Assembly (NCBI RefSeq): GCF_002355735.1
Contig: NZ_AP014879.1
Location: forward strand, 248,001 to 312,000
Direction of reading: 5' to 3'
Length of the DNA stretch: 64,000 bases
DNA from: Sulfuricaulis limicola
GTDB lineage: Bacteria; Pseudomonadota; Gammaproteobacteria; Acidiferrobacterales; Sulfurifustaceae
Shown: positions 1 through 64,000 of the stretch, one piece after another
How positions within the stretch are numbered: position 1 is the first letter of the stretch
How the letters are laid out: each line of letters opens with the position of its first letter
Translations under genes and position numbers: made by a program
Notes under the pieces: model-generated
Told to the model about the DNA's origin: nothing
Seen by the model: only the letters and a program-made list of their open reading frames with translations
Databases searched by the model: none

Positions 1-1
1 C

Positions 2-2116
2 GAAGAGGGCCTGCCGCTGCGTTCGGTGGGTACCGTGCAGGACGTCACCGAGCGCATGCGCGCCGAGCAGGCGTTGCGGCGTTCGGAGGAACGCTTGCGC
101 GTCATTTACGATGCCAGCCCCGTGATCATCAGCGTTTCGCGCCTGGAAGACGGGCAGTTTCTGGAGGTGAACCCGACGTTTCTGCGCATCGGCGGCTGGA
201 CGCGGGAGGAGGTGGTCGGCCGCACCTCATTCGAGGTCGGTGTCTGGATCGAGTCCCGGGACCGGGAAAAAATCATCGAAGGCGTGCGCGCGCATGGCGC
301 CGTGCGCGATCTGGAAATCAGCTTCCGCATCAAGTCGGGCGAGGTGCGCCGGTTGTTGTGCAGCGTCGAGCTGATTCAGCTCGATCAGGGCGCCTGCCTG
401 CTGCTGGTCGCGCAGGACATTACGGAGCGCAAGCAGGCCGAGTCACAGATGCAGAAACTCTCGCGTGCGCTCGAGCAGACCGCCGATGCCGTGCTGATCA
501 CCGACCGCAACGGCGTGATCGAGTACGTCAACCCGGCCTTCGAACAGGTGTCCGGCTATACCTCCGCCGAGGCCGTCGGCCGCCAGCCGAACCTGCTCAA
601 GTCCGGCCGGCAGGGCCCGGGGTTTTACGAGAATTTGTGGAAAACCATCCTGGCCGGCGAGGTCTTCAATGACGTGCTCATCAATCGCCGCAAGGACGGT
701 TCCCTGTATTACGAGGAAAAGACCATCACGCCGATCAAGGACACCGACGGCCGCATCACGCACTTCGTCGCCACCGGCAAGGACATCACGGAGCGGATGC
801 AGACACAGGAGCGTCTGGCCTTTATGGCGCAGCATGACCCGCTTACCGAGCTGCCGAACCGCGCCTTGCTGCTCGATCGCCTGAAACAGTCGCTGGCGGG
901 AGCGCGCTGGCGCGAACGGCGCGCGGGGATATTGTTCGTGGACCTGGACCGTTTCAAGACCATCAACGACACCCTCGGTCATGAGGTGGGTGACCGCCTG
1001 TTGCAGCAGCTGGCCGAGCGGTTCCAGCGCAGCGTGCGCGACGGCGACACCGTGGCGCGCTTCGGGGGTGACGAGTTCGTGATACTGCTCGACGACGTCG
1101 CCTCCGAGGACGATGTGGCCGGCGTGGCGCAGAAAGTGCTGCAGGCGCTGACCCCGCCGTTTCAGGTCGACGGCCAGACGCTCTATGTCACGGCCAGCAT
1201 CGGCGTGAGCCTGTTCCCCAACGACGGCGAGGACGCCAGCACGCTGCTCCGGAACGCCGACATCGCCATGTATCGCGCCAAGGAGATGGGCAAGAACACC
1301 TATCAGTTCTACTCGGCGGACATGAGCTCGCGCGCCTTCGAGCGCCTGACGCTCGAATCGAACCTGCGCCGCGCGCTCGAACAGGGCGAGTTCCGTCTCT
1401 ATTACCAGCCGCAGGTCGACGTGACCACGGGCGCCATCGTCGGCGTCGAGGCGCTGCTGCGCTGGCAGCACCCGGAGTTCGGCCTGGTCATGCCGAACGA
1501 GTTCATTCCGCTGCTCGAGGAGACCGGCCTGATCGTACCGACCGGTGAGTGGGTGCTGGATACCGCCTGTGCGCAGCTGGCCGAGTGGCACGCGCAAGGC
1601 TGGCCGCGGTTGCGGTTGGCGGTGAATCTGTCGCCGCGCCAGTTTCAGACGCAGAACCTGACGACGGTGGTCAAACAGGCTGTCGACCGGCTCGACGGCG
1701 ACCCGGGAAGGCTGGAGCTTGAAATCACCGAAGGCATGCTGCTGCGGCATGCGCCCATCACGGCCGAGACCCTCGAGGCGCTGCATTCGCTCGGCGTGCG
1801 CATGGCGATCGACGACTTCGGCACCGGCTACTCGTCGCTTTCGTACCTGCGGCGTCTGCCGATCGACACGCTCAAGATTGATCGCATGTTCGTGCGCGAT
1901 ATTCCGCATGACCCCGACGACAGCGCCATCACGGTCGCGATCATCGCCCTGGTGCAGAGCATGAAGCTCGAAATGATCGCGGAGGGAGTGGAAAACACCG
2001 CGCAGCGTGACTTTCTGCAGGCGCGCGGATGTAACCTGATGCAAGGCTATCTCTTCTGTCGCCCGCTGCCGGTGGAGGAGATCACCCGCCTGCTTCAGTC
2101 CGGCAAGAAGTTTTAG
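2..2116 (+). CDS. PAS-PAS-GGDEF-EAL signalling protein (5' end outside window)
   Basis: The frame is open to the left edge of the window, and the first visible residues (GTVQDVTER) are the tail of a PAS/PAC module, so the true start lies upstream. Two further PAS domains follow, at about residues 20-135 and 145-265 counting from base 26. A GGDEF domain with intact GGDEF motif lies near residue 346, and an EAL domain carries EAL near 474, DDFGTG and EGVE motifs. Both catalytic signatures are intact, so it could make and break cyclic di-GMP. The input sensed by the PAS domains is unknown. It converges on the haem A synthase genes, leaving only 12 bases between stop codons. Confidence 0.93.
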   Translation, partial: EEGLPLRSVGTVQDVTERMRAEQALRRSEERLRVIYDASPVIISVSRLEDGQFLEVNPTFLRIGGWTREEVVGRTSFEVGVWIESRDREKIIEGVRAHGAVRDLEISFRIKSGEVRRLLCSVELIQLDQGACLLLVAQDITERKQAESQMQKLSRALEQTADAVLITDRNGVIEYVNPAFEQVSGYTSAEAVGRQPNLLKSGRQGPGFYENLWKTILAGEVFNDVLINRRKDGSLYYEEKTITPIKDTDGRITHFVATGKDITERMQTQERLAFMAQHDPLTELPNRALLLDRLKQSLAGARWRERRAGILFVDLDRFKTINDTLGHEVGDRLLQQLAERFQRSVRDGDTVARFGGDEFVILLDDVASEDDVAGVAQKVLQALTPPFQVDGQTLYVTASIGVSLFPNDGEDASTLLRNADIAMYRAKEMGKNTYQFYSADMSSRAFERLTLESNLRRALEQGEFRLYYQPQVDVTTGAIVGVEALLRWQHPEFGLVMPNEFIPLLEETGLIVPTGEWVLDTACAQLAEWHAQGWPRLRLAVNLSPRQFQTQNLTTVVKQAVDRLDGDPGRLELEITEGMLLRHAPITAETLEALHSLGVRMAIDDFGTGYSSLSYLRRLPIDTLKIDRMFVRDIPHDPDDSAITVAIIALVQSMKLEMIAEGVENTAQRDFLQARGCNLMQGYLFCRPLPVEEITRLLQSGKKF

Positions 2117-2128
2117 CGGCGCCGCCGC

Positions 2129-3154
2129 TCAGGCACCGCGGGACGCGCGCAGGGTGTGAAGCGAGTGCAGCGCGAGACTGAACAGCACCAGCGCGCCAGC
2201 CTGGTGTGCCGCGCCCAGTGAAACCGGCACGACATGCACCAGCGTGGCGACGCCGAGCCCCACCTGCACCACGAGCCAGCCAAGCAGCAGATGCGCCGCC
2301 CGCCGCGCACGATGCGGCAGGTCCGCGCGCGTCACCTGCCACCAGAAGAGCGGTATCAAAAGACAAAGTAGATACGCCAGCAGGCGGTGGTTGAACTGCA
2401 CCGTGGCGATGTTCTCGAACAGGTTGGTCCAGAACGGCTGCATGGCATACATGCCTTCAGGGAAAAACCGGCCATTCATCAGCGGGAAGGTATTGAAGGC
2501 AAACCCCGCCTTGGTGCCGGCGACGAATCCGCCGGTGAGGATCATGAGGAACACCAGCATCGTGACGACGTGGGCAAAGCGCCGCAATTCCGGCGGCGCG
2601 CCGCCCGCCGGCCGGTCTGTCAGCAGGTTCAGCCCCATCCACAGGATATAGGCGTAAATCGCCACCGCCAGCCCGAGGTGCGCGGTCAGGCGGTAGGGGC
2701 TGACGCGCGGGATATCGACCAGCCCGCTCGCCACCATGAACCAGCCGAGCACGCCGTTCAGCGCCACCAGCAGTGGCACTGCTACCATGCGCGGGATCAG
2801 TTTTTTCTCGATACGGCCGCGCCACAGGAACCACAGCAGCGGCACCAGCGCCACGAAAAAAATCAGCCGGCCCCAGAGCCGGTGCAGGTACTCGAGCCAG
2901 AAGATTTTCTCGAAACCCGCGAGATCCATGCCGACGTTGATTTTTTGATATTCGGGTGTTTTTTTGTACAGCTCGAACAGCTCCTGCCAGTGCGCCTCGG
3001 TCAGCGGCGGCAGCGTGCCCTCGAACAGCCGCCATTCGACGATGGACAGGCCCGAACGCGTCAGGCGCGTGGTCCCGCCCAGCACCACCATGAGGAAAAT
3101 CATGGCCGCCACGATCAGCAGCCACACGGCGATTTGCTTTCGATGTGCATTCAT
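2129..3154 (-). CDS. ctaA: Haem A synthase, COX15/CtaA type 2
   Basis: This polytopic membrane protein of about 341 residues has the COX15 signature TTRLTRSGLSIVEWR near the N-terminus and conserved haem-binding histidines in HRLWGR, TAHLGL, FNHRL and GAAHQ. The family oxidises haem O to haem A for a-type oxidases. I chose the ATG at 3154 because GAGGA lies about ten bases upstream. A TTG at 3172 would instead overlap the upstream stop. It lacks the cysteine pair seen in its upstream neighbour, so the two tandem copies belong to different subtypes. The pair is transcribed divergently from a haem-copper oxidase module that probably needs their product. Confidence 0.9.
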   Translation of the reverse strand: MNAHRKQIAVWLLIVAAMIFLMVVLGGTTRLTRSGLSIVEWRLFEGTLPPLTEAHWQELFELYKKTPEYQKINVGMDLAGFEKIFWLEYLHRLWGRLIFFVALVPLLWFLWRGRIEKKLIPRMVAVPLLVALNGVLGWFMVASGLVDIPRVSPYRLTAHLGLAVAIYAYILWMGLNLLTDRPAGGAPPELRRFAHVVTMLVFLMILTGGFVAGTKAGFAFNTFPLMNGRFFPEGMYAMQPFWTNLFENIATVQFNHRLLAYLLCLLIPLFWWQVTRADLPHRARRAAHLLLGWLVVQVGLGVATLVHVVPVSLGAAHQAGALVLFSLALHSLHTLRASRGA

Positions 3155-3168
3155 GGAAACAGAAATCC

Positions 3169-4161
3169 TCAAGTCCGTGGCGTCAGCAGGTGATACAGGT
3201 TCACCACCGACAGCAATAATAGCGCGGCTACCGCATTATGTGCCGTGACCAGGCTGAGGGGCAGGCTGGTGGCGATGGCGCCGATGCCGAGAGATATTTG
3301 CAGCGCGAGGAACACCAGCATCGCGATGCCGGTGCTGCGGTAACGGCTGCCCGACCCGAGGGCGCGCCAGCCGAGCCAGGCCATATAAAGGAATGTGAGC
3401 ACCGCCCCCGCGCGATGCGCGAGATGAATGATCTTGCCGGTATCGCCGGTGATCACGGCGCCGGCATCGGTGGCCGGCAATACGCGCGCGAGGTTGAAAC
3501 TCTCGCGCCACGGGCCGTCGGTCCAGGGATAGGCAGCGCATCCGGGCAGATCGGTACAGGCCAGCGCCGCGAAATTGGCGCTGACCCAGCCGCCGAGCGC
3601 AATCTGAAAGAAGACGACGAAGATTCCGAGGAGCGCCCATGGCCGCAATTCATGTCTTGGCGTGACTCCTGTTTGCGTTGATACCGAGCGTTGCCCCAGC
3701 CACCACAACATGGCCAGCATCGCCATGCCACCGAGCAGGTTGCTGAGCGTGACCCACGGCAGCAGCGGCGAAGGCGTCTTGTAACCCAGCACCGAGAGAA
3801 ACACGGTCAGCCCCAGGACCGCGAGCGGGATCAGGACGGATTGTCCCGGTTGCCGGCGACGGCGCCAGGCCGCGACCACGATCCCCAGCACCAGCACCCC
3901 GAGCGCGGAGGCCACCAGGCGATGCGTCAGGGTGGCCCACGGCGGCACCAGATGCGCGGCGGCCAGCGATTCCGCGCCGCTTATTTCCGTTTTTATCAGC
4001 GCGTAACACGACGGCCATTCGGTGCAGCCGAGACCGCTGCCCGAGAGTCGCAGCCAGGCGCTCAGTATCACCACGATCAGCACCAGCATGATCGAAACGA
4101 ATACCAGCAGCGTGTAAAGGCCGCTGCCGGATGCCTGGCGGTGAGGGGCGTGTGTGGTCAT
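3169..4161 (-). CDS. ctaA: Haem A synthase homologue, cysteine-containing CtaA type
   Basis: A 330-residue polytopic membrane protein of the COX15/CtaA family. After the first membrane segment it carries GSGLGCTEWPSC (C46, C52), the extracytoplasmic cysteine pair known from Bacillus-type CtaA. A second pair sits in LACTDLPGC. Histidines in THRLVAS and AHRAG are likely haem ligands. The stop lies just before the start region of the second ctaA-like gene, so the two form one operon. The FNR-type box at 4326-4339 lies 165 bases upstream of this start and could act in both directions. Whether both paralogues make haem A, or one makes a variant or assists the other, cannot be told from sequence. 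Confidence 0.85.
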   Translation of the reverse strand: MTTHAPHRQASGSGLYTLLVFVSIMLVLIVVILSAWLRLSGSGLGCTEWPSCYALIKTEISGAESLAAAHLVPPWATLTHRLVASALGVLVLGIVVAAWRRRRQPGQSVLIPLAVLGLTVFLSVLGYKTPSPLLPWVTLSNLLGGMAMLAMLWWLGQRSVSTQTGVTPRHELRPWALLGIFVVFFQIALGGWVSANFAALACTDLPGCAAYPWTDGPWRESFNLARVLPATDAGAVITGDTGKIIHLAHRAGAVLTFLYMAWLGWRALGSGSRYRSTGIAMLVFLALQISLGIGAIATSLPLSLVTAHNAVAALLLLSVVNLYHLLTPRT

Positions 4162-4325
4162 GGGCGGATCAGGTTAAGAGCAGCCGGCGATGATGACAAG
4201 CGCCGGATGGTTTTTTTGCTCTTGATGTTGGTCATGGCGAAATACCGGACGCCTGCTATTTTTATTGGCGATGCGATGGCATGCGTGATTGACCGGCGCC
4301 AGAGTTTAAAACATTTTTGGCCAAA

Positions 4326-4339
4326 TTGATCTAAGTCAA
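4326..4339. promoter_or_regulatory. FNR/Dnr-type box upstream of oxidase module
   Basis: TTGATCTAAGTCAA fits TTGAT-N4-(A/G)TCAA. A -10-like TTAAAT lies at 4363-4368, so the box centre is about 41 bases before the predicted start of transcription. That is the class II activator spacing. It precedes the gene at 4480 and sits in the divergent region with the haem A synthases. Confidence 0.7.
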
Positions 4340-4479
4340 GTTCCCGCGCTGCCCAATCAGTTTTAAATTCGCAGCGGCATTCCGTCGCAGTATTAGCAAT
4401 TGGTTATATATATGGAGCCGGCGCGGCGCTCAGAGCGGCCCGGCACAATGGCCCAACGATCATCTCTGGAGGTGTGAAC

Positions 4480-4647
4480 ATGTCAGCAGCCAAAAACACG
4501 GAATCAGGCCGGGACGAAAAAGTGCCGGCGATGCAGCGGGTGCTGGATAACCCGTTTCTGCTGTTGTTCCTCGGCGTGACCATGCCCACGGTGTTTTACA
4601 TCCTGTGGGGCGTCATGGAAATCGTCACCTTGCCCCTCGCCAAATAA
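4480..4647 (+). CDS. Small single-span membrane subunit of the haem-copper enzyme
   Basis: A 55-residue open frame starts at an ATG behind a GGAGG-like site at 4468-4472. It has a charged N-terminal half and one hydrophobic span at about residues 25-50 (NPFLLLFLGVTMPTVFYILW). It lies 18 bases before the CuA subunit II gene. Small one-helix subunits of this kind (for example subunit IIa of ba3 oxidases) commonly accompany B-family haem-copper enzymes, so I read it as such a subunit. I recognise no family motif. The call rests on topology and position. Confidence 0.65.
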   Translation: MSAAKNTESGRDEKVPAMQRVLDNPFLLLFLGVTMPTVFYILWGVMEIVTLPLAK

Positions 4648-4665
4648 CAATCGGGAGACGCACAC

Positions 4666-5202
4666 ATGGCCCTTACCCCTCCTGCAGAACGACTGTGGTG
4701 GAAAGAACCGATCGAAGCTGTCGAGCTTTTCTGGGTCGCCATCGCGCTGGTGTGGGCGATCGTGATGTTCATCATGATGCCTTACTGGCACGTTTACGGT
4801 AAGCAGAATCTTTCCAGCGAGGCCTATCGCACCACGCCCGAGATGTATACCCAGAAAGTACAGGCGATGGTGGACAAGTACACGATCCGCACGGAAACCG
4901 CGCGCAACATGCCGGTGGTGCGCGCACCCGCGGGCGCCGACATCTACATGCTGGCGCGCTTGTGGGAATGGTATCCGGCGCTGGAGCTTGAAAAGGGCCA
5001 GACCTACCGCCTGCACCTGTCCTCGGTGGACTGGCAGCACGGTTTTTCGCTGCAACCGGAGAACATCAACGTCCAGGTCATTCCCGGCTACGAGATGGTA
5101 ATGAAAATCACGCCCAACAAATCCGGCGAATTCTCGGTGATCTGCAACGAATACTGCGGCATCGGTCATCACACGATGATCGGCAAAATTTACGTGAAGT
5201 AA
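4666..5202 (+). CDS. Haem-copper oxidase subunit II with CuA site
   Basis: A 178-residue protein with one N-terminal membrane helix (about residues 20-42) and a periplasmic cupredoxin domain. All CuA ligands are present: H125 in DWQHGFS, then C160, E162, C164, H168 and M171 in CNEYCGIGHHTM. It is short, as in ba3-type (B-family) enzymes, and has only one transmembrane helix. It would take electrons from a cytochrome c or cupredoxin and pass them to subunit I, whose gene follows after 13 bases. The intact CuA site shows that the enzyme is still an electron-accepting terminal reductase, whatever its gas substrate. Confidence 0.9.
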   Translation: MALTPPAERLWWKEPIEAVELFWVAIALVWAIVMFIMMPYWHVYGKQNLSSEAYRTTPEMYTQKVQAMVDKYTIRTETARNMPVVRAPAGADIYMLARLWEWYPALELEKGQTYRLHLSSVDWQHGFSLQPENINVQVIPGYEMVMKITPNKSGEFSVICNEYCGIGHHTMIGKIYVK

Positions 5203-5215
5203 GGAGGAGAGGCCC

Positions 5216-6910
5216 ATGGCGAATACTGCGGAATTCCGAACCTGTCCCGACACCGGCCTGCTGTTCCACAAGCCGGCCGAGACATTGATGAAACTGAACG
5301 CCGTCGCCGGCATCGTGTTCCTGGCTCTCGGCGGCGTGCTCGGCCTGCTGATGGGCCTGACGCGTTGGCCCACGGTGCACCTGTTGCAGGCGGATTCGTT
5401 CTACATGCTGCTGACTGCGCACGGCCTGAGCGTGCTGATCTTCTGGATCATTTTCTTCGAAATCGCGGTGCTGTATTTCACCTCCAGTACGCTGCTGCGA
5501 TCGCGACTGGCGACACCGCGCTGGGCCTGGCTCGGCTTCGCGCTCATGGTGGTGGGCTCGATCACGACCATGGTCTCCATCTTCCAGGGCCGTTCCAGCG
5601 TGATGATGACGTCCTACGTGCCGATGTCGGCGGAACCGCATTTCTACCTCGGCCTGATCCTGTTCGCGGTCGGCGCCCTGATCGGCTGTTTCGTGTTTCT
5701 GGGCACGCTGGTGATCGCGCGCGCGGAACGCACCTATGGGGAAGGCTCGATTCCGCTGGTCACCTTTGGCGCGCTGACCGCCTGCATCATCGCCATCTTC
5801 ACCATCGCCTCGGGCGCCATCATTTTGATCCCCACCTTCCTGTGGAAGATCGGTTACATCAACCATATCGACCCGCTGATGTACCGTATCCTGTGGTGGG
5901 GCATGGGCCATTCCTCGCAGCAGATCAACGTGTCGGCGCATATCGCCGTGTGGTACGCGGTGATGGGCGTGGTGTTCGGCGCGCGGCCGCTGTCGGAGAA
6001 GGTCTCGCGCTCGGCGTTCCTGTTGTACATCCTGTTCCTGCAACTCGCCAGCGCGCATCACCTGCTGGTGGACCCGGGCATCGGCACCGAATGGAAGATC
6101 TTCAACACCAGCTATGCCATGTACCTGGCGGTACTGGCGAGCATGATCCACGGCCTGACGGTACCGGGCGCGATGGAGGCGGCGCAGCGCAAGCGCGGCT
6201 TCAACAAGGGGCTGTTCGAATGGCTGCGCAAGGCGCCGTGGGGCAACCCGTCGTTCGCGGGCGTGTTCCTGTCGATCCTGATTTTCGGTTTCCTCGGCGG
6301 CATCTCCGGTGTGGTCATGGGCACGGAGCAGATCAACCTGATCATCCACAACACCCTGTACGTGCCGGGACATTTCCACGCCACCGTGGTGGGCGGCACC
6401 ACGCTCGCCTTCATGGCGCTGACCTACTGGCTGGTGCCGGTACTGTTCCGGCGTGAAATCATTTTTCCGTCGCTTTCGAAATTCCAGCCCTACCTGTTCG
6501 GCATCGGCATGGCCGGATTCTGTCTGTTCATGATGGGCGCCGGCACGCTGGGCGTGCCGCGGCGGCACTGGGACATCTCGTTCAGCGGCGCCATCTTCGG
6601 CCATCAGTTTCCGGAAACCGCCTACCTGCTGCTGGGCCTGACGGGCATCAGCGTCATCCTGGCGGTGATCGGCGGCGGCCTGTTCATCCTGCAGATCGTC
6701 GGCTCGGTGTTCTTCGGCAAGCGCCGCGGCGAGACCAGGGGCCCGGTCCCGCTGATCGCCGAGCCGGTGGCGCCGGGCCTGCATGGCATCGGCATCGGCG
6801 GGATTTCCGTGCCCGGCACGCTGGTGCTGGCGCTGGTGTTCCTGACCGCGTTCATCCTGTACTACTTCGTCAACTGGAAATACCTTTCTCAAGTCTGGGG
6901 ATTGGGCTGA
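5216..6910 (+). CDS. Haem-copper oxidoreductase subunit I lacking the active-site tyrosine (candidate NO reductase)
   Basis: A 564-residue polytopic protein of the haem-copper superfamily with an AAGGAGGA ribosome site. Ligands seen: H69 (low-spin haem), H232, H281 and H282 (CuB), H386 (high-spin haem) and H388 (low-spin haem). In helix VI the usual H-P-E-V-Y is H-S-S-Q-Q, so the position of the cross-linked tyrosine is Q236. Loss of that tyrosine is typical of nitric oxide reducing branches (families proposed under names such as eNOR, bNOR and sNOR), not of oxygen reductases. Subunit II, a small subunit, an SCO chaperone and an FNR box surround it. Superfamily membership is certain. NO reduction is inference. 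Confidence 0.9.
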   Translation: MANTAEFRTCPDTGLLFHKPAETLMKLNAVAGIVFLALGGVLGLLMGLTRWPTVHLLQADSFYMLLTAHGLSVLIFWIIFFEIAVLYFTSSTLLRSRLATPRWAWLGFALMVVGSITTMVSIFQGRSSVMMTSYVPMSAEPHFYLGLILFAVGALIGCFVFLGTLVIARAERTYGEGSIPLVTFGALTACIIAIFTIASGAIILIPTFLWKIGYINHIDPLMYRILWWGMGHSSQQINVSAHIAVWYAVMGVVFGARPLSEKVSRSAFLLYILFLQLASAHHLLVDPGIGTEWKIFNTSYAMYLAVLASMIHGLTVPGAMEAAQRKRGFNKGLFEWLRKAPWGNPSFAGVFLSILIFGFLGGISGVVMGTEQINLIIHNTLYVPGHFHATVVGGTTLAFMALTYWLVPVLFRREIIFPSLSKFQPYLFGIGMAGFCLFMMGAGTLGVPRRHWDISFSGAIFGHQFPETAYLLLGLTGISVILAVIGGGLFILQIVGSVFFGKRRGETRGPVPLIAEPVAPGLHGIGIGGISVPGTLVLALVFLTAFILYYFVNWKYLSQVWGLG

Positions 6911-6958
6911 CCAATCGGGTTGTAATACGCGGACCACTGGGCCGGTTCGCGTAAGGGA

Positions 6959-6985
6959 GGCCGGGCAGGCTGAGCCTGCCCGGCC
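6959..6985 (+). terminator. Stem-loop after subunit I gene
   Basis: A perfect inverted repeat (GGCCGGGCAGGC, loop TGA, GCCTGCCCGGCC) is followed by GTTCCTTTGTT. The T-run is weak, so it may attenuate or protect the message rather than stop it fully. Confidence 0.5.
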
Positions 6986-7006
6986 GTTCCTTTGTTATGA
7001 TGGTGC

Positions 7007-7873
7007 ATGCATTTGATCTCGTTAATTTCCCGTATCTGCTTGATCGCCGGCCTGCTCGTGGCGCCGGCCGCCGTGGCTGTCACATCGCATGACGCCAACA
7101 GGCACAACCCGCCGCCGGTGTCGGCGGCAGGGAGTCCGGCATCGAAGTTCGATGAAAAGGCCGCGCTCGCCCTGAGCCAGGGCGTGATCGGCAAGACCGT
7201 CGGCGATTACACGCTGACCGCGACCGACGGAAGCAAGCGGCGCCTGTCGGAGTATCGCGGCAAGCCGCTGGTGATCAGCCTCATTTACACCAGCTGCTAT
7301 CACATCTGCCCGACCACGACGCAGCATCTTGCCAAGGTGGCGCGCACGGCGCGCGGCGCGCTCGGGCAGGAGAGTTTCAATGTCCTGACCATCGGTTTCG
7401 ACACGCCCAAGGACACGCCGGTGGCCATGCGCCAGTTCGCCCGGGATCAGGGCATCGACATGCCCGGCTGGCAGTTCCTGAGCGCCGACGCGCCGGCAAT
7501 GGAAGGCCTCACCAAAGATCTCGGCTTCATTTCCTATGCCGCGCCGCACGGCTTCGATCACCTGATCCAGGCCACGGTGATCGACGCGCAGGGAAAGATT
7601 TACCGCCAGGTTTACGGCATGACCTTCGATACCCCGCTGCTGGTGGAGCCGCTGAAAGAACTGGTCTTCGGGGAACCGGTCACCCCCTCGCTGCTCTCCA
7701 GCCTCAGCAACAAGATCAAGCTGTTCTGCACGGTCTACGACCCGACCACCGACAAGTACCGCTTCGATTACTCGATTTTCCTGGGCCTTTTCATCGGCGC
7801 CAGCTCTATCGGCATCGTGAGTTTTCTGGTGCTGCGCGAGTGGCGGCGCACACGCCGTCGCCGGCAGGGTTGA
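7007..7873 (+). CDS. SCO1/SenC-family copper chaperone
   Basis: This 288-residue protein has a signal-anchor sequence at residues 5-25, then a thioredoxin-like SCO domain with the copper-binding C97-x3-C101-P motif and H185 in the FDH sequence. It also has an extra C-terminal membrane helix (about 255-278) followed by a run of arginines. SCO proteins deliver copper to the CuA or CuB site of haem-copper enzymes in the periplasm. Its position directly after subunits II and I implies that it matures this enzyme. The tail helix is a common variant among SCO proteins in ba3-type clusters. Confidence 0.9.
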   Translation: MHLISLISRICLIAGLLVAPAAVAVTSHDANRHNPPPVSAAGSPASKFDEKAALALSQGVIGKTVGDYTLTATDGSKRRLSEYRGKPLVISLIYTSCYHICPTTTQHLAKVARTARGALGQESFNVLTIGFDTPKDTPVAMRQFARDQGIDMPGWQFLSADAPAMEGLTKDLGFISYAAPHGFDHLIQATVIDAQGKIYRQVYGMTFDTPLLVEPLKELVFGEPVTPSLLSSLSNKIKLFCTVYDPTTDKYRFDYSIFLGLFIGASSIGIVSFLVLREWRRTRRRRQG

Positions 7874-7915
7874 CCCGGGCCATACTCTGTTTCCCAAACG
7901 AATATCAAAATGATC

Positions 7916-7996
7916 TTGAACCGCCAAGGCGCCAAGGCGCCAAGAAAGCGGGTTTTAGAAATTGAAAACTTGGCGTTCTTGGCGTCTTGGCGGTTG
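7916..7996. repeat. Long imperfect palindrome, family A (CGCCAAGG type)
   Basis: TTGAACCGCCAAGGCGCCAA on the left pairs with CTTGGCGTTCTTGGCGTCTT and CGGTT on the right around an AT-rich centre. Each arm is itself made of short CGCCAAG units. The same element recurs at 63428-63587. It fills the gap between the SCO gene and the cytochrome b fusion gene. Confidence 0.85.
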
Positions 7997-8019
7997 ATTC
8001 TTTTTATCAGGGTTCCAGC

Positions 8020-9615
8020 TTGATTGAGGCGCTACAGCATGCGGGCCGCCGGGCGTTTGCGCTGGTCGAGAACACCTTCGATGCCGCCTTCGGCCCCCGG
8101 ATCAACCCGTTTTATCATCTCGGGGCGCTGGGTTTTTTCTTTTTCTGGATCGTGGCCGTCAGCGGCATTTATCTCTTCATCTTTTTCGAAACCAGCATCG
8201 ACGGCGCCTACGGCTCGGTCGAATACCTGACGCACACCCAATGGTATCTCGGCGGCGTCGCGCGCAGCCTGCACCGCTATGCCTCGGATGCGATGGTGAT
8301 CGTCGTACTGCTGCATCTGGCGCGCGAGTTCGTACTGGACCGCTACCGCGGCGTGCGCTGGTATGCCTGGCTCACGGGCGTGATGCTGTTGTGGTTCCTG
8401 TACGCCTCCGGCATCAGCGGCTACTGGCTGGTGTGGGACCGCCTGGCCCAGTACATCGCGGTGGTGACCGCGGAATGGTTCGACTGGTTGCCGCTGTTCG
8501 GCGAATCCATCGCGCGCAACTTTCTCGACAGCGCGACGGTCAGCGACCGCTTCTTCTCACTGATGTTCTTCATGCACCTCGGCATCCCGCTGTTCCTGCT
8601 GCTCGGCATGTGGATCCATATCCAGCGCATCAGCCGCGCCCGGACCAATCCGCCGCGCGCGATCATGCTCGGCACGCTGGCGGCGCTGACGCTGCTGTCG
8701 CTCGTGTACCCGGCGTTGAGCCAGGGACCGGCTGATCTCGACACCGTGGTCAGCGTGGTCCGGCCCGACTGGTTTTATCTCACGCTTTATCCCCTGATCG
8801 AGGCCTGGTCGCCGGGCGCCATCTGGGCGGTGGCGGGCGGCGGCAGCTTGCTGCTGATGCTGCTGCCGTGGTTGCCGCGCCGGCGGGAGGCGGCCGCGGC
8901 CGTGGTCAGCCTGCCGAATTGCAACGGCTGCGGACGCTGCTTCGCGGACTGCCCCTATAGCGCGGTGATCATGCAGCCACGCACCGACGGGCTGCCGTAT
9001 GCCAGCCAGGCTGCGGTGGATCCGGATTTGTGCACGGCCTGCGGCATCTGCGCCGGCGCCTGTCCCACGGCCACGCCGTTCCGGCGCACCACGGAACTGG
9101 TGGCGGGCATCGACATGCCGCTGCTGCCGGTGCGCGCGATGCGCCAACGCACGCTGGATGTCATGGCCCCGCTTTCCGGGCCGGACCGCGTGCTGGTGTA
9201 TGCCTGTCGCGGCGGTAGCGACCTGGGTGCGCTGGAGACAGCGGGCGTCGGGGTGGTCACGCTGCCTTGCGTCGGGGCCTTGCCGCCTTCCTTCATCGAT
9301 TTTGCCCTCAGTCGCCGCCACGCCGATGGCGTGATGCTGGTCGGCTGCGCCGCCGGCGACTGTTACCAGCGCCTCGGCGTAGACTGGACGGAACAGCGCC
9401 TGGCGGGACAGCGCGATCCTTACCTGCGCGGCCGGGTGCCGCGCAACCGGGTGGCCACGGTCTGGGCCGGACCGCGGGACGGCGCGGAACTGGCGCGCCG
9501 GGTCGCCGCGTTCCGGGCACAATTGCGGGACATGGGCCCGACCCCGCAGGGCGGAACGCCATCCGGTTCAACTGCACAGAGCGAGATGCGCAATGTCACT
9601 TATCGAATGGGATGA
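8020..9615 (+). CDS. Cytochrome b / 2x[4Fe-4S] ferredoxin / MvhD fusion protein
   Basis: About 531 residues. The N-terminal membrane part (to about residue 285) is cytochrome b-like, with two histidine pairs 14 apart (H85/H99 and H186/H200), enough for two haems b. A ferredoxin domain follows with two cysteine clusters (starting C301 and C338). The C-terminus resembles MvhD/FrhD, the iron-sulfur delta subunit of F420-non-reducing hydrogenase, with cysteines from C396 onward and GCAAGDC. I chose the TTG at 8020 because the longer frame from 7987 begins inside the palindromic repeat. Probable role: electrons move between a soluble thiol/disulfide or flavin partner and the quinone pool. The partner is unknown. 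Confidence 0.85.
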   Translation: MIEALQHAGRRAFALVENTFDAAFGPRINPFYHLGALGFFFFWIVAVSGIYLFIFFETSIDGAYGSVEYLTHTQWYLGGVARSLHRYASDAMVIVVLLHLAREFVLDRYRGVRWYAWLTGVMLLWFLYASGISGYWLVWDRLAQYIAVVTAEWFDWLPLFGESIARNFLDSATVSDRFFSLMFFMHLGIPLFLLLGMWIHIQRISRARTNPPRAIMLGTLAALTLLSLVYPALSQGPADLDTVVSVVRPDWFYLTLYPLIEAWSPGAIWAVAGGGSLLLMLLPWLPRRREAAAAVVSLPNCNGCGRCFADCPYSAVIMQPRTDGLPYASQAAVDPDLCTACGICAGACPTATPFRRTTELVAGIDMPLLPVRAMRQRTLDVMAPLSGPDRVLVYACRGGSDLGALETAGVGVVTLPCVGALPPSFIDFALSRRHADGVMLVGCAAGDCYQRLGVDWTEQRLAGQRDPYLRGRVPRNRVATVWAGPRDGAELARRVAAFRAQLRDMGPTPQGGTPSGSTAQSEMRNVTYRMG

Positions 9616-9991
9616 GAAATTCTCCGTCGGGGTCGCGGCGGTGGATCACGAGCATCGCGAGCTGATCGGGCTCGTGAATGAAACCTACGACCGGCTGCAA
9701 CGTCCCGACGCCGGCGTCACCGTGCCGGATTTCCTGGGCGAGATTTATGCGCGCATCTCCGCCCACTTCGCGCTCGAGGAAAACCTCATGCGCGCGAAAA
9801 ATTACGCGCAGTTCGCCGAACACAAGGCGGATCACGAGCGTCTGCTGGACGAAATCCGCGATATCATGGACGATTACGAGGACGGCGACAGCGAAGCTTT
9901 CGATGAACAGCAGTTCGCGTTGCGCCTGGGGGAGTGGTTCACCGGGCACTTCCGCACCCACGACGCGCGGCTGCACCGGAATCTGGACTAA
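9593..9991 (+). CDS. Bacteriohemerythrin
   Basis: A 132-residue, four-helix hemerythrin domain protein with the iron ligands visible in DHEH (H19, H21), the HFALEE segment, EHKADH and a HFRTHD end. Such proteins bind oxygen or nitric oxide at a di-iron site in the cytoplasm. The start overlaps the previous gene by 23 bases, which argues for translational coupling to the cytochrome b fusion. Next to two haem-copper enzymes suspected of handling NO, a role in gas delivery or NO scavenging is plausible but unproven. Confidence 0.93.
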   Translation: MSLIEWDEKFSVGVAAVDHEHRELIGLVNETYDRLQRPDAGVTVPDFLGEIYARISAHFALEENLMRAKNYAQFAEHKADHERLLDEIRDIMDDYEDGDSEAFDEQQFALRLGEWFTGHFRTHDARLHRNLD

Positions 9992-10004
9992 TGAAGAGAA
10001 ATTT

Positions 10005-10104
10005 TTATATGAATATTCAACGCAGAGACGCAGAGGACGCAGAGATTTTTCTGCTAAAGAAACTCAGTTTTTCTCTGCGTCTCTGCGGCAAGAATTCATA
10101 TAAA
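10005..10104. repeat. Long imperfect palindrome, family B (CGCAGAGACG type)
   Basis: CGCAGAGACGCAGAGGACGC on the left pairs with TCTCTGCGTCTCTGCG on the right. The outer arms TTATATGAAT and ATTCATATAA extend the symmetry. It fills the gap between the hemerythrin gene and the next gene. Confidence 0.8.
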
Positions 10105-10126
10105 TAATGACGACAAGAGGCAAGCC

Positions 10127-10633
10127 ATGCTGAAAAAGATCATGCAATATTCCGGGCAGGCCCTGTTCTACGGGTTGTTTGTGGCATTTATCGGCTACTT
10201 CTCGGTGGCCCCGGCCTACGTGCATTTCCCGTCCGACCAGGCCCTGATCAAGGTCAGCTTCAGCCATGCCGGGCAACCGCTGGAGGAGTGTCGCGTGCGC
10301 ACCGCCGAGGAACTGGAAAAGCTGCCGCCCAACATGCGTCTGCCAACGCAGTGCGGGCGCGAGCGTTCTCCCGTGACGTTCGAACTGGAACTGGATGGCA
10401 AACCGGTCTACCGGGCGGAACTGCCGCCCCGGGGCCTCTCGCGCGATGGTGCCTCCACCGTGTATCAGCGCTTCCCGGTGCCGGCGGGGCAGCATCGCTT
10501 CCGCGCGCGTTTGAAAGACAGCGTGCGCGTGCCCGACTTCAACTACACGAAGGAGGCGGAGATGACCCTGGCGCCGGGCCAGGTGTTCGTGGTCGATTTC
10601 AACCCCCGTGCCGGTGGTTTTATATTTAAATAA
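10127..10633 (+). CDS. Membrane-anchored protein of unknown function in oxidase module
   Basis: A 168-residue protein with an AGAGG ribosome site and one N-terminal membrane helix (about residues 10-30). The rest is probably periplasmic and looks beta-rich, with two cysteines (in LEECRV and PTQCGR) that could form a disulfide. I recognise no catalytic or metal motif. Its place between the hemerythrin gene and a haem-copper subunit I gene, on the same strand and flanked by two palindromic repeats, suggests an assembly or accessory role for the neighbouring enzyme. That is inference from position only. Confidence 0.75.
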   Translation: MLKKIMQYSGQALFYGLFVAFIGYFSVAPAYVHFPSDQALIKVSFSHAGQPLEECRVRTAEELEKLPPNMRLPTQCGRERSPVTFELELDGKPVYRAELPPRGLSRDGASTVYQRFPVPAGQHRFRARLKDSVRVPDFNYTKEAEMTLAPGQVFVVDFNPRAGGFIFK

Positions 10634-10638
10634 AAATC

Positions 10639-10724
10639 TTGAACCACAGATGAACACAGATACACACAGATAATTAAAGTTTCTGGTTTAATCCGTGTTC
10701 ATCTGTGTTTATCCGTGGTTTCAA
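10639..10724. repeat. Long imperfect palindrome, family C (GAACACAGAT type)
   Basis: TTGAACCACAGATGAACACA on the left pairs with TGTTCATCTGTGTTTATCCG and TGGTTTCAA on the right. It ends about ten bases before the ATG of the next gene, so it may affect that gene's translation. Confidence 0.85.
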
Positions 10725-10732
10725 AAATCATA

Positions 10733-12103
10733 ATGAACCTTTCCGATTTCTCGCTACCGATTCCCGACGACGCGCGCCGCAGCCTGGCGCGCGGCTGGCT
10801 GCTGCTCGGGCTGGCCTCGCTGCTGGTCTCGGGAATTTTCTCGGTGCTGCTGGTGCTGGCGCGCGCGCCCTACGTGCAGGATTTTTTCCCGTGGGTGGAT
10901 TTTTTCCACACCGCGCTGGTGGTGCACGTGGATCTTTCGGTGCTGGTGTGGTTCCTCGCCTTTGGCGGCGTGCTGTGGAGCCTCAATTCCACGCCGCGCT
11001 TTCTCACCGCCGGCCGGCTGGCGCTGTTGCTCGCCGTGCTGGGAACGCTGGTGATGGCGACTGCGCCGTTCCTGGGCGCGGGCGAGGCGCTGATGAGCAA
11101 CTATATCCCGGTGCTGCAACACCCGCTGTTCCTGGCCGGCCTGCTGCTGTTCGCCGCCGGCACCGGCGTGCTGGTGCTGCGCGCCATGGGCGCGATCCCG
11201 CCGGTGGGCCAGTGGATGCAGGGCGCGGCGGCGCTGCGTTTCGGGCTCAACACGGCGGCGGTGTCGACGATGCTGGCGCTCATCGCCTTCGCCTGGTCGT
11301 ACTTCGCGGTTCCGGCGGCGCTCGCCGGCAAGCCGTATTACGAACTGCTGTTCTGGGGCGGCGGGCATGTGCTGCAATTCACCTACACGCTGCTGATGCT
11401 GGTGTCCTGGCTGTGGCTGGCCTCGGAGAGCCGCGTGCGTCTGGCCCTGAGCCCACGCGTGGCGCTGATCTTTTTCGGCTTCGGGCTGATCGCCGTGTTT
11501 TTCACGCCGATCATCTATTACTCCTACGCCGTGACCTCGGTGGAGCACATCAAGCTGTTCACCTGGCTCATGCAGTATGGCGGCAGCCTGGCGGCGCTGC
11601 CGCTGAGCTTGGCGCTGTTGCACGGGTTGTGGCGCGCGGAGCGCGCCGAGGGCGACGCGCAGCCGCTGCGTGCCGCCTTGATTGCCTCGATGGTCCTGTT
11701 CGGCGCCGGCGGCGTGATCGGTTTTCTCATCACCGGTACCAACGTCACCATCCCGGCGCATTATCACGGCAGCATCGTCGGCGTGACGCTGGCGTTCATG
11801 GGGTTGACCTATTATCTCCTGCCGCATTTCGGTTACCGCAAACCGGGCACGAAACTGGCCCGGCTCCAGCCGTATCTCTACGGTGGCGGTCAGTTATTGC
11901 ACGTGTCGGGGCTGGTGATTTCGGGCGGTTACGGCGTGCAGCGCAAGGTCGCGGGCGCGGCGCAGGAGCTCGACACGGTGGAGCGCGTCGCCGGCATGGG
12001 GCTCATGGGGCTGGGCGGACTGATCTCCATCGTCGGCGGCTTTCTGTTTATCTATATATGTTACCGCGCCATATGGCATGGGCGGGCACAGCGTGCGCCC
12101 TGA
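10733..12103 (+). CDS. Divergent haem-copper oxidoreductase subunit I-like protein without tyrosine or CuB histidine pair
   Basis: About 456 residues and polytopic. H65 in helix II and H343-Y-H345 in helix X match the two haem sites of the superfamily. Helix VI has H212-V-L-Q-F, so the tyrosine place is phenylalanine. In helix VII, where CuB-binding H-H is expected, the sequence reads I260-I-Y-Y263. It therefore keeps haem ligands but has a changed or lost copper site. This suggests an NO reductase-like or other non-oxygen-reducing branch. It has no adjacent subunit II of its own and may pair with the upstream module. A longer start at 10715 (GTG) lies within the repeat, so I prefer the ATG at 10733. 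Confidence 0.8.
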   Translation: MNLSDFSLPIPDDARRSLARGWLLLGLASLLVSGIFSVLLVLARAPYVQDFFPWVDFFHTALVVHVDLSVLVWFLAFGGVLWSLNSTPRFLTAGRLALLLAVLGTLVMATAPFLGAGEALMSNYIPVLQHPLFLAGLLLFAAGTGVLVLRAMGAIPPVGQWMQGAAALRFGLNTAAVSTMLALIAFAWSYFAVPAALAGKPYYELLFWGGGHVLQFTYTLLMLVSWLWLASESRVRLALSPRVALIFFGFGLIAVFFTPIIYYSYAVTSVEHIKLFTWLMQYGGSLAALPLSLALLHGLWRAERAEGDAQPLRAALIASMVLFGAGGVIGFLITGTNVTIPAHYHGSIVGVTLAFMGLTYYLLPHFGYRKPGTKLARLQPYLYGGGQLLHVSGLVISGGYGVQRKVAGAAQELDTVERVAGMGLMGLGGLISIVGGFLFIYICYRAIWHGRAQRAP

Positions 12104-12130
12104 GACGATGCAGTAAATCCTTTCTGCCGA

Positions 12131-12150
12131 GGCGGGCCGTTACACCCGCC
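12131..12150 (+). terminator. Possible stem-loop terminator before dsrA
   Basis: GGCGGG and CCCGCC form a six-pair stem with an eight-base loop, followed by CCTTCTTT. It lies 28 bases after the stop of the haem-copper gene and would separate that operon from dsrAB. The stem is short and the T-run is poor. Confidence 0.35.
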
Positions 12151-12234
12151 CCTTCTTTAAGTCGCTTTTTTACACCCCGAAAGAGATAGATTTCGTTATC
12201 TCCGACAGTAAAGCCGCCGTATTGCCGTTCATGG

Positions 12235-12248
12235 TTGATCCAAATCAA
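12235..12248. promoter_or_regulatory. FNR/Dnr-type box upstream of dsrAB
   Basis: TTGATCCAAATCAA matches the FNR/Dnr consensus in every fixed position. GATCAT at 12271-12276 is a possible -10, giving class II spacing and an untranslated leader of about 60 bases before the dsrA ATG at 12342. Confidence 0.7.
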
Positions 12249-12341
12249 TCACAGACGCCGCGCATTTCACGATCATGTCTGCCTCGGAGCCGGCCATTCC
12301 GGCTCACGCACAAGAGTCATCCCCGTTCGTTGGAGGCACAC

Positions 12342-13568
12342 ATGAGCAAAAAAATGCACGCTACCCCCATGCTGGATCAGCTCGAAAGCGGTCCCTGGCC
12401 CAGTTTCATCACCGGCATCAAGCGCCTGGCCAAGGACAACGACATGGCGGTCGATCTGCTGGGACAGCTGGAACACTCCTACGAAACCCGCAAGGGTTAC
12501 TGGAAGGGCGGCACCGCGAGCGTGATCGGTTACGGCGGCGGCGTGATTCCGCGTTTCTCCGAGGTCGCCGAGAAATTTCCCGAGTCGAAGGAGTTCCACA
12601 CCATCCGCATCATGCCGGCGCCCGCCATGCACTACGACACTGCCACGCTGCGCAAATTCTGCGACATCTGGGAGAAGTTCGGCTCCGGCCTCATCGCGCT
12701 CCACGGCCAGACCGGCGACGTCATGCTCCAGGGTTGCACCACGGAAAACATCCAGCCCGCCTTCGACGAGTTCAACAAGCTGGGATTCGACATGGGCGGG
12801 GCCGGACCGTCGGTGCGCACCGGGATGTCCTGCGTGGGACACGCGCGCTGCGAGCATTCCTGTTACGACGAGGGACGCGCCCACCGCGAGGTGCTGAACA
12901 GTTTCATCGATGACATCCACCGGCCGGCGTTGCCGTACAAATTCAAGTTCAAGTTCTCGGGCTGCGGCAACGACTGCATGAACTCGGTGCAGCGTTCCGA
13001 CATGGCCGTGATCGGCACCTGGCGCGACGACATCCAGGTAGACCAGGCGGAGGTCAAGAATTTCGTGAAGGCCAAGGGACGCGAGTACGTGATCGACAAC
13101 GTCACCACGCGCTGCCCGACCCAGTGCCTGAAGCTCAAGGCCGACGACACGCTCGAGATCGACAACCGCAACTGCGTCAGATGCATGCACTGCATCAATG
13201 TCATGACCAAGGCGCTGTCGCCGGGCAAGGACCGCGGCGTCACCATCCTCGCGGGCGGCAAGCGCACGCTCAAGATCGGCGATCTCCTGGGAACCATGAT
13301 CGTGCCGTTCATGAAGCTGGAAACCGACGAGGATTTCGGGAAGCTGGTTGCGCTGAGCCGGAACCTCATGGAGTTCTGGGTGGAAAACGGCTTGGAGCAC
13401 GAGCGTTGCGGCGAGATGATCGAACGTATCGGTCTTAATAACCTGATCGAGGGCCTCGGCATGGAGGTGGATCCGAACATGGTCCGCCACCCCCGCACCA
13501 ATCCCTATGTCCGGCTGGACGGCTGGGACGATGAGATCGAGCGCCTGAAACAGGTCAAGGCCGGCTGA
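12342..13568 (+). CDS. dsrA: Dissimilatory sulfite reductase alpha subunit, oxidative (reverse) type
   Basis: A 408-residue DsrA starting at the ATG behind TGGAGG. A longer frame from 12222 begins upstream of the FNR box and is not the gene. C164-x5-C170 and C208-x3-C212 bind the sirohaem-coupled [4Fe-4S] cluster. A ferredoxin insert carries C258, C262, C278, C281 and C284. GYGGGVIPRF and the SCVG-ARCE pattern resemble the oxidative DsrA of sulfur oxidisers more than that of sulfate reducers, as far as memory allows. With DsrB it would oxidise persulfide sulfur carried by DsrC to sulfite in the cytoplasm. Confidence 0.95.
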   Translation: MSKKMHATPMLDQLESGPWPSFITGIKRLAKDNDMAVDLLGQLEHSYETRKGYWKGGTASVIGYGGGVIPRFSEVAEKFPESKEFHTIRIMPAPAMHYDTATLRKFCDIWEKFGSGLIALHGQTGDVMLQGCTTENIQPAFDEFNKLGFDMGGAGPSVRTGMSCVGHARCEHSCYDEGRAHREVLNSFIDDIHRPALPYKFKFKFSGCGNDCMNSVQRSDMAVIGTWRDDIQVDQAEVKNFVKAKGREYVIDNVTTRCPTQCLKLKADDTLEIDNRNCVRCMHCINVMTKALSPGKDRGVTILAGGKRTLKIGDLLGTMIVPFMKLETDEDFGKLVALSRNLMEFWVENGLEHERCGEMIERIGLNNLIEGLGMEVDPNMVRHPRTNPYVRLDGWDDEIERLKQVKAG

Positions 13569-13602
13569 GCAATACGAATTACGAATTCAACGGAGGTTAT
13601 CC

Positions 13603-14676
13603 ATGTCAGCACAACCACGCATGCCCACCGAATCCGGCACGCCGGATCATTTTCAGTACATGCATCCCACCCTGCGGCGCAATTACGGCCAATGGTCATG
13701 GCACGAGCGGCCGCGCCCCGGCGTGCTGCATCACGTGTCCCGCACCGGTGACCAGGTCTGGACCGTGCGCGCCGGAACCCAGCGGCAGATGGACGTGCAC
13801 ACCATTCGCAAGCTGTGCGACATCGCCGACAAATATGCCGACGGCTATGTGCGCTTCACCATCCGCTCCAACATCGAGTTCATGGTGGCGGATGAAAAGA
13901 AGGTGAAACCGCTGATCGAGGCGCTCACCAAGGAAGGCTTCCCGATCGGGGGCACCGGCAATTCCGTGTCCATGATCTCGCACACCCAGGGCTGGTTGCA
14001 TTGCGACATCCCCGGCACCGACGCCTCGGGCGTGGTCAAGTCGTTGATGGATGAACTGCACCAGGAATTCATTAACGAGGACATGCCGAACCGGGTCAAG
14101 ATCACGACCTCCTGCTGCCAGATCAACTGCGGCGGCCAGGGCGACATCGCCATCAACGTGCAGCACACCAAGCCCCCCAGGATCAACCACGATCTGGTGG
14201 CGAACCTGTGCGAACGGCCGAGCGTGGTGGCGCGCTGCCCGGTGGCGGCGATCCGGCCCGCCATGGTCAACGGCAGACCGTCACTGGAAGTGGATGAAAG
14301 GAAATGCATCTGCTGCGGCGCCTGTTATCCGCCGTGCCCGCCGATGCAGATCAACGATCCGGAGCACTCCAAGATCGCCATCTGGGTCGGCGGCAAGAAT
14401 TCCAACGCGCGTTCCAAGCCCAGCCTGCACAAGCTGGTGGCCGCCGGCATCCCGAACAACCCGCCGCGCTGGCCGGAGGCGGCCGCGGTCGTGAAAAAAA
14501 TCCTCGCCGTGTACAAGCAGGACGCGCACGCCTGGGAGCGCATGGGTGAATGGGTCGAGCGCATCGGCTGGCCGCGCTTCTTCGAGCTGACCGGCCTGCC
14601 GTTCACCAAGTTTCACGTCGACAACTGGCGCGGCGCGCGCGCCAGCCTCAATACCTCGGCGCACGTCCGCTTCTGA
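13603..14676 (+). CDS. dsrB: Dissimilatory sulfite reductase beta subunit
   Basis: A 357-residue DsrB with a CGGAGG ribosome site, 34 bases after dsrA. C134 and the C171-C172-x3-C176 group match the cluster ligands of DsrB. A ferredoxin domain has C235, C238, C241 and C245 in KCICCGACYPPCP. It forms the alpha2-beta2 enzyme with DsrA. The genes usually found next, dsrE, dsrF, dsrH, dsrC and the dsrMKJOP membrane complex, are not in the window. Either they lie elsewhere, or the foreign island starting near 15 kb has separated them. Confidence 0.95.
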   Translation: MSAQPRMPTESGTPDHFQYMHPTLRRNYGQWSWHERPRPGVLHHVSRTGDQVWTVRAGTQRQMDVHTIRKLCDIADKYADGYVRFTIRSNIEFMVADEKKVKPLIEALTKEGFPIGGTGNSVSMISHTQGWLHCDIPGTDASGVVKSLMDELHQEFINEDMPNRVKITTSCCQINCGGQGDIAINVQHTKPPRINHDLVANLCERPSVVARCPVAAIRPAMVNGRPSLEVDERKCICCGACYPPCPPMQINDPEHSKIAIWVGGKNSNARSKPSLHKLVAAGIPNNPPRWPEAAAVVKKILAVYKQDAHAWERMGEWVERIGWPRFFELTGLPFTKFHVDNWRGARASLNTSAHVRF

Positions 14677-14690
14677 CGGTAGTTTCAATT

Positions 14691-14724
14691 GGAAAAAACC
14701 AAGGGCGGGGGAGACCCCGCCCTT
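14691..14724 (-). terminator. Strong terminator between dsrB and the convergent small gene
   Basis: AAGGGCGGGG, loop GAGA, CCCCGCCCTT form a perfect ten-pair stem. On the minus strand it is followed by GGTTTTTTCC, so it ends the minus-strand small gene. The stem may also stop dsrAB. Confidence 0.8.
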
Positions 14725-14740
14725 TGCGTTGGCGCGCGGC

Positions 14741-14923
14741 TTACGAACGCATCAGGTGGCCGATGATCTGGAACGAGACGACGGAGAGCACCAGGATGAT
14801 GACGAAGAAGATGACGGAGCGGTTCTCGAACGGGCGGCCGCGCGACGTCTCGATGCGGTCCAGTATCCAGTCGGAGACGAAATAGAGCCCGATGGCGACC
14901 AGCGTGAAGTAGATTATTTCCAC
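14741..14923 (-). CDS. 60-residue two-helix membrane protein of unknown function
   Basis: A 60-residue protein starting at GTG, with two hydrophobic segments (about residues 3-20 and 36-55) joined by a charged loop (DRIETSRGRPFENRS). I recognise no family. The case that it is real is strong: it has a near-perfect promoter (FNR-type box 14983-14996, TAGAAT at 14961-14956), a clean terminator, and GC-rich codon use like the host chromosome. It converges on dsrB. A role in the low-oxygen or NO-responsive respiratory membrane is suggested only by its promoter. Confidence 0.7.
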   Translation of the reverse strand: MEIIYFTLVAIGLYFVSDWILDRIETSRGRPFENRSVIFFVIILVLSVVSFQIIGHLMRS

Positions 14924-14955
14924 CGTGTTTGCGCCTGTTGATCGATTGCCGCCGG

Positions 14956-14996
14956 ATTCTATCGTGTTGCGCGGCCTGGTGTTTGACTGAAATCAA
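14956..14996 (-). promoter_or_regulatory. Class II FNR-type promoter of the small membrane gene
   Basis: The plus strand reads TTGACTGAAATCAA at 14983-14996. Reading leftward, TAGAAT (five of six matches to TATAAT) lies at 14961-14956. The box centre is then about 41 bases before the predicted transcription start, as expected for FNR/Dnr activation. Confidence 0.72.
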
Positions 14997-15121
14997 TGCC
15001 CTTAAATTTGCCCGCAGAAGACCCAAAGGACCTGTTTCTCCAGTGCGTTGACCTGCGAGCCATAGGGGAGCACCAAGGACGGAGATTTGTGCGCTAACCC
15101 GGGGGAATATTAGCGTTCGCT

Positions 15122-15156
15122 AAAAAGCCCGAGCACTTTACGTATTCGGGCTTTTT
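15122..15156 (+). terminator. Rho-independent terminator with no gene upstream
   Basis: AAAAAGCCCGA and TCGGGCTTTTT form an eleven-pair stem with a T-run. The only plus-strand gene upstream, dsrB, ends 445 bases earlier behind its own terminator, so this one probably ends a non-coding transcript or marks an old gene removed at the island edge. Another short stem (CGCTAA with TTAGCG) lies at about 15092-15117. No known RNA family is recognised. Confidence 0.65.
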
Positions 15157-15256
15157 TGATTTGGTGAGGGTAATATTCACTTTAAGAAAAACGTTTTAAT
15201 AATTTAAGAGAACATGAATTTGATCTGATTTATCCAGCGTTGATGGGCCAACAAGA
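15157..15256. other. AT-rich left edge of the foreign island
   Basis: This stretch is markedly richer in A and T than the sequence to its left and leads into the first island gene. It probably holds that operon's promoter, but I see no clear -35/-10 pair and no repeat marking an integration site. Confidence 0.4.
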
Positions 15257-15679
15257 ATGGCGATAAAGAAACAGGAATTTTACGAGGGAGCAGCACTTCA
15301 CCTATTAGCTCGCACGGGTGAGATCATGAGTATTCAATACGAGCCCCCATTCTTTTTCTTAAATAATCAGCTTTTGGTCCACCTGAAATACAGCACGCGA
15401 GGTCGTAGTCCATGGGGGTTCTCGTTTACTGCCGACGAACAATTGCTTTTGCGGGCTAGAGCTTCTGAATTTAAAACCGTGATTGGACTGATTTGCGGCG
15501 CCGACGGTGTGGCTGCATTCACGTACGATGACTACCTTAAGGTCGCTGCTCCAAGAAAATCTACGATTCATGTAGCTTGTTATCGTCTACATGGTGAGCA
15601 TTACGAGGTGAATGGCCCGGATGGAAAGCTAGACGGAAAGGTGGCGCCATCAGATTGGAAAAGAATTCTTCAGTTTTGA
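15257..15679 (+). CDS. Unknown protein, first gene of Z1 defence operon
   Basis: A 140-residue protein, ATG start, stopping 12 bases before the Z1 gene. Visible features are KKQEFYEGAALHLLAR at the N-terminus, an aromatic stretch YEPPFFFLNN, then alternating hydrophobic segments with KYSTRGRSPWGFSF. The acidic and lysine residues (E, E, then K-Y-S) recall a small alpha/beta nuclease-like fold, but I cannot identify a PD-(D/E)XK motif with confidence. Its codon use matches the AT-richer island, and operon position suggests a role with the Z1 ATPase, perhaps as nuclease, specificity or sensor subunit. Function unknown. Confidence 0.8.
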   Translation: MAIKKQEFYEGAALHLLARTGEIMSIQYEPPFFFLNNQLLVHLKYSTRGRSPWGFSFTADEQLLLRARASEFKTVIGLICGADGVAAFTYDDYLKVAAPRKSTIHVACYRLHGEHYEVNGPDGKLDGKVAPSDWKRILQF

Positions 15680-15691
15680 GGTAATAACGCA

Positions 15692-17638
15692 ATGAAACAT
15701 CGTGACCAAGTCTTGGCGTTGTTGCAGAAGCAGATTGGCAATGCTGACGAGGTCAGGGAAATTAGCGAGACCGCTGAGGAGGTCATCAGTAAATGGGTCA
15801 ATCCGTTGAGCGGAGGGAAGGAAGAAATAAACGGCCTTATCTATGGTTTGGTTCAGAGCGGAAAGACTGGGGTCTTAACGGTCACAGGTGCTATGGGTGC
15901 AGATGAGGGATACCGAACAATCGTCATTCTGACTTCCGACATTGATCCGCTTTATCAGCAGACTCTAGGGCGAGTACAAGAGGCTTTCCCTGGAATCGAT
16001 ATTATCGGAAAAAAGGATTTTAAGGATGCCGATGCTTTCATTCAGCGAATTAAGGGTGAGACCTGCGCTATTGTCACATCTAAGAATTCCGGTCTGTTAA
16101 GGACTCTCATTGAAAATTTTAAAAAGGGCAGGGTGCGGGGGCTTACCTGCTTGATCATCGACGACGAAGCAGATCAAGCCAGCCTTAACACACGAGAACG
16201 CCGTGCCGACGGCACTAGGAGTACGATTAACGACAGAATTGCGGAGTTGCGCGGCTTTTTCGAAAAGAACACTTATTTACAGGTAACGGCTACTCCGCAA
16301 GCCCTGTTCCTGCAGACCCCCGGGCATGATTTCAGACCTAAGTTCACCGTCTTGAGCCATCCCGGTTCTGAATACGTTGGGGGTGAGGATTTCTTTGGAG
16401 ATAGATCGAATCTCGTCAGGGAGTTCGATTTGAACGACATCACTATCCTTGCTCCCGGTCCCCAGCCGACCCCAACGCTTGATATTCCAAAATCCCTTCT
16501 GCGAGCTTTGGATACGTTCATGGTTGCTGCGACGTTCAAGCGGAAAAAGGAAGCCGATCAAAATTGCGCTTTCCTTTGTCACGTAAGCACCCGCACAGAC
16601 GACCATAAACACATCGTCGATCTACTGCGGAAGTACAAGACAGACTTGGCCGCTGGTGTGAAGGGAGGGAATCATACGATCATTAAGCGGCTTAAGGCCG
16701 CTTATGACGATTTAGCATCGACCCATGATGGATTAAGGGCAACCAGTTTTGAAGAACTGGTGGAAGCTATTGGATTTTTCTCGCCGGGTATCACCGTCAA
16801 ATTAGTCAACGGTGAGACAGACGAGGATGTGGCCGTCAGATCGCCTTACAACCTTTTTGTCGGCGGAAACAAACTTGGCCGTGGAGTCACCATAAAGAAC
16901 CTGCTGGTCAGCTACTATGGACGTAACCCGAAAAAGCCACAAGCTGACACGGTGCTACAGCATGCCCGCATGTACGGTTATCGCAGGAAGGATATCGGGT
17001 TGTTGAGGTTGTTTCTTCCTCGGGAGCTACACATCGTCTTCAAGGCCATCAACAAGATGGAACGCGGATTGCGTGACCTTATCGCCCGGAATCCGACAGA
17101 AGAATTCCGCGGGGTATACGTAGAGAGCGGACTTAACCCGACACGGAAAAACATTTTGGCACCAGGTGCAATTGGAGTGTACTCCGGTGGCAGCAATTAC
17201 AACCCTGCACAAATCATGCGTGATGAATCTGTAAAGGTATCTACAGAGAAGTTAAATAAGAAGCTGGAAAGTATACCTGATGAGAGTTACGCAGAGATGC
17301 CTATTGAGGATATGCAAGCTCTTATCCGATTGACGATCCCAGATCAGGCACAATCCGAACATGTTTGGAATCCAATTGCGGTCGCAGAATCGCTCGTTCA
17401 ATTCGCCAATCTCCATAAGCAAACGACAGGCTACGTCTATGTAGATCGTGATCGTGAACTTGAGGCTAACCGCCGTGAGACTCAAGGAATCTTGACTGGT
17501 GGTGAAGCTGATTTAGTGCCACGTGACAAAATCACCATATTTATGCTTAGGACCGGCCATGCTCGCGGGAAAAATCCTGCTTGGTGGCCACAGATTAGAT
17601 TTCCGGATGGACGCTATGCGTTCGCTTTTGCGATTTAA
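15692..17638 (+). CDS. Z1-domain superfamily II-type ATPase of a restriction-like system
   Basis: A 648-residue protein with ribosome site GAGG. The N-terminal P-loop ATPase has Walker A GLVQSGKTG (about 52-60), Walker B LIIDDEAD (about 153-160) and a helicase motif III-like TATPQA (about 200). The Z1 signature GGNKLGRGVTI near residue 395 is followed by QHARMYGYRR. Z1 proteins are known from comparative genomics of restriction-modification operons, beside cytosine methyltransferases, Vsr-like nucleases and MORC/MutL-type ATPases (Iyer and Aravind's work). Here the MORC-type partner is absent. It would be the DNA translocating or remodelling component. Biochemistry of the family is poorly known. 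Confidence 0.9.
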   Translation: MKHRDQVLALLQKQIGNADEVREISETAEEVISKWVNPLSGGKEEINGLIYGLVQSGKTGVLTVTGAMGADEGYRTIVILTSDIDPLYQQTLGRVQEAFPGIDIIGKKDFKDADAFIQRIKGETCAIVTSKNSGLLRTLIENFKKGRVRGLTCLIIDDEADQASLNTRERRADGTRSTINDRIAELRGFFEKNTYLQVTATPQALFLQTPGHDFRPKFTVLSHPGSEYVGGEDFFGDRSNLVREFDLNDITILAPGPQPTPTLDIPKSLLRALDTFMVAATFKRKKEADQNCAFLCHVSTRTDDHKHIVDLLRKYKTDLAAGVKGGNHTIIKRLKAAYDDLASTHDGLRATSFEELVEAIGFFSPGITVKLVNGETDEDVAVRSPYNLFVGGNKLGRGVTIKNLLVSYYGRNPKKPQADTVLQHARMYGYRRKDIGLLRLFLPRELHIVFKAINKMERGLRDLIARNPTEEFRGVYVESGLNPTRKNILAPGAIGVYSGGSNYNPAQIMRDESVKVSTEKLNKKLESIPDESYAEMPIEDMQALIRLTIPDQAQSEHVWNPIAVAESLVQFANLHKQTTGYVYVDRDRELEANRRETQGILTGGEADLVPRDKITIFMLRTGHARGKNPAWWPQIRFPDGRYAFAFAI

Positions 17639-17639
17639 T

Positions 17640-17669
17640 TTGACACGAAAAAATTCTCCCCGTGATAGT
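17640..17669 (+). promoter_or_regulatory. Candidate sigma-70 promoter of the methyltransferase
   Basis: A perfect -35 TTGACA (17640-17645) and GATAGT (17664-17669, four of six matches) are 18 bases apart. A separate promoter for the methyltransferase would let DNA be protected before the other activities appear, as is common in restriction systems. Confidence 0.4.
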
Positions 17670-17693
17670 TTTTATGTGGAATAGTGCACAATT

Positions 17694-18758
17694 ATGCCAG
17701 CCAAAAAACAGAAAGACGGACGTAAAAAAATACAAAAGGCGCCACGCGCTATTGATTTATTTTGTGGATGTGGGGGCCTCACTTTAGGCATAAAACAGGC
17801 TGGTTTTAATGTTGTCGGAGCTGTGGAGATTGACTCGCTGGCGGTACAAACCTACAAAGTAAATCATCCCGAAGTTCAGGTTTGGCATAAAGATATCCGC
17901 AAACTTACGTCTCCTCAGATCCTAAAGGCACTTGGTCTGAAACGCGGCGAACTCGATCTTCTTGCCGGATGTCCACCATGCCAAGGTTTCAGTGCGATAC
18001 GTCGGCTCAATGGCGGACGCCGTATCAGAGATGAGCAAAACGATCTGATCTTTGAGTTTCTCCGCCTCGTTAGAGGACTTCGACCAAAGGCCATCATGAT
18101 GGAGAACGTACCCGGCCTTGCAGACAATGCACGTTTGCCGAAACTCAAATCTGCGTTGAGGCAGTTGGGCTACATCGTGAATGTGAAAGTGAAGGATACC
18201 CGCAATTTCGGCGTACCTCAGCGGCGACGCCGGCTCATTCTCCTGGCTGGTTATGGTGCCGAAATCCCTTTTGCGGCACCCGCTCGTCGCATTCACACCG
18301 TAGGAGAGACGTTTGCCAAACTTGGAAAACGTCGTGCAAAGCGCGACGTTCTGCATAATCTGCCCGAACAGCGTAGCGAGAAGGTAAAACAACTCATCCG
18401 GTTGATCCCCAAGGATGGAGGCAGTCGAATAGATTTGGACAAAAAATGGCAGCTTGAATGCCACCGGAAATGCGATGGTTTCAGTGACGTTTATGGACGC
18501 ATGAAATGGAATGACGTTGCGCCGACTATCACCGGCGGTTGCTGCAATCCATCCAAGGGACGGTTTCTCCATCCAACAAGAAACCGCTCGATCACTCTGC
18601 GAGAAGCCGCGCTGCTTCAGAGTTTCCCACCTGATTACTACTTCTCTCTCGAACGTGGGAAATACCCTGCTGCTCAAATGATTGGTAACGCCCTGCCCCC
18701 GGAGTTCATTCGTCGACACGCTACTCAGATTGCGAGAGTCTTAAAACGACTTTCGTGA
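17694..18758 (+). CDS. DNA (cytosine-5) methyltransferase
   Basis: A 354-residue C5-cytosine methyltransferase with motifs in order: I (DLFCGCGG, residues 21-28), IV (GCPPCQGF, catalytic C96), VI (MENVPG, near 140), VIII (QRRRRLIL), the target-recognition region after it, then REAALLQSFP and QMIGNALPP (IX/X). It methylates a specific DNA sequence that cannot be read from the protein. It has a candidate promoter of its own and overlaps the helicase gene by four bases, tying it to the downstream genes. AT-richer than the chromosome around it. Confidence 0.95.
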   Translation: MPAKKQKDGRKKIQKAPRAIDLFCGCGGLTLGIKQAGFNVVGAVEIDSLAVQTYKVNHPEVQVWHKDIRKLTSPQILKALGLKRGELDLLAGCPPCQGFSAIRRLNGGRRIRDEQNDLIFEFLRLVRGLRPKAIMMENVPGLADNARLPKLKSALRQLGYIVNVKVKDTRNFGVPQRRRRLILLAGYGAEIPFAAPARRIHTVGETFAKLGKRRAKRDVLHNLPEQRSEKVKQLIRLIPKDGGSRIDLDKKWQLECHRKCDGFSDVYGRMKWNDVAPTITGGCCNPSKGRFLHPTRNRSITLREAALLQSFPPDYYFSLERGKYPAAQMIGNALPPEFIRRHATQIARVLKRLS

Positions 18759-21700
18759 AGTTCGAGCGCACCATAATAAATATGGCTGACTTGAAACAAC
18801 TGCTGCTTAATAAGCTTACCCCTCGGCAAGCAGATGCTGTGCAATCCCCGAAACGGCGTGTACTTGTCGTTGCCGGTGCGGGCTCAGGTAAAACTGAGGT
18901 AATGGCGAGGCGCATCGCTTGGTGGGTGGGAGTTGAAAATGTGCCGAAAGACCAAATTGTCGCCTTTACATTCACGGATCGCGCAGCTGAGGAGATGAAG
19001 TTTCGCATCCGTACTTGGCTTGGGAAAGTCACGCCAAAAGGCGAGGAAGTCGCGCTTGGTGGAATGTATGTGGGAACGATTCATGGCTTCTGCCTTGCCA
19101 AGATTCGGGAGTTTTGGCCCGATGAGTATCATAACTATGACATTCTGGACGAAAGTGCACGCGCGGCACTGATACTTCGCGGATTTAATGGCGTGCTGGC
19201 CTTGAGAGAGCTACGCGCGGCGTTACCAAAACGCCAGGATGGTTCTCAGGCTAGTCAATCGGAAACCTTCGAGCAATTCACGCAAGCCTATGACCAGCTT
19301 CAAGAGCATAACCGGTTCGCAGTTCGCCTGCCAAAATCACCTCCTCCGATTGAACTTGGCGAAGCGGAGGAAGAGTGGTGCAAGAAGGCAAAGCTTCTTA
19401 CCGACGTTGGTTCTTCAGAAAGCGCAAAAGCGCTAGCCGTTTCCGCCGCCCGCTACTACGCCTATCTGCGCTGCCGGCGATTTCTGGATTTCAGCACGTC
19501 ACAGGCAGAGTTTATTCGCTGCCTGGAAGCTGATAAGGAAAGACGAAAGGAATTGCAGAAATCGAATGTTCATCTCGTTGTCGATGAGGTTCAGGACATC
19601 AACCCAATTCAAATGCAGCTCATCCGTCTATTGACTGACGAATCTGGCAGGCTTATTTCTGTCGGCGACCATAGGCAATCTATTTACGGTTTTCGCGGGG
19701 CTAAAGTAGAGCTGATCGCCGAGCTTTGGGAAGAATTCAAAAAGGACAAGGACGCCGAGATTGTTGATTTGCAGGAAAACTTTCGTTCGACACAACGAAT
19801 CATCCACGTTGCAAACAAATGGGCGGAAACAATCGGATCGGTCAGATCGATGGAAACACTCGCTATGAAGCACGGGAGTAAACATCGAACCGACCATCAC
19901 CCTTCACATGTTGCGTTGATAGGTTTTGATAAACGAATTGACGAAGCTCAATGGATTTCGCAAGCAATTCGCGAAATTGTTCCGACCGAAGCGCAAGGTG
20001 CGTTGCACGATAAGCGCGACGGTAAACATCGTGGGCTTACACTTTCCGATGTTGCCATATTGGTTCGTTCGTCCACGGACGTTCGCACATATATGCGAAC
20101 TCTAGAGAAAGCCGGTATTCCTTCGATTGTCCGAGCAGGCCCTGATCTTTTTTCGCAGCCTGAAGTTCTGTTTCTCATTGGCGCAATCGGAATTACTGCG
20201 GGCATTGACCAGTTTTACGGTTCTAAAATCGGAAATAAGAGCCTGCCGAAACGTATTGAGTCTGTCCTTGCTTGTGCGCCTGAGCCAGAAGCTGTTCTTC
20301 GTGCAGCGGCTCGACAATTGCGATCGTCCCAACTCGCGATGAGCCGTGAGGTAGAAGACAGAACGGTTCTTGCTGCCACAATGATTCGCGAGAGGATCGA
20401 GGGCAAGTCATTTCACACAGGACAAACGAAGATACTGAGAACGCAGGGATTGAGAAATTTTCTTGAACGGAAACAGGAACTGCGTCGTCTTTTTCCGCAG
20501 CAGCTTTTTCATTGGCTGCTTTCGGAAGCGGAAGTGGAAAACTGGGACACCTGTGAGGGGAGGGGTCAGGCCGCGATGTATCACTTGGGCGCTCTGAGCG
20601 GGTTGATTACGGGAATCGAAACACCGGGCTGGACAAACACGAAATCATACAAATGGCAGATCATCGGCCTCTGCCAGTATGGCGCGGAAGATGGCCGCGC
20701 GAAAGAGCAGCCGCTCATGGTGCAGCCTGAAGCTGTCACGATCAGCACAATTCACGCGGTCAAGGGATTAGAGTTTCCAGCAATATTTTTGGCTGATGTT
20801 TGTGCTCGCCGGTTTCCCTCAAATAATGCTCGTCAAAAGAAGAAACTGCCGTTGGGTGAAAAAATATCCCATGATATTGATGTTGAGGGACTTTCTGATA
20901 ACGAAAATCACGACGGCGAAAGGCGTTTGATGTATGTAGCGTTGACTAGAGCGGAGAGATTTCTATTTATAAGCCACTCTGGGGAAGAAACGTCAAGATT
21001 CATTCAGGGGGTCAAAGGAACAAAGAGGAAACCAGGCATCCCCGGTTTACGCAAGATCATTGAAGAGTCTGGTGGTCGTGTCACAAATGATTCCGCGGCT
21101 CTGTTGCGCGAGCTTAAGTACGCACCCAAAGAACACATGCGCGATTTGCAACTCGCGACTTCGTTTTCCGACCTTCGCTACTATTTGGCGTGCCCACACG
21201 ATTTTTATCTGAGAAAAGTCATGGGATTCGCGCCAACGATTGATCAAGCATTCGGTTATGGTCGTGGTGTTCACAACCTTATGAGAGCGATTCATGCTGA
21301 ACCGCAACGTTGGGTGAGGTTGGCCGGCGATCGAAGGAAGCTTGAGGCGGAAATTCAAAAGCAAATTGACCGCGGTCTTTTCTATCTACGCTATACAACG
21401 GGCGATCCGGCAAAAAACATGTGGAAAAAGGGGATAGAGGTTGTCGCAGATTATATCGAACGTTTTGCTGGCGAACTCAATGGCCTGATGTTTGAGCCGG
21501 AGAAGGCCTTTGAAACGCTCGTCGAATATCCTGACAAGGACGGGGGAGCATTAGTTTCAGGAGCAATCGATCTTGTCAGACACGATGATCCGCCTAGAGT
21601 TACACTCATTGATTTCAAATCGGGTGATCCTGATTCCGACAAACACACGAAATTGGACGAGGAGGAAATGAAGTTGCAGCTTGCGATCTATGCGCTCGCG

Positions 21701-21988
21701 GCGAAGAAGGAGTTGGAATACCAACCAGAGGAGGGGTTGGTTCGGTATCTTGGCGCGAAACAGGACGACAAGCGAGAACTGCGCGTTCCGTTAGATAAAC
21801 CGCATCTTGAATCTGCACAGAGCCGAGTCGCACAAACTGCTGCCGAAATCCGTGATCGAAAGTTCAATAGCGGGCCGAAAGCTGCTGCGGCTGAAGGCAA
21901 ATGCCGGTGCTCCATTTGCGACTTTGTTGGAATCTGCGGTCAGAAGGAAGCGGGCGTATATAAAAAGTCTAAGCCCAATGCATGGTGA
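18755..21988 (+). CDS. UvrD/AddA-like helicase fused to a PD-(D/E)XK nuclease with Fe-S cysteines
   Basis: Up to 1077 residues (GTG at 18755, with an ATG at 18782 also possible). The superfamily I helicase motifs are complete: GAGSGKT (41-47), VDEVQD, GDHRQSIYGFRGA, TIHAVKGLEF and YVALTRAE. The last 300 residues form a RecB/Cas4-like nuclease, with SFSDLRYYLACP, LIDFKSG and a CRCSICDFVGIC cluster. The first cysteine (in LACP) plus three of these probably hold a [4Fe-4S] cluster, as in AddB and Cas4. It is a stand-alone DNA unwinding-and-cutting machine and overlaps its neighbours on both sides, so it belongs to the same operon. Confidence 0.92.
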   Translation: MKFERTIINMADLKQLLLNKLTPRQADAVQSPKRRVLVVAGAGSGKTEVMARRIAWWVGVENVPKDQIVAFTFTDRAAEEMKFRIRTWLGKVTPKGEEVALGGMYVGTIHGFCLAKIREFWPDEYHNYDILDESARAALILRGFNGVLALRELRAALPKRQDGSQASQSETFEQFTQAYDQLQEHNRFAVRLPKSPPPIELGEAEEEWCKKAKLLTDVGSSESAKALAVSAARYYAYLRCRRFLDFSTSQAEFIRCLEADKERRKELQKSNVHLVVDEVQDINPIQMQLIRLLTDESGRLISVGDHRQSIYGFRGAKVELIAELWEEFKKDKDAEIVDLQENFRSTQRIIHVANKWAETIGSVRSMETLAMKHGSKHRTDHHPSHVALIGFDKRIDEAQWISQAIREIVPTEAQGALHDKRDGKHRGLTLSDVAILVRSSTDVRTYMRTLEKAGIPSIVRAGPDLFSQPEVLFLIGAIGITAGIDQFYGSKIGNKSLPKRIESVLACAPEPEAVLRAAARQLRSSQLAMSREVEDRTVLAATMIRERIEGKSFHTGQTKILRTQGLRNFLERKQELRRLFPQQLFHWLLSEAEVENWDTCEGRGQAAMYHLGALSGLITGIETPGWTNTKSYKWQIIGLCQYGAEDGRAKEQPLMVQPEAVTISTIHAVKGLEFPAIFLADVCARRFPSNNARQKKKLPLGEKISHDIDVEGLSDNENHDGERRLMYVALTRAERFLFISHSGEETSRFIQGVKGTKRKPGIPGLRKIIEESGGRVTNDSAALLRELKYAPKEHMRDLQLATSFSDLRYYLACPHDFYLRKVMGFAPTIDQAFGYGRGVHNLMRAIHAEPQRWVRLAGDRRKLEAEIQKQIDRGLFYLRYTTGDPAKNMWKKGIEVVADYIERFAGELNGLMFEPEKAFETLVEYPDKDGGALVSGAIDLVRHDDPPRVTLIDFKSGDPDSDKHTKLDEEEMKLQLAIYALAAKKELEYQPEEGLVRYLGAKQDDKRELRVPLDKPHLESAQSRVAQTAAEIRDRKFNSGPKAAAAEGKCRCSICDFVGICGQKEAGVYKKSKPNAW

Positions 21989-21993
21989 TACAG

Positions 21994-22407
21994 ATGGCCG
22001 ATGTATTCTCAAGTCAAAAACGCTCTGCCATCATGGCTCGAATTCGTGGCCGCGAAAACAAACGGACAGAACTTGCATTAGTAGGCATTTTGCGACGCAA
22101 TAAAATCACCGGTTGGCGACGACACCAGCCGTTGTTCGGAAGGCCTGACTTTGTTTTCCACCAGCAGCGTTTGGTTTTGTTCGTGGATGGCTGCTTCTGG
22201 CATTGTTGCCCAAAGCATGCAACACAGCCGGGGTCGAACCGCGCATTCTGGATGCGAAAACTTCAGCGAAACCGGGCACGCGACCGGCTGGTAAATCAAA
22301 CATTGCGTAAGGCCGGGTGGAAGGTGGTTCGTATTTGGCAGCACGATCTGACCCGGAAGAACGAAGTACGGGTAGTAACCCGCATCAGCAAACGCCTCGC
22401 TCTTTGA
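21994..22407 (+). CDS. vsr: Vsr-family very short patch repair endonuclease
   Basis: About 137 residues from the ATG at 21994 (MADVFSS is the usual Vsr start). An ATG at 21982 is also in frame and overlaps the helicase stop. Visible are E26, GRPDFVF with the catalytic aspartate D52, DGCFWH with H70, and cysteine/histidine residues (CCPKH) of the zinc site. E. coli Vsr nicks beside T:G mismatches made by deamination of 5-methylcytosine. Here the residue matching its H64 is aspartate, as in many non-enteric homologues. In this operon it could repair such mismatches or act as the restriction nuclease. Confidence 0.92.
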   Translation: MADVFSSQKRSAIMARIRGRENKRTELALVGILRRNKITGWRRHQPLFGRPDFVFHQQRLVLFVDGCFWHCCPKHATQPGSNRAFWMRKLQRNRARDRLVNQTLRKAGWKVVRIWQHDLTRKNEVRVVTRISKRLAL

Positions 22408-22553
22408 ATAGGTAAGTTCAGGCTCAATTGATCATTTTTTTGGCGATGAATGACCGCATTTGGTTTATAGCGGAAACCCTAACCTGAAACACTCCCTTAG
22501 CGTTTCTTGATCGCACTTATTCGCTCGGATTCCATGGTTTTGCAGGTGTATGA
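22408..22553. other. Right edge of the island, no gene
   Basis: AT-rich non-coding DNA between vsr and the nirI-like gene. The host-like part begins near the FNR-type box at 22554. No terminator, repeat or attachment site is clear. Confidence 0.4.
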
Positions 22554-22567
22554 TTGACACACATCAA
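22554..22567. promoter_or_regulatory. FNR/Dnr-type box upstream of nirI-like gene
   Basis: TTGACACACATCAA fits TTGAC-N4-ATCAA. It lies about 85 bases before the chosen GTG start at 22648. The -10 element is not clear, TATATC at 22585-22590 being closest. Confidence 0.62.
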
Positions 22568-22647
22568 GGCCACTCTAACCTCCGTATATCAGCATTCATG
22601 CGATATTCTTTGTGGTTTACTTACGATCCTGTACACATGAGTATTTC

Positions 22648-24354
22648 GTGAAATACCCGGCCATTATCCTGCGCCTGCTGATGCTGTGCCTGCTCGTGGT
22701 CGTGGCGGCCACGGCGCGCGCCGAGACCATCGATGCGCGCTATCCGGCGGTGAAGGGGTTTTTCCCGCAGGCGGACCGCTTCGGCGCGATCGAAGGCAAT
22801 CCGCCCGCCGCCGCCGTTTACCGGGGCGACCGGCTGCTCGGCTATGCCTACCTGACGGCCGACATCCTCCGCATCCCGGCTTACTCCGGCCATCCCATCA
22901 ACACCCTGGTCGGTTTCGATCTGGCCGGGCAAATCGTCGGCATCCGCATCGTCGAACATCAGGAACCCATCCTGGTGGTGGGCATCACCGAGGAACGCCT
23001 GCAGCAATTCGCGCGGCAGTACCAGGGCAAGTCCGTGTTCGACGACGTCGTCATCGGCGCCGGCACGCCGGGTCAGGTGGCCATCGACAGCATCTCCGGG
23101 GCCACCATCACGGTGATGGTCGAGAACGCCACCCTGATGCGCAGCGTCCGCCGCGTGGCCGAAGCGCGCGGCCTTACGCCGCCGGCCCTGCCCGTGGCCG
23201 CGCAAGCGCCGGCCGAACCGGTGCAGCCGGCAACGACCACTTTCCCGGCAACCTCGGATGCGCCGGTCTCACGGCCGGCTGCCAGCGCCCCGGGTACTGC
23301 CGCGCCGCGCGCGTCCACGCCGCTGAAATCCGGACCCGCTTCCATGGCCGCGGCCGAGGAGGAACCCATCTGGGTCGGCGTCTGGCGCCAACGCACTTTC
23401 CAGATTGCGATCATGATCGCCGGCCTGACCATCCTGACATTGATATTGGTGTTCCAGGACTGGCTCGCGAAACGGCCGCGCCTGCTGGTTTACGTGCGCG
23501 ACGGTTTTCTGCTGTACACGATTTTTTTCATCGGCTGGTATTCGCTGGCGCAGCTCTCCGTCGTCAACGTGCTCACCTTCACGCATTCCATCATGCGCGG
23601 TTTTCAGTGGGAAGGTTTTCTCATCGACCCCATGATGTTCATCCTGTGGTCGTTCGTGGCGGTGACGCTGCTGCTCTGGGGGCGCGGCGTCTATTGCGGC
23701 TGGCTCTGTCCGTTCGGCGCGCTGCAGGAGCTGACGCAGCAGATCGCGCGCCGGTTCAATATACGCCAGTTCGAGTTTTCCCAGATGGTGCACGAACGGC
23801 TGTGGGCCCTGAAGTACATCATCCTGCTGGCGCTGTTCGGCGTATCGCTGCAGTCGCTGGTGCAGGCCGAACGCATGGCCGAGATCGAGCCGTTCAAGAC
23901 CGCCATCACCATGCGTTTCCAGCGCGAGTGGGGTTACGTCCTGTTTGCCGCCGCGCTCATTCTGGTCTCGGCCATCAACCGCAAGTTCTATTGCAAGTAT
24001 CTCTGCCCGCTCGGCGCGGCGCTGACCATCCCGGGCAAGTTCCGTATTTTCGACTGGCTGCGACGGCACCGCGAATGCGGCCGTCCGTGCCAGGTATGCG
24101 CGGTCGAATGCGAGGTGCAGGCGATCCGCAAGAACGGCGAGATCAACGCCAACGAGTGCCACTACTGCCTCGACTGCCAGGTGACCTACTGGAACGACCG
24201 CAAATGCCCGCCGGAAGTCGAGCGGCGCAAGCGCCGGGAACGCGCGCCGCGCGCGCTGGAGCTGGTGCGGGCGATGGAATCGCACATGGGCCCCTCCGGC
24301 CTCGACGACGTCGGTCCTGGCTGCGACGGATGCTCGCGCCGACCCGAGCGCTGA
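22648..24354 (+). CDS. nirI: NosR/NirI-family membrane iron-sulfur flavoprotein
   Basis: About 568 residues. I chose the GTG at 22648 since it begins a good signal sequence, while the frame extends to 22612. A periplasmic FMN-binding domain has SGATIT (covalent FMN threonine, near residue 150). Several membrane helices follow, with two polyferredoxin-type motifs CGWLCPFG and CKYLCPLG, and a cytoplasmic ferredoxin region (CGRPCQVCAVEC and CHYCLDC). NosR supplies electrons to N2O reductase. NirI is its nirS-linked paralogue, needed for nirS expression in Paracoccus. The direct nirS neighbour and absence of nosZ favour NirI. Confidence 0.88.
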   Translation: MKYPAIILRLLMLCLLVVVAATARAETIDARYPAVKGFFPQADRFGAIEGNPPAAAVYRGDRLLGYAYLTADILRIPAYSGHPINTLVGFDLAGQIVGIRIVEHQEPILVVGITEERLQQFARQYQGKSVFDDVVIGAGTPGQVAIDSISGATITVMVENATLMRSVRRVAEARGLTPPALPVAAQAPAEPVQPATTTFPATSDAPVSRPAASAPGTAAPRASTPLKSGPASMAAAEEEPIWVGVWRQRTFQIAIMIAGLTILTLILVFQDWLAKRPRLLVYVRDGFLLYTIFFIGWYSLAQLSVVNVLTFTHSIMRGFQWEGFLIDPMMFILWSFVAVTLLLWGRGVYCGWLCPFGALQELTQQIARRFNIRQFEFSQMVHERLWALKYIILLALFGVSLQSLVQAERMAEIEPFKTAITMRFQREWGYVLFAAALILVSAINRKFYCKYLCPLGAALTIPGKFRIFDWLRRHRECGRPCQVCAVECEVQAIRKNGEINANECHYCLDCQVTYWNDRKCPPEVERRKRRERAPRALELVRAMESHMGPSGLDDVGPGCDGCSRRPER

Positions 24355-24398
24355 AACCCCTTTCTCGCGCGGATTCGCGCCAATTTTCAATTTTTGAT

Positions 24399-24466
24399 TT
24401 GACTCATATCAAGTGTGGTTATTCTTGATTTATATCAAGGAGTGACCACGGCCTGAAACATACAGT
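24399..24466 (+). promoter_or_regulatory. nirS promoter with two FNR/Dnr-type boxes
   Basis: TTGACTCATATCAA at 24399-24412 and the perfect TTGATTTATATCAA at 24425-24438 have centres 26 bases apart. TACAGT at 24461-24466 is a plausible -10 for the second box, giving class II spacing. The first box could be used by a second regulator or as an upstream activating site. Confidence 0.8.
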
Positions 24467-24488
24467 GCGTCCACTGCAACGATTCTGA

Positions 24489-26258
<1,770 letters not shown>

Positions 26259-26271
26259 TATCCGTGGCAAT

Positions 26272-26297
26272 ATGGGGCGGGAGCCATCCCGCCCCAT
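26272..26297 (+). terminator. Hairpin between nirS and nirC
   Basis: ATGGGGCGGGA, loop GCCA, TCCCGCCCCAT form a perfect eleven-pair stem followed only by CTTTA. It probably reduces rather than stops read-through, so that nirS is made in excess over the biosynthetic genes, or it protects the nirS message. Confidence 0.6.
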
Positions 26298-26319
26298 CTT
26301 TACGAGAGAGCAGGTTCGC

Positions 26320-26658
26320 ATGCGCAGGCCCAGGCATAAGACCGGCATCATTCTCGCGGCGCTGAGCGCGCTGTGGTCAGGCACGGCTTGCGCCGAAATC
26401 TCCGCGTCACGCCAGGCCGAACTGATGCACCTGCTGGTGCAGGACTGTGGCTCGTGTCACGGGTTGACGCTCAAGGGCGGGCTCGGACCGGCCCTGACCC
26501 GGGAGGCGCTGAACGGAAAGGCCCCCATCATGTTGCGCGAAGTCATTCTGCATGGCCGGCCGGGAACACCGATGCCGCCATGGAAAAGTTTCATGAGTGC
26601 GCCGGAAGCAGACTGGCTGGTGCAGGTTTTGCTCGAGGGCACGGCCGATGCGCCTTAA
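26320..26658 (+). CDS. nirC: NirC-type small cytochrome c
   Basis: 112 residues with an ATG behind GAGAGAGCAGG. The longer frame starting at 26272 begins inside the hairpin and is rejected. A signal peptide ends near ACAEI, and one haem c site is C43-x2-C46-H47. A methionine-rich TPMPPW segment probably gives the axial ligand. NirC/cytochrome c55X passes electrons in the periplasm to NirS or in the last oxidation of haem d1. It overlaps nirF by eleven bases. Confidence 0.88.
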   Translation: MRRPRHKTGIILAALSALWSGTACAEISASRQAELMHLLVQDCGSCHGLTLKGGLGPALTREALNGKAPIMLREVILHGRPGTPMPPWKSFMSAPEADWLVQVLLEGTADAP

Positions 26659-27817
26659 GGTTCTTCTCGTTTCATTCCTCGTTTTACTGGTTTCGGCCTG
26701 TGCCACCCCGCGTGGCACTGGCGACCTCGGCGTCATCATCGAGCGCGCCGCCGGCAGCGTGCAGATAGTGGAAACCACGACGCGCACGCGTCTGGCGCAA
26801 ATTGCGGGGTTGGGCGACCTGTCGCACGCCTCGCTGGTGTATTCGCGCGACGCGCGCTACGCCTATGTCTTCGGGCGCGACGGTGGCCTGACCAAAGTGG
26901 ACCTGCTGCGCGGGCGCATCGACAAGCGCATCGTGCAGGCGGGCAACGCCATCGGCGGGGCTATCTCGCAGGACGGGCGTCTGATCGCGGTTTCCAATTA
27001 CGAGCCGGGCGGGGTAAAGATATTCACCGCCGACACGCTCGAACTGCTGGCCGACATTCCGGCCGGTTCGGGCGACAGCCAGCGCCGTTCCAAGGTGGTG
27101 GGGCTGGTGGATGCGCCGGGCGAGTGCTTCGTGTTCTCGCTCTATGACGCCGGCGAAATCTGGATCGCGGACATGCACGACCCGCGCCAGCCGCAGCTGC
27201 GTAAATTCACCCATATCGGCAAGCTGCCCTACGACGGCACGGTCACGCCCGACGGACGTTTTTATATCGCCGGACTCTTTGGCGAAGACGGCCTCGCGCT
27301 GCTCGACCTGTGGCAGCCGGACAAGGGCGTGCGCCGCGTGCTGGAAGGTTACGGACGCGGGCAGGAACCCTTGCCGGTCTTCAAGATGCCGCACATGGAC
27401 TACTGGGCGCAGGCCGGCGGCAACGCCTACGTGCCGGCGGTGGGCAGATCCGAGGTGCTGGTGATCGACCAGAAAGACTGGAAAGAGGCGGGGCGCGTCG
27501 CCGTGGCCGGCCAGCCGGTGTTCGTGGTGGCGCGTCCCGACGGGCGCCAGGTGTGGGTGAATTTCGCGCCGCCGCACAACGACACGATACAGGTGATCGA
27601 CACGCTGTCGCTCGCGGTGATTCGCACGCTCAAGCCCGGAAAAGCCGTGCTGCACATGGAATTCACCCCGCGCGGCGAACAGGTGTGGATGTCGGTGCGC
27701 GACGAGAACCGCGTGGACGTGTACGACACCGGCACGTTTGAGCGCGTGGCCTCCTTGCCCGCCGACAAGCCGAGCGGGATTTTCTTCACTCCGCGCGCAC
27801 ACCGGATTTCCCAATGA
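26648..27817 (+). CDS. nirF: NirF, haem d1 biosynthesis protein
   Basis: 389 residues from the ATG at 26648. The N-terminus is a lipoprotein signal with lipobox LVSAC, so it is anchored in the periplasm. The rest is a propeller related to the d1 domain of NirS, without a c-type haem motif. NirF is essential for haem d1 formation and is thought to act late in the pathway with NirN. It overlaps nirC and shares ATGA with nirD, so translation is probably coupled. Confidence 0.92.
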   Translation: MRLKVLLVSFLVLLVSACATPRGTGDLGVIIERAAGSVQIVETTTRTRLAQIAGLGDLSHASLVYSRDARYAYVFGRDGGLTKVDLLRGRIDKRIVQAGNAIGGAISQDGRLIAVSNYEPGGVKIFTADTLELLADIPAGSGDSQRRSKVVGLVDAPGECFVFSLYDAGEIWIADMHDPRQPQLRKFTHIGKLPYDGTVTPDGRFYIAGLFGEDGLALLDLWQPDKGVRRVLEGYGRGQEPLPVFKMPHMDYWAQAGGNAYVPAVGRSEVLVIDQKDWKEAGRVAVAGQPVFVVARPDGRQVWVNFAPPHNDTIQVIDTLSLAVIRTLKPGKAVLHMEFTPRGEQVWMSVRDENRVDVYDTGTFERVASLPADKPSGIFFTPRAHRISQ

Positions 27818-28272
27818 GGCCGGAACTCACCGAACTCGACCGCCACCTGCTCAACGATTTTCAGCAGGATTTCCCGCTGTCCGCCACGCCGTATGCGGAC
27901 ATGGCGCGCACTCTTGGTGTGAACGAGGAAGAGGTGCTGGCGCGCTTGCGCGAACTGAAACAGGCCGGCGCCATCAGCCGCGTGGGTGCAGTGGTGCGGC
28001 CGAACACGGTGGGGGTCAGCACGCTCGCGGCCATGGCGGTGCCGCCGGAGGAACTGGAGGCGGTCGCCGCCATCGTCAACGGCTATACCGAGGTGAATCA
28101 CAATTACGAGCGCGAGCACCGCCTGAACCTGTGGTTCGTGGCGACCGCGCCGGACGTGGAGCACCTGACCGCGGTGCTGGACGAAATCGCCGGCCGCTGC
28201 GGTTACGAGGTCTTGTCCTTCCCGCTGGTGGAGGATTACCACATAGATTTGGGATTTGAGTTAAGAATATGA
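27814..28272 (+). CDS. nirD: Sirohaem decarboxylase subunit NirD-like
   Basis: 152 residues, ATGA overlap with nirF. An AsnC/Lrp-like fold with an N-terminal winged helix (LDRHLLNDFQQDFP) and a C-terminal ligand domain (NHNYEREHRLNLWF). The family removes two acetate side-chain carboxyls from sirohaem to give 12,18-didecarboxysirohaem, the first step to haem d1. The assignment among nirD/L/G/H follows gene order and length, since all four are paralogues. Confidence 0.87.
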   Translation: MRPELTELDRHLLNDFQQDFPLSATPYADMARTLGVNEEEVLARLRELKQAGAISRVGAVVRPNTVGVSTLAAMAVPPEELEAVAAIVNGYTEVNHNYEREHRLNLWFVATAPDVEHLTAVLDEIAGRCGYEVLSFPLVEDYHIDLGFELRI

Positions 28273-28895
28273 CGAGGCGAATGAGTGCAAAATCTCACGG
28301 CAGTACGAACGAGCACAGCGAGGCAGGGATTCGTGCGAAATCTGCCATGCCGGAACTGAACGTCATCAAACATTCCGCGGCAACGCTACAGCGGCCCCCG
28401 GTGGACGAAGCCGACCGGCGTCTGCTGGCGGCGATCCAGCACGGATTGCCGCTGACCCCGCGGCCGTATGCCGGGATTGCGGCCGGACTGGGCATCTCCG
28501 AGGCAGAAGTGGTGGCGCGTTTGGCATACCTGAAGGAAGCCGGCGTGATCCGCCGTTTCGGCGTGGTGGTGCGGCATCACGAGCTCGGTTATTCCGCCAA
28601 CGCCATGGTGGTGTGGGACGTGCCGGACGAACAGGTGACCGGGCTCGGACACTGCCTCGCCGGTTTCGATTTCATCACGCTCTGCTACCGGCGCCCGCGG
28701 CATCTGCCGCAGTGGCGCTACAACCTCTATTGCATGATCCACGGCAAGAGCCGCGAGGAGGTGCTGGCGCATCTCGAGTGGATGGTCAATCACTGCGGCC
28801 TGCAAAGTCTGCCGCATGAGGTGCTGTTCAGCCGCCGGCGTTTCAAGCAGCGCGGCGCGCTGTATGCGATGCCGGCCGGCGCGGGGACGCGATAA
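28269..28895 (+). CDS. nirL: Sirohaem decarboxylase subunit NirL-like
   Basis: Up to 208 residues, ATGA overlap with the previous gene. It has the longer type of Lrp-like decarboxylase domain, with GYSANAMVVWDVPD and CYRRPRHLPQWRYNLY. The first 45 or so residues before EADRRLL are unlike the family and lack structure. A later in-frame ATG at 28347 (MPELNV) would give a more normal length, but the four-base overlap supports the longer form. Partner of the NirD-like subunit in haem d1 synthesis. Confidence 0.85.
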   Translation: MTRRMSAKSHGSTNEHSEAGIRAKSAMPELNVIKHSAATLQRPPVDEADRRLLAAIQHGLPLTPRPYAGIAAGLGISEAEVVARLAYLKEAGVIRRFGVVVRHHELGYSANAMVVWDVPDEQVTGLGHCLAGFDFITLCYRRPRHLPQWRYNLYCMIHGKSREEVLAHLEWMVNHCGLQSLPHEVLFSRRRFKQRGALYAMPAGAGTR

Positions 28896-29338
28896 TGGAT
28901 ACCACCGACCGCGACATCATCAACGATCTCCAGGGCGGTTTTCCGCTCAGCGAACGCCCGTATGCCGAGGCCGCGGCCAGGCTCGGCCTGACCGAGGACG
29001 AGCTGATCCGGCGCCTCGATGACCTGCTGGAAAAGGGCGCGCTTACCCGCTTCGCCCCGATGTATCACGCCGAGCGCCTGGGCGGGGCGCTCACGCTCGC
29101 GGCCATGAAAATTCCGGCCGATGAATTCGAGCGCGTGGCCGGGATCGTGAACGGTTTTCCCGAAGTGGCGCACAACTACGCGCGCGAGCATGAATTCAAC
29201 ATGTGGTTCGTGCTGGCGACCGAGACGCCGCAGCGTATCAACGAGGTCATCGGCGAGATCGAAAAGGCCACCGGTTATCGCGTGTACAACATGCCCAAGC
29301 TGGAGGAATTTTTCGTCGGCCTGAGGTTCGAGGCATGA
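28895..29338 (+). CDS. nirG: Sirohaem decarboxylase subunit NirG-like
   Basis: 147 residues. The start overlaps the previous stop (TAATG). It is a paralogue of the NirD-like protein, with the same winged helix (TDRDIINDLQGGFP) and AHNYAREHEFNMWF in the ligand domain. Short subunit of the second pair of decarboxylase genes, in the order also found in Pseudomonas nirFDLGHJ. Confidence 0.87.
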   Translation: MDTTDRDIINDLQGGFPLSERPYAEAAARLGLTEDELIRRLDDLLEKGALTRFAPMYHAERLGGALTLAAMKIPADEFERVAGIVNGFPEVAHNYAREHEFNMWFVLATETPQRINEVIGEIEKATGYRVYNMPKLEEFFVGLRFEA

Positions 29339-29856
29339 GCGCCGCCACCGCCTTGCGCGGACAGCCGGCGGATACGGCACCGGCGCTCGACGCGCTCGAC
29401 CGCCGCATCATCGTCGCGACGCAGGAAGGCCTGCCGCGCGTGAGCCGGCCGTATCATGCGATTGCGGAACAGCTGGGCGTCAGCGCCGGGGAAGTGATGG
29501 CGCGCCTGCAATGCATGCTCGACAGCGGCGTGATCCGCCGCATCGGCGCGGTGCCGAATCACTATCTGCTGGGTTACAAGGCCAATGGCATGTCGGTGTG
29601 GAACGTCCCGGATGAACGCATCCGCGAGCTGGGGCAGAAAATCGGCGCGCTCGATTTCGTCAGCCACTGCTACCATCGCCCGCGGCATCTGCCCGGCTGG
29701 CCGTATAATCTTTTCGCCATGGTGCACGGGCGTGATCGCCCGGAAGTGGAAGCCAAGGTGGCGCAGATCGCGGAGCTGCTGGGCGCGGCCGATCATGGCC
29801 ATACGGTGCTGTACAGCACGCGTATTCTGAAAAAGACGGGTTTGAGAATTTCGTAG
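29335..29856 (+). CDS. nirH: Sirohaem decarboxylase subunit NirH-like
   Basis: 173 residues from the ATG at 29335, sharing ATGA with nirG. The frame open from 29203 only overlaps nirG. It has the long-type motifs GYKANGMSVWNVPD and CYHRPRHLPGWPYNLF, paralogous to the NirL-like protein. Its TAG stop lies in the first bases of an intergenic palindrome (29853-29933), so the last codons and the stop may have been set when that repeat inserted. Confidence 0.87.
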   Translation: MSAATALRGQPADTAPALDALDRRIIVATQEGLPRVSRPYHAIAEQLGVSAGEVMARLQCMLDSGVIRRIGAVPNHYLLGYKANGMSVWNVPDERIRELGQKIGALDFVSHCYHRPRHLPGWPYNLFAMVHGRDRPEVEAKVAQIAELLGAADHGHTVLYSTRILKKTGLRIS

Positions 29857-29933
29857 GTTGGGCTGAGCGCAGCGAAGCCCAACATGGGCGCAAATAGTTG
29901 GGTTTCGGCGCAATACGCCTCAACCCAACCTAC
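29853..29933. repeat. Long palindrome, family D (GTAGGTTGGG type)
   Basis: GTAGGTTGGGCTGAGCGCAG on the left pairs with CTCAACCCAACCTAC on the right, with an inner arm AGCGAAGCCCAAC against GTTGGGTTTCGGC. Elements like this are widespread in gammaproteobacterial genomes. It contains the nirH stop codon and ends 20 bases before nirJ. Confidence 0.88.
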
Positions 29934-29953
29934 ATTAAGCCGAGTGAGGCAAG

Positions 29954-31156
29954 ATGTTCCGGATATCGCAATACATGCAGGAAATCCTCAGCCCGACGCC
30001 GCTCGGGCCGAAGCGCAATCCGCCCGGGCCGGTGGTGATCTGGAACCTGATCCGCCGTTGCAACCTGACCTGCAAGCACTGTTATTCGATCTCGGCCGAT
30101 ACCGATTTCCCCGGCGAGCTGTCGACCGCCGAAGTGTTCAAGGTCATGGACGATCTCAAGGGCTTCCGTGTGCCGGTGCTGATCCTCTCGGGCGGCGAGC
30201 CGCTGATGCGTCCGGATATCTTCGATATCTCACGGCGCGCCAAACAGATGGGCTTTTACGTCGGCCTGTCCACCAACGGCACGCTGATCGACGAATCCAA
30301 CATCGATCGCATCGCGGAAATCGGCTACGACTACGTCGGCATCAGCATCGACGGCCTGCGCGAGACCCACGACCGTTTCCGCCGTCTCGAAGGCGCCTAC
30401 GACGCCTCGATGAAGGCGATCCGGCTGTGCCATCAAAAGGGCATCAAGGTCGGCATGCGCTTCACCATGACCCAGGACAACGCCAGCGAACTTCCCGATC
30501 TGTTGAATCTCATGGAGGCCGAAGGCATCGACAAGTTTTACCTGTCGCATCTCAATTACGCCGGCCGCGGCAACATCAACCGCAAGGACGACGTGATCCT
30601 CAAAACCACGCGCTGGGCCATGGACCTGCTGTTCGACCGTTGCCGGGACTACACGCAGCGCGGCCTGCACAAGGAATTCGTCACCGGCAACAACGACGCC
30701 GACGGCGTTTACCTGTTGTTCTGGGTACGCCGGCATTTCCCGCATCTGGAAGATCACATGCGCGCCAAGCTGGCGCAGTGGGGCGGCAATTCCTCGGGCG
30801 TGAACATCGCCAATATCGACAACCTCGGCAACGTCCATCCCGACACCTTCTGGTGGCATTACAGTCTGGGCAGCGTGAAAGAACGGCCGTTCTCGCAGAT
30901 CTGGCAGGACACCTCCGACCCGCTCATGGCCGGGCTCAAGGCCAGCCCGCGTTCCATCAAGGGCCGCTGCGGCGCGTGTCGGTACTTCGACGTTTGCGGC
31001 GGCAACACGCGCGTGCGCGCGCACCAGCTCACCAACGATCCCTGGGCCGAGGACCCGGCCTGCTATCTCACCGACGAGGAAATCGGCGTCGAAGGGCTTG
31101 GGGAGCGTCTGCGGAACAGGCCGTATAGCCGCATTCCGGTGACCTCTGCAAAGTAA
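29954..31156 (+). CDS. nirJ: NirJ, radical SAM enzyme of haem d1 synthesis
   Basis: 400 residues, ATG after GTGAGGCAAG. Radical SAM cluster C36-x3-C40-x2-C43, then a normal partial TIM barrel. The C-terminal SPASM-like region has GRCGACRYFDVCGG and a further DPACYL cysteine for a second [4Fe-4S] cluster. NirJ replaces the two propionate groups of didecarboxysirohaem by oxo groups. The first 25 residues (LSPTPLGPKRNPPGP) are typical of the family. A cytoplasmic enzyme. Confidence 0.94.
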   Translation: MFRISQYMQEILSPTPLGPKRNPPGPVVIWNLIRRCNLTCKHCYSISADTDFPGELSTAEVFKVMDDLKGFRVPVLILSGGEPLMRPDIFDISRRAKQMGFYVGLSTNGTLIDESNIDRIAEIGYDYVGISIDGLRETHDRFRRLEGAYDASMKAIRLCHQKGIKVGMRFTMTQDNASELPDLLNLMEAEGIDKFYLSHLNYAGRGNINRKDDVILKTTRWAMDLLFDRCRDYTQRGLHKEFVTGNNDADGVYLLFWVRRHFPHLEDHMRAKLAQWGGNSSGVNIANIDNLGNVHPDTFWWHYSLGSVKERPFSQIWQDTSDPLMAGLKASPRSIKGRCGACRYFDVCGGNTRVRAHQLTNDPWAEDPACYLTDEEIGVEGLGERLRNRPYSRIPVTSAK

Positions 31157-31212
31157 TACATGTCCACGGCATCGCTGATTCGTTCAGCGAGCCTCCGATT
31201 AATTCAAAAATA

Positions 31213-32019
31213 CTATGTCTTTCTGGTGTATCGCGAACCCGGGCGATGCCCGGTCCCGTCGTGTAGCTGCCACAGGGCCGGACTGGAATGCGCTCCCTGC
31301 GTTGGAGATTTTTCAAAAAATGCCGGAATGGTGATTTGAATAAAGGGCTTCTTGAAACCAAGCGTGCGGTAAGTGGTACCGAGTTCGTCTGCCCAGCGGA
31401 TCGCTATCGCCTTCTCCTGCTCTCTTCCGGCGTCGTCGAGCAATATGGTGGCGCCCGGCTTGAGCCTTTGCTTCATGACGGGCAACAAACCATATCTTCC
31501 TCCGCGCGTGTGACCCGGAGGGCCGTCGCATACCACCATGACAAACTTGTCAGGCATCTGCTCCAAAGGAGCGGAATACCAGGAAAAATCCCCGAAATCC
31601 TTCAGCGGGCTGAAACACAAACGTACCGAGAGAATTTTAAATCTCCTGATATATCTGTTTACCCTTTTGTACCACAGTTGATCATGCTCGAGTGCCCAAA
31701 CAGTATTTCCTGTGCTCTGTGCGATCACTCCAAGCAGAATTGTCGTTAATCCTGAGCCGCATTCCAAAATAGGCCCATGAGAGGCACACGCGAGTTGCAG
31801 ACAACTTAACAAATATTCATTTGAAGCAGACCAGCCTTCGTTGCCCCAGCCGTAGATTAAATCGGAAATTACTGTGCCCGGTGCTGCGATAACACCCAGT
31901 GGATTTCGTGAAAATTTTGTTATGGCGCGCCAGAAAACAAAATCGCGATGCCGCACACGCACATACCGCCGCAGGGATTCAGGTAGTACCGCTTTGGGAA
32001 CATTTAACAGGCTGGACAC
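31213..32019 (-). CDS. Class I SAM-dependent methyltransferase, unrelated insert in nir cluster
   Basis: 268 residues on the opposite strand to all nir genes. ECGSGLTTILLG is a motif I for SAM binding, followed by the acidic ALEHD and by VVCDGPPG. LLDDAGREQEKA is a late strand/helix of the fold. Similar proteins occur in polysaccharide or small-molecule gene clusters, so the substrate is unknown. The gene and its flanks are AT-richer than the nir genes, suggesting insertion between nirJ and nirN. It is unlikely to be NirE, which is a uroporphyrinogen methyltransferase of a different class. Confidence 0.75.
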   Translation of the reverse strand: MSSLLNVPKAVLPESLRRYVRVRHRDFVFWRAITKFSRNPLGVIAAPGTVISDLIYGWGNEGWSASNEYLLSCLQLACASHGPILECGSGLTTILLGVIAQSTGNTVWALEHDQLWYKRVNRYIRRFKILSVRLCFSPLKDFGDFSWYSAPLEQMPDKFVMVVCDGPPGHTRGGRYGLLPVMKQRLKPGATILLDDAGREQEKAIAIRWADELGTTYRTLGFKKPFIQITIPAFFEKSPTQGAHSSPALWQLHDGTGHRPGSRYTRKT

Positions 32020-32272
32020 TTAAACGATATTCTCACATATTTTCCCAACCTGCGTATAATTCACGGGAATTCCGCGAGGTTTTGCCGTCGTCCGGCGGCC
32101 GCCCCCATGGTGAATTTATTGGCTCTGGCGCTGGGTAATTTGGAAAAGATGATTTTATGTCATGCCGGCGACAGCACGCTCAATCAGTCCGGAAATCGCA
32201 GCAATTAAATGACGCACCGCCTTTTGTCATAATGGCCAAAAGATGCCAAAGCATGCCAAACCAATCATGACC

Positions 32273-33832
32273 ATGAAGCGCCACGCCTGGTTATTCATCA
32301 TTCCTGCCCTTTTGTTTTTCTTGCAAGCCGCCACGGCAGATGAGGCAACGCCGCTGGCCAAATCCTATGCCGATCATTGCGCCTCCTGCCACGGCGCGGC
32401 CCGCCTGGGCGGTATGGGTCCGGCGCTGCTGCCGGAGAATCTGGGGAGGTTGAAGCGCGAGGAGGCGCAGGCCGTCATCAAGGATGGGCGCGCGCTGACG
32501 CAAATGCCGCCATTCCGCGACAAGCTTTCGGATGCGCAGATCAAGGCGCTGGCGGATTTCATCTACACGCCACCGGCGCAGACACCGATCTGGGAACTGG
32601 TGGACATGCGTGCCTCGCAGGTTATCCATCACAAGCCCGGGAGCCTGCCGGACAAGCCGGTGTTCAAGGCCGACCCGCTCAATCTCTTCATCGTGGTCGA
32701 GCTCGGCGATCACCACGCGACCCTGCTCGACGGCGACAAATTCGAGCCAATTATCCGGTTCCCGACGCGTTTCGCGCTGCACGGCGGGCCGAAATTCTCG
32801 CCCGACGGGCGCTTCGTCTATTTCGGTTCGCGCGACGGCTGGGTCAGCAAGTTCGATATCTACAACCTGAAATACGTTGCCGAGATCCGCGCCGGCATCA
32901 ACATGCGCAACATCGCCGTCTCCGGCGACGGCCGCTTCGTGATCGCGGGCAATTACCTGCCGCATACCCTGGTGGTGCTGGATGCCGCGGACCTGACGCC
33001 GCTCAAGATCATCCCGGTGCGGGACGACGCCGGCAAAAGCTCGCGCGTCAGTGCAGTCTACGACGCCGCGCCGCGCAAGAGCTTCATCGCCGCGCTCAAG
33101 GACATTCCCGAGGTGTGGGAGATTCCTTACGACGACAAGGCCGAACCGGTCTATCCGGGGCTGGTGCACGACTACCGCCTGGGCGAGGCGATCGCCGAGA
33201 AAGGACCGTTCCCGGTACGCCGCATCCGGCTTGATGATTATCTCGACGATTTTTTCTTCGACCAGTCGTACGAGCACCTGATCGGCGCCGCGCGCAACGG
33301 CAAGAACGGCCAGGTGGTGAGCCTGATCGTGGGCCGCAAGATCGCCGACGTGGATTTGCCCGGCCTGCCGCATCTGGGATCGGGCATCACCTGGGATTAC
33401 AAGGGGACCCCGGTGCTGGCCACGCCCAATCTCAAGGAAGGCACGATCACCGTCATCGACATGAAGACCTGGAAGACTATAAAGAACATCAAGACCCTTG
33501 GTCCGGGTTTTTTCATGCGTTCCCACGAAAACACGCCCTATGCCTGGGCCGATTCCATGTTCAGCCCGAACAAGGAAGCGCTCGAGATCATCGACAAGAA
33601 CAAGCTGGAAGTCGTTAAAACCCTCCGGCCCTCACCCGGCAAGACCGCGGCGCACACCGAATTCACGCGCGACGGCAAATACGCGCTGGTGAGTATCTGG
33701 GAAATGGACGGCGCGCTGGTGGTGTACGACGCCGCGACCTTCAAGGAAGTGAAACGCCTGCCGATGAAAAAACCCTCGGGCAAGTACAACGTTTACAACA
33801 AGATCACCCGTTCGGCGGGCACCAGCCACTGA
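32273..33832 (+). CDS. nirN: NirN, cytochrome c / d1-type dehydrogenase of haem d1 maturation
   Basis: About 519 residues from the ATG at 32273, which begins a clear signal peptide (AATADEA). ATGs at 32243 and 32267 are also in frame. A cytochrome c domain has C36-x2-C39-H40, followed by a NirS-like propeller. The N-terminal length, lack of the NirS arm and the RFALHGGPKFSPDGR segment fit NirN, which oxidises dihydro-haem d1 in the periplasm and hands it to NirS. It is separated from nirJ by the foreign methyltransferase gene. No FNR box is visible in the 250 bases before it. Confidence 0.88.
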   Translation: MKRHAWLFIIPALLFFLQAATADEATPLAKSYADHCASCHGAARLGGMGPALLPENLGRLKREEAQAVIKDGRALTQMPPFRDKLSDAQIKALADFIYTPPAQTPIWELVDMRASQVIHHKPGSLPDKPVFKADPLNLFIVVELGDHHATLLDGDKFEPIIRFPTRFALHGGPKFSPDGRFVYFGSRDGWVSKFDIYNLKYVAEIRAGINMRNIAVSGDGRFVIAGNYLPHTLVVLDAADLTPLKIIPVRDDAGKSSRVSAVYDAAPRKSFIAALKDIPEVWEIPYDDKAEPVYPGLVHDYRLGEAIAEKGPFPVRRIRLDDYLDDFFFDQSYEHLIGAARNGKNGQVVSLIVGRKIADVDLPGLPHLGSGITWDYKGTPVLATPNLKEGTITVIDMKTWKTIKNIKTLGPGFFMRSHENTPYAWADSMFSPNKEALEIIDKNKLEVVKTLRPSPGKTAAHTEFTRDGKYALVSIWEMDGALVVYDAATFKEVKRLPMKKPSGKYNVYNKITRSAGTSH

Positions 33833-33935
33833 ATCCCACACCGGTTGTATCAGTATCCGCACGCCTTTCCGGAATCGGGCGCATAATGAATTTGTATGAA
33901 ACCCCATCCTCCGGAAAACCGGAAAGGAGGCGCAC

Positions 33936-34265
33936 ATGCCCCAGGTACAGGAACGGCTGGAAGTCGAATTCGACGAGGACGGTTTGTTGCGGAACCCCGC
34001 GCAGTGGAACGAAACCGTCGCGCAGCAAATCGCGTGGCACGATGGCATCGGCCAGCTCACGGACGATCACTGGGAAATCATCCGTTCGCTGCGGGATCAT
34101 TACGCGAAGTTCGGTGTGGCCCCCGCCATGAGTCACGTCTGCCGCAGCCACGGCAAGGACCGGCACTGGATACATGACCTGTTTCACTCCTGTCTCGGTG
34201 CCTGGCGCGTCGCGGGCCTGCCCAATCCGGGCGAGGAAGCCAAGGCCTATCTGAGCGGCATGTAG
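33936..34265 (+). CDS. DsrC/TusE-family protein lacking both redox cysteines (RspA type)
   Basis: 109 residues, ATG after GGAGG. The DsrC fold is clear (VEFDEDGLLRNPAQWNE, HDLF, RVAGLPNP). In DsrC two C-terminal cysteines carry sulfur to and from DsrAB. Here the first is W90 (GAWRVAGLP) and the second is E101, with extra residues at the end (AKAYLSGM). It cannot form the disulfide or persulfide of DsrC or act like TusE. Cysteine-free members have been named RspA and are thought to be regulatory. It stands between nirN and an FNR box. Confidence 0.88.
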   Translation: MPQVQERLEVEFDEDGLLRNPAQWNETVAQQIAWHDGIGQLTDDHWEIIRSLRDHYAKFGVAPAMSHVCRSHGKDRHWIHDLFHSCLGAWRVAGLPNPGEEAKAYLSGM

Positions 34266-34291
34266 CCCGACCACCGACCCGGTCCCGGTGT

Positions 34292-34332
34292 TTGACCCAG
34301 ATCAAGCAAGCCGGACGATCGCGCGGTATCCT
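34292..34332 (+). promoter_or_regulatory. FNR/Dnr-type promoter upstream of trpB2
   Basis: TTGACCCAGATCAA at 34292-34305 and TATCCT (four of six) at 34327-34332 have class II spacing. The predicted leader before the trpB2 ATG at 34420 is about 80 bases. Confidence 0.62.
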
Positions 34333-34419
34333 CTTCCAGGCTGAATGCATCACCGGCCCTTCCGGCGCCGACCCTCGGCGCGGAAATTTTCTTGTGCATT
34401 GGTGTTGGGGGAGAACGAC

Positions 34420-35772
34420 ATGCCTCAGACAAAAATCCTGCTCGACGAATCCGAGATTCCGACCCACTGGTACAACGTCGTCGCCGACATGCCGAATCCG
34501 CCGACACCGCCGCTCGGCCCCGACGGCAAGCCGATCCCGCCGCAGGCGCTGGGCGCGATCTTTCCCGAGGCGCTGATCCAGCAGGAGATGTCCGGCGAAC
34601 GCTGGATACCGGTCCCGGAGCCGGTGCGCGAGATTTACCGCCTGTGGCGCCCGAGCCCGCTGTTTCGCGCGTACCGGCTGGAACAGGTGCTGGGTACCCC
34701 CGCGAAGATCTATTACAAGTACGAAGGCGTGAGCCCGGCCGGTTCGCACAAGCCCAACACCGCCGTGCCACAGGCCTGGTACAACCAGCAGGCCGGCATC
34801 AGGCGTCTCACCACCGAAACCGGTGCCGGCCAATGGGGCTCGGCGCTGGCGCTGGCCGGACAGATGTTCGGCATGAAAATCCGCGTGTACATGGTCAAGG
34901 TGAGCTACGAGCAGAAACCGTTCCGCCGCTCGATGATGCAGACCTGGGGCGCGGAGGTGTTCGCCAGCCCCACCGACATGACCGAATCCGGTCGCAAGAT
35001 TCTCGCCGCCGACCCGGCCAGCCAGGGTTCGCTCGGCATCGCCATCTCCGAGGCGGTGGAAGAGGCGGCCTCGCGCAAGGACACGAACTACAGTCTCGGC
35101 TCCGTGCTCAACCACGTGCTGCTGCACCAGACCGTGATCGGTCTCGAAGCCAAAAAGCAGCTGGAGAAGATTGGTGAATACCCCGACGTGGTGCTGGCTG
35201 CCTGCGGCGGCGGTTCCAACTTCGGCGGCATCGCGTTTCCGTTCTTCGCCGACAAGGCCGCCGGCAAGAAGGTGCGTCTCATCGCGGTCGAGCCGACTTC
35301 CTGCCCGACGCTGACCAAGGGCCAATACGCCTACGACTTCGGCGACGCGGTCGGCCTCACGCCGTTGATGAAGATGTACACGCTCGGACATGACTTCATG
35401 CCGCCGGGCATCCACGCCGGCGGTCTGCGCTATCACGGCGACTCGCCGCTGGTATCGCAGCTGTATCACGAGAAGCTCATCGAGGCGGTGGCGGTGCCGC
35501 AGCTCGCCACCTTCGAGGCCGGCGTCATGTTCGCGCGCGCCGAGGGCATCATCCCGGCGCCGGAATCCTGCCATCCGGTGCGCGCCGCGATCGACGAAGC
35601 CATGAAGTGCAAGAAATCCGGCGAAGCGAAGACCATCCTGTTCAACCTCTCCGGCCACGGCCACTTCGACATGGCCTCCTACGACAAATACTTCAGCGGC
35701 CAGCTGGAAGACTATGAATACCCGGCGGCCGCGGTGGCCGCCTCGATGCAAAGGCTGCCCAGGGTCGGCTGA
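34420..35772 (+). CDS. trpB: TrpB2-type tryptophan synthase beta subunit
   Basis: 450 residues from the ATG behind GGGGAGA. The longer frame from 34345 is not supported. GSHKPNTA holds the PLP lysine, ETGAGQWG and CGGGSNFGG the cofactor pocket, and HAGGLRYHG is typical of the TrpB2 branch. It is longer than TrpB1 (about 400) and has the TrpB2 N-terminal extension. It joins indole and serine to give tryptophan. There is no trpA nearby, as usual for TrpB2. Being placed behind an FNR-type box is unexpected. Confidence 0.93.
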
Positions 35773-35870
35773 GCCCGGCCGGAAAAACCGGCGCAATTCC
35801 GCAACATTCACAGGGTTGCATTCGGCTCCGGGATACCCGAGCATGGCGGCTCATTTTTCCGGAACCCGCC

Positions 35871-36296
35871 ATGACCGCCACCGAAGCCCGCAACGAACTG
35901 GAAGCAAAAATCCTCGAGGCGCAGGAAGGCCGCATCACCAGCGACGACCTGCTCCAGACGCTCATGGGCTCGCAGGTGTTCATGCCGGTGCAGGACGAAA
36001 AGGCGCCGGTGCTCAACGTGCAGCGCTCCACGCGCGCGCAGCCGCTGGTGCTGTCGGCCGAGGAGGGCACGCCTATCCTGGTGCTGTTCTCCAGCCCCGA
36101 GCGCGCCAAGCCTTTCCTCGTGGACTACCCCGGTTTCACCGGCGGCATTCTCGAATCCTTCAAATGGGTGCTGCAGAACATGGGCAGCGGCTACGGCATC
36201 ATGCTCAATCCCGACTCCGAAGTCGGGTTCGACATGGAACCCGAGACGGTGCAGGACCTGATCCGGCAGCTCGCCGACAGCGAAACCCAGCACTGA
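35871..36296 (+). CDS. SseB N-terminal domain protein
   Basis: 141 residues. The pattern MGSQVFMPV, then GTPILVLFSSPERAKPFL and LNPDSEVGFDMEPE, matches the SseB N-terminal family, small cytoplasmic proteins of unclear function. No signal peptide or metal site. A monocistronic-looking gene about 100 bases after trpB2. Confidence 0.75.
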   Translation: MTATEARNELEAKILEAQEGRITSDDLLQTLMGSQVFMPVQDEKAPVLNVQRSTRAQPLVLSAEEGTPILVLFSSPERAKPFLVDYPGFTGGILESFKWVLQNMGSGYGIMLNPDSEVGFDMEPETVQDLIRQLADSETQH

Positions 36297-36379
36297 ACGC
36301 CGTTTCGCGCCGACCCTCCCCTTGCGGACGCGGGAGGTATATCCTGTGGCGGCATTGATGGGGGACGGGACAAACGAAC

Positions 36380-37435
36380 ATGGGGCGATGGGTGCGTTCG
36401 GTGTTCATGGCAGCGGGCCTGTTACCGATGGCGGCGCTGGCGAACCCGTTTTCCGCGTTGCCGCTGTTGCCCACCGCTGACATCCCGGCCTCCGGAAAAA
36501 TCCTTACGACCCTGGAAAACGGCGATTACGTGCTGCCGCGTTTCTCGCCCGACGCACGCTACCTCGCGTTCGCCCATGTCGTCATGCAGGGCAATACCGA
36601 GCTGACGGAAATCCAGGCGCTCGATCTCAAGACGTTCAAGGTCACCACCCTGCTCGACACCAAGGGCTCACTCGAATTCGCGGTGTACAAGAGTTTCGTC
36701 TCCGGTTTTTTCTGGACCGACGCCACCACGCTCAAGGCCGGGATCTCGGACGGCGACGTGAACGGCGTCAACCTGATTTTCGACGTGGCCGCCGGCAAGC
36801 TGGTCTCCAAAAAACCGTTCTCGCACGCCGACGACATGCCTGAGACGGAGGAGGCGCCGGCCCCGGACCTGACCGCCGCGTTTCCCAACCTGCCGCCGCC
36901 GGTGCTGGCGAATGCGCTGGCCAACGGATTCAGGGCCGGCGAAAAGAAATACGTGGTGCAGAAGAATTACTGGAAGCAGGACAATCACATATGGCTGCTC
37001 GACGCCGGCAGCCGGCAGCTGACCCGGCTGGTGGACATCCCCGAGCCATGGATTTACAGCCTGCGCGGCGCGTTCGCCTCGGGCAATGCCATCATCCTGC
37101 TCGTGGCCTGGGGTCAGGAGGCGTGGCTGGCGCGGCATGCCGGCGGCAGGCTGGAGCTGCTTTACCGTTTCCCGGTGAAGAACTACCAGCAGACTGCCCT
37201 GCGCGTCGAGCACGCACGCGGCGAGCGCGTGCTGTTCCAGGTCAGCACCGGACCGGACTATGAAAAACGGGAGAGCTTCCTGTTTGTTTACGACCGGTCG
37301 GGACTCCGCAGGATCAGGGAAACCGCGCCGATCTACGACCTCGACGTGGACACCGAGGGCAGGCTGTTGTGCCTGTCGCTGTGGAAGGGAAACAACCGCC
37401 GGCTGGTCGTCAGGGAGTGGAAGGACCCCCGCTGA
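36380..37435 (+). CDS. Exported protein with TolB/PD40-like propeller repeats
   Basis: 351 residues with a signal peptide (ending AALANP). One repeat reads PRFSPDARYLAFAHV, as in TolB-type beta-propellers, and later blades are degenerate (for example NHIWLLDAGSRQLTRLVDI). No enzyme motif is visible. Probably a periplasmic scaffold or partner-binding protein. I do not recognise a specific family. It is followed 45 bases later by the cardiolipin synthase gene. Confidence 0.7.
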   Translation: MGRWVRSVFMAAGLLPMAALANPFSALPLLPTADIPASGKILTTLENGDYVLPRFSPDARYLAFAHVVMQGNTELTEIQALDLKTFKVTTLLDTKGSLEFAVYKSFVSGFFWTDATTLKAGISDGDVNGVNLIFDVAAGKLVSKKPFSHADDMPETEEAPAPDLTAAFPNLPPPVLANALANGFRAGEKKYVVQKNYWKQDNHIWLLDAGSRQLTRLVDIPEPWIYSLRGAFASGNAIILLVAWGQEAWLARHAGGRLELLYRFPVKNYQQTALRVEHARGERVLFQVSTGPDYEKRESFLFVYDRSGLRRIRETAPIYDLDVDTEGRLLCLSLWKGNNRRLVVREWKDPR

Positions 37436-37480
37436 GCAGATCGCCGCCGGACACGGGACCGGACGCTGTCGCGATTCTTC

Positions 37481-38635
37481 ATGAAAGCCAAACCGCTGCG
37501 CAAATACCTGTTTCCCTGGCGTCACGGCAACCGCCTGGAGCTGCTGGTGGACGGACAGCGGTTTTTTCCGCGCATGCTGGAGGCCATCGACGGCGCGCGC
37601 CGGCACGTGCTGCTGGAAATCTATCTGTTCGAGTCGGGCGTGGTGGCCACGCGCTTCATCGAGGCACTGACGCGCGCCGCCGGCCGCGGCGTGGCCGTGA
37701 GGCTCCTGCTCGATGACTTCGGCGCGCTCGGACTGTCCCGGCCGGACCGGGAACGGCTCGTGCTAGGCGGCGTCGAGCTGGCGTTCTACAACCCGCTGCG
37801 TTTTCACAAACACCTGCGCAACATGTTCCGCGATCACCGCAAATTGATGGTGGTGGACGGTGAGCTGGCCTTTGTCGGCGGTACCGGCATCACCGATGAC
37901 TTCGACATGCCGGGACATCCCGGGAGAAGCTGGCGCGAGACCGCGGTGCGTGTGCAGGGCCCTGTGGTGGCGGACTGGCAGGCGCTGTTCCGACGCGCGT
38001 GGAATCGCCATGCCCCGAAACCGCTGACCCTGTCCAGGGCCGAACCGCCGGCCGCGGCTGACGGCATGCCGGGGCGCGTCACGGTCTCCAGCGCCCTGGC
38101 GCGCCAGGAGATCAAGCGCTCGCTGTACAGCCGCGCGCGCCGCGCCAAGCAACGCCTGTGGATCGCCACCGCCTATTTCGTGCCCTCGCGCAAGCTGCGG
38201 CGCGTGCTCGAGCAGGCCGACCGGCGCGGCGTGGACGTGCGGTTGCTGCTGCCCGGAGCGCACACCGACCACCCGGGCGTGCGCCACGCCGGGCGGCGCT
38301 TCTACGAAGGCCTGTTGCAGGCCGGGGTGCGCATTTTCGAGTACCAGCCGCGGTTTCTGCACGCCAAGACCGTGCTGTGTGACGACTGGGTTTCGATCGG
38401 TTCGAGCAATCTCGACCGCTGGAACCTGCGCTGGAACCTCGAGGCCAATCAGGAAGTGGAGGACGCCGCGTTTGCGCAGGCGGTGCAGTCCATGTTCGAA
38501 GAGGACTTCCGCCACAGCGTCGAGTGCCGCTACGAGGACTGGCGCCGCCGTCCGTGGTATGCCCGCTGGCGCGAACGCTGGTGGGGCCGGGTGGACATGT
38601 GGCTCGAGAGTCTGGGGCGGCGCAAGGCGCGCTGA
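37481..38635 (+). CDS. clsB: Cardiolipin synthase, ClsB type
   Basis: 384 residues with two phospholipase D motifs, FRDHRKLMVVDG and FLHAKTVLCDD with SIGSSNLD. There are no N-terminal membrane helices, unlike ClsA, so it fits ClsB. It joins phosphatidyl groups to form cardiolipin at the inner membrane. Basic C-terminus (RRKAR). GC-rich and typical of the host. Confidence 0.9.
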   Translation: MKAKPLRKYLFPWRHGNRLELLVDGQRFFPRMLEAIDGARRHVLLEIYLFESGVVATRFIEALTRAAGRGVAVRLLLDDFGALGLSRPDRERLVLGGVELAFYNPLRFHKHLRNMFRDHRKLMVVDGELAFVGGTGITDDFDMPGHPGRSWRETAVRVQGPVVADWQALFRRAWNRHAPKPLTLSRAEPPAAADGMPGRVTVSSALARQEIKRSLYSRARRAKQRLWIATAYFVPSRKLRRVLEQADRRGVDVRLLLPGAHTDHPGVRHAGRRFYEGLLQAGVRIFEYQPRFLHAKTVLCDDWVSIGSSNLDRWNLRWNLEANQEVEDAAFAQAVQSMFEEDFRHSVECRYEDWRRRPWYARWRERWWGRVDMWLESLGRRKAR

Positions 38636-38765
38636 TGACGGCGGATGTCGGGCGCCCGCCGCGCCCGCGCAGACGGAATGAATTTATCCGGCTGGCTGGG
38701 AAGGGATGTTTGACGATAAAATCCGGTCCCGACCTGGCCGATCGAGGCCTGATTCCCGCCCCGCC

Positions 38766-39296
38766 ATGAAAAAATATTTCGTCATTTCCGCGCTCGGCAA
38801 GGACCGTCCCGGCATCGTCCACGAATTGTCCAAGGCCATCCTCGACAGCGGTTGCAACGTCGAGGACAGCCGCATGACCGTGCTCGGCGGCGAGTTCGCC
38901 CTGATCCTGATGGTTTCCGGCCATTGGGGCGCGATCACGCGCCTGGAACGGCAATTGCCGCCGCTGGAGAAAAAGCTCGAGCTGACCATCGTGTCGAAAC
39001 ACACCGAGCCGCGCGCGAACGCGCAGGATCGGGTGCCCTACACGGTGGACGTGGTGGCCATGGACCACCCCGGCATCGTGCACGAGGTCGCGGATTTTTT
39101 CGCCAGCCGCGACATCAACATCGAGGAGCTGGGCACCTGGACCTATCCCGCGGCACACACCGGCACGGCCATGTTCTCGCTCAACCTGACCGTGAGCATC
39201 CCGGCCGGCGTGCACATCGGCCGCCTGCGCGACGAGTTTACCGGCTTCTGCGACAACCTCAATCTGGACGCGACCATCGAGCCGTCGCGCCACTGA
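38766..39296 (+). CDS. gcvR: GcvR-family protein with two ACT domains
   Basis: 176 residues from the ATG at 38766. The frame to 38706 has no support. Two ACT domains begin YFVISALGKDRPGIVHEL and VDVVAMDHPGIVHEV, the latter followed by INIEELGTWTY. E. coli GcvR binds glycine and blocks the activator GcvA. Here no gcv genes lie nearby, so a general amino-acid sensing role is all that can be said. Confidence 0.85.
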   Translation: MKKYFVISALGKDRPGIVHELSKAILDSGCNVEDSRMTVLGGEFALILMVSGHWGAITRLERQLPPLEKKLELTIVSKHTEPRANAQDRVPYTVDVVAMDHPGIVHEVADFFASRDINIEELGTWTYPAAHTGTAMFSLNLTVSIPAGVHIGRLRDEFTGFCDNLNLDATIEPSRH

Positions 39297-39321
39297 TGGC
39301 GCGCGTCCAGGCGTATTGTCC

Positions 39322-40014
39322 TCAGTTATTCTCCGATTTCCGCCGCCGCAGTACGCCGATCAGTCCCAGCAAGCCGGAACCGAACAGCCAGAAAGTCGCC
39401 GGCACCGGCACCGGACTTGCTGTGCCTTCCAGAACCCAATGACTGATGCATTCATCCGGGTTAACGCACGCTATTTGCCCCATCGTGCGACTGTCCCAAT
39501 ACAGGGTGTAAGCATGTGTTACCGGATTCCATGTTCCGGTTGCCATGGCCCAGGTGACGCCGTCGTTTCTGCCGGTGCCGGTGATGAAATCACCGTCGTT
39601 CCACGTGCCGAACAGGCTGGAAAGATCCAGGGTAATGGTGCCTGCTACGTTGTCCAAGGTGCCGCTGGGAACGGGACCGCCGGTGAACGTGCCGGCTGGG
39701 CTGAGCGTATCGCCGAGACTCGCCGCCGCCGTATAAAGACTGACAGGAGAGCCATACCAATCAAAGGAAGCTATGCCGTAGGGGTCATAAGCTGACGCAA
39801 GCAGACTGGCGCCTCCCGAGCCGATATATCCGCCGACGAGATTGGTATTGGGACCAATGTAGTTGAACGCGGCAGGGGCGGGAAGAAAACCGTCAACAAC
39901 GACGCTGCCGCCAGTGATGTTCATGCTGCCTATGGAATAAGTCGCGGCGGATACTGTGTGAGGCAGGAAGGACAGGCACAGCGCCAGCGCCATGGAAGTT
40001 GCAAGGCGTATCAT
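39322..40014 (-). CDS. PEP-CTERM/VPLPA-type sorted exported protein
   Basis: 230 residues. The ATG at 40014 has GGAGGA upstream, and a longer open frame to 40110 lacks a start site. A signal peptide ends SAATY. The central part is low in charge and rich in glycine, serine and threonine. The end reads PVPATFWLFGSGLLGL then RRRKSENN, a sorting signal for exosortase, which exports proteins with extracellular polysaccharide. No function for the central domain is known. A second such protein is at 54513. No exosortase gene lies in the window. Confidence 0.85.
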   Translation of the reverse strand: MIRLATSMALALCLSFLPHTVSAATYSIGSMNITGGSVVVDGFLPAPAAFNYIGPNTNLVGGYIGSGGASLLASAYDPYGIASFDWYGSPVSLYTAAASLGDTLSPAGTFTGGPVPSGTLDNVAGTITLDLSSLFGTWNDGDFITGTGRNDGVTWAMATGTWNPVTHAYTLYWDSRTMGQIACVNPDECISHWVLEGTASPVPVPATFWLFGSGLLGLIGVLRRRKSENN

Positions 40015-40160
40015 GTTTTCCTCCAGTGATGTGTTGTTTATTGTCGGGCCGAGGCCCTGCCGGCTGTCCCGCGCCGATGCGCTCTTCCCGGAGCTTTTTA
40101 TTTGCCACAATATCTTACGCCCTGTCTCGCATTTTTTGCCACGGGCCGGCGGGCGTCCCG

Positions 40161-41114
40161 CTAACTGCCAGTTTTGTTGCGTTTTTCCAGCATCTCGTGC
40201 ACCAGCGGCGTGCAGACGATTTCCAGCGCCATGCGCATCTTGCCGCCCGGGATGACCATGGTGTTGGGGCGCGACATGTAGGAATCGTGGACGCGTTTCA
40301 GGATATTGGGGAAATAGTATTTTCCCGGCTCGCGGAAGCGGATCACCACGACGCTTTCATCCGCGCTTGGCACGTCGCGCGCGATGAAGGGGTTGGAGGT
40401 GTCCACCACCGGCACGCGCTGAAAATTGATGTCGGTGATGGAGAACTGCGGCGTAATGTAATGGGTGTAGTCGCGCAGACGCCGCAGGATTGAATCAATG
40501 ACGGCTTCCGGGGTATGCCCCTTGACGCGGGTGTCGCGGTGGATGTTCTGGATCCATTCGAGATTCACCACCGGCACCACCCCGATCAGCAGGTCCACGT
40601 GCTGGGCCACGTCCACGCCATTGTTGCCGTCGTCGGCGTTGCGGCGCTCGATGACCACGGGGTTGTGCGACGGGCTCAGTTTGCGCCGCGTCCAGTTGCG
40701 CGCCACCATGCCGCCGTGCAGGCCTTCGTAAAACAGCAGGTCGGTTTCCGCCGGCACCGGGCGCCACGGGGTGAAGGTTCCCGGCGGCAGGCCGCCGAAT
40801 TCATGACTGTTGTCCTCGGTCACGTAATGCCGCACCTGGCCGGTGCCGCGCTCGGCGTATTCCTTGAATAAAGCTTCGAGCCGCTCCAGCTGGTGCAGCT
40901 CCGGGCCGAACAGGGTCAGGGTTTCCCCCTCGGCCTGCGCCTGCCGGATGAGGCGATTGCTTTCCTCCCGTTCGTGGAGCAGGAAGGCATCGCCCTCGAC
41001 GAAGGCCGCCGAGATGCCCTCACGGCGGAAAAGATCCTTGAACGCCTGCTGCACGGTGGTGGTGCCGGCGCCCGAGGAGCCGGTGACCGCGACGATGGGA
41101 AATTTGCTGGACAT
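40161..41114 (-). CDS. prk: Phosphoribulokinase, proteobacterial class I
   Basis: 317 residues from the ATG at 41114. Open sequence upstream to 41324 is not part of the gene. Walker A GSSGAGTT (12-19), VEGDAF, FYEGLHGG, DLLIGVVPVVNLEWIQ and RVPVVDTSNPF match the octameric bacterial enzyme, which makes ribulose-1,5-bisphosphate in the Calvin cycle. It carries about 20 extra residues after HGGMVARNW, compared with the family as I remember it. No RuBisCO or other cbb genes are nearby. It implies carbon dioxide fixation. Confidence 0.92.
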   Translation of the reverse strand: MSSKFPIVAVTGSSGAGTTTVQQAFKDLFRREGISAAFVEGDAFLLHEREESNRLIRQAQAEGETLTLFGPELHQLERLEALFKEYAERGTGQVRHYVTEDNSHEFGGLPPGTFTPWRPVPAETDLLFYEGLHGGMVARNWTRRKLSPSHNPVVIERRNADDGNNGVDVAQHVDLLIGVVPVVNLEWIQNIHRDTRVKGHTPEAVIDSILRRLRDYTHYITPQFSITDINFQRVPVVDTSNPFIARDVPSADESVVVIRFREPGKYYFPNILKRVHDSYMSRPNTMVIPGGKMRMALEIVCTPLVHEMLEKRNKTGS

Positions 41115-41365
41115 GGAATGTGAGCCCGTGTGCCGGTGAATAGCCCTATCTTCTTGGTTTTCATGGGCGCCGGTCAACGGCGGGCGTGACCCGGCCGCCG
41201 TCAGACGACTATGGTCATGTTTTGCCGGGTATTTTGCGCGCCCGGGAACGTCGCCGGATGCAACATAAAAATTTTTTAATTGAAAATTTCCCCTGCCGGC
41301 GTAGCTTGATTTGTGCATGGACATTCATGCGAAGCACGCCCAAGGCAGGGCAGGAGGATATCCCC

Positions 41366-41521
41366 GTGTGCTACGAAAAATGGAATGAGGGCGAGCAGGT
41401 GAACAAGGTCCTGGAAAAGGCCAGGAAAGAGGCGGACCAGGTGATCGAAAAGGCCAGGTCCGCCCCGCGTCCCGAGCCGGAAAAGGAAACCCGGCGCGAG
41501 ACCGAGCCCGAAGCCGCCTGA
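41366..41521 (+). CDS. 51-residue charged, probably coiled-coil protein
   Basis: The open frame is longer, but a GTG at 41366 follows CAGGAGGAT at ideal distance and gives 51 residues: a short head (CYEKWNEGEQ), a helix with repeated VLEKARKEADQVIEKAR, and a tail rich in proline, glutamate and arginine. A proper terminator follows. No known family. It could be a small structural or regulatory protein. Confidence 0.55.
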   Translation: MCYEKWNEGEQVNKVLEKARKEADQVIEKARSAPRPEPEKETRRETEPEAA

Positions 41522-41545
41522 AGCGTTCCCGTTGCGTCAGATTTC

Positions 41546-41574
41546 AAACCCCGCGCCCGCGGGGTTTATTTTTT
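41546..41574 (+). terminator. Rho-independent terminator after the 51-residue gene
   Basis: AAACCCCGC and GCGGGGTTT flank a short loop and are followed by ATTTTTTG. Confidence 0.8.
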
Positions 41575-41581
41575 GAAAAAA

Positions 41582-41683
41582 ATTGAACAGGATTAACAGG
41601 ATTTAAACAGGATTTGCAGGATTAAGGATTTCAGAAATTCAGAAATAATCCTGTTAATCCTGAAAAATCCTGTTTATTCTATT
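41582..41683. repeat. Long imperfect palindrome, family E (ACAGGATT type)
   Basis: ATTGAACAGGATTAACAGGA on the left pairs with AATCCTGTTAATCCTG and AATCCTGTTTATTCT on the right. The arms are built from repeated ACAGGATT units. It separates the terminator from the convergent GGDEF gene. Confidence 0.85.
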
Positions 41684-41684
41684 T

Positions 41685-42839
41685 TTAAACAACCACGAGC
41701 TGGCGCTCGCCGCGGAGTTTCAGGTTGACCAGCGCTTCGTCGGCGCGGCGCAGCATCTGATGCGGCTCTTCGCCGGGGGAGTAGAAGGTGAGCACGCCGC
41801 CGAAGCCGGGCAGCGGGAAGCTCTGGCCCTTGTGGCTGAAATGCGATTCCTTGGCGCGCTTGTGCACTTTTTCCAGCGCGCGCAGCGCACTGTCCTTGCC
41901 GGTGTTGGGCAACAGCACGGCGAATTCATTCTTGTTGTAGCGCGCGACCATGTCGTAGCTGCGGAAGCGGCCAAGCACCTCGCTGGTGTAGCGGTTCAGC
42001 ACCGCGTCGGCGATTTCCGGACCGTGTTTTTGCTGGATGTCTTCCAGGTTGTCGATGTCGATCAGCGCCAGCGCCAGCGGCTCGCCGTGGCGCTTCACGC
42101 GCTCGACCTCGGATTCGATTTGCCGCACCAGCACGTCGCGCTTGGGCAGGCCGAGTGCTTTCTTGGTGGATTTCTCGCCGGCCCGGATGCGCCGGCGCGC
42201 CTTGTTGAGTTCCTCGTGCAACTGCTCGCGCTCGGCCTCGATCATCTTGAGATAGGTGGTGGCGTCGGAGAGCTGGCGCGACAGCGTCTCGCGCTCGCGC
42301 ATCATCTCGTCCATGCCCTTCGCCAGCATCTGGCGCAGTTCATCGAGTTGCGGCGGAACGCCGGCTTCGGCGGCGCGCGGCGCCTCCGTTGTCGGGGCAG
42401 CCGGCGCCGATTGTTGTTCCGGCGTTCTTGGGCTTTCCATGGCGGGAGTCTCCGTAAGCTGGGAATCGGGCGCCGAGAGCACGCGCGGTTTCAGCGTGGT
42501 CCTGGCAGGGGCGGCTGCCTTCGGCGCCGGGACGGTTTCGCGCATCGGGATGATGTGATCCGGCTGGGGCAGGTAGATCGCCAGATGCTGCTGGATCAGG
42601 CGCGCCCGCAGGCGAATGGCAGCGGGCAGCGCGTTATTCTGGGTATAGGCAAGCAGCTGCTGATGCAAATGGGAGAGGCAGGAACCGTTCACGAGACCGC
42701 GATCGCGGCAGTGATGCAGGGCGTCCTTGATCAACTGCAACAATTCGCCGCCGTCCGGATGGCGCTGAAGGTGTTCCAGATGCCGCACCAGCGCGTTCAT
42801 CAGCCCGGGGTCGACGGAGAGATTTTCGCCGACAGCCAA
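41685..42839 (-). CDS. GGDEF-domain protein with degenerate active site
   Basis: 384 residues from a TTG with AGGAG upstream. The N-terminal half has no known domain. A proline/alanine-rich linker (100-160) and a coiled coil (165-225) precede a diguanylate cyclase-like domain from about 228. The signature is NKNEF (302-306) in place of GGDEF, so two glycines and the aspartate are gone and catalysis is unlikely. It may bind GTP or act as a protein-interaction module. Confidence 0.85.
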   Translation of the reverse strand: MAVGENLSVDPGLMNALVRHLEHLQRHPDGGELLQLIKDALHHCRDRGLVNGSCLSHLHQQLLAYTQNNALPAAIRLRARLIQQHLAIYLPQPDHIIPMRETVPAPKAAAPARTTLKPRVLSAPDSQLTETPAMESPRTPEQQSAPAAPTTEAPRAAEAGVPPQLDELRQMLAKGMDEMMRERETLSRQLSDATTYLKMIEAEREQLHEELNKARRRIRAGEKSTKKALGLPKRDVLVRQIESEVERVKRHGEPLALALIDIDNLEDIQQKHGPEIADAVLNRYTSEVLGRFRSYDMVARYNKNEFAVLLPNTGKDSALRALEKVHKRAKESHFSHKGQSFPLPGFGGVLTFYSPGEEPHQMLRRADEALVNLKLRGERQLVVV

Positions 42840-42951
42840 CCTGTGTGCTCCTAGGGGGTTCGGGGACCGTTATTAACGTTTTTCTCGCGCGTAAATGTAA
42901 CCGCAGAAGGGAAAAATAACAATATCTTGTGATGAAAAAATGCGATTGGCA

Positions 42952-43767
42952 CTACTGGTTGAAATGGGTGGCCAGCCGATCCACCAGCGTCGGCTTGCCC
43001 ATGATGGAACCGTACACGCGTCCGACCCCGGGCACGTCCCAGGCGCGCACGCCCAGAAATTTCCCGCCCGCCTCTTCCATAAGAATGCGGCTGGCGGCCA
43101 GGTCCCAGATGGGGTTGCCGTAATCGATGGCAGCGTCCGCCATGCCCAGGATTGCGCAGATGTGGCTGAAACAGGTGCGGTAAATGCGGTGGTTCGGGTG
43201 GGCGCGGGCCACGGCGTCGAACAACGCCCCGTCGTCGCGGTGCTTGGTGAAGTTGGCCCGCGCCGGCAGCATGACGCGCTCGCTGCCGTCGATGACGGCA
43301 GGGTCGAGGTCGGTGAGGATCACGCGCTCACCGTTCCTGTGGGTGCCGAGGCCGAGTCCGGCGCTTACGCGGATGTCCAGCACCGGATGGTCGATGACGC
43401 CCACCACCGGTTCGCCGCGGTAGTGCAGCGCCAGGATGCTGCCGAAGGCCGGCATGCGCTGCACGAAATCCTCGGTGCCGTCGATCGGGTCCATGATCCA
43501 CTGGAACGGCGCCTCGGGACGGGTCGGCGGATATTCCTCGCCGATAATGCCGTGATCGGGAAAATGTTTGCCGATCAGTTCGCGCAGCCGTTGTTCCACC
43601 CTGAGATCGGCGCTGGTGACGAAGCTCCGGTCCGGCTTGCGCTTGACCTCGAACCCGGCCGCCAGCAGGGACAGGATCAGCGCCCGCGCCGACGCGGAGA
43701 ATTCCAGCGCCCTGGCGAGAAACTGCGCGATGTCGCGTGGCGGGATTTCGTTGCGGATGTCCACCAT
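42952..43767 (-). CDS. Inositol monophosphatase-family phosphatase
   Basis: 271 residues with the family metal-binding residues in GEEY, DPIDGTEDF and WDLAAS. Substrates in the family include histidinol phosphate, inositol phosphate and 3'-phosphoadenosine 5'-phosphate. HisN-type use (histidinol phosphate) is most likely from overall look, but not certain. One base separates it from the chaB stop-start arrangement upstream, so it is the last gene of a minus-strand operon. Confidence 0.85.
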   Translation of the reverse strand: MVDIRNEIPPRDIAQFLARALEFSASARALILSLLAAGFEVKRKPDRSFVTSADLRVEQRLRELIGKHFPDHGIIGEEYPPTRPEAPFQWIMDPIDGTEDFVQRMPAFGSILALHYRGEPVVGVIDHPVLDIRVSAGLGLGTHRNGERVILTDLDPAVIDGSERVMLPARANFTKHRDDGALFDAVARAHPNHRIYRTCFSHICAILGMADAAIDYGNPIWDLAASRILMEEAGGKFLGVRAWDVPGVGRVYGSIMGKPTLVDRLATHFNQ

Positions 43768-43768
43768 G

Positions 43769-43975
43769 TTATTTCCCCACCCAGTCTTTTCCGGTTTTGA
43801 CGTATTGCTTCTTCACCGCGGCCCACGCAACTTTATGCGCCACGATCTCGCGATCCTCGCGCCGGGCGTATTCCTCCCAGGCGTTGTTGAAAGCGGCGAG
43901 ATAAATCTCCTGCGCGTGGTGCGGCAGATGGTTGCGCACCGAGGCCGGCAGATCGGAAATATCGGCGTAAGGCAT
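43769..43975 (-). CDS. chaB: ChaB-family protein
   Basis: 68 residues with the full ChaB pattern: LPASVRNHLPHHAQEIYLAAFNNAW and AAVKKQYVK near the end. ChaB is a small cytoplasmic protein first linked to the calcium/proton antiporter ChaA, with no proven function. It sits one base from its neighbours in a compact minus-strand operon. Confidence 0.9.
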   Translation of the reverse strand: MPYADISDLPASVRNHLPHHAQEIYLAAFNNAWEEYARREDREIVAHKVAWAAVKKQYVKTGKDWVGK

Positions 43976-43976
43976 G

Positions 43977-44198
43977 TCAGTTTTCCGGTTTTGGTTCTGA
44001 TGTCGTCCGTTCCGCGCACTGCTTGCATTGCAGCGTCTGGCCCAGATGGCGTGTGCGACCCTCGGGCGTCACGACCCACGGGCGGTTGGTCCAGGGCGGA
44101 CGATGGCGCACATGCTGGCTGTGGCCGCATTCCAGCTCCGCCACCCAGTCACCGTGTTCATCCTGGTGAAAACCGGTGATTTTGCGCTGCCTCGGCAA
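43977..44198 (-). CDS. DUF3565 zinc-ribbon-like protein
   Basis: 73 residues. The pattern ITGFHQDEHGDWVAELECGHSQHVRH, then LQCKQC, matches DUF3565, a small family of unknown function. The C-G-H and C-x2-C residues could bind a metal. Compact spacing with chaB suggests one transcript. Confidence 0.85.
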   Translation of the reverse strand: MPRQRKITGFHQDEHGDWVAELECGHSQHVRHRPPWTNRPWVVTPEGRTRHLGQTLQCKQCAERTTSEPKPEN

Positions 44199-44202
44199 CG
44201 GC

Positions 44203-44982
44203 TCACACCAGCAGGCGCCGGCGCGTCAGGCGCACGGCAATGAAATATCCCGCCGCCCCGTAACCCGCGAGCATCAAGACATGCAGCGGCACGTTCGACA
44301 GCGGCAGTCCCGCCACCAGCGGGCGGATCAGGTCCACGGCGTGTGACAACGGCAGCAGTTGCACGATGGATTGCAGCACCACCGGCAGCGAGGTCACCGG
44401 GTAGAACACGCCGGAGAGGATGAACATCGGCGTCAGCACCAGCGTGACGTAATAGTTGAAAAAGTCGTAGCCCGGCGCCAGCGCGGTCATCACCAGCCCC
44501 ATGCCGGAGAAGCACAGCCCCACGAGCAGCAGCACCAGCGGCACCCACAGCGCGTGCCAGCCCTGCACCGCACCCAGCAGCGCCGCCACCACCAGGATGG
44601 CGGTGCCGCTGATGACGCACTTGGTGGCGCACCACAGCATCTCGCCCGCCAGGATATCCTGCACCTCGAGCGGCGTGGTCAGGATCGCCTCGTAGGTTTT
44701 TTGCGGGATCATGCGCGTGTACACCGAGAACATGGCCTCGAAGCTCGCGGTGTTCATGGCCGAGGACGCGAGGATGCCGGAGGCGAGGAAGGTGAGGTAG
44801 GGCATATTCATCATTTCGCCGATGAACAGCCCCAGACCGTAGCCGAGGCCGAGCAGGTACAGGAAGGGTTCGCCGAAATTGATGAAAATGCTGGGCAGCA
44901 TGAGCTTGCGCCACACCAGCATGTTGCGCCGCCATACCGCGATCGCGGCGCCTTGAAAGCGAGGAATATAGAGCATGGCCAT
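44203..44982 (-). CDS. ABC-2 type exporter permease (NodJ-like)
   Basis: 259 residues with six membrane helices and the ABC-2 motif region FYPVTSLPVVLQ before helix 5. NLEWIQ-type motifs are absent, and the closest known group is NodJ, which with NodI exports lipo-oligosaccharides in rhizobia. Here the substrate is unknown. The ATPase gene lies just upstream (45044-45955), with a palindromic repeat in the 61-base gap. Confidence 0.87.
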   Translation of the reverse strand: MAMLYIPRFQGAAIAVWRRNMLVWRKLMLPSIFINFGEPFLYLLGLGYGLGLFIGEMMNMPYLTFLASGILASSAMNTASFEAMFSVYTRMIPQKTYEAILTTPLEVQDILAGEMLWCATKCVISGTAILVVAALLGAVQGWHALWVPLVLLLVGLCFSGMGLVMTALAPGYDFFNYYVTLVLTPMFILSGVFYPVTSLPVVLQSIVQLLPLSHAVDLIRPLVAGLPLSNVPLHVLMLAGYGAAGYFIAVRLTRRRLLV

Positions 44983-44990
44983 TCTTATAT

Positions 44991-45030
44991 GTAGGGCGGG
45001 TTAGCGCCCGTATTTGGCGCGTAACCCGCC
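44991..45030. repeat. Short palindrome, family F (GTAGGGCGGGTTA type)
   Basis: GGCGGGTTAGCGCC on the left pairs with GGCGCGTAACCCGCC on the right. Elements with GTAGGGCGGGTTAGCG ends are common in gammaproteobacterial intergenic DNA. It lies between the ATPase and permease genes of one transporter. Confidence 0.8.
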
Positions 45031-45043
45031 GAATATCGTCGCA

Positions 45044-45955
<912 letters not shown>

Positions 45956-46171
45956 AGGGGCCGTACTCTACCGCCCGAAACGGAACGCGGCCAGCACCCG
46001 TTGTTGTTGTGCCTTTCATCGATGCGTCCATGCAAACCAAAGCAGGCCACTGATCCGGACCGGCGTTCCGCCGGTCCGTACTGTCTTGGCAGGCCGGAGT
46101 GAAAGATTCTAGCTTTGGGTGATGGGGCGGGGCGGTATGGTATCCGGCCCCGCATGGAGAGCATCGGGGAC

Positions 46172-46753
46172 ATGCGCAAAAAACGTTATTCAAGAAATCG
46201 TATTCGTCGCAGCGCATCGCTGATCGCGCGCGCATGGGGCGACCTGCGCTATTCCTGGCACGCGCTGGACAAGGGGCCGCTGATCGTCGTCGGTGTGATC
46301 GGCCTGGTCGTGGCCGCGCTGGGCTATCTCATGCAATCGGTTTACACCGAGAAGGCCAGGATCCAGGACCTGGCCTGTCTCGCGTTCAACGTGTACTTCG
46401 AGGCGCGCGGCGAGCCCGTGGCCGGTCAATACGCCGTGGCCGAGGTCACCATGAACCGCGTGGCCTCGGGACGTTACCCCGACACCATCTGCGGCGTGGT
46501 GCACCAGAAGAACTGGGATCCGTTGCGCAAGCGCTACGTGAGCGCCTTTTCCTGGACCGAACTGGACGAACGGCCGTCGCGCGAGGACGAAACCTTCCGC
46601 CAGGCCTGGGCGGTGGCCGAGGACGTTTATTACGGGCGCCACGTGCCGACGCTCAAGGGCGCCACGCATTACCACGCCGCGTACATCAGGCCCAGCTGGG
46701 CGCGCGGCAACAAGCCGGTGGCGCGCATCGGCAGCCACATCTTCTACAAATAA
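46172..46753 (+). CDS. SleB-type cell-wall hydrolase
   Basis: About 193 residues (ATG at 46172, with 46154 also possible). A membrane helix at about 35-55 is followed by the Hydrolase_2 domain: LAFNVYFEARGEP with the catalytic glutamate, AVAEVTMNRV, and HYHAAYIRPSWA at the end. The family cleaves peptidoglycan, as SleB does in germinating spores. In non-sporing bacteria it serves wall remodelling. It would act in the periplasm, tethered to the inner membrane. Confidence 0.87.
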   Translation: MRKKRYSRNRIRRSASLIARAWGDLRYSWHALDKGPLIVVGVIGLVVAALGYLMQSVYTEKARIQDLACLAFNVYFEARGEPVAGQYAVAEVTMNRVASGRYPDTICGVVHQKNWDPLRKRYVSAFSWTELDERPSREDETFRQAWAVAEDVYYGRHVPTLKGATHYHAAYIRPSWARGNKPVARIGSHIFYK

Positions 46754-46888
46754 GCCCTCCCGCCGCGGCTTCCCATCATGGGAAGGAAAGCCCTTGAATG
46801 CCGGGTCGACAACGGGGAAACTGCCATGCCAGACACCCGGCCGGCGGCACCCATGCCCGGAGATTCCCCGGCGCCAGTGAGACAATCC

Positions 46889-47377
46889 ATGAACGGCAAT
46901 ATCATGAATATCGGCGAGGCCGCGCAGGCCTCGGGCGTGTCGGCCAAGATGGTGCGGCATTACGAGGAGATCGGCCTGATCCCCAGGGCGCGGCGCACGC
47001 TTGCCGGCTATCGCATGTACTCCGAGAGCGACGTGCATACCCTGCGCTTCATCAAGCAGGCGCGCAATCTCGGATTTTCCATCGAACAGATCGAGCAACT
47101 GCTGAAGCTGTGGCAGGACCGCCGCCGCCCGAGCCGCAAGGTCAAGGAGCTGGCGCAGGAGCACATCCGCGAGCTCGAGGAGCGCATCCGCGAGATGCAG
47201 GACATGAAGCGCACCCTCGAGACGCTGGCCAAACACTGCCACGGCGACGACCGTCCCGATTGCCCGATCCTGGCGGGGCTGGAAAAGATGCTGCCGCTGT
47301 CGGGTCCGCGCCGGCCGCTCGACGGCGCGCGCAAAAAGAAGCGTGCGTCACCGTCGGGAGCGGCCTCCTGCCACTGA
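46889..47377 (+). CDS. cueR: CueR-like MerR-family copper regulator
   Basis: About 162 residues from the ATG at 46889, with in-frame ATGs at 46826 and 46904 as alternatives. A MerR helix-turn-helix (NIGEAAQASGVSAKMVRHYEEIGL) is followed by a long dimer helix and the metal loop C117-x7-C125 (HCHGDDRPDCP), the same spacing as in E. coli CueR for copper(I). The tail is basic. The TolC/RND genes downstream could be targets, but no CueR-type operator was recognised there. Confidence 0.85.
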   Translation: MNGNIMNIGEAAQASGVSAKMVRHYEEIGLIPRARRTLAGYRMYSESDVHTLRFIKQARNLGFSIEQIEQLLKLWQDRRRPSRKVKELAQEHIRELEERIREMQDMKRTLETLAKHCHGDDRPDCPILAGLEKMLPLSGPRRPLDGARKKKRASPSGAASCH

Positions 47378-47472
47378 GCCCCATACATGCCGACGGGAAT
47401 CACAAAACGGACGGATTTTATCCGTGATCGCCGGGTCCAATCCCGCTTGAGCACTTCCGGAGGGACGTTTGC

Positions 47473-48762
47473 TTGAAGTCGGGCGCGGGAGTTCTGACGA
47501 TCTGGATCGCTGCGCTGGCCCTGTGCCTGGGGGCCGGAACCACGGCCGCCACCGGGGCGCTGACGCTGGACGAATACTTCGCGCAGGCGCTGGCACGCAG
47601 CGAGGTGGTGGCGACGCAGGGCGAGCTGATCCAGCAGGCGGAGGAACGCTATCGTCAGGCAAAGTCCACGCTGCGCCCGACGGTCGACGGCGTCGCCTCC
47701 TACACCTGGCTGGACAAGGGCGCGCGCGACACGGTGGCGAATCCGACGCGTCAACCGCATGCGCGGCTCACCGCCAGCCAGCCGCTGTTCCGCGGCTTCC
47801 GGGAATTCGCCTCGATGCGGCAGACGCAGGCACTGGTGGACGCGCAGGGCGAGGACTACCGCCAGGCGCGGACACAATTGTTCAAGGACGTGGCGCAGAA
47901 TTTTTACGACGTGCTGGCGCTGGAACAGGACCGGAAGAATTTCGATGAGCAGATCAGTCTGAACCTGCAGCGTGAGAAGGAGTTGCAGGATCGCGTGCGC
48001 ATCGGCCGCTCGCGCGCCGGCGAAACCCTCGCGGTGCAGACCACCATCAGCACCTTGCGCGCGCAGGTCGAGCAGTTGCAGGCCCAGCTCGCCGCCGCGC
48101 GCGAGGCCTTCGCGTTCCTGAGCGGTCTCCCGGCGGACACGCCGCTGCGCGACAGCGAAACCCTGCCCGCGAACCTGGATACGCTCGAGGCCTATCTGGC
48201 GCGGCTGGAATTGCGCCCGGACGTAAAGGCGGCGCAGCAGCGCCTGACCGCGGCGCAGGAAAACATCTCCGTTGCGCGCGGCGCGCGCCAGCCGTCGCTC
48301 GACCTCAATGCCAACCGCTACCTGGAACGCAAGGGCAGCCTGGAGAACGTGGATTGGGACGTGCAGCTGGCGCTGACGATCCCGCTGTATGCCGGCGGCA
48401 GCCTGCAATCGCAGGTGCGCGAAGCGGTGTCGCAGAGCACGCAGGCCGAGCTGGGCGCGAGCCAGGTGCGCCGCCAGGCGGAGCAGGAAATCCGCTCGGT
48501 TTATCAAAGCGTGGTCTACGACCGCTCGCAGCTCGAAGCGCTGGAGAAAGCAACCGAGGCGGCGCGCAAGAACTACGAGGTGCAGCGGCATGATTATCGC
48601 CTGGGACTGGTCACCAACCTGGAGGTGTTGCAGGCCCTGACCGCGTTTCAGGAAAACCAGCGGGCGCTGGACCGCGCGCGCTACACCGCGAAGCTGGATT
48701 ATCTCCGGCTGGAAGCGGCGGCCGTGCGCCGTCCGGCCGTGCCCGAAGGACCCAACCCATGA
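47473..48762 (+). CDS. tolC: TolC-family outer membrane channel
   Basis: 429 residues from a TTG with GGAGG about ten bases upstream. A signal peptide ends near TAATGA. The two TolC halves show in long coiled helices (QLFKDVAQNFYDVLALEQDRK and EQEIRSVYQSVVYDR). It forms the trimeric exit duct for pumps. It shares ATGA with the RND gene, so the pair is translated together. Confidence 0.9.
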   Translation: MKSGAGVLTIWIAALALCLGAGTTAATGALTLDEYFAQALARSEVVATQGELIQQAEERYRQAKSTLRPTVDGVASYTWLDKGARDTVANPTRQPHARLTASQPLFRGFREFASMRQTQALVDAQGEDYRQARTQLFKDVAQNFYDVLALEQDRKNFDEQISLNLQREKELQDRVRIGRSRAGETLAVQTTISTLRAQVEQLQAQLAAAREAFAFLSGLPADTPLRDSETLPANLDTLEAYLARLELRPDVKAAQQRLTAAQENISVARGARQPSLDLNANRYLERKGSLENVDWDVQLALTIPLYAGGSLQSQVREAVSQSTQAELGASQVRRQAEQEIRSVYQSVVYDRSQLEALEKATEAARKNYEVQRHDYRLGLVTNLEVLQALTAFQENQRALDRARYTAKLDYLRLEAAAVRRPAVPEGPNP

Positions 48763-51700
48763 ACCTGCCTGAAATCGCCATCCGTCGCCCGGTATTCGCC
48801 TGGATGCTGATGGCGGCGCTGATCCTGTTCGGCGGCATTTCGGCCTCGCGCATGGGCATCAGCCAGCTGCCGGACGTGGATTTCCCGGTGGTGTCGGTGC
48901 GCGTGGATTACCCCGGCGCGGCGCCCGAGGTGATCGAGACCAACGTCGTCGACGTCATCGAGGATGCGGTCATGACGGTCGAGGGCGTGCGCAGCGTGAG
49001 CTCCACCGCGCGCTATGCCCAGGCCAGCATCAGCGTCGAGTTCGAGCTGTCGCGCGACATCTCCGACGCGCTGCAGGAGGTGCAGAACAAGGTCGCGGCG
49101 GCGCAGCGCAACCTGCCGTCCGACATCGAACCGCCGGTCATCAGCAAGACCAACCCCGAAGACCAGCCGATCCTGTGGATGTCGGTCACCAGCGACCGGC
49201 ACTCGGTGCGCGAGCTGATGCGCTACGTGAAGGACTCGCTCAAGGACAGGTTCTCGTCCGTCACCGGCGTCGGCGAGATCACGCTCGGCGGTTACGTCGA
49301 TCCCAACCTGCGCGTCTGGATCTCGGGCAAGGAGCTGAGCCGCTACGAGCTGGCGGTGACGGATGTGTTGAACGCGATCAGTGCCGAACATTCGGAACTG
49401 CCCGCCGGCCAGATTACCACCGGGCGCAAGGAATACGACGTGCGCACGCTGGGCGAGGCCAAAACCGCCAAGGAGTTCGAGAACATCGTCATCAACCAGC
49501 GCGGCGGGCAGCCGGTCTACAGTCGCATCCGGCTGGGCCAGGTGGCGCAGATCGAGGACGGCCTGGACGACATCCGCCGCATCTCGCGCGCCAACAGCGA
49601 GCGCGCGGTCGGCATCGGCATCCGCAAGCAACGTGGCGCGAACACCGTGGCCGTGGCGCAGGGGGTCAAGGCGCGCATGGCCGAGGTCGCCAAACAGCTG
49701 CCGGAAGGCATGAAGATCGACGTCAACTTCGACAGCACCAAGTTCATCGAGGAATCGGTGGACGAGTTCAAGATGGCGCTGGTGCTGTCGGCGCTCGCCA
49801 CCGCGTTCGTGTGCTGGTTGTTCCTCGGCAGCTGGACTGCGACGCTGAACGTCATCCTGGCGATCCCGACCTCGATCATCGGCACCTTCATCGTCCTGTA
49901 CTTCTTCGGGTTCACGCTCAACACCTTCACGCTGCTGGGCCTGAGCCTCGCCATCGGCATCGTGGTGGACGACGCCATCATGGTGCTGGAGAACATCGTG
50001 CGCCACCAGGAAAAGGGCGAGAACCGCGTGGAGGCGGCGCTCAAGGGGTCGCGTCAGGTGACCTTCGCGGCGCTGGCGGCGACGCTGGCGGTGGTCGCGA
50101 TCTTCCTGCCGGTGGCGTTCATGAGCGGCGTCATCGGCAAGTTCTTCTTCCAGTTCGGCATCACCATGACCGTCGCGGTGCTGCTGTCGCTGCTGGAGGC
50201 GCTGACGCTGACACCGATGCGCGCCTCGCAGTTCGTGCAGGCCGGCAGCCGCGTCACGCGCATGGGACGCGCCGCGGATTTCGCGTTTCGCGCCGTGGCC
50301 GCACTGTATGGCAAGCTGCTGGCGCTGGCGCTGCGGCATCCGTGGATCATCATCGGCGGCTCGCTCCTGTTCTTCGTGGCCTCGTTCAGCACGCTCAATT
50401 TCATCAACAAGGAATTCATGCCGGCGCAGGACCAGAGCAGCTTCATCGTGCGTGCGCAGACGCCGATCGATTCCTCGATGGAGTTCACCGACTCGGTGAT
50501 CCGCGAGGCCGAGAAATTCTTCGCCTCGCGCCCCGAGATCCGGCGTTACATGGTCGCCGTGGGCGGGTTCGGCACCGGCGGACAGTCGAACCTGACGAAT
50601 GCCTTCATCAGCATGAAGCCGAAGGGCGAGCGCGGCATCGACCCGGAGGCCGGCCACGAGCTGTCGCAGCAGGAACTGATGGGGGTCACGCGTGAGGCGC
50701 TCAAGAAGCTCGGCCTGAAGGTCTCGATCCAGGACCTGTCGCAGCGCGGCTTCACCGCCTCGCGCGGCTTCCCGGTGGAGTTCGCGGTGCAGGGGCGCAA
50801 CTGGGACAAGCTCGTGGAGTACTCCGAGACCATCATCGCCAAGCTCGAGGCCACCGGCCTGGTGACCGACACCGACAGCGATTATCTGCTGGGCAAGCCG
50901 GAAATCCGCATTATTCCGGACCGCGAACGCGCCGCCGCGCGCGGCGTGAGCATCCAGGCCATCTCCCAGACCGTCAACGCCATGGTCGGCGGGGTGGTCG
51001 CCGGGCAGTATTCCTCCGAGGGCCATCGCTACGATGTGCGCGTGCGGCTGCGCGACCAGGACATCGACCGGATCGATCAGATCAGGCGCCTGTACGTGCG
51101 CAATAACCGCGGTGAGCTGATCCCGCTTTCCGAGGTGGTGCAGGTGCGCGAGGACCGCGCGCTGGCGCAGATCAACCGCAACGACCGCGAGCGTGCCATC
51201 AAGATCTTCGCCAACGTCGCGACCGGCAAGTCGCAGCAGGAGGCCCTGGACCGGGCGCAGGCGATCGCGCACGAGGTGCTGCCGCCGGAGTACCGGGTGC
51301 AGTTCGTCGGCGGCTCGCAGTCGTTTCAGGAGTCGTTCGCGAGCCTGTGGTTCGTGCTGATCCTCGGCGTGATCGTGGCCTACATGGTGCTGGCCTCGCA
51401 GTTCAACAGCTTCATCCACCCGGTCACGGTGCTGATGGCGCTGCCGTTCAGCGTCTCCGGGGCGTTCCTGACGCTGCTGCTGTTCGATAACTCGCTCAAC
51501 ATCTTCAGCTTCATCGGCCTGATCCTGCTGATGGGCATCGTGAAGAAGAATTCCATCCTGCTGGTAGACTTCACCAACCAGGTGCGCGACCGCGGCGGCG
51601 TGACGGTGCGCGACGCCCTGATCGAAGCCTGTCCGATCCGGCTGCGCCCGATCCTGATGACCTCGTTCGCCACCATCGCCGCGGCGCTGCCGCTGGCGCT

Positions 51701-51902
51701 GGCCCTCGGGCCCGGCGCCGAGCTGCGCGCGCCCATGGCGATCGCGGTCATCGGCGGCGTGCTGGTGTCGACGCTGCTGACGCTGTTCGTCGTGCCCTGC
51801 GTGTACGAACTGCTGGCGCGTTTCGAGCGCGACCGCCGCGCGGTGGACAAACGGCATCAGGAGATCGTCGAGGCCACGGAGAAAGTGACAAACGAGCTGT
51901 GA
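48759..51902 (+). CDS. RND-family efflux permease
   Basis: 1047 residues with twelve helices and two large periplasmic loops, starting MNLPEIAIRRPVFAWML. LGLSLAIGIVVDDAIMVLENI holds the two aspartates of the proton relay in helix 4. The pattern fits HAE1-type drug exporters rather than heavy-metal ones. Normally three genes (adaptor, permease, channel) are together. Here the periplasmic adaptor is missing from the operon. Cargo unknown. Confidence 0.93.
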   Translation: MNLPEIAIRRPVFAWMLMAALILFGGISASRMGISQLPDVDFPVVSVRVDYPGAAPEVIETNVVDVIEDAVMTVEGVRSVSSTARYAQASISVEFELSRDISDALQEVQNKVAAAQRNLPSDIEPPVISKTNPEDQPILWMSVTSDRHSVRELMRYVKDSLKDRFSSVTGVGEITLGGYVDPNLRVWISGKELSRYELAVTDVLNAISAEHSELPAGQITTGRKEYDVRTLGEAKTAKEFENIVINQRGGQPVYSRIRLGQVAQIEDGLDDIRRISRANSERAVGIGIRKQRGANTVAVAQGVKARMAEVAKQLPEGMKIDVNFDSTKFIEESVDEFKMALVLSALATAFVCWLFLGSWTATLNVILAIPTSIIGTFIVLYFFGFTLNTFTLLGLSLAIGIVVDDAIMVLENIVRHQEKGENRVEAALKGSRQVTFAALAATLAVVAIFLPVAFMSGVIGKFFFQFGITMTVAVLLSLLEALTLTPMRASQFVQAGSRVTRMGRAADFAFRAVAALYGKLLALALRHPWIIIGGSLLFFVASFSTLNFINKEFMPAQDQSSFIVRAQTPIDSSMEFTDSVIREAEKFFASRPEIRRYMVAVGGFGTGGQSNLTNAFISMKPKGERGIDPEAGHELSQQELMGVTREALKKLGLKVSIQDLSQRGFTASRGFPVEFAVQGRNWDKLVEYSETIIAKLEATGLVTDTDSDYLLGKPEIRIIPDRERAAARGVSIQAISQTVNAMVGGVVAGQYSSEGHRYDVRVRLRDQDIDRIDQIRRLYVRNNRGELIPLSEVVQVREDRALAQINRNDRERAIKIFANVATGKSQQEALDRAQAIAHEVLPPEYRVQFVGGSQSFQESFASLWFVLILGVIVAYMVLASQFNSFIHPVTVLMALPFSVSGAFLTLLLFDNSLNIFSFIGLILLMGIVKKNSILLVDFTNQVRDRGGVTVRDALIEACPIRLRPILMTSFATIAAALPLALALGPGAELRAPMAIAVIGGVLVSTLLTLFVVPCVYELLARFERDRRAVDKRHQEIVEATEKVTNEL

Positions 51903-51993
51903 AACGATGTCCTCTGCCTGGGATGAAAGTATTGTGCAGCGCAGGCGACGATAATCCGCAAATGAATTTCATGAGTAACGGGAGCAAACAGAG

Positions 51994-52710
51994 ATGTCCA
52001 GTTTGAAAGACAAGGTAATAATCATCACGGGCGCCGTCGGCAATCTCGGCCATGCCGTGGCGGAACGCGTTCAATCAGAGGGCGGCAGGATGGTGCTGGT
52101 CGACCGCTCGAACGATCGCCTGCAGAAAACCTGGAACAAGCTGAAGGACTCTGCACAGCACTGGCTGGCGGGCGACGTCGACATGACCGACCCCAAGTCG
52201 GTGAACACCATGGCGGCCGAGGGGCATAAGCGCTTCGGGCGGCTGGACGGGCTGGTGAATACCGTCGGCGGGTTCCGCGGCGGCAAGCCGGTGCACGAGA
52301 CCGATCCCGCGGAATGGGATTTTCTGTACGACCTCATCGTTCGCACCACCCTGAACGGCTGCCGCGCGGTGATTCCTTATATGCTGCAGGCGCAGGGCGG
52401 GAGCATTATCAATATCGGCAGCCGCAACGTATTCCAGGGCAACCCGAATTACGCCGCTTACAGCGCCGCCAAGACGGCGGTATTGCGCATCACCGAGAGC
52501 CTGGCGGGTGAACTCAAGACGCACGGGATCAGGGTCAACTGCGTCCTGCCCGGCACCATCGACACGCCGCAGAACCGCGAGGCCATGCCCCAGGCGGATT
52601 TTTCCGCCTGGGTTCCGCCCGGTGATTTGGCCAGCGTCATTGCATTCCTGCTGTCGGATGACGCGCGCTCGGTCACCGGCACCGCGGTGCCGGTGTTCGG
52701 GCGCAGCTGA
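51994..52710 (+). CDS. Short-chain dehydrogenase/reductase
   Basis: 238 residues. The N-terminal Rossmann motif is ITGAVGNLGHAVA, the catalytic Y-x3-K is YSAAK, and a serine is in IINIGSRN. It uses NAD(H) or NADP(H). The substrate is not readable. The family resembles FabG-like reductases. Monocistronic, converging on the NDH-2 gene. Confidence 0.9.
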   Translation: MSSLKDKVIIITGAVGNLGHAVAERVQSEGGRMVLVDRSNDRLQKTWNKLKDSAQHWLAGDVDMTDPKSVNTMAAEGHKRFGRLDGLVNTVGGFRGGKPVHETDPAEWDFLYDLIVRTTLNGCRAVIPYMLQAQGGSIINIGSRNVFQGNPNYAAYSAAKTAVLRITESLAGELKTHGIRVNCVLPGTIDTPQNREAMPQADFSAWVPPGDLASVIAFLLSDDARSVTGTAVPVFGRS

Positions 52711-52741
52711 GCCGTTTCCCCGGCGCCGATGGCGCCTTCGC

Positions 52742-54049
52742 TCAATGCAGCTTCATCCGCGGATGGGCGCGGTGCTGCAGGAAATCCGAAAACAGGAGCA
52801 GCAGCATCGGCAGCGTGCCGTGCAGCGCGCGCTGGTGCAGGCGGTAGAGCATGCGGTAGGTCAGGCGCGCGAAGCGGCCCTCGATCATCACGTCGCCCGT
52901 GAGATTGCCCATGAGGCTCCCGACCGTGGTGTAGTGGGACAGCGAAATGAGCGAGCCGCGGTCGCGGTAAGTGAATGTCGGCAATGACTTGCCATTGAAG
53001 CGGCGGGCGATGGTCTTCACCAGCAGCGCGGCCTGCTGGTGCGCGGCCTGGGCCGTGGGCGGCACCGGGATGTCCTTGCCCGGCTGCGGGCAGGCGGCGC
53101 AGTCGCCGATGGCGAAGATGTCGTCGTCGTAGGTAGTCTGCAGCGTCGGGCGCACCACCAGCTGGTTGAGCCGGTTGGTTTCGAGGCCGGCGAGATTGTG
53201 CAGGAACTCCGGCGCCTTGATGCCGGCGGCCCAGACCTTGAGCGCGGCGTGGAAGAACTGGCCATCCTGCGTCTGCACGCCCCCGGCGATCACGCGCGTC
53301 ACGCGCCGGCGCGTGTACACCTCCACGCCGAGCTTGTGCAGCCTGTCCTGTGCCGCTTCGGACAGCCGTTTCGGCAGTGCCGGCAGGATGCGGTCCGCGG
53401 CCTCGATGATCACTATCTTCAGGTCGCGTTCCGGCACGATGCGATCGAAGCCGTAGACCACGAGTTGATGGGCCATGTTGTGCATTTCCGCCGCCAGCTC
53501 CACGCCGGTGGCGCCGGCGCCAATGATCGCCAGCGGCAACTGATCGGACACCGGACGTTCGGGCTGCGTCTGCGCGCGGATGTAGTTGCGCATGACGGCG
53601 CGCTGGAAGGCATCGGCTTGGGCGCGGTCGTCGATAAACACGCAGTGCTCGCGCACACCGGGGATGCCGAAGTCGTTGCTGGTGCTGCCGAGCGCGAGCA
53701 CGAGGGTGTCGTACGGGATGGCGCGGCGCGGGATGATCTCGCGGCCGTCCTCGTCGAGCGTTGGCGCCAGGCTCACCTCGCGCCGCTCGCGGTCGAGATT
53801 GTCCATGCGCCCGAGGCGGTAGACGAAGTGATGCAGGTGCGCCTGCGCGATGTAGTCGACGTCGTTCTCGTGCGAGTCGAAGGTGCCGGCCGCGACCTCG
53901 TGCAGCAGTGGTTTCCACAGGTGCGTGAGCCGGGCATCCACCAGCGTGACCTGCGCGCGTTTTGGTTTGCCGAATTTGTCGCCGAGGCGAGTGGCCAGCT
54001 CCAGCCCACCCGCGCCGCCGCCGACGATCACGATTCGGTGAGGATTCAT
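52742..54049 (-). CDS. ndh: Type II NADH:quinone dehydrogenase (NDH-2-like)
   Basis: 435 residues. FAD site IVIVGGGAGGLELA at the start, NAD site LAIIGAGATGVELAAE, and IGDCAACPQPGKD near the FAD ribityl site with AHQQA following. The C-terminus has short hydrophobic helices that bind the inner membrane. It passes electrons from NADH to quinone without pumping protons. A sulfide:quinone reductase was considered but lacks the family cysteines. Confidence 0.88.
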   Translation of the reverse strand: MNPHRIVIVGGGAGGLELATRLGDKFGKPKRAQVTLVDARLTHLWKPLLHEVAAGTFDSHENDVDYIAQAHLHHFVYRLGRMDNLDRERREVSLAPTLDEDGREIIPRRAIPYDTLVLALGSTSNDFGIPGVREHCVFIDDRAQADAFQRAVMRNYIRAQTQPERPVSDQLPLAIIGAGATGVELAAEMHNMAHQLVVYGFDRIVPERDLKIVIIEAADRILPALPKRLSEAAQDRLHKLGVEVYTRRRVTRVIAGGVQTQDGQFFHAALKVWAAGIKAPEFLHNLAGLETNRLNQLVVRPTLQTTYDDDIFAIGDCAACPQPGKDIPVPPTAQAAHQQAALLVKTIARRFNGKSLPTFTYRDRGSLISLSHYTTVGSLMGNLTGDVMIEGRFARLTYRMLYRLHQRALHGTLPMLLLLFSDFLQHRAHPRMKLH

Positions 54050-54512
54050 GCGGGCATTCTAGCGTGCCGCCGGTCAGCGCCACCCGTTAGGCTGTTTCTC
54101 GCCCGCCTCATTATCCTTATTCGCGGGAACTGTTTTTTGCAGAGTTGGCGCGGTAAATCCGGGCTTGTAGTTTTGTGTTGGAATCATTTACACAAATTTC
54201 GGGTTACTTTTGCTGATTCGAGGGCGAAATCCTGAAAAGCCAGGCACGGCGAGGAAAATCGCCGAAATACATTTGTCGACAGAATTTACATTTTCCTTGA
54301 ATTATCCTGCCAATAACAGACCAGAATTTTCTTAGTAGCATGATTCCAAAAGAAAAATTAATTCATGGAATGATTTGTGCTAAGTAGTATGGGCGCGAGC
54401 AGACTCGAGGGCGTGCGCTGCGCTGGCTTACGTGCGGTTTATCAGGCCAGGTTCGGCAGACAAGCACTAGCCCGGCCGCGGTTTTTTGTGGAAGGCTTGG
54501 AGGAGAAAGGAA
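54050..54512. other. Long AT-rich intergenic region before the PEP-CTERM gene
   Basis: Over 450 bases without a gene. It probably holds the promoter of the downstream PEP-CTERM gene, but no sigma-54 (TGGCAC-N5-TTGC) or FNR-type site was found. No palindromic repeat of the families listed elsewhere is present. Confidence 0.4.
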
Positions 54513-55241
54513 ATGCCAGGGTACAAGAACGGATTGATCGGAATCGTCGTGGCCGGGGCGCTGTTTTCCGGAGCGGCCGATGCCGGCACGGTGACACCTT
54601 CGCTGAACGGTAGTGTGGTGGTTTCTGAAGGTTCGACGACCAATGTCAATTGGACCTTCAACGACACGTACACGAATAACGGCGACGGGACCTTCACCTA
54701 CCAGGGAGTGAATGGCAACCAGAGTGTCTGGGCTTTCGAGTGGGATATCACGGTCAACCCGGACCCCCTGATCAGCGCCATGTTCGCGATCACCAATAAC
54801 ACCGCCAGCACCAAGCACTTCGATCTCCTGTTCACGCTTCCCGTCGGTTCGCCCTTCGGGCCGCCGGCCGTAAAAAGCGGCAGTCTGGCTGCCAGCTTCC
54901 AGGATTTGAACAACAGCGGTTCCGCCACGTTGAGCAACATCGATTGGAATGGACGCATCGATGGTTCGAATGCGATGTCGTTATTCTCCGGAGATTTCAC
55001 TTGCGGGGGAGCAGGATGTATCGGCAACATCTTTCCCGCCAGCGATGGCCCACTGTCGTCCTCCGGCGTGAACACCAGTATCGGCATCCATCTGGCATTT
55101 GATCTCACTGCCGGCGACAAGGCCTCATTCACGACTTCGTTCCAGGTCGAACCTGTCGTCGTGCCCATCCCGGCGGCGGTGTGGCTGTTCGGCAGCGGGT
55201 TGCTGGGGCTGGCGGCGCTGGCGCGCCGGCGCAAGAGCTGA
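54513..55241 (+). CDS. PEP-CTERM/VPLPA-type sorted exported protein
   Basis: 242 residues, ATG after GGAGAAAGGAA. The signal peptide ends near ADAGT. A beta-rich, asparagine- and serine-rich body follows with one cysteine pair (CGGAGC). The end reads VPIPAAVWLFGSGLLG then ARRRKS, an exosortase sorting signal. It shares this end with the protein at 39322, but the bodies are unlike. Probably surface or biofilm matrix associated. Confidence 0.87.
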   Translation: MPGYKNGLIGIVVAGALFSGAADAGTVTPSLNGSVVVSEGSTTNVNWTFNDTYTNNGDGTFTYQGVNGNQSVWAFEWDITVNPDPLISAMFAITNNTASTKHFDLLFTLPVGSPFGPPAVKSGSLAASFQDLNNSGSATLSNIDWNGRIDGSNAMSLFSGDFTCGGAGCIGNIFPASDGPLSSSGVNTSIGIHLAFDLTAGDKASFTTSFQVEPVVVPIPAAVWLFGSGLLGLAALARRRKS

Positions 55242-55260
55242 TTTTCTGCAAATACTTCGT

Positions 55261-55293
55261 AAAAAAACCCCGGTCGCCAAGCCGGGGTTTTTG
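55261..55293. terminator. Bidirectional rho-independent terminator
   Basis: AAAAACCCCGG and CCGGGGTTTTT around an eight-base loop, with a T-run on both strands. It separates the PEP-CTERM gene from the convergent glutathione transferase gene. Confidence 0.88.
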
Positions 55294-55318
55294 TTTGTAC
55301 CTTCGCGTAAACGACTGA

Positions 55319-55927
55319 TTATTTAATCAGGCCCTCCGCTTTCATGGCCGCCTGCACTGCCGGACGTGCGGCGATGCGGCCGGCGTATTGCTTCAGCGCC
55401 GGCCACTTGCCCATGTCGAGCTTGAAGTAATCAGCCCAGCCGAGGATCGTGAACAGGTAGGCGTCGGCGATGGTGAATTTGTCGCCCATCAGGTACGGCT
55501 TGTTGCCGAGCGCCTTGACCAGGTAATCGCAACGGCGGCCGAACAGGGCAATCCGGTCTTCCTTCCATTCTGGCGTAATCTTCGGGTTGAACAGCGCACC
55601 GAGCGTCTTGTGTATTTCGGAAGAAATGAAGTTCAGCCATTCCATCAGGCGGTAACGTTCCAATGTTCCGGCCCTGGGCGCGAGGCCGGATTCCGGCTTC
55701 TGGTCGGCGACGTATTGCAATAACACCGCGTCTTCGGTCAGGACCTCACCGTTATCGAGCCCCAGGGCAGGGACGTAACCCTTGGGGTTGATCTGGTAGT
55801 AGTCTTCTCCGCTTTCCGTCTTGTGCTGACGCAGGTCCACCTTGACGAGTTCGAATTTTTGCCCGGTCTCGTGCAGTGTGATATTCACGGCCATCGAGCA
55901 GGCGCCGGGAGCGTAATATAGTTTCAT
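55319..55927 (-). CDS. Glutathione S-transferase, beta-class-like
   Basis: 202 residues: thioredoxin-like N-terminal domain with C10-S (YYAPGACS), YVPAL and the glutathione-binding TEDAVLLQY, then the all-helical domain with DKFTIADAYLF. C10 is the active residue of bacterial beta-class enzymes. Last gene of a minus-strand cluster with pirins, DoxX and a glutathionyl-hydroquinone reductase, pointing to detoxification of electrophiles or quinones. Confidence 0.9.
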   Translation of the reverse strand: MKLYYAPGACSMAVNITLHETGQKFELVKVDLRQHKTESGEDYYQINPKGYVPALGLDNGEVLTEDAVLLQYVADQKPESGLAPRAGTLERYRLMEWLNFISSEIHKTLGALFNPKITPEWKEDRIALFGRRCDYLVKALGNKPYLMGDKFTIADAYLFTILGWADYFKLDMGKWPALKQYAGRIAARPAVQAAMKAEGLIK

Positions 55928-55963
55928 AGAGAATCTCCTGTGTATGATATTTGTGGTGCGGAA

Positions 55964-56863
55964 TCAGAAATCGATCTTTCCTAATCTTCCTTCGTTGTAA
56001 TCGCGAATTGCCTGGACGATCTGCTGGCGCGTGTTCATGACGAACGGCCCGTAGCGCTCCACCGGCTCGTTGAGCGGCTGGCCGGCGAGCAGCAACAGGT
56101 CCGCGGGTTCCGCGGCCTGGTTGCTTACCGCGAGCCGCACGGCATTGCCAGCGCCGAAGCGCGCCATCTGGCCTTCGCGCACGACGCGACCCTCGTTGCC
56201 CGCGTGCAGTTCGCCGCGGATGAGGTAGGCCAGAGCATTGAAATTTTCCGGGACCGGCTGCGTGATCGCGCCGCCGGGCCGGATCGTGAAATGCAGGTAC
56301 AGGATCGGCGTGCGCGTCTCGATCACGGCCGAGACGCCGAGCGATTCGCCCGCGACTACGCGCACTTTCACTTTTCCGTCGGCGCTGCCTGCTTCGGGAA
56401 TACGGCTTGCCGGGATGTCCTGGTAGCGCGGCGGGATCATCTTGTCGCGCGCCGGCAGGTTCACCCACACCTGGAAACCGTGCAGGGTGTCGCCGTTTTT
56501 CATGAAGGCGTCGGAGGGCAGCTCCGAATGCACCACGCCGGCGCCGGCCGTCATCCACTGCACGTCGCCGGGTCGCAGCGAGCCGCTGTGGCCGGCCGAA
56601 TCCTTGTGCTGCATCTCGCCCGAGAGCAGGTAGGTGACGGTCTCGAAGCCGCGGTGCGGGTGGTCGGGCGCGCCGATGCCTTCGCCCGGACCCCAGGTCA
56701 CGGGACCCAGATGATCCAGCAGCAGGAACGGATCCACTTGCAGAAGCTGAGCAGTCGGAAATGGCCTTCGTACAGGGAAGCCGCCGCCTTCGAGAGTGCG
56801 CTCGCTCGTGATGACTTCCACGACTGGGCGCATGGTTCTTGCTTCAGTAGTTGCTGCCGTCAT
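55964..56863 (-). CDS. Pirin-family protein (quercetinase-like)
   Basis: 299 residues from the ATG at 56863 with AGGAG upstream. The open frame further up belongs to the next gene's opposite reading. Bicupin with metal ligands HPHRGFETVTYL and the later H in VHSELP. Pirins bind iron, and some oxidise flavonols. ATGA overlap with the upstream glutathionyl-hydroquinone reductase gene shows co-translation. Confidence 0.9.
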   Translation of the reverse strand: MTAATTEARTMRPVVEVITSERTLEGGGFPVRRPFPTAQLLQVDPFLLLDHLGPVTWGPGEGIGAPDHPHRGFETVTYLLSGEMQHKDSAGHSGSLRPGDVQWMTAGAGVVHSELPSDAFMKNGDTLHGFQVWVNLPARDKMIPPRYQDIPASRIPEAGSADGKVKVRVVAGESLGVSAVIETRTPILYLHFTIRPGGAITQPVPENFNALAYLIRGELHAGNEGRVVREGQMARFGAGNAVRLAVSNQAAEPADLLLLAGQPLNEPVERYGPFVMNTRQQIVQAIRDYNEGRLGKIDF

Positions 56864-57840
56864 GACACGCTCCTTTTTGCGCCGCGCGCCATCAGGCGTT
56901 CGCGGTTGTGCGCCGTGCCGTAGTCGAGCATCGGTCCTTTCGGCACCAGGCCCGATGGATTGAGATGCCGGTGGCTCAGGAAGTAATGGCGCTTGATGTG
57001 GTCGAAATCCACCGTCTCCGCGATGCCCGGCACCTGGTAGAGATCGCGCAGGTAATTCGACAGGTTCGGATAGTCCTCGATGCGGCGCAAGTTGCATTTG
57101 AAGTGCGTGACGTACACGGCATCGAATCGGATCAGGGTCGTGAACAGGCGCCAATCGGCCTCGGTGAGCGTGACGCCCACGAGATACCGCGATTGCCCGA
57201 GGCGCATCTCGATTTCATCCAGCGCCGCGAACAGGCGCGTGACCGCGGATTCATAGACCCGCTGGCTGCCGGCAAAACCGGCCTTGTACACGCCGTTGTT
57301 GATGCGCTCGTAGACGAAGGCATTGACCTCGTCAATTTCCCGGCGCATGGCCGCCGGATAGAAATCGGTCTTGACCGGTGTGAAGGCGTCGAACTCGCTG
57401 TTGAGCATGCGAATGATCTCGGCCGATTCGTTGTTGACGATTCGTCCAGTCTGTTTGTCCCACAGCACCGGCACGGTCACGCGCCCGGAATAGCCGGGAT
57501 TGGCATGTACGTAGGTTTCACGCAGGAAGGCGAAGCCGTTGACCGTGTCGGTGAAGCCATCGCGGAACGCCCAGCCGCCTTCGGTGATCACCGGATCCAC
57601 CACCGACACCGAGATCACTTCCTCGAGCTGTTTCAGCTTGCGGAAAATCAGCGCGCGGTGCGCCCACGGGCAGGCGAGCGATACGTACAGATGGTAGCGC
57701 CCAGCTTCAGCCGGATAGTTGCTGGCACCGTTGGCCGTGACGACATCGCGGAACTGGCTGTCGGCGCGGACGAATTCGCCGCCGGTCTTGCTGGTGTCGT
57801 ACCAGCCTTCATGCCATTCACCTTTGATCAGATAGCCCAT
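56860..57840 (-). CDS. yqjG: Glutathionyl-hydroquinone reductase (YqjG type)
   Basis: 326 residues. The xi-class signature is C57-P-W-A-H, followed by VDPVITEGGWAF and YVHANPGYSGR-like segments. The enzyme strips glutathione from glutathionyl-hydroquinones. E. coli yqjG lies beside yqjF (DoxX), as here with the next gene upstream. Full length and intact. Confidence 0.93.
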   Translation of the reverse strand: MGYLIKGEWHEGWYDTSKTGGEFVRADSQFRDVVTANGASNYPAEAGRYHLYVSLACPWAHRALIFRKLKQLEEVISVSVVDPVITEGGWAFRDGFTDTVNGFAFLRETYVHANPGYSGRVTVPVLWDKQTGRIVNNESAEIIRMLNSEFDAFTPVKTDFYPAAMRREIDEVNAFVYERINNGVYKAGFAGSQRVYESAVTRLFAALDEIEMRLGQSRYLVGVTLTEADWRLFTTLIRFDAVYVTHFKCNLRRIEDYPNLSNYLRDLYQVPGIAETVDFDHIKRHYFLSHRHLNPSGLVPKGPMLDYGTAHNRERLMARGAKRSVS

Positions 57841-57858
57841 GAGACGTCCCCTGTCTTG

Positions 57859-58284
57859 TCAGGCGGGTTGACGCACGAGACTGGCCGTCGAGGCGCGCAA
57901 GGCCAGGGCGCCGTCGCCGAGCAGGGCTTGTACCGCCGATGCGACCACCAGGAACACAGGATACTCCCATCCGCCGTTAGGTGCGCTGAACACCCAGCCG
58001 TTGGGGACATGCACCAGCGCCGCGCCGATCAGGATCGGGATGAGCGCCAGAGACACCCAGCGCGTGTATACACCCAGCACCAGCAGCGCGCCACCGGCCA
58101 GCTCGGCGCCGAACACGACGTAGGCGAGGAATCCCGGATAGCCGAGCGACTCGAAGAACCGGACCGTGCCGGGCAGGGTGAACACAACGAGTTTCAACAA
58201 GGCATGGGCGATGAACATGACGCCCAGGCTGAGGCGCAGCAACAGCGCGGCATAGGGGGCGGTAGCGGTATTGGTGTTAATCAT
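57859..58284 (-). CDS. DoxX-family membrane protein (YqjF type)
   Basis: 141 residues with four membrane helices. The start RLSLGVMFIAHALLKL and the middle FGAELAGGALLVLGVYTRW fit DoxX. Such proteins appear with oxidative or quinone stress genes. The spacing of 18 bases to the hydroquinone reductase gene makes one operon. Confidence 0.87.
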   Translation of the reverse strand: MINTNTATAPYAALLLRLSLGVMFIAHALLKLVVFTLPGTVRFFESLGYPGFLAYVVFGAELAGGALLVLGVYTRWVSLALIPILIGAALVHVPNGWVFSAPNGGWEYPVFLVVASAVQALLGDGALALRASTASLVRQPA

Positions 58285-58501
58285 GGTTTTCTCCTTAAGA
58301 AGAATGATGAGGTTGAGAGCAAGTCCGGCCGGGACTCGGCCGGTTTGTTTCGGCGCGTGCCGGTATCTGCCACTTGATGCCGGGGTTGGGACGCGTCATC
58401 CACGAAAGCGCTGACGGCGCGGATTCGTTCGCGTGGCGACAATCGCGGTAGTGCGATGCAGGCGACGATTTGATCAAGGTCATGTCCGGGTCCTCCGGGA
58501 T
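58285..58501. other. Intergenic region between DoxX and pirin genes
   Basis: No credible gene. TTGATCAAGGTCAT at 58471-58484 resembles an FNR box but has one mismatch in a fixed position and lies far from the doxX start, so I do not call it. Confidence 0.4.
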
Positions 58502-59188
58502 TTACGGCAAATCAAACAACAACACTTCGGCGGCAGCGTCGGCGGTTAACTTCAGCGCCGCTTCGTTCTCGATGCCCGCGCCATCGCCGGCCTGCAGCGT
58601 GGTTCCGTTGAGCTGCACCGTGCCGCGCGCGACTTGCAGCCAGGCGCGCCGGCCGGGAGCGAGCGCATGCGTCACCTCGCTGCCGTTCAGGCGCGCGGCG
58701 TAGACGCGCGCGTTCTGATGGATCGTGACCGAACCGTCGCGACCGTCGGGCGAGGCCACCAGCCGCAGCTGGCCGTCGAGTCCGATGCGCTTCTGTTCGT
58801 ATCCTGGCTGCACGCCCTGCCGGTCCGGCAGGATCCAGATTTGCAGGAAATGCACCGGTTCGGTTTGGGAGTGATTGAACTCGCTGTGGCGAATGCCGGT
58901 GCCAGCGCTCATGCGCTGCACCTCGCCGGGGCGGATCACCGAGCCGGTGCCGAGGCTGTCCTGGTGTTCGAGCGCGCCTTCGAGGACGTAGGTGATGATT
59001 TCCATGTCGCGGTGCGGATGGGTGGGGAAGCCCTCGCCCGGCGCCACCCGGTCCTCGTTGATGACTCGCAGCGCGGAAAACTGCACATGCTTCGGGTCGT
59101 GATAATCGGCGAAGGAAAACGTATGCCAGGAATCGAGCCAGCCGTGATCGGCGTGCCCGCGGTCATTGGCCTTGCGCAGCTGTATCAT
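58502..59188 (-). CDS. yhaK: Pirin-family protein (YhaK type)
   Basis: 228 residues with [15 protein letters not shown] and the later H in [10 protein letters not shown] as metal ligands. The length and the [10 protein letters not shown] opening match YhaK rather than the longer pirin at 55964. Divergent from a LysR regulator, as E. coli yhaK is from yhaJ. Confidence 0.9.
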
Positions 59189-59215
59189 GTTATGGTCTCC
59201 TTTTGGCGATTTTTG

Positions 59216-59230
59216 TTCATATGTGATGAA
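59216..59230. promoter_or_regulatory. Candidate LysR operator
   Basis: TTCAT-N5-ATGAA is a perfect inverted repeat with the T-N11-A form of LysR sites, in the 119-base gap between the divergent yhaK-like and LysR genes. Confidence 0.45.
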
Positions 59231-59307
59231 TATGATTTACAGGATATTCCTGTATTTAAACGCTTGATAGCGATAAATTCCGGTTAAGTCATTCAAAAAT
59301 ACTGAAC

Positions 59308-60210
59308 ATGCGCCTGACACTGGACGCCCTGACCGTGCTGGATGCCATCGACCGCAAGGGCAGCTTCGCGGCCGCTGCCGAGGAATTGCACCGCGTGCCC
59401 TCGGCCATGACCTATGCGGTGCAGAAACTGGAACAGGACCTGGACGTGCTGCTGTTCGACCGCCGCGGCCACCGCGCGCAACTGACGGAGGCGGGGCGGC
59501 AGTTGCTGAGCGAGGGGCGCCACCTGCTGCACGCCGCGGCCGAGCTCGAGGCGCGTGTCAGGCGCGTGGCCACCGGCTACGAGGTCGAGCTGCGCGTCGC
59601 CGTGGACGATGTCATCCCCATGGAACGGCTGTACCCGTTGTTCCAGGACTTCTATCGCGAGGACTGCGGGACGCGGTTGCGCCTCCTCATGGAGGTCTAT
59701 GGTGGAGCATGGGACGCGCTGGTGACCCGGCGCGCGGATCTCGTGATCGGCGTACCCGGCGAGGGACCGCCCGGCGGCGGTTACGCCACGCGTCCGCTCG
59801 GCACGGTCCAGTGGCAGTTCATGGTGGCGCCGACGCATCCGCTGGCGCAGGCGCCGGAACCGCTCAAACCTGAGGATATTCTGAAATATCGTTCCATCGC
59901 GGCGGCCGACAGTTCGCGCAACCTGCCGCCGCGCACCTCCGGCCTGCTTACCGGGCAGGACGTGCTCACGGTGCCGGACGTGCGCTACAAGATCGAGTTC
60001 CAGTGCGCCGGCCTCGGCGTCGGTTACCTGCCGGTGCACCTGGTGCGCGAAGAGGTGAAAAGCGGGCGGCTCGTGGTGAAACAGACGCTCGAACCCAAGC
60101 CCGGCGTGTCGATGTTCATCGCCTGGCGCAGCGGAGATCGCGGCAAGGCGCTGCGCTGGTTTCTCGAGCGGCTCGAGGACCGGGAATTGATCGACAGCCT
60201 GCTGGCCTGA
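59308..60210 (+). CDS. LysR-family regulator (YhaJ-like)
   Basis: 300 residues. The N-terminal helix-turn-helix (LDAIDRKGSFAAAAEELHRVPSAMTY) is followed by a two-lobed effector domain. It faces the pirin gene and a candidate operator and most likely controls the pirin, DoxX, hydroquinone reductase and GST genes. E. coli YhaJ controls yqjF in response to nitroaromatic products. The effector here is not known. Confidence 0.9.
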   Translation: MRLTLDALTVLDAIDRKGSFAAAAEELHRVPSAMTYAVQKLEQDLDVLLFDRRGHRAQLTEAGRQLLSEGRHLLHAAAELEARVRRVATGYEVELRVAVDDVIPMERLYPLFQDFYREDCGTRLRLLMEVYGGAWDALVTRRADLVIGVPGEGPPGGGYATRPLGTVQWQFMVAPTHPLAQAPEPLKPEDILKYRSIAAADSSRNLPPRTSGLLTGQDVLTVPDVRYKIEFQCAGLGVGYLPVHLVREEVKSGRLVVKQTLEPKPGVSMFIAWRSGDRGKALRWFLERLEDRELIDSLLA

Positions 60211-60243
60211 CGCGCCGCCCCCCGGCTGGTATAACCCGGTACC

Positions 60244-61020
60244 ATGACTAGACTGAAACTACCATCCATACGGACAGCACTCATGTTCATTTTCTCCCGC
60301 GCGATAATGGCCGTTCTGACTTGCGCCGGTTTGGCGGCCTGCGTCGGCCCTGTACCGGCGCCCGATGCAGCCGGCGGAGCGGACACGGCACGAAGTTCAC
60401 ATTCCTCCGGGGTTGCCTACCGCGACCGGCCCATACGCGTTCTGGAGGACGCGCCCATGCGTGTGAACGTGGAGGACGATCCCCGCCTGGGCAGCCGCGC
60501 GGCGAAGATCGCCATCGTCGAGTTCAGCGACTACCAGTGTCTTTATTGCCAGGATTTTAACCGGCGACAGTTCGTCCAGATCAAGAAGGAGTATATCGAT
60601 ACCGGCGTGGTGCAGTTCATTCACAAGGATTTGCCGCTGCGTATGCACCGTCACGCCGTCCCCGCCGCCATGGCCGCCCGCTGCGCTGGCGCGCAGGGTC
60701 GTTTCTGGGACATGCACGACGCCTTGTTTGCCCACCAGGACCGGCTGGGCCAGGACCTGTATCCGGAGCTGGCGCGTCAACTGGATCTGGACGTGGCGAA
60801 GTTCAGCACTTGCCTTGAAAGTCAGGACCATGGCCAGGGTATCGGGCAGGACGTTGGCGTCGCCCGGATGCTTGGGTTCACCGGCACGCCGTCGTTTTTG
60901 ATCGGCAAAATCGAGGGCGACATGCTGACTGTCGTGCGCCGCTCGCGTGGCGCACTAACCTTCGAGGCATTTGCGCAGGAAATCGAACAACTGCGGCAAC
61001 CGGCTGTGGCGCCGCGATAA
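60244..61020 (+). CDS. DsbA-family thioredoxin-fold lipoprotein
   Basis: 258 residues. A lipobox (CAGLAACVG) follows the N-terminal helix. The thioredoxin-like domain has SDYQCLYCQDF, with the active C-x2-C, a helical insert (HRHAVPAAMAA) and the cis-proline loop GTPSF. It resembles DsbG/BdbD-type oxidoreductases acting on periplasmic thiols. The basic N-terminus gives a rather long signal. Confidence 0.87.
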   Translation: MTRLKLPSIRTALMFIFSRAIMAVLTCAGLAACVGPVPAPDAAGGADTARSSHSSGVAYRDRPIRVLEDAPMRVNVEDDPRLGSRAAKIAIVEFSDYQCLYCQDFNRRQFVQIKKEYIDTGVVQFIHKDLPLRMHRHAVPAAMAARCAGAQGRFWDMHDALFAHQDRLGQDLYPELARQLDLDVAKFSTCLESQDHGQGIGQDVGVARMLGFTGTPSFLIGKIEGDMLTVVRRSRGALTFEAFAQEIEQLRQPAVAPR

Positions 61021-61099
61021 AGGTCCGCGAGGCAGTGCTTAATGCGGCAGGACGAGCATGCGGCATTTATAATACGCGGACAGACTCGGAGATGATTTT

Positions 61100-61498
61100 G
61101 TGGCGGGTAAAAATTACGGTCCGCGCAGGCCGGCCGGTGAACTGGACGGCGGCAAACTCGACAGCATCGTCGCCAAGGCGCGCAAGGAGCGCGACACGCG
61201 CCTGGCCGGTTATCGCGAGCAGTCGCTGCGGATTCACCCGTGGGTTTGCGCGCGCTGCGGACGCACGTTCACGCGTGAGAACCTGTATGAACTGACCGTG
61301 CACCACAAGGATCACAATCATGACAACAACCCGTCCGACGGAAGCAATTGGGAGAATCTCTGTCTCTACTGCCATGACAACGAACACCAGCGTTTCGCGC
61401 ACCTGATACGTGGTTATGACGTCAACGCCGGTTTGGAGAAAAAGGCGGCGACGCACAATCCCTTCGCCGGCCTCAAGGATATGCTGAAGGACAAATGA
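61100..61498 (+). CDS. yajD: HNH-nuclease domain protein, YajD type
   Basis: 132 residues from GTG. Two zinc-binding pairs (CARCGR and CLYCHD) enclose the HNH core (TVHHKDHNHDNN, GSNWENL). YajD-like proteins are conserved in proteobacteria but uncharacterised, and no role in defence is shown. ATGA overlap with the cupin gene. Confidence 0.9.
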   Translation: MAGKNYGPRRPAGELDGGKLDSIVAKARKERDTRLAGYREQSLRIHPWVCARCGRTFTRENLYELTVHHKDHNHDNNPSDGSNWENLCLYCHDNEHQRFAHLIRGYDVNAGLEKKAATHNPFAGLKDMLKDK

Positions 61499-61980
61499 CC
61501 CGCATGAAACCTGTTCAGACTATCAACCGTGAACTGCTCGACAATGTTTCCATGCAGGCGCGAACGGCACCGCGCCGGCGCAAGAATCACAACTTTCATG
61601 CCGCGGAAAACGATCCCTGCAATCGCCTGCTGAATGCGATTGAACCGGATTCCTATATCCAGCCCCATTGCCATCGCGATGCATCCAAGGACGAAACGAT
61701 AATAATCCTGCGCGGCCGCGTCGGCATGGTGTTTTTCGATGACCGGGGCGCGGTTACTTCCACGACGGTGCTCGCGCCGGCGAGCGAGGCTGTCGGTGTG
61801 AATGTTCCGCACGGCGTGTATCACACGCTCGTCGCACTCGAGTCCAACAGTGTCTTTTTTGAAGCCAAGGCCGGTCCCTATGCGCCGCTCATACCGGAGG
61901 AAAAGGCCGCATGGGCACCGGTGGAAGGTGATCCGCGCGCGGCAACGTACCTCGCCGGCCTGAAACATTTGTTTGTCTGA
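61495..61980 (+). CDS. WbuC-family cupin protein
   Basis: 161 residues. A single cupin domain with metal ligands in PHCHRDASKDE and H in NVPHGVYHT. WbuC proteins are found with polysaccharide or carotenoid genes and have no proven reaction. Translation is coupled to the HNH gene. Confidence 0.82.
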   Translation: MTRMKPVQTINRELLDNVSMQARTAPRRRKNHNFHAAENDPCNRLLNAIEPDSYIQPHCHRDASKDETIIILRGRVGMVFFDDRGAVTSTTVLAPASEAVGVNVPHGVYHTLVALESNSVFFEAKAGPYAPLIPEEKAAWAPVEGDPRAATYLAGLKHLFV

Positions 61981-62088
61981 AATCCGTGCCGCGGCGTTTG
62001 CCGCCGAAAAATAAATTTCCCTCTTTTCCGCAAGTGTTTGCCGTCACGGCAGGAATATCCCCAAAGACCCGGGAGAACGGGCCGGCGT

Positions 62089-62102
62089 TTGATTCAGATC
62101 AA
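62089..62102. promoter_or_regulatory. FNR/Dnr-type box before the cytochrome c'-like gene
   Basis: TTGATTCAGATCAA is a perfect match. It ends only 28 bases before the ATG at 62131. With usual class II spacing transcription would start near 62137, at or just after the start codon. A leaderless message from the ATG at 62137 is possible. Confidence 0.68.
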
Positions 62103-62130
62103 ACATCTTCCGGTCGGCACCGGCTACGTT

Positions 62131-62613
62131 ATGGCGATGATTAAAAACGCCGTGGTGTATCGGATCATCATCGGACTGCTGCTGCTCACCATCGCCGGTC
62201 TGGTGCTCAAGTTCGTGGTGCTGGGCCGGACCGGCGCCGAGGTGGACGGAAGAACGACGATCCTGCTCGAACCGTCCGAGCGCGCCGTGGTGCTGGGCGA
62301 AATGCGCCAGTTCCTGAGCGGCATCCAGCAGATGCTGGAAGCCGCGGAACGCAACGATGCTGCCGCGATCGCGAAGCTCGCGCGTCCGCTCGGGATGGCG
62401 GCGGCGCATGCCGTGCCCGCCGGACTGGCCGCGAAGCTTCCACTGGAATTCAAGACGCTGGGACACAGCGTGCACCAGGATTTCGACCGCATCGCCATGG
62501 ACGCCGAGGCCATGAACGACGTACGGCTGTCGTTGCGCCAGCTGGGCGAAACCATGAAGAAATGCGTGGCGTGTCATGCCGCTTACCAGATCGCGCCCGC
62601 GTCCGGACCCTAG
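62131..62613 (+). CDS. Cytochrome c'/c556-like protein with membrane anchor
   Basis: 160 residues (ATG at 62131, with a second ATG at 62137). An N-terminal membrane helix at about 8-32, a helical bundle, and one haem c site at the C-terminus (C145-V-A-C148-H149) as in cytochromes c'. Cytochromes c' bind NO without reducing it quickly and protect denitrifiers. The membrane anchor and FNR-type box suggest NO defence or electron transfer in the nitrite-reducing state. Sequence similarity beyond the haem site is weak, so c556 is also possible. Confidence 0.75.
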   Translation: MAMIKNAVVYRIIIGLLLLTIAGLVLKFVVLGRTGAEVDGRTTILLEPSERAVVLGEMRQFLSGIQQMLEAAERNDAAAIAKLARPLGMAAAHAVPAGLAAKLPLEFKTLGHSVHQDFDRIAMDAEAMNDVRLSLRQLGETMKKCVACHAAYQIAPASGP

Positions 62614-62691
62614 CGCCGGTTTCTCCACCCCCGCCGATTTTCACCGACTTTTCCGCCACCGCGCCGGGCGGGTGGCCTGGCGGCCGTTCCT

Positions 62692-62733
62692 TTGATCTGC
62701 ATCAAGCGCGCATCCTTGCGATGTGCCTAAAAT
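62692..62733 (+). promoter_or_regulatory. FNR/Dnr-type promoter of the radical SAM and ubiU genes
   Basis: TTGATCTGCATCAA at 62692-62705 and TAAAAT (five of six) at 62728-62733 have class II spacing. The predicted start near 62740 is just ahead of the GGAGGA site at 62745-62750. Confidence 0.75.
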
Positions 62734-62758
62734 CCGGCATTCTCGGAGGACCAGTCAA

Positions 62759-63394
62759 ATGCCTGAAACCAGGGTAGTGGCGCGACAGATCAACACGGAA
62801 CAGGTGGTCGGTTATACCCTGCGCGACAGCCGCTATCTCAATATCACCAACCGCTGCAGCTTGCGCTGCGCGTTCTGCCCCAAGTTCAACGACCAGTGGA
62901 CGGTGCAGGATTACCCGCTGCGGCTCGAACATGAGCCCACGATCGAGGAGATCATCGCTGCCGTCGGCAAGCCGGAGGATTATCGCGAGATCGTGTTTTG
63001 CGGGCTGGGCGAACCGACCTTGCGGCTGTACGCGCTGCTGGAGGTGGCGACACGCCTGCGCCACCGCGCCAGGCGCATTCGCATCAACACCGACGGCCTG
63101 GCCAACCTCGTGTACGGGCGTGACGTGACGCCCGACATGGAGGGCCTGATCGACGCGCTGTCGGTGTCGCTCAACGCCCAGAACGCCGAAATTTACAACC
63201 TGCATTGCCGCCCGAAACTGCCCGGGTCCTGGGAGGCCATGCTGGATTTCGTGAAACACGCGCGTGATTTCGTTCCGGAAATCACCCTGACCGCCATCGA
63301 CGGCCTGTCCGGGGTGGATATCGCCGCTTGCGAGAAAATCGCGCAGCGGCTCGGCGTAGGTTTCCGCCGCCGCGTGCTCGATGTAGTCGGCTGA
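62759..63394 (+). CDS. Radical SAM protein of TatD-associated type
   Basis: 211 residues from the ATG with GGAGGA eight bases upstream. The open frame to 62723 is dismissed. Radical SAM cluster C33-x3-C37-x2-C40, then FCGLGEPTLRL and INTDGLANL for SAM binding. There is no second cluster. It resembles the small radical SAM proteins linked to TatD nucleases, whose reaction is unknown. Its FNR-type promoter and the downstream ubiU gene suggest an anaerobic role. Confidence 0.82.
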   Translation: MPETRVVARQINTEQVVGYTLRDSRYLNITNRCSLRCAFCPKFNDQWTVQDYPLRLEHEPTIEEIIAAVGKPEDYREIVFCGLGEPTLRLYALLEVATRLRHRARRIRINTDGLANLVYGRDVTPDMEGLIDALSVSLNAQNAEIYNLHCRPKLPGSWEAMLDFVKHARDFVPEITLTAIDGLSGVDIAACEKIAQRLGVGFRRRVLDVVG

Positions 63395-63427
63395 AAGCAA
63401 CAAAGCTTCTAAAAACTGAACATGATT

Positions 63428-63587
63428 TTGAACCGCCAAGGCGCCACAATTTTGCCGGGAGCAAAATTGGGCGCGCTTCAGCGCGCCCCGAAGGGGTGCG
63501 CGCCAGGGATGGCGCGCATCAAGGTCGCCAAGAAAAACTGTTTTTCGAGAATTGAAAACTTGGCGCTCTTGGCATCTTGGCGGTTAA
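63428..63587. repeat. Family A palindrome with a nested three-hairpin element
   Basis: The outer arms match the repeat at 7916-7996: TTGAACCGCCAAGGCGCCA on the left, and CTTGGCGCTC, CTTGGCATCTTGGCGGTT on the right. The left arm is interrupted at about 63447-63534 by three perfect hairpins in a row: CAATTTTGC/GCAAAATTG, GGCGCGC/GCGCGCC and TGCGCGCC/GGCGCGCA. It looks like one mobile repeat inserted into another. Confidence 0.85.
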
Positions 63588-63619
63588 TTTCTTTTTGTTA
63601 GGGAGATCCCGGATACATC

Positions 63620-64000
63620 ATGGAACTCGTCTGCCCCGCGGGGAGCATGCCGGCGCTCAAGGCCGCGGTGGACAATGGCGCCGACGCCGTCTACCTCGGT
63701 TTTCGTGACGGCACCAACGCGCGCAATTTCCCCGGCCTCAATTTCGACGTGGAAGAGGCGCACCGCGCCGTGAGCTATGCGCACCAGCGCGGCGCGCGCG
63801 TGTTCCTGGCGGTCAACACCTTCCCGCGTCCGTCGCAGTGGCACAAGTGGTGCCGCGCCGTGGACCAGGCGGCCACGCTCGGCATCGATGCGCTGATCCT
63901 CGCCGACCCCGGGCTCATGGATTACACCGCCCGCACCTATCCCGAGCTGCGGCTGCATCTCTCGGTGCAGGGCTCAGCCACCAGCCACGAGGCGATCGAT
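63620..64000 (+). CDS. ubiU: UbiU, U32 peptidase-family subunit for oxygen-independent ubiquinone synthesis (3' end outside window)
   Basis: The first 127 codons of a U32-family protein. MELVCPAGSMPALKAAVDNG and GADAVYLG followed by DGTNARNF match UbiU (YhbU) closely. AVNTFPRP and LILADPGLM also fit. In E. coli, UbiU and UbiV form an iron-sulfur complex that hydroxylates the quinone ring without oxygen, with UbiT. The gene runs off the window, so the iron-sulfur cysteines are not visible. Position after an FNR-dependent gene fits anaerobic respiration with nitrite. Confidence 0.88.
   Translation, partial: MELVCPAGSMPALKAAVDNGADAVYLGFRDGTNARNFPGLNFDVEEAHRAVSYAHQRGARVFLAVNTFPRPSQWHKWCRAVDQAATLGIDALILADPGLMDYTARTYPELRLHLSVQGSATSHEAID

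Follow-up and report, generated by a model that had tools for sequence, protein, structure and literature searches.

The question raised by this locus is what a protein of the haem-copper oxidase superfamily can do once it has lost the histidine pair that binds CuB while keeping its haem ligands. The window, a stretch of 64,000 nucleotides, comes from Sulfuricaulis limicola, whose strain HA5 is an autotrophic sulfur oxidiser (PMC5024460). The gene lies at 10733-12103 on the forward strand and encodes a predicted copper-less haem-copper subunit I paralogue of 456 aa with 12 TM helices, which together with its homologues we call family A. Translation gives the residues that drew attention to it in a preliminary description of the sequence, namely H65, H212, F216, I260-I261-Y262-Y263 and H343-Y344-H345.

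Both the twelve-helix fold and sequence homology place the protein among COX1-type subunits I. In Pfam its sole match is COX1 (PF00115, E=5.8e-14, residues 20-424); no NCBIfam model matched, and a single-sequence search of the PDB gave no direct match. The family A profile retrieved from the PDB B-type oxidase chains only. The AlphaFold model, computed as a single chain from a 58-sequence family alignment, has a mean pLDDT of 93.7 and a pTM of 0.94 and displays twelve transmembrane helices. VIA-align superposes it on oxidase subunit I chains with Z of about 30-34 (maximum 33.7) over ~420 residues, and Foldseek ranks Thermus ba3 first. Since it scores above the Pfam cytochrome oxidase cut-off, family A is likely mis-annotated today.

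The loss of the CuB pair and the Phe at the Tyr place (F216), both claimed in the preliminary description, are borne out. Helix VII spans residues 241-264 in the AlphaFold model and 261-283 in the neighbouring subunit I described below, where H281/H282 stand 20-21 residues past the helix start; helix comparison and family alignment give I261/Y262 as the matching residues. The assignment of helix VII, on which the claim depended, is thus upheld by structure and alignment alike. We aligned 84 copies of family A, collected from a one-genome-per-species scan (80 loci) and later searches, and none carries the helix VII HH. A loss specific to S. limicola is rejected, as it is common to the whole family: the absence of the CuB pair is a family trait. 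Only four histidines are near-invariant, H212, H343 and H345 (84/84 each) and H65 (83/84), and no other near-invariant His that could replace the pair was found in this alignment. Q215 is near-invariant alongside H212, and R404 and K405 are each present in all copies but one (83/84). By contrast with the three-His CuB (or FeB) site, the helix VI histidine alone remains. From the sequence, H65 and H345 would ligate a low-spin haem and H343 would be the proximal ligand of a second one, with H212 as a lone distal His; R404/K405 are predicted to form the haem propionate pair.

Could such a protein still be an enzyme? A new active-site type with another metal had been envisaged, and for this we find no ligand set. 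The lost CuB columns hold I/L/V and Y/F/A/T, the Tyr place is mostly Phe (F/V/Y/L), and a family-wide survey of polar conservation gave no conserved D/E/H/C at any of these positions. In favour of a catalytic protein whose active site holds a different metal or haem alone, a new haem-copper branch, the invariant H212 could serve as one metal ligand, and both haem sites are kept; but neither E82, N297 and Y300 nor H378 of the neighbouring enzyme is conserved in family A, and no subunit II of its own adjoins the gene, as had been noted. We regard this alternative as improbable. A haem without copper and with one distal His is possible. The further idea of a novel NO reductase branch is unsupported for family A as a two-metal enzyme; the Gln of eNOR is found in the neighbour, and family A has F216 at that place.

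This neighbour (5216-6910, forward strand) carries H69/H388, H386, the CuB triad H232/H281/H282 and, where the cross-linked Tyr would stand, Gln236. Gln at this place is the signature of eNOR (PMC8756737 Table A4), which is reported as a biochemically characterised NO reductase (PMC11388526). With this Gln, the complete triad and a cupredoxin subunit II encoded just upstream (4666-5202, forward, CuA-type motif CNEYCGIGHHTM), its product is predicted to be the eNOR catalytic subunit. It is consequently not an ordinary oxidase, given the Gln at the Tyr place. The genome (2,864,672 bp) contains only four COX1-family members, aa3, cbb3, eNOR and family A, so that eNOR is the sole haem-copper NO reductase there.

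The cluster continues on the forward strand with an SCO1/SenC-family copper chaperone (7007-7873), a single polypeptide joining cytochrome b6, two 4Fe-4S clusters and an MvhD-like FlpD domain (7987-9615), a bacteriohaemerythrin (9593-9991) and a 168-aa protein matching nothing in Pfam or NCBIfam (10127-10633), which accompanies the cluster in Gammaproteobacteria. The fusion protein, kept with eNOR across phyla, is a likely candidate for the electron donor module of eNOR. On the reverse strand, two CtaA/haem A synthase-like genes (2129-4161) were identified by reading the sequences, and homologues of them recur at further loci with eNOR or family A. Just 5′ of the family A start codon, 10640-10725 contains an imperfect inverted repeat, CCACAGATGAACACAGAT ... 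ATCTGTGTTTATCCGTGG, which has the look of a dispersed hairpin repeat.

Ten to 22 kb downstream of the family A gene lies a complete-looking gene set for the cd1 nitrite reductase NirS and haem d1 (22612-33832, forward strand), comprising NosR/NirI-like, NirS (24489-26258), NirF, NirDL, NirGH and NirN-like genes. It is the predicted source of NO for the eNOR cluster; a search of the genome for a Cu nitrite reductase gave sub-threshold matches only. None of the terms nirS, nitrite reductase and denitrification occurs in the text of the S. limicola genome paper (PMC5024460). Directly 3′ of the family A gene lie dsrAB (12339-14676), with a terminator-like hairpin at 12131-12150 in between, and dsrA likewise follows family A in three relatives (L022, L024, L026). 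Between dsrB and the nir genes, 15257-22407 encodes a Z1-domain ATPase together with a C5 cytosine methylase, a Vsr-like ORF and a large ORF of helicase type; this cassette resembles an island for restriction or defence. A plasmid origin was also considered and is not supported, as no match was obtained.

How then is family A related to eNOR? In our tree each of the two is monophyletic (100/99 each), and together they form sister clades with a bootstrap of 100 (100/98), B-type O2 reductases being separate; family A thus falls beside the eNOR clade and not inside it. The simplest reading is that family A arose by duplication before the spread of eNOR, in which case the deep Chloroflexota eNORs without family A would be losses. 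Alternatively, fast evolution of family A, whose branches are longer than those of eNOR, pulls it outside the eNOR clade. Long branches are also what a degenerating eNOR duplicate would display. Yet the frame is open in hosts of many phyla (Gammaproteobacteria, Myxococcota, Verrucomicrobiota, Planctomycetota, Rokubacteria, Nitrospinota, Nitrospirota and Chloroflexota, besides one archaeal MAG), the haem ligands are invariant, and comparison with four same-genus genomes gives a dN/dS of about 0.12-0.25, well below 1. These values are like those of subunit II and SCO, and above those of eNOR in most comparisons. As its constraint is similar to that of its cluster neighbours, 10733-12103 is not a decaying gene, and we give degeneration hardly any credit.

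Linkage of the two genes is widespread. For most of the phyla sampled, the family A gene is part of the eNOR cluster. Myxococcota, Verrucomicrobiota, Planctomycetota and others share the arrangement A-subunit II-eNOR-SCO-cytochrome b6/FlpD, and Rokubacteria, Chloroflexota and other lineages have subunit II-eNOR-A. Among 229 genomes of the host's class, eNOR was detected in 19, family A in 24 and both in 15, where chance would give 2.0 (Fisher p=3.6e-14). Of 195 Verrucomicrobiota genomes, four carry family A, each with eNOR adjoining. Over 21 loci, pairwise distances of family A correlate with those of eNOR as closely as subunit II distances do (0.961 vs 0.965), a match in divergence that could also stem from shared descent alone.

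The association has its exceptions. In nine of the 24 carriers of the class sample eNOR was not detected, several of these genomes being >95% complete (G287 at 100%). At least two of the nine encode cNOR NorB, and in one carrier that is 97% complete (G158) neither eNOR nor cNOR was detected. Conversely, family A is missing from 4/19 eNOR genomes of the same sample and, apart from G316, from the Chloroflexota eNOR genomes checked. Of 20 family A genomes chosen for the absence of a complete eNOR in the stretch around the A gene, ten had a full eNOR elsewhere; some of the other ten encode cNOR NorB, which its motif confirms in two, and several have family A next to an aa3-type oxidase operon with CtaB. 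In several Gammaproteobacteria family A adjoins aa3-type oxidase and CtaB genes; an sNOR identity of the haem-copper oxidases beside some copies is rejected, as their active site has a Tyr (SHPAVY), which makes them aa3-type. One locus (L138, 5404-8438) has a second, highly divergent copy of family A (6954-8438) that overlaps an aa3-type oxidase gene (5404-6984), and the same genome has an eNOR-linked copy in addition. Carriers without eNOR and copies beside aa3 genes make a partly independent role possible, and these data do not establish an obligate link to eNOR.

What could this independent role be? Family A may act by itself in the membrane as a haem protein, binding or turning over NO (or some other small ligand) in the manner of globins, as an NO scavenger, sensor or dioxygenase, recruited to eNOR clusters by the same NO stress. 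Its carriers without eNOR, at least two of them with cNOR, fit this idea, as does the near-invariance of H212 and Q215 despite the loss of CuB, which a distal pocket would lead one to expect. It accounts poorly for the fact that in most phyla family A sits with eNOR and has diverged in step with it, or for the lack of an electron-accepting subunit of its own; we consider it unlikely, while the foremost of the alternatives. Rather less credible to us is a function in assembly, in which family A would hold haem alongside CtaA, CtaB and SCO and deliver it to haem-A/O enzymes such as eNOR and aa3. CtaA or CtaB homologues do adjoin family A at many loci (L044, L055, L028, L053, L057, L130), and aa3 operons stand beside it in genomes without eNOR. 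But known maturation factors are already there, family A is absent from numerous genomes with aa3 and from some with eNOR, and a full, strongly conserved set of haem ligands exceeds the needs of a chaperone.

The option best supported is that of a non-catalytic partner of the first enzyme, one of those proposed at the outset: the sister clade, the shared cluster, the correlation of divergence (r=0.96) and the co-occurrence all speak for it. We thus favour, at even chances, family A as a copper-free, haem-carrying paralogue acting as a pseudo-subunit I of eNOR. H65/H345 would hold a bis-His low-spin haem and H343 a second one; for want of CuB the protein would not reduce NO by the two-metal route, and it would pair with eNOR in the membrane. 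The loop bearing the conserved His-Asn of eNOR (H378/N379), which in oxidases lies on the propionate/subunit II side, is shortened and lost in family A; having neither this loop nor a subunit II of its own, family A should not accept CuA electrons in the usual way. The two predicted haems and the lone H212 would suit a protein able to carry electrons and perhaps to bind NO; with the missing canonical CuA input, they favour the pseudo-catalytic partner. As to its role, our first guess is that it would relay electrons from the cytochrome b6/FeS/FlpD module to eNOR; as a second choice, it would hold NO on a five-coordinate haem beside H212. The two proteins might then form a heterodimeric NO reductase, with one catalytic subunit I and one haem-relay or NO-holding pseudo-enzyme, a proposal we make tentatively, its chances being somewhat below even. 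An architecture with two subunits I would, to our knowledge, be without precedent among members of the haem-copper superfamily.

eNOR has been proposed to conserve energy while reducing NO to the greenhouse gas N2O; where its electrons come from is not settled. As a paralogue conserved alongside eNOR in different phyla, family A would supply a component so far missing from the eNOR complex and a marker for eNOR-type denitrifiers, and would give mechanistic studies a haem-copper protein that lost its copper naturally. Murali et al. 2024 may describe eNOR operons. We found no description of family A in the literature searched, which left out that key eNOR paper, and only within this scope do we call the family undescribed. 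That it is inherited jointly with eNOR suggests that the NO respiration of bacteria has a haem-carrying partner not described before.

Compared with known systems, family A is closest to the eNOR catalytic subunit. The two are homologous over their full length (hhalign probability 100, E 2.7e-50) and share the haem ligands, the Q215/Q235 position, the Arg-Arg/Lys pair and the gene cluster. They differ in that family A has no CuB pair in helix VII, has Phe instead of the eNOR Gln236, has lost D453 as well as E82, N297, Y300 and H378, and has a GVQRKxAGAAQ motif specific to it; it is also shorter (456 aa vs 564 aa), and subunit II goes with eNOR, none with family A. B-type oxygen reductases (Thermus ba3, PDB 1xme, and relatives) resemble it in fold (Z about 30, 18% identity) and in the pattern of haem ligands, but the CuB pair, the cross-link Tyr and an adjacent CuA subunit of its own are all absent from family A. 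With NorB of cNOR/qNOR it shares the superfamily fold (4xyd, Z 31.0), while it possesses neither the FeB ligands nor the glutamates of these enzymes, and sequence searches lead from family A to B-type chains only.
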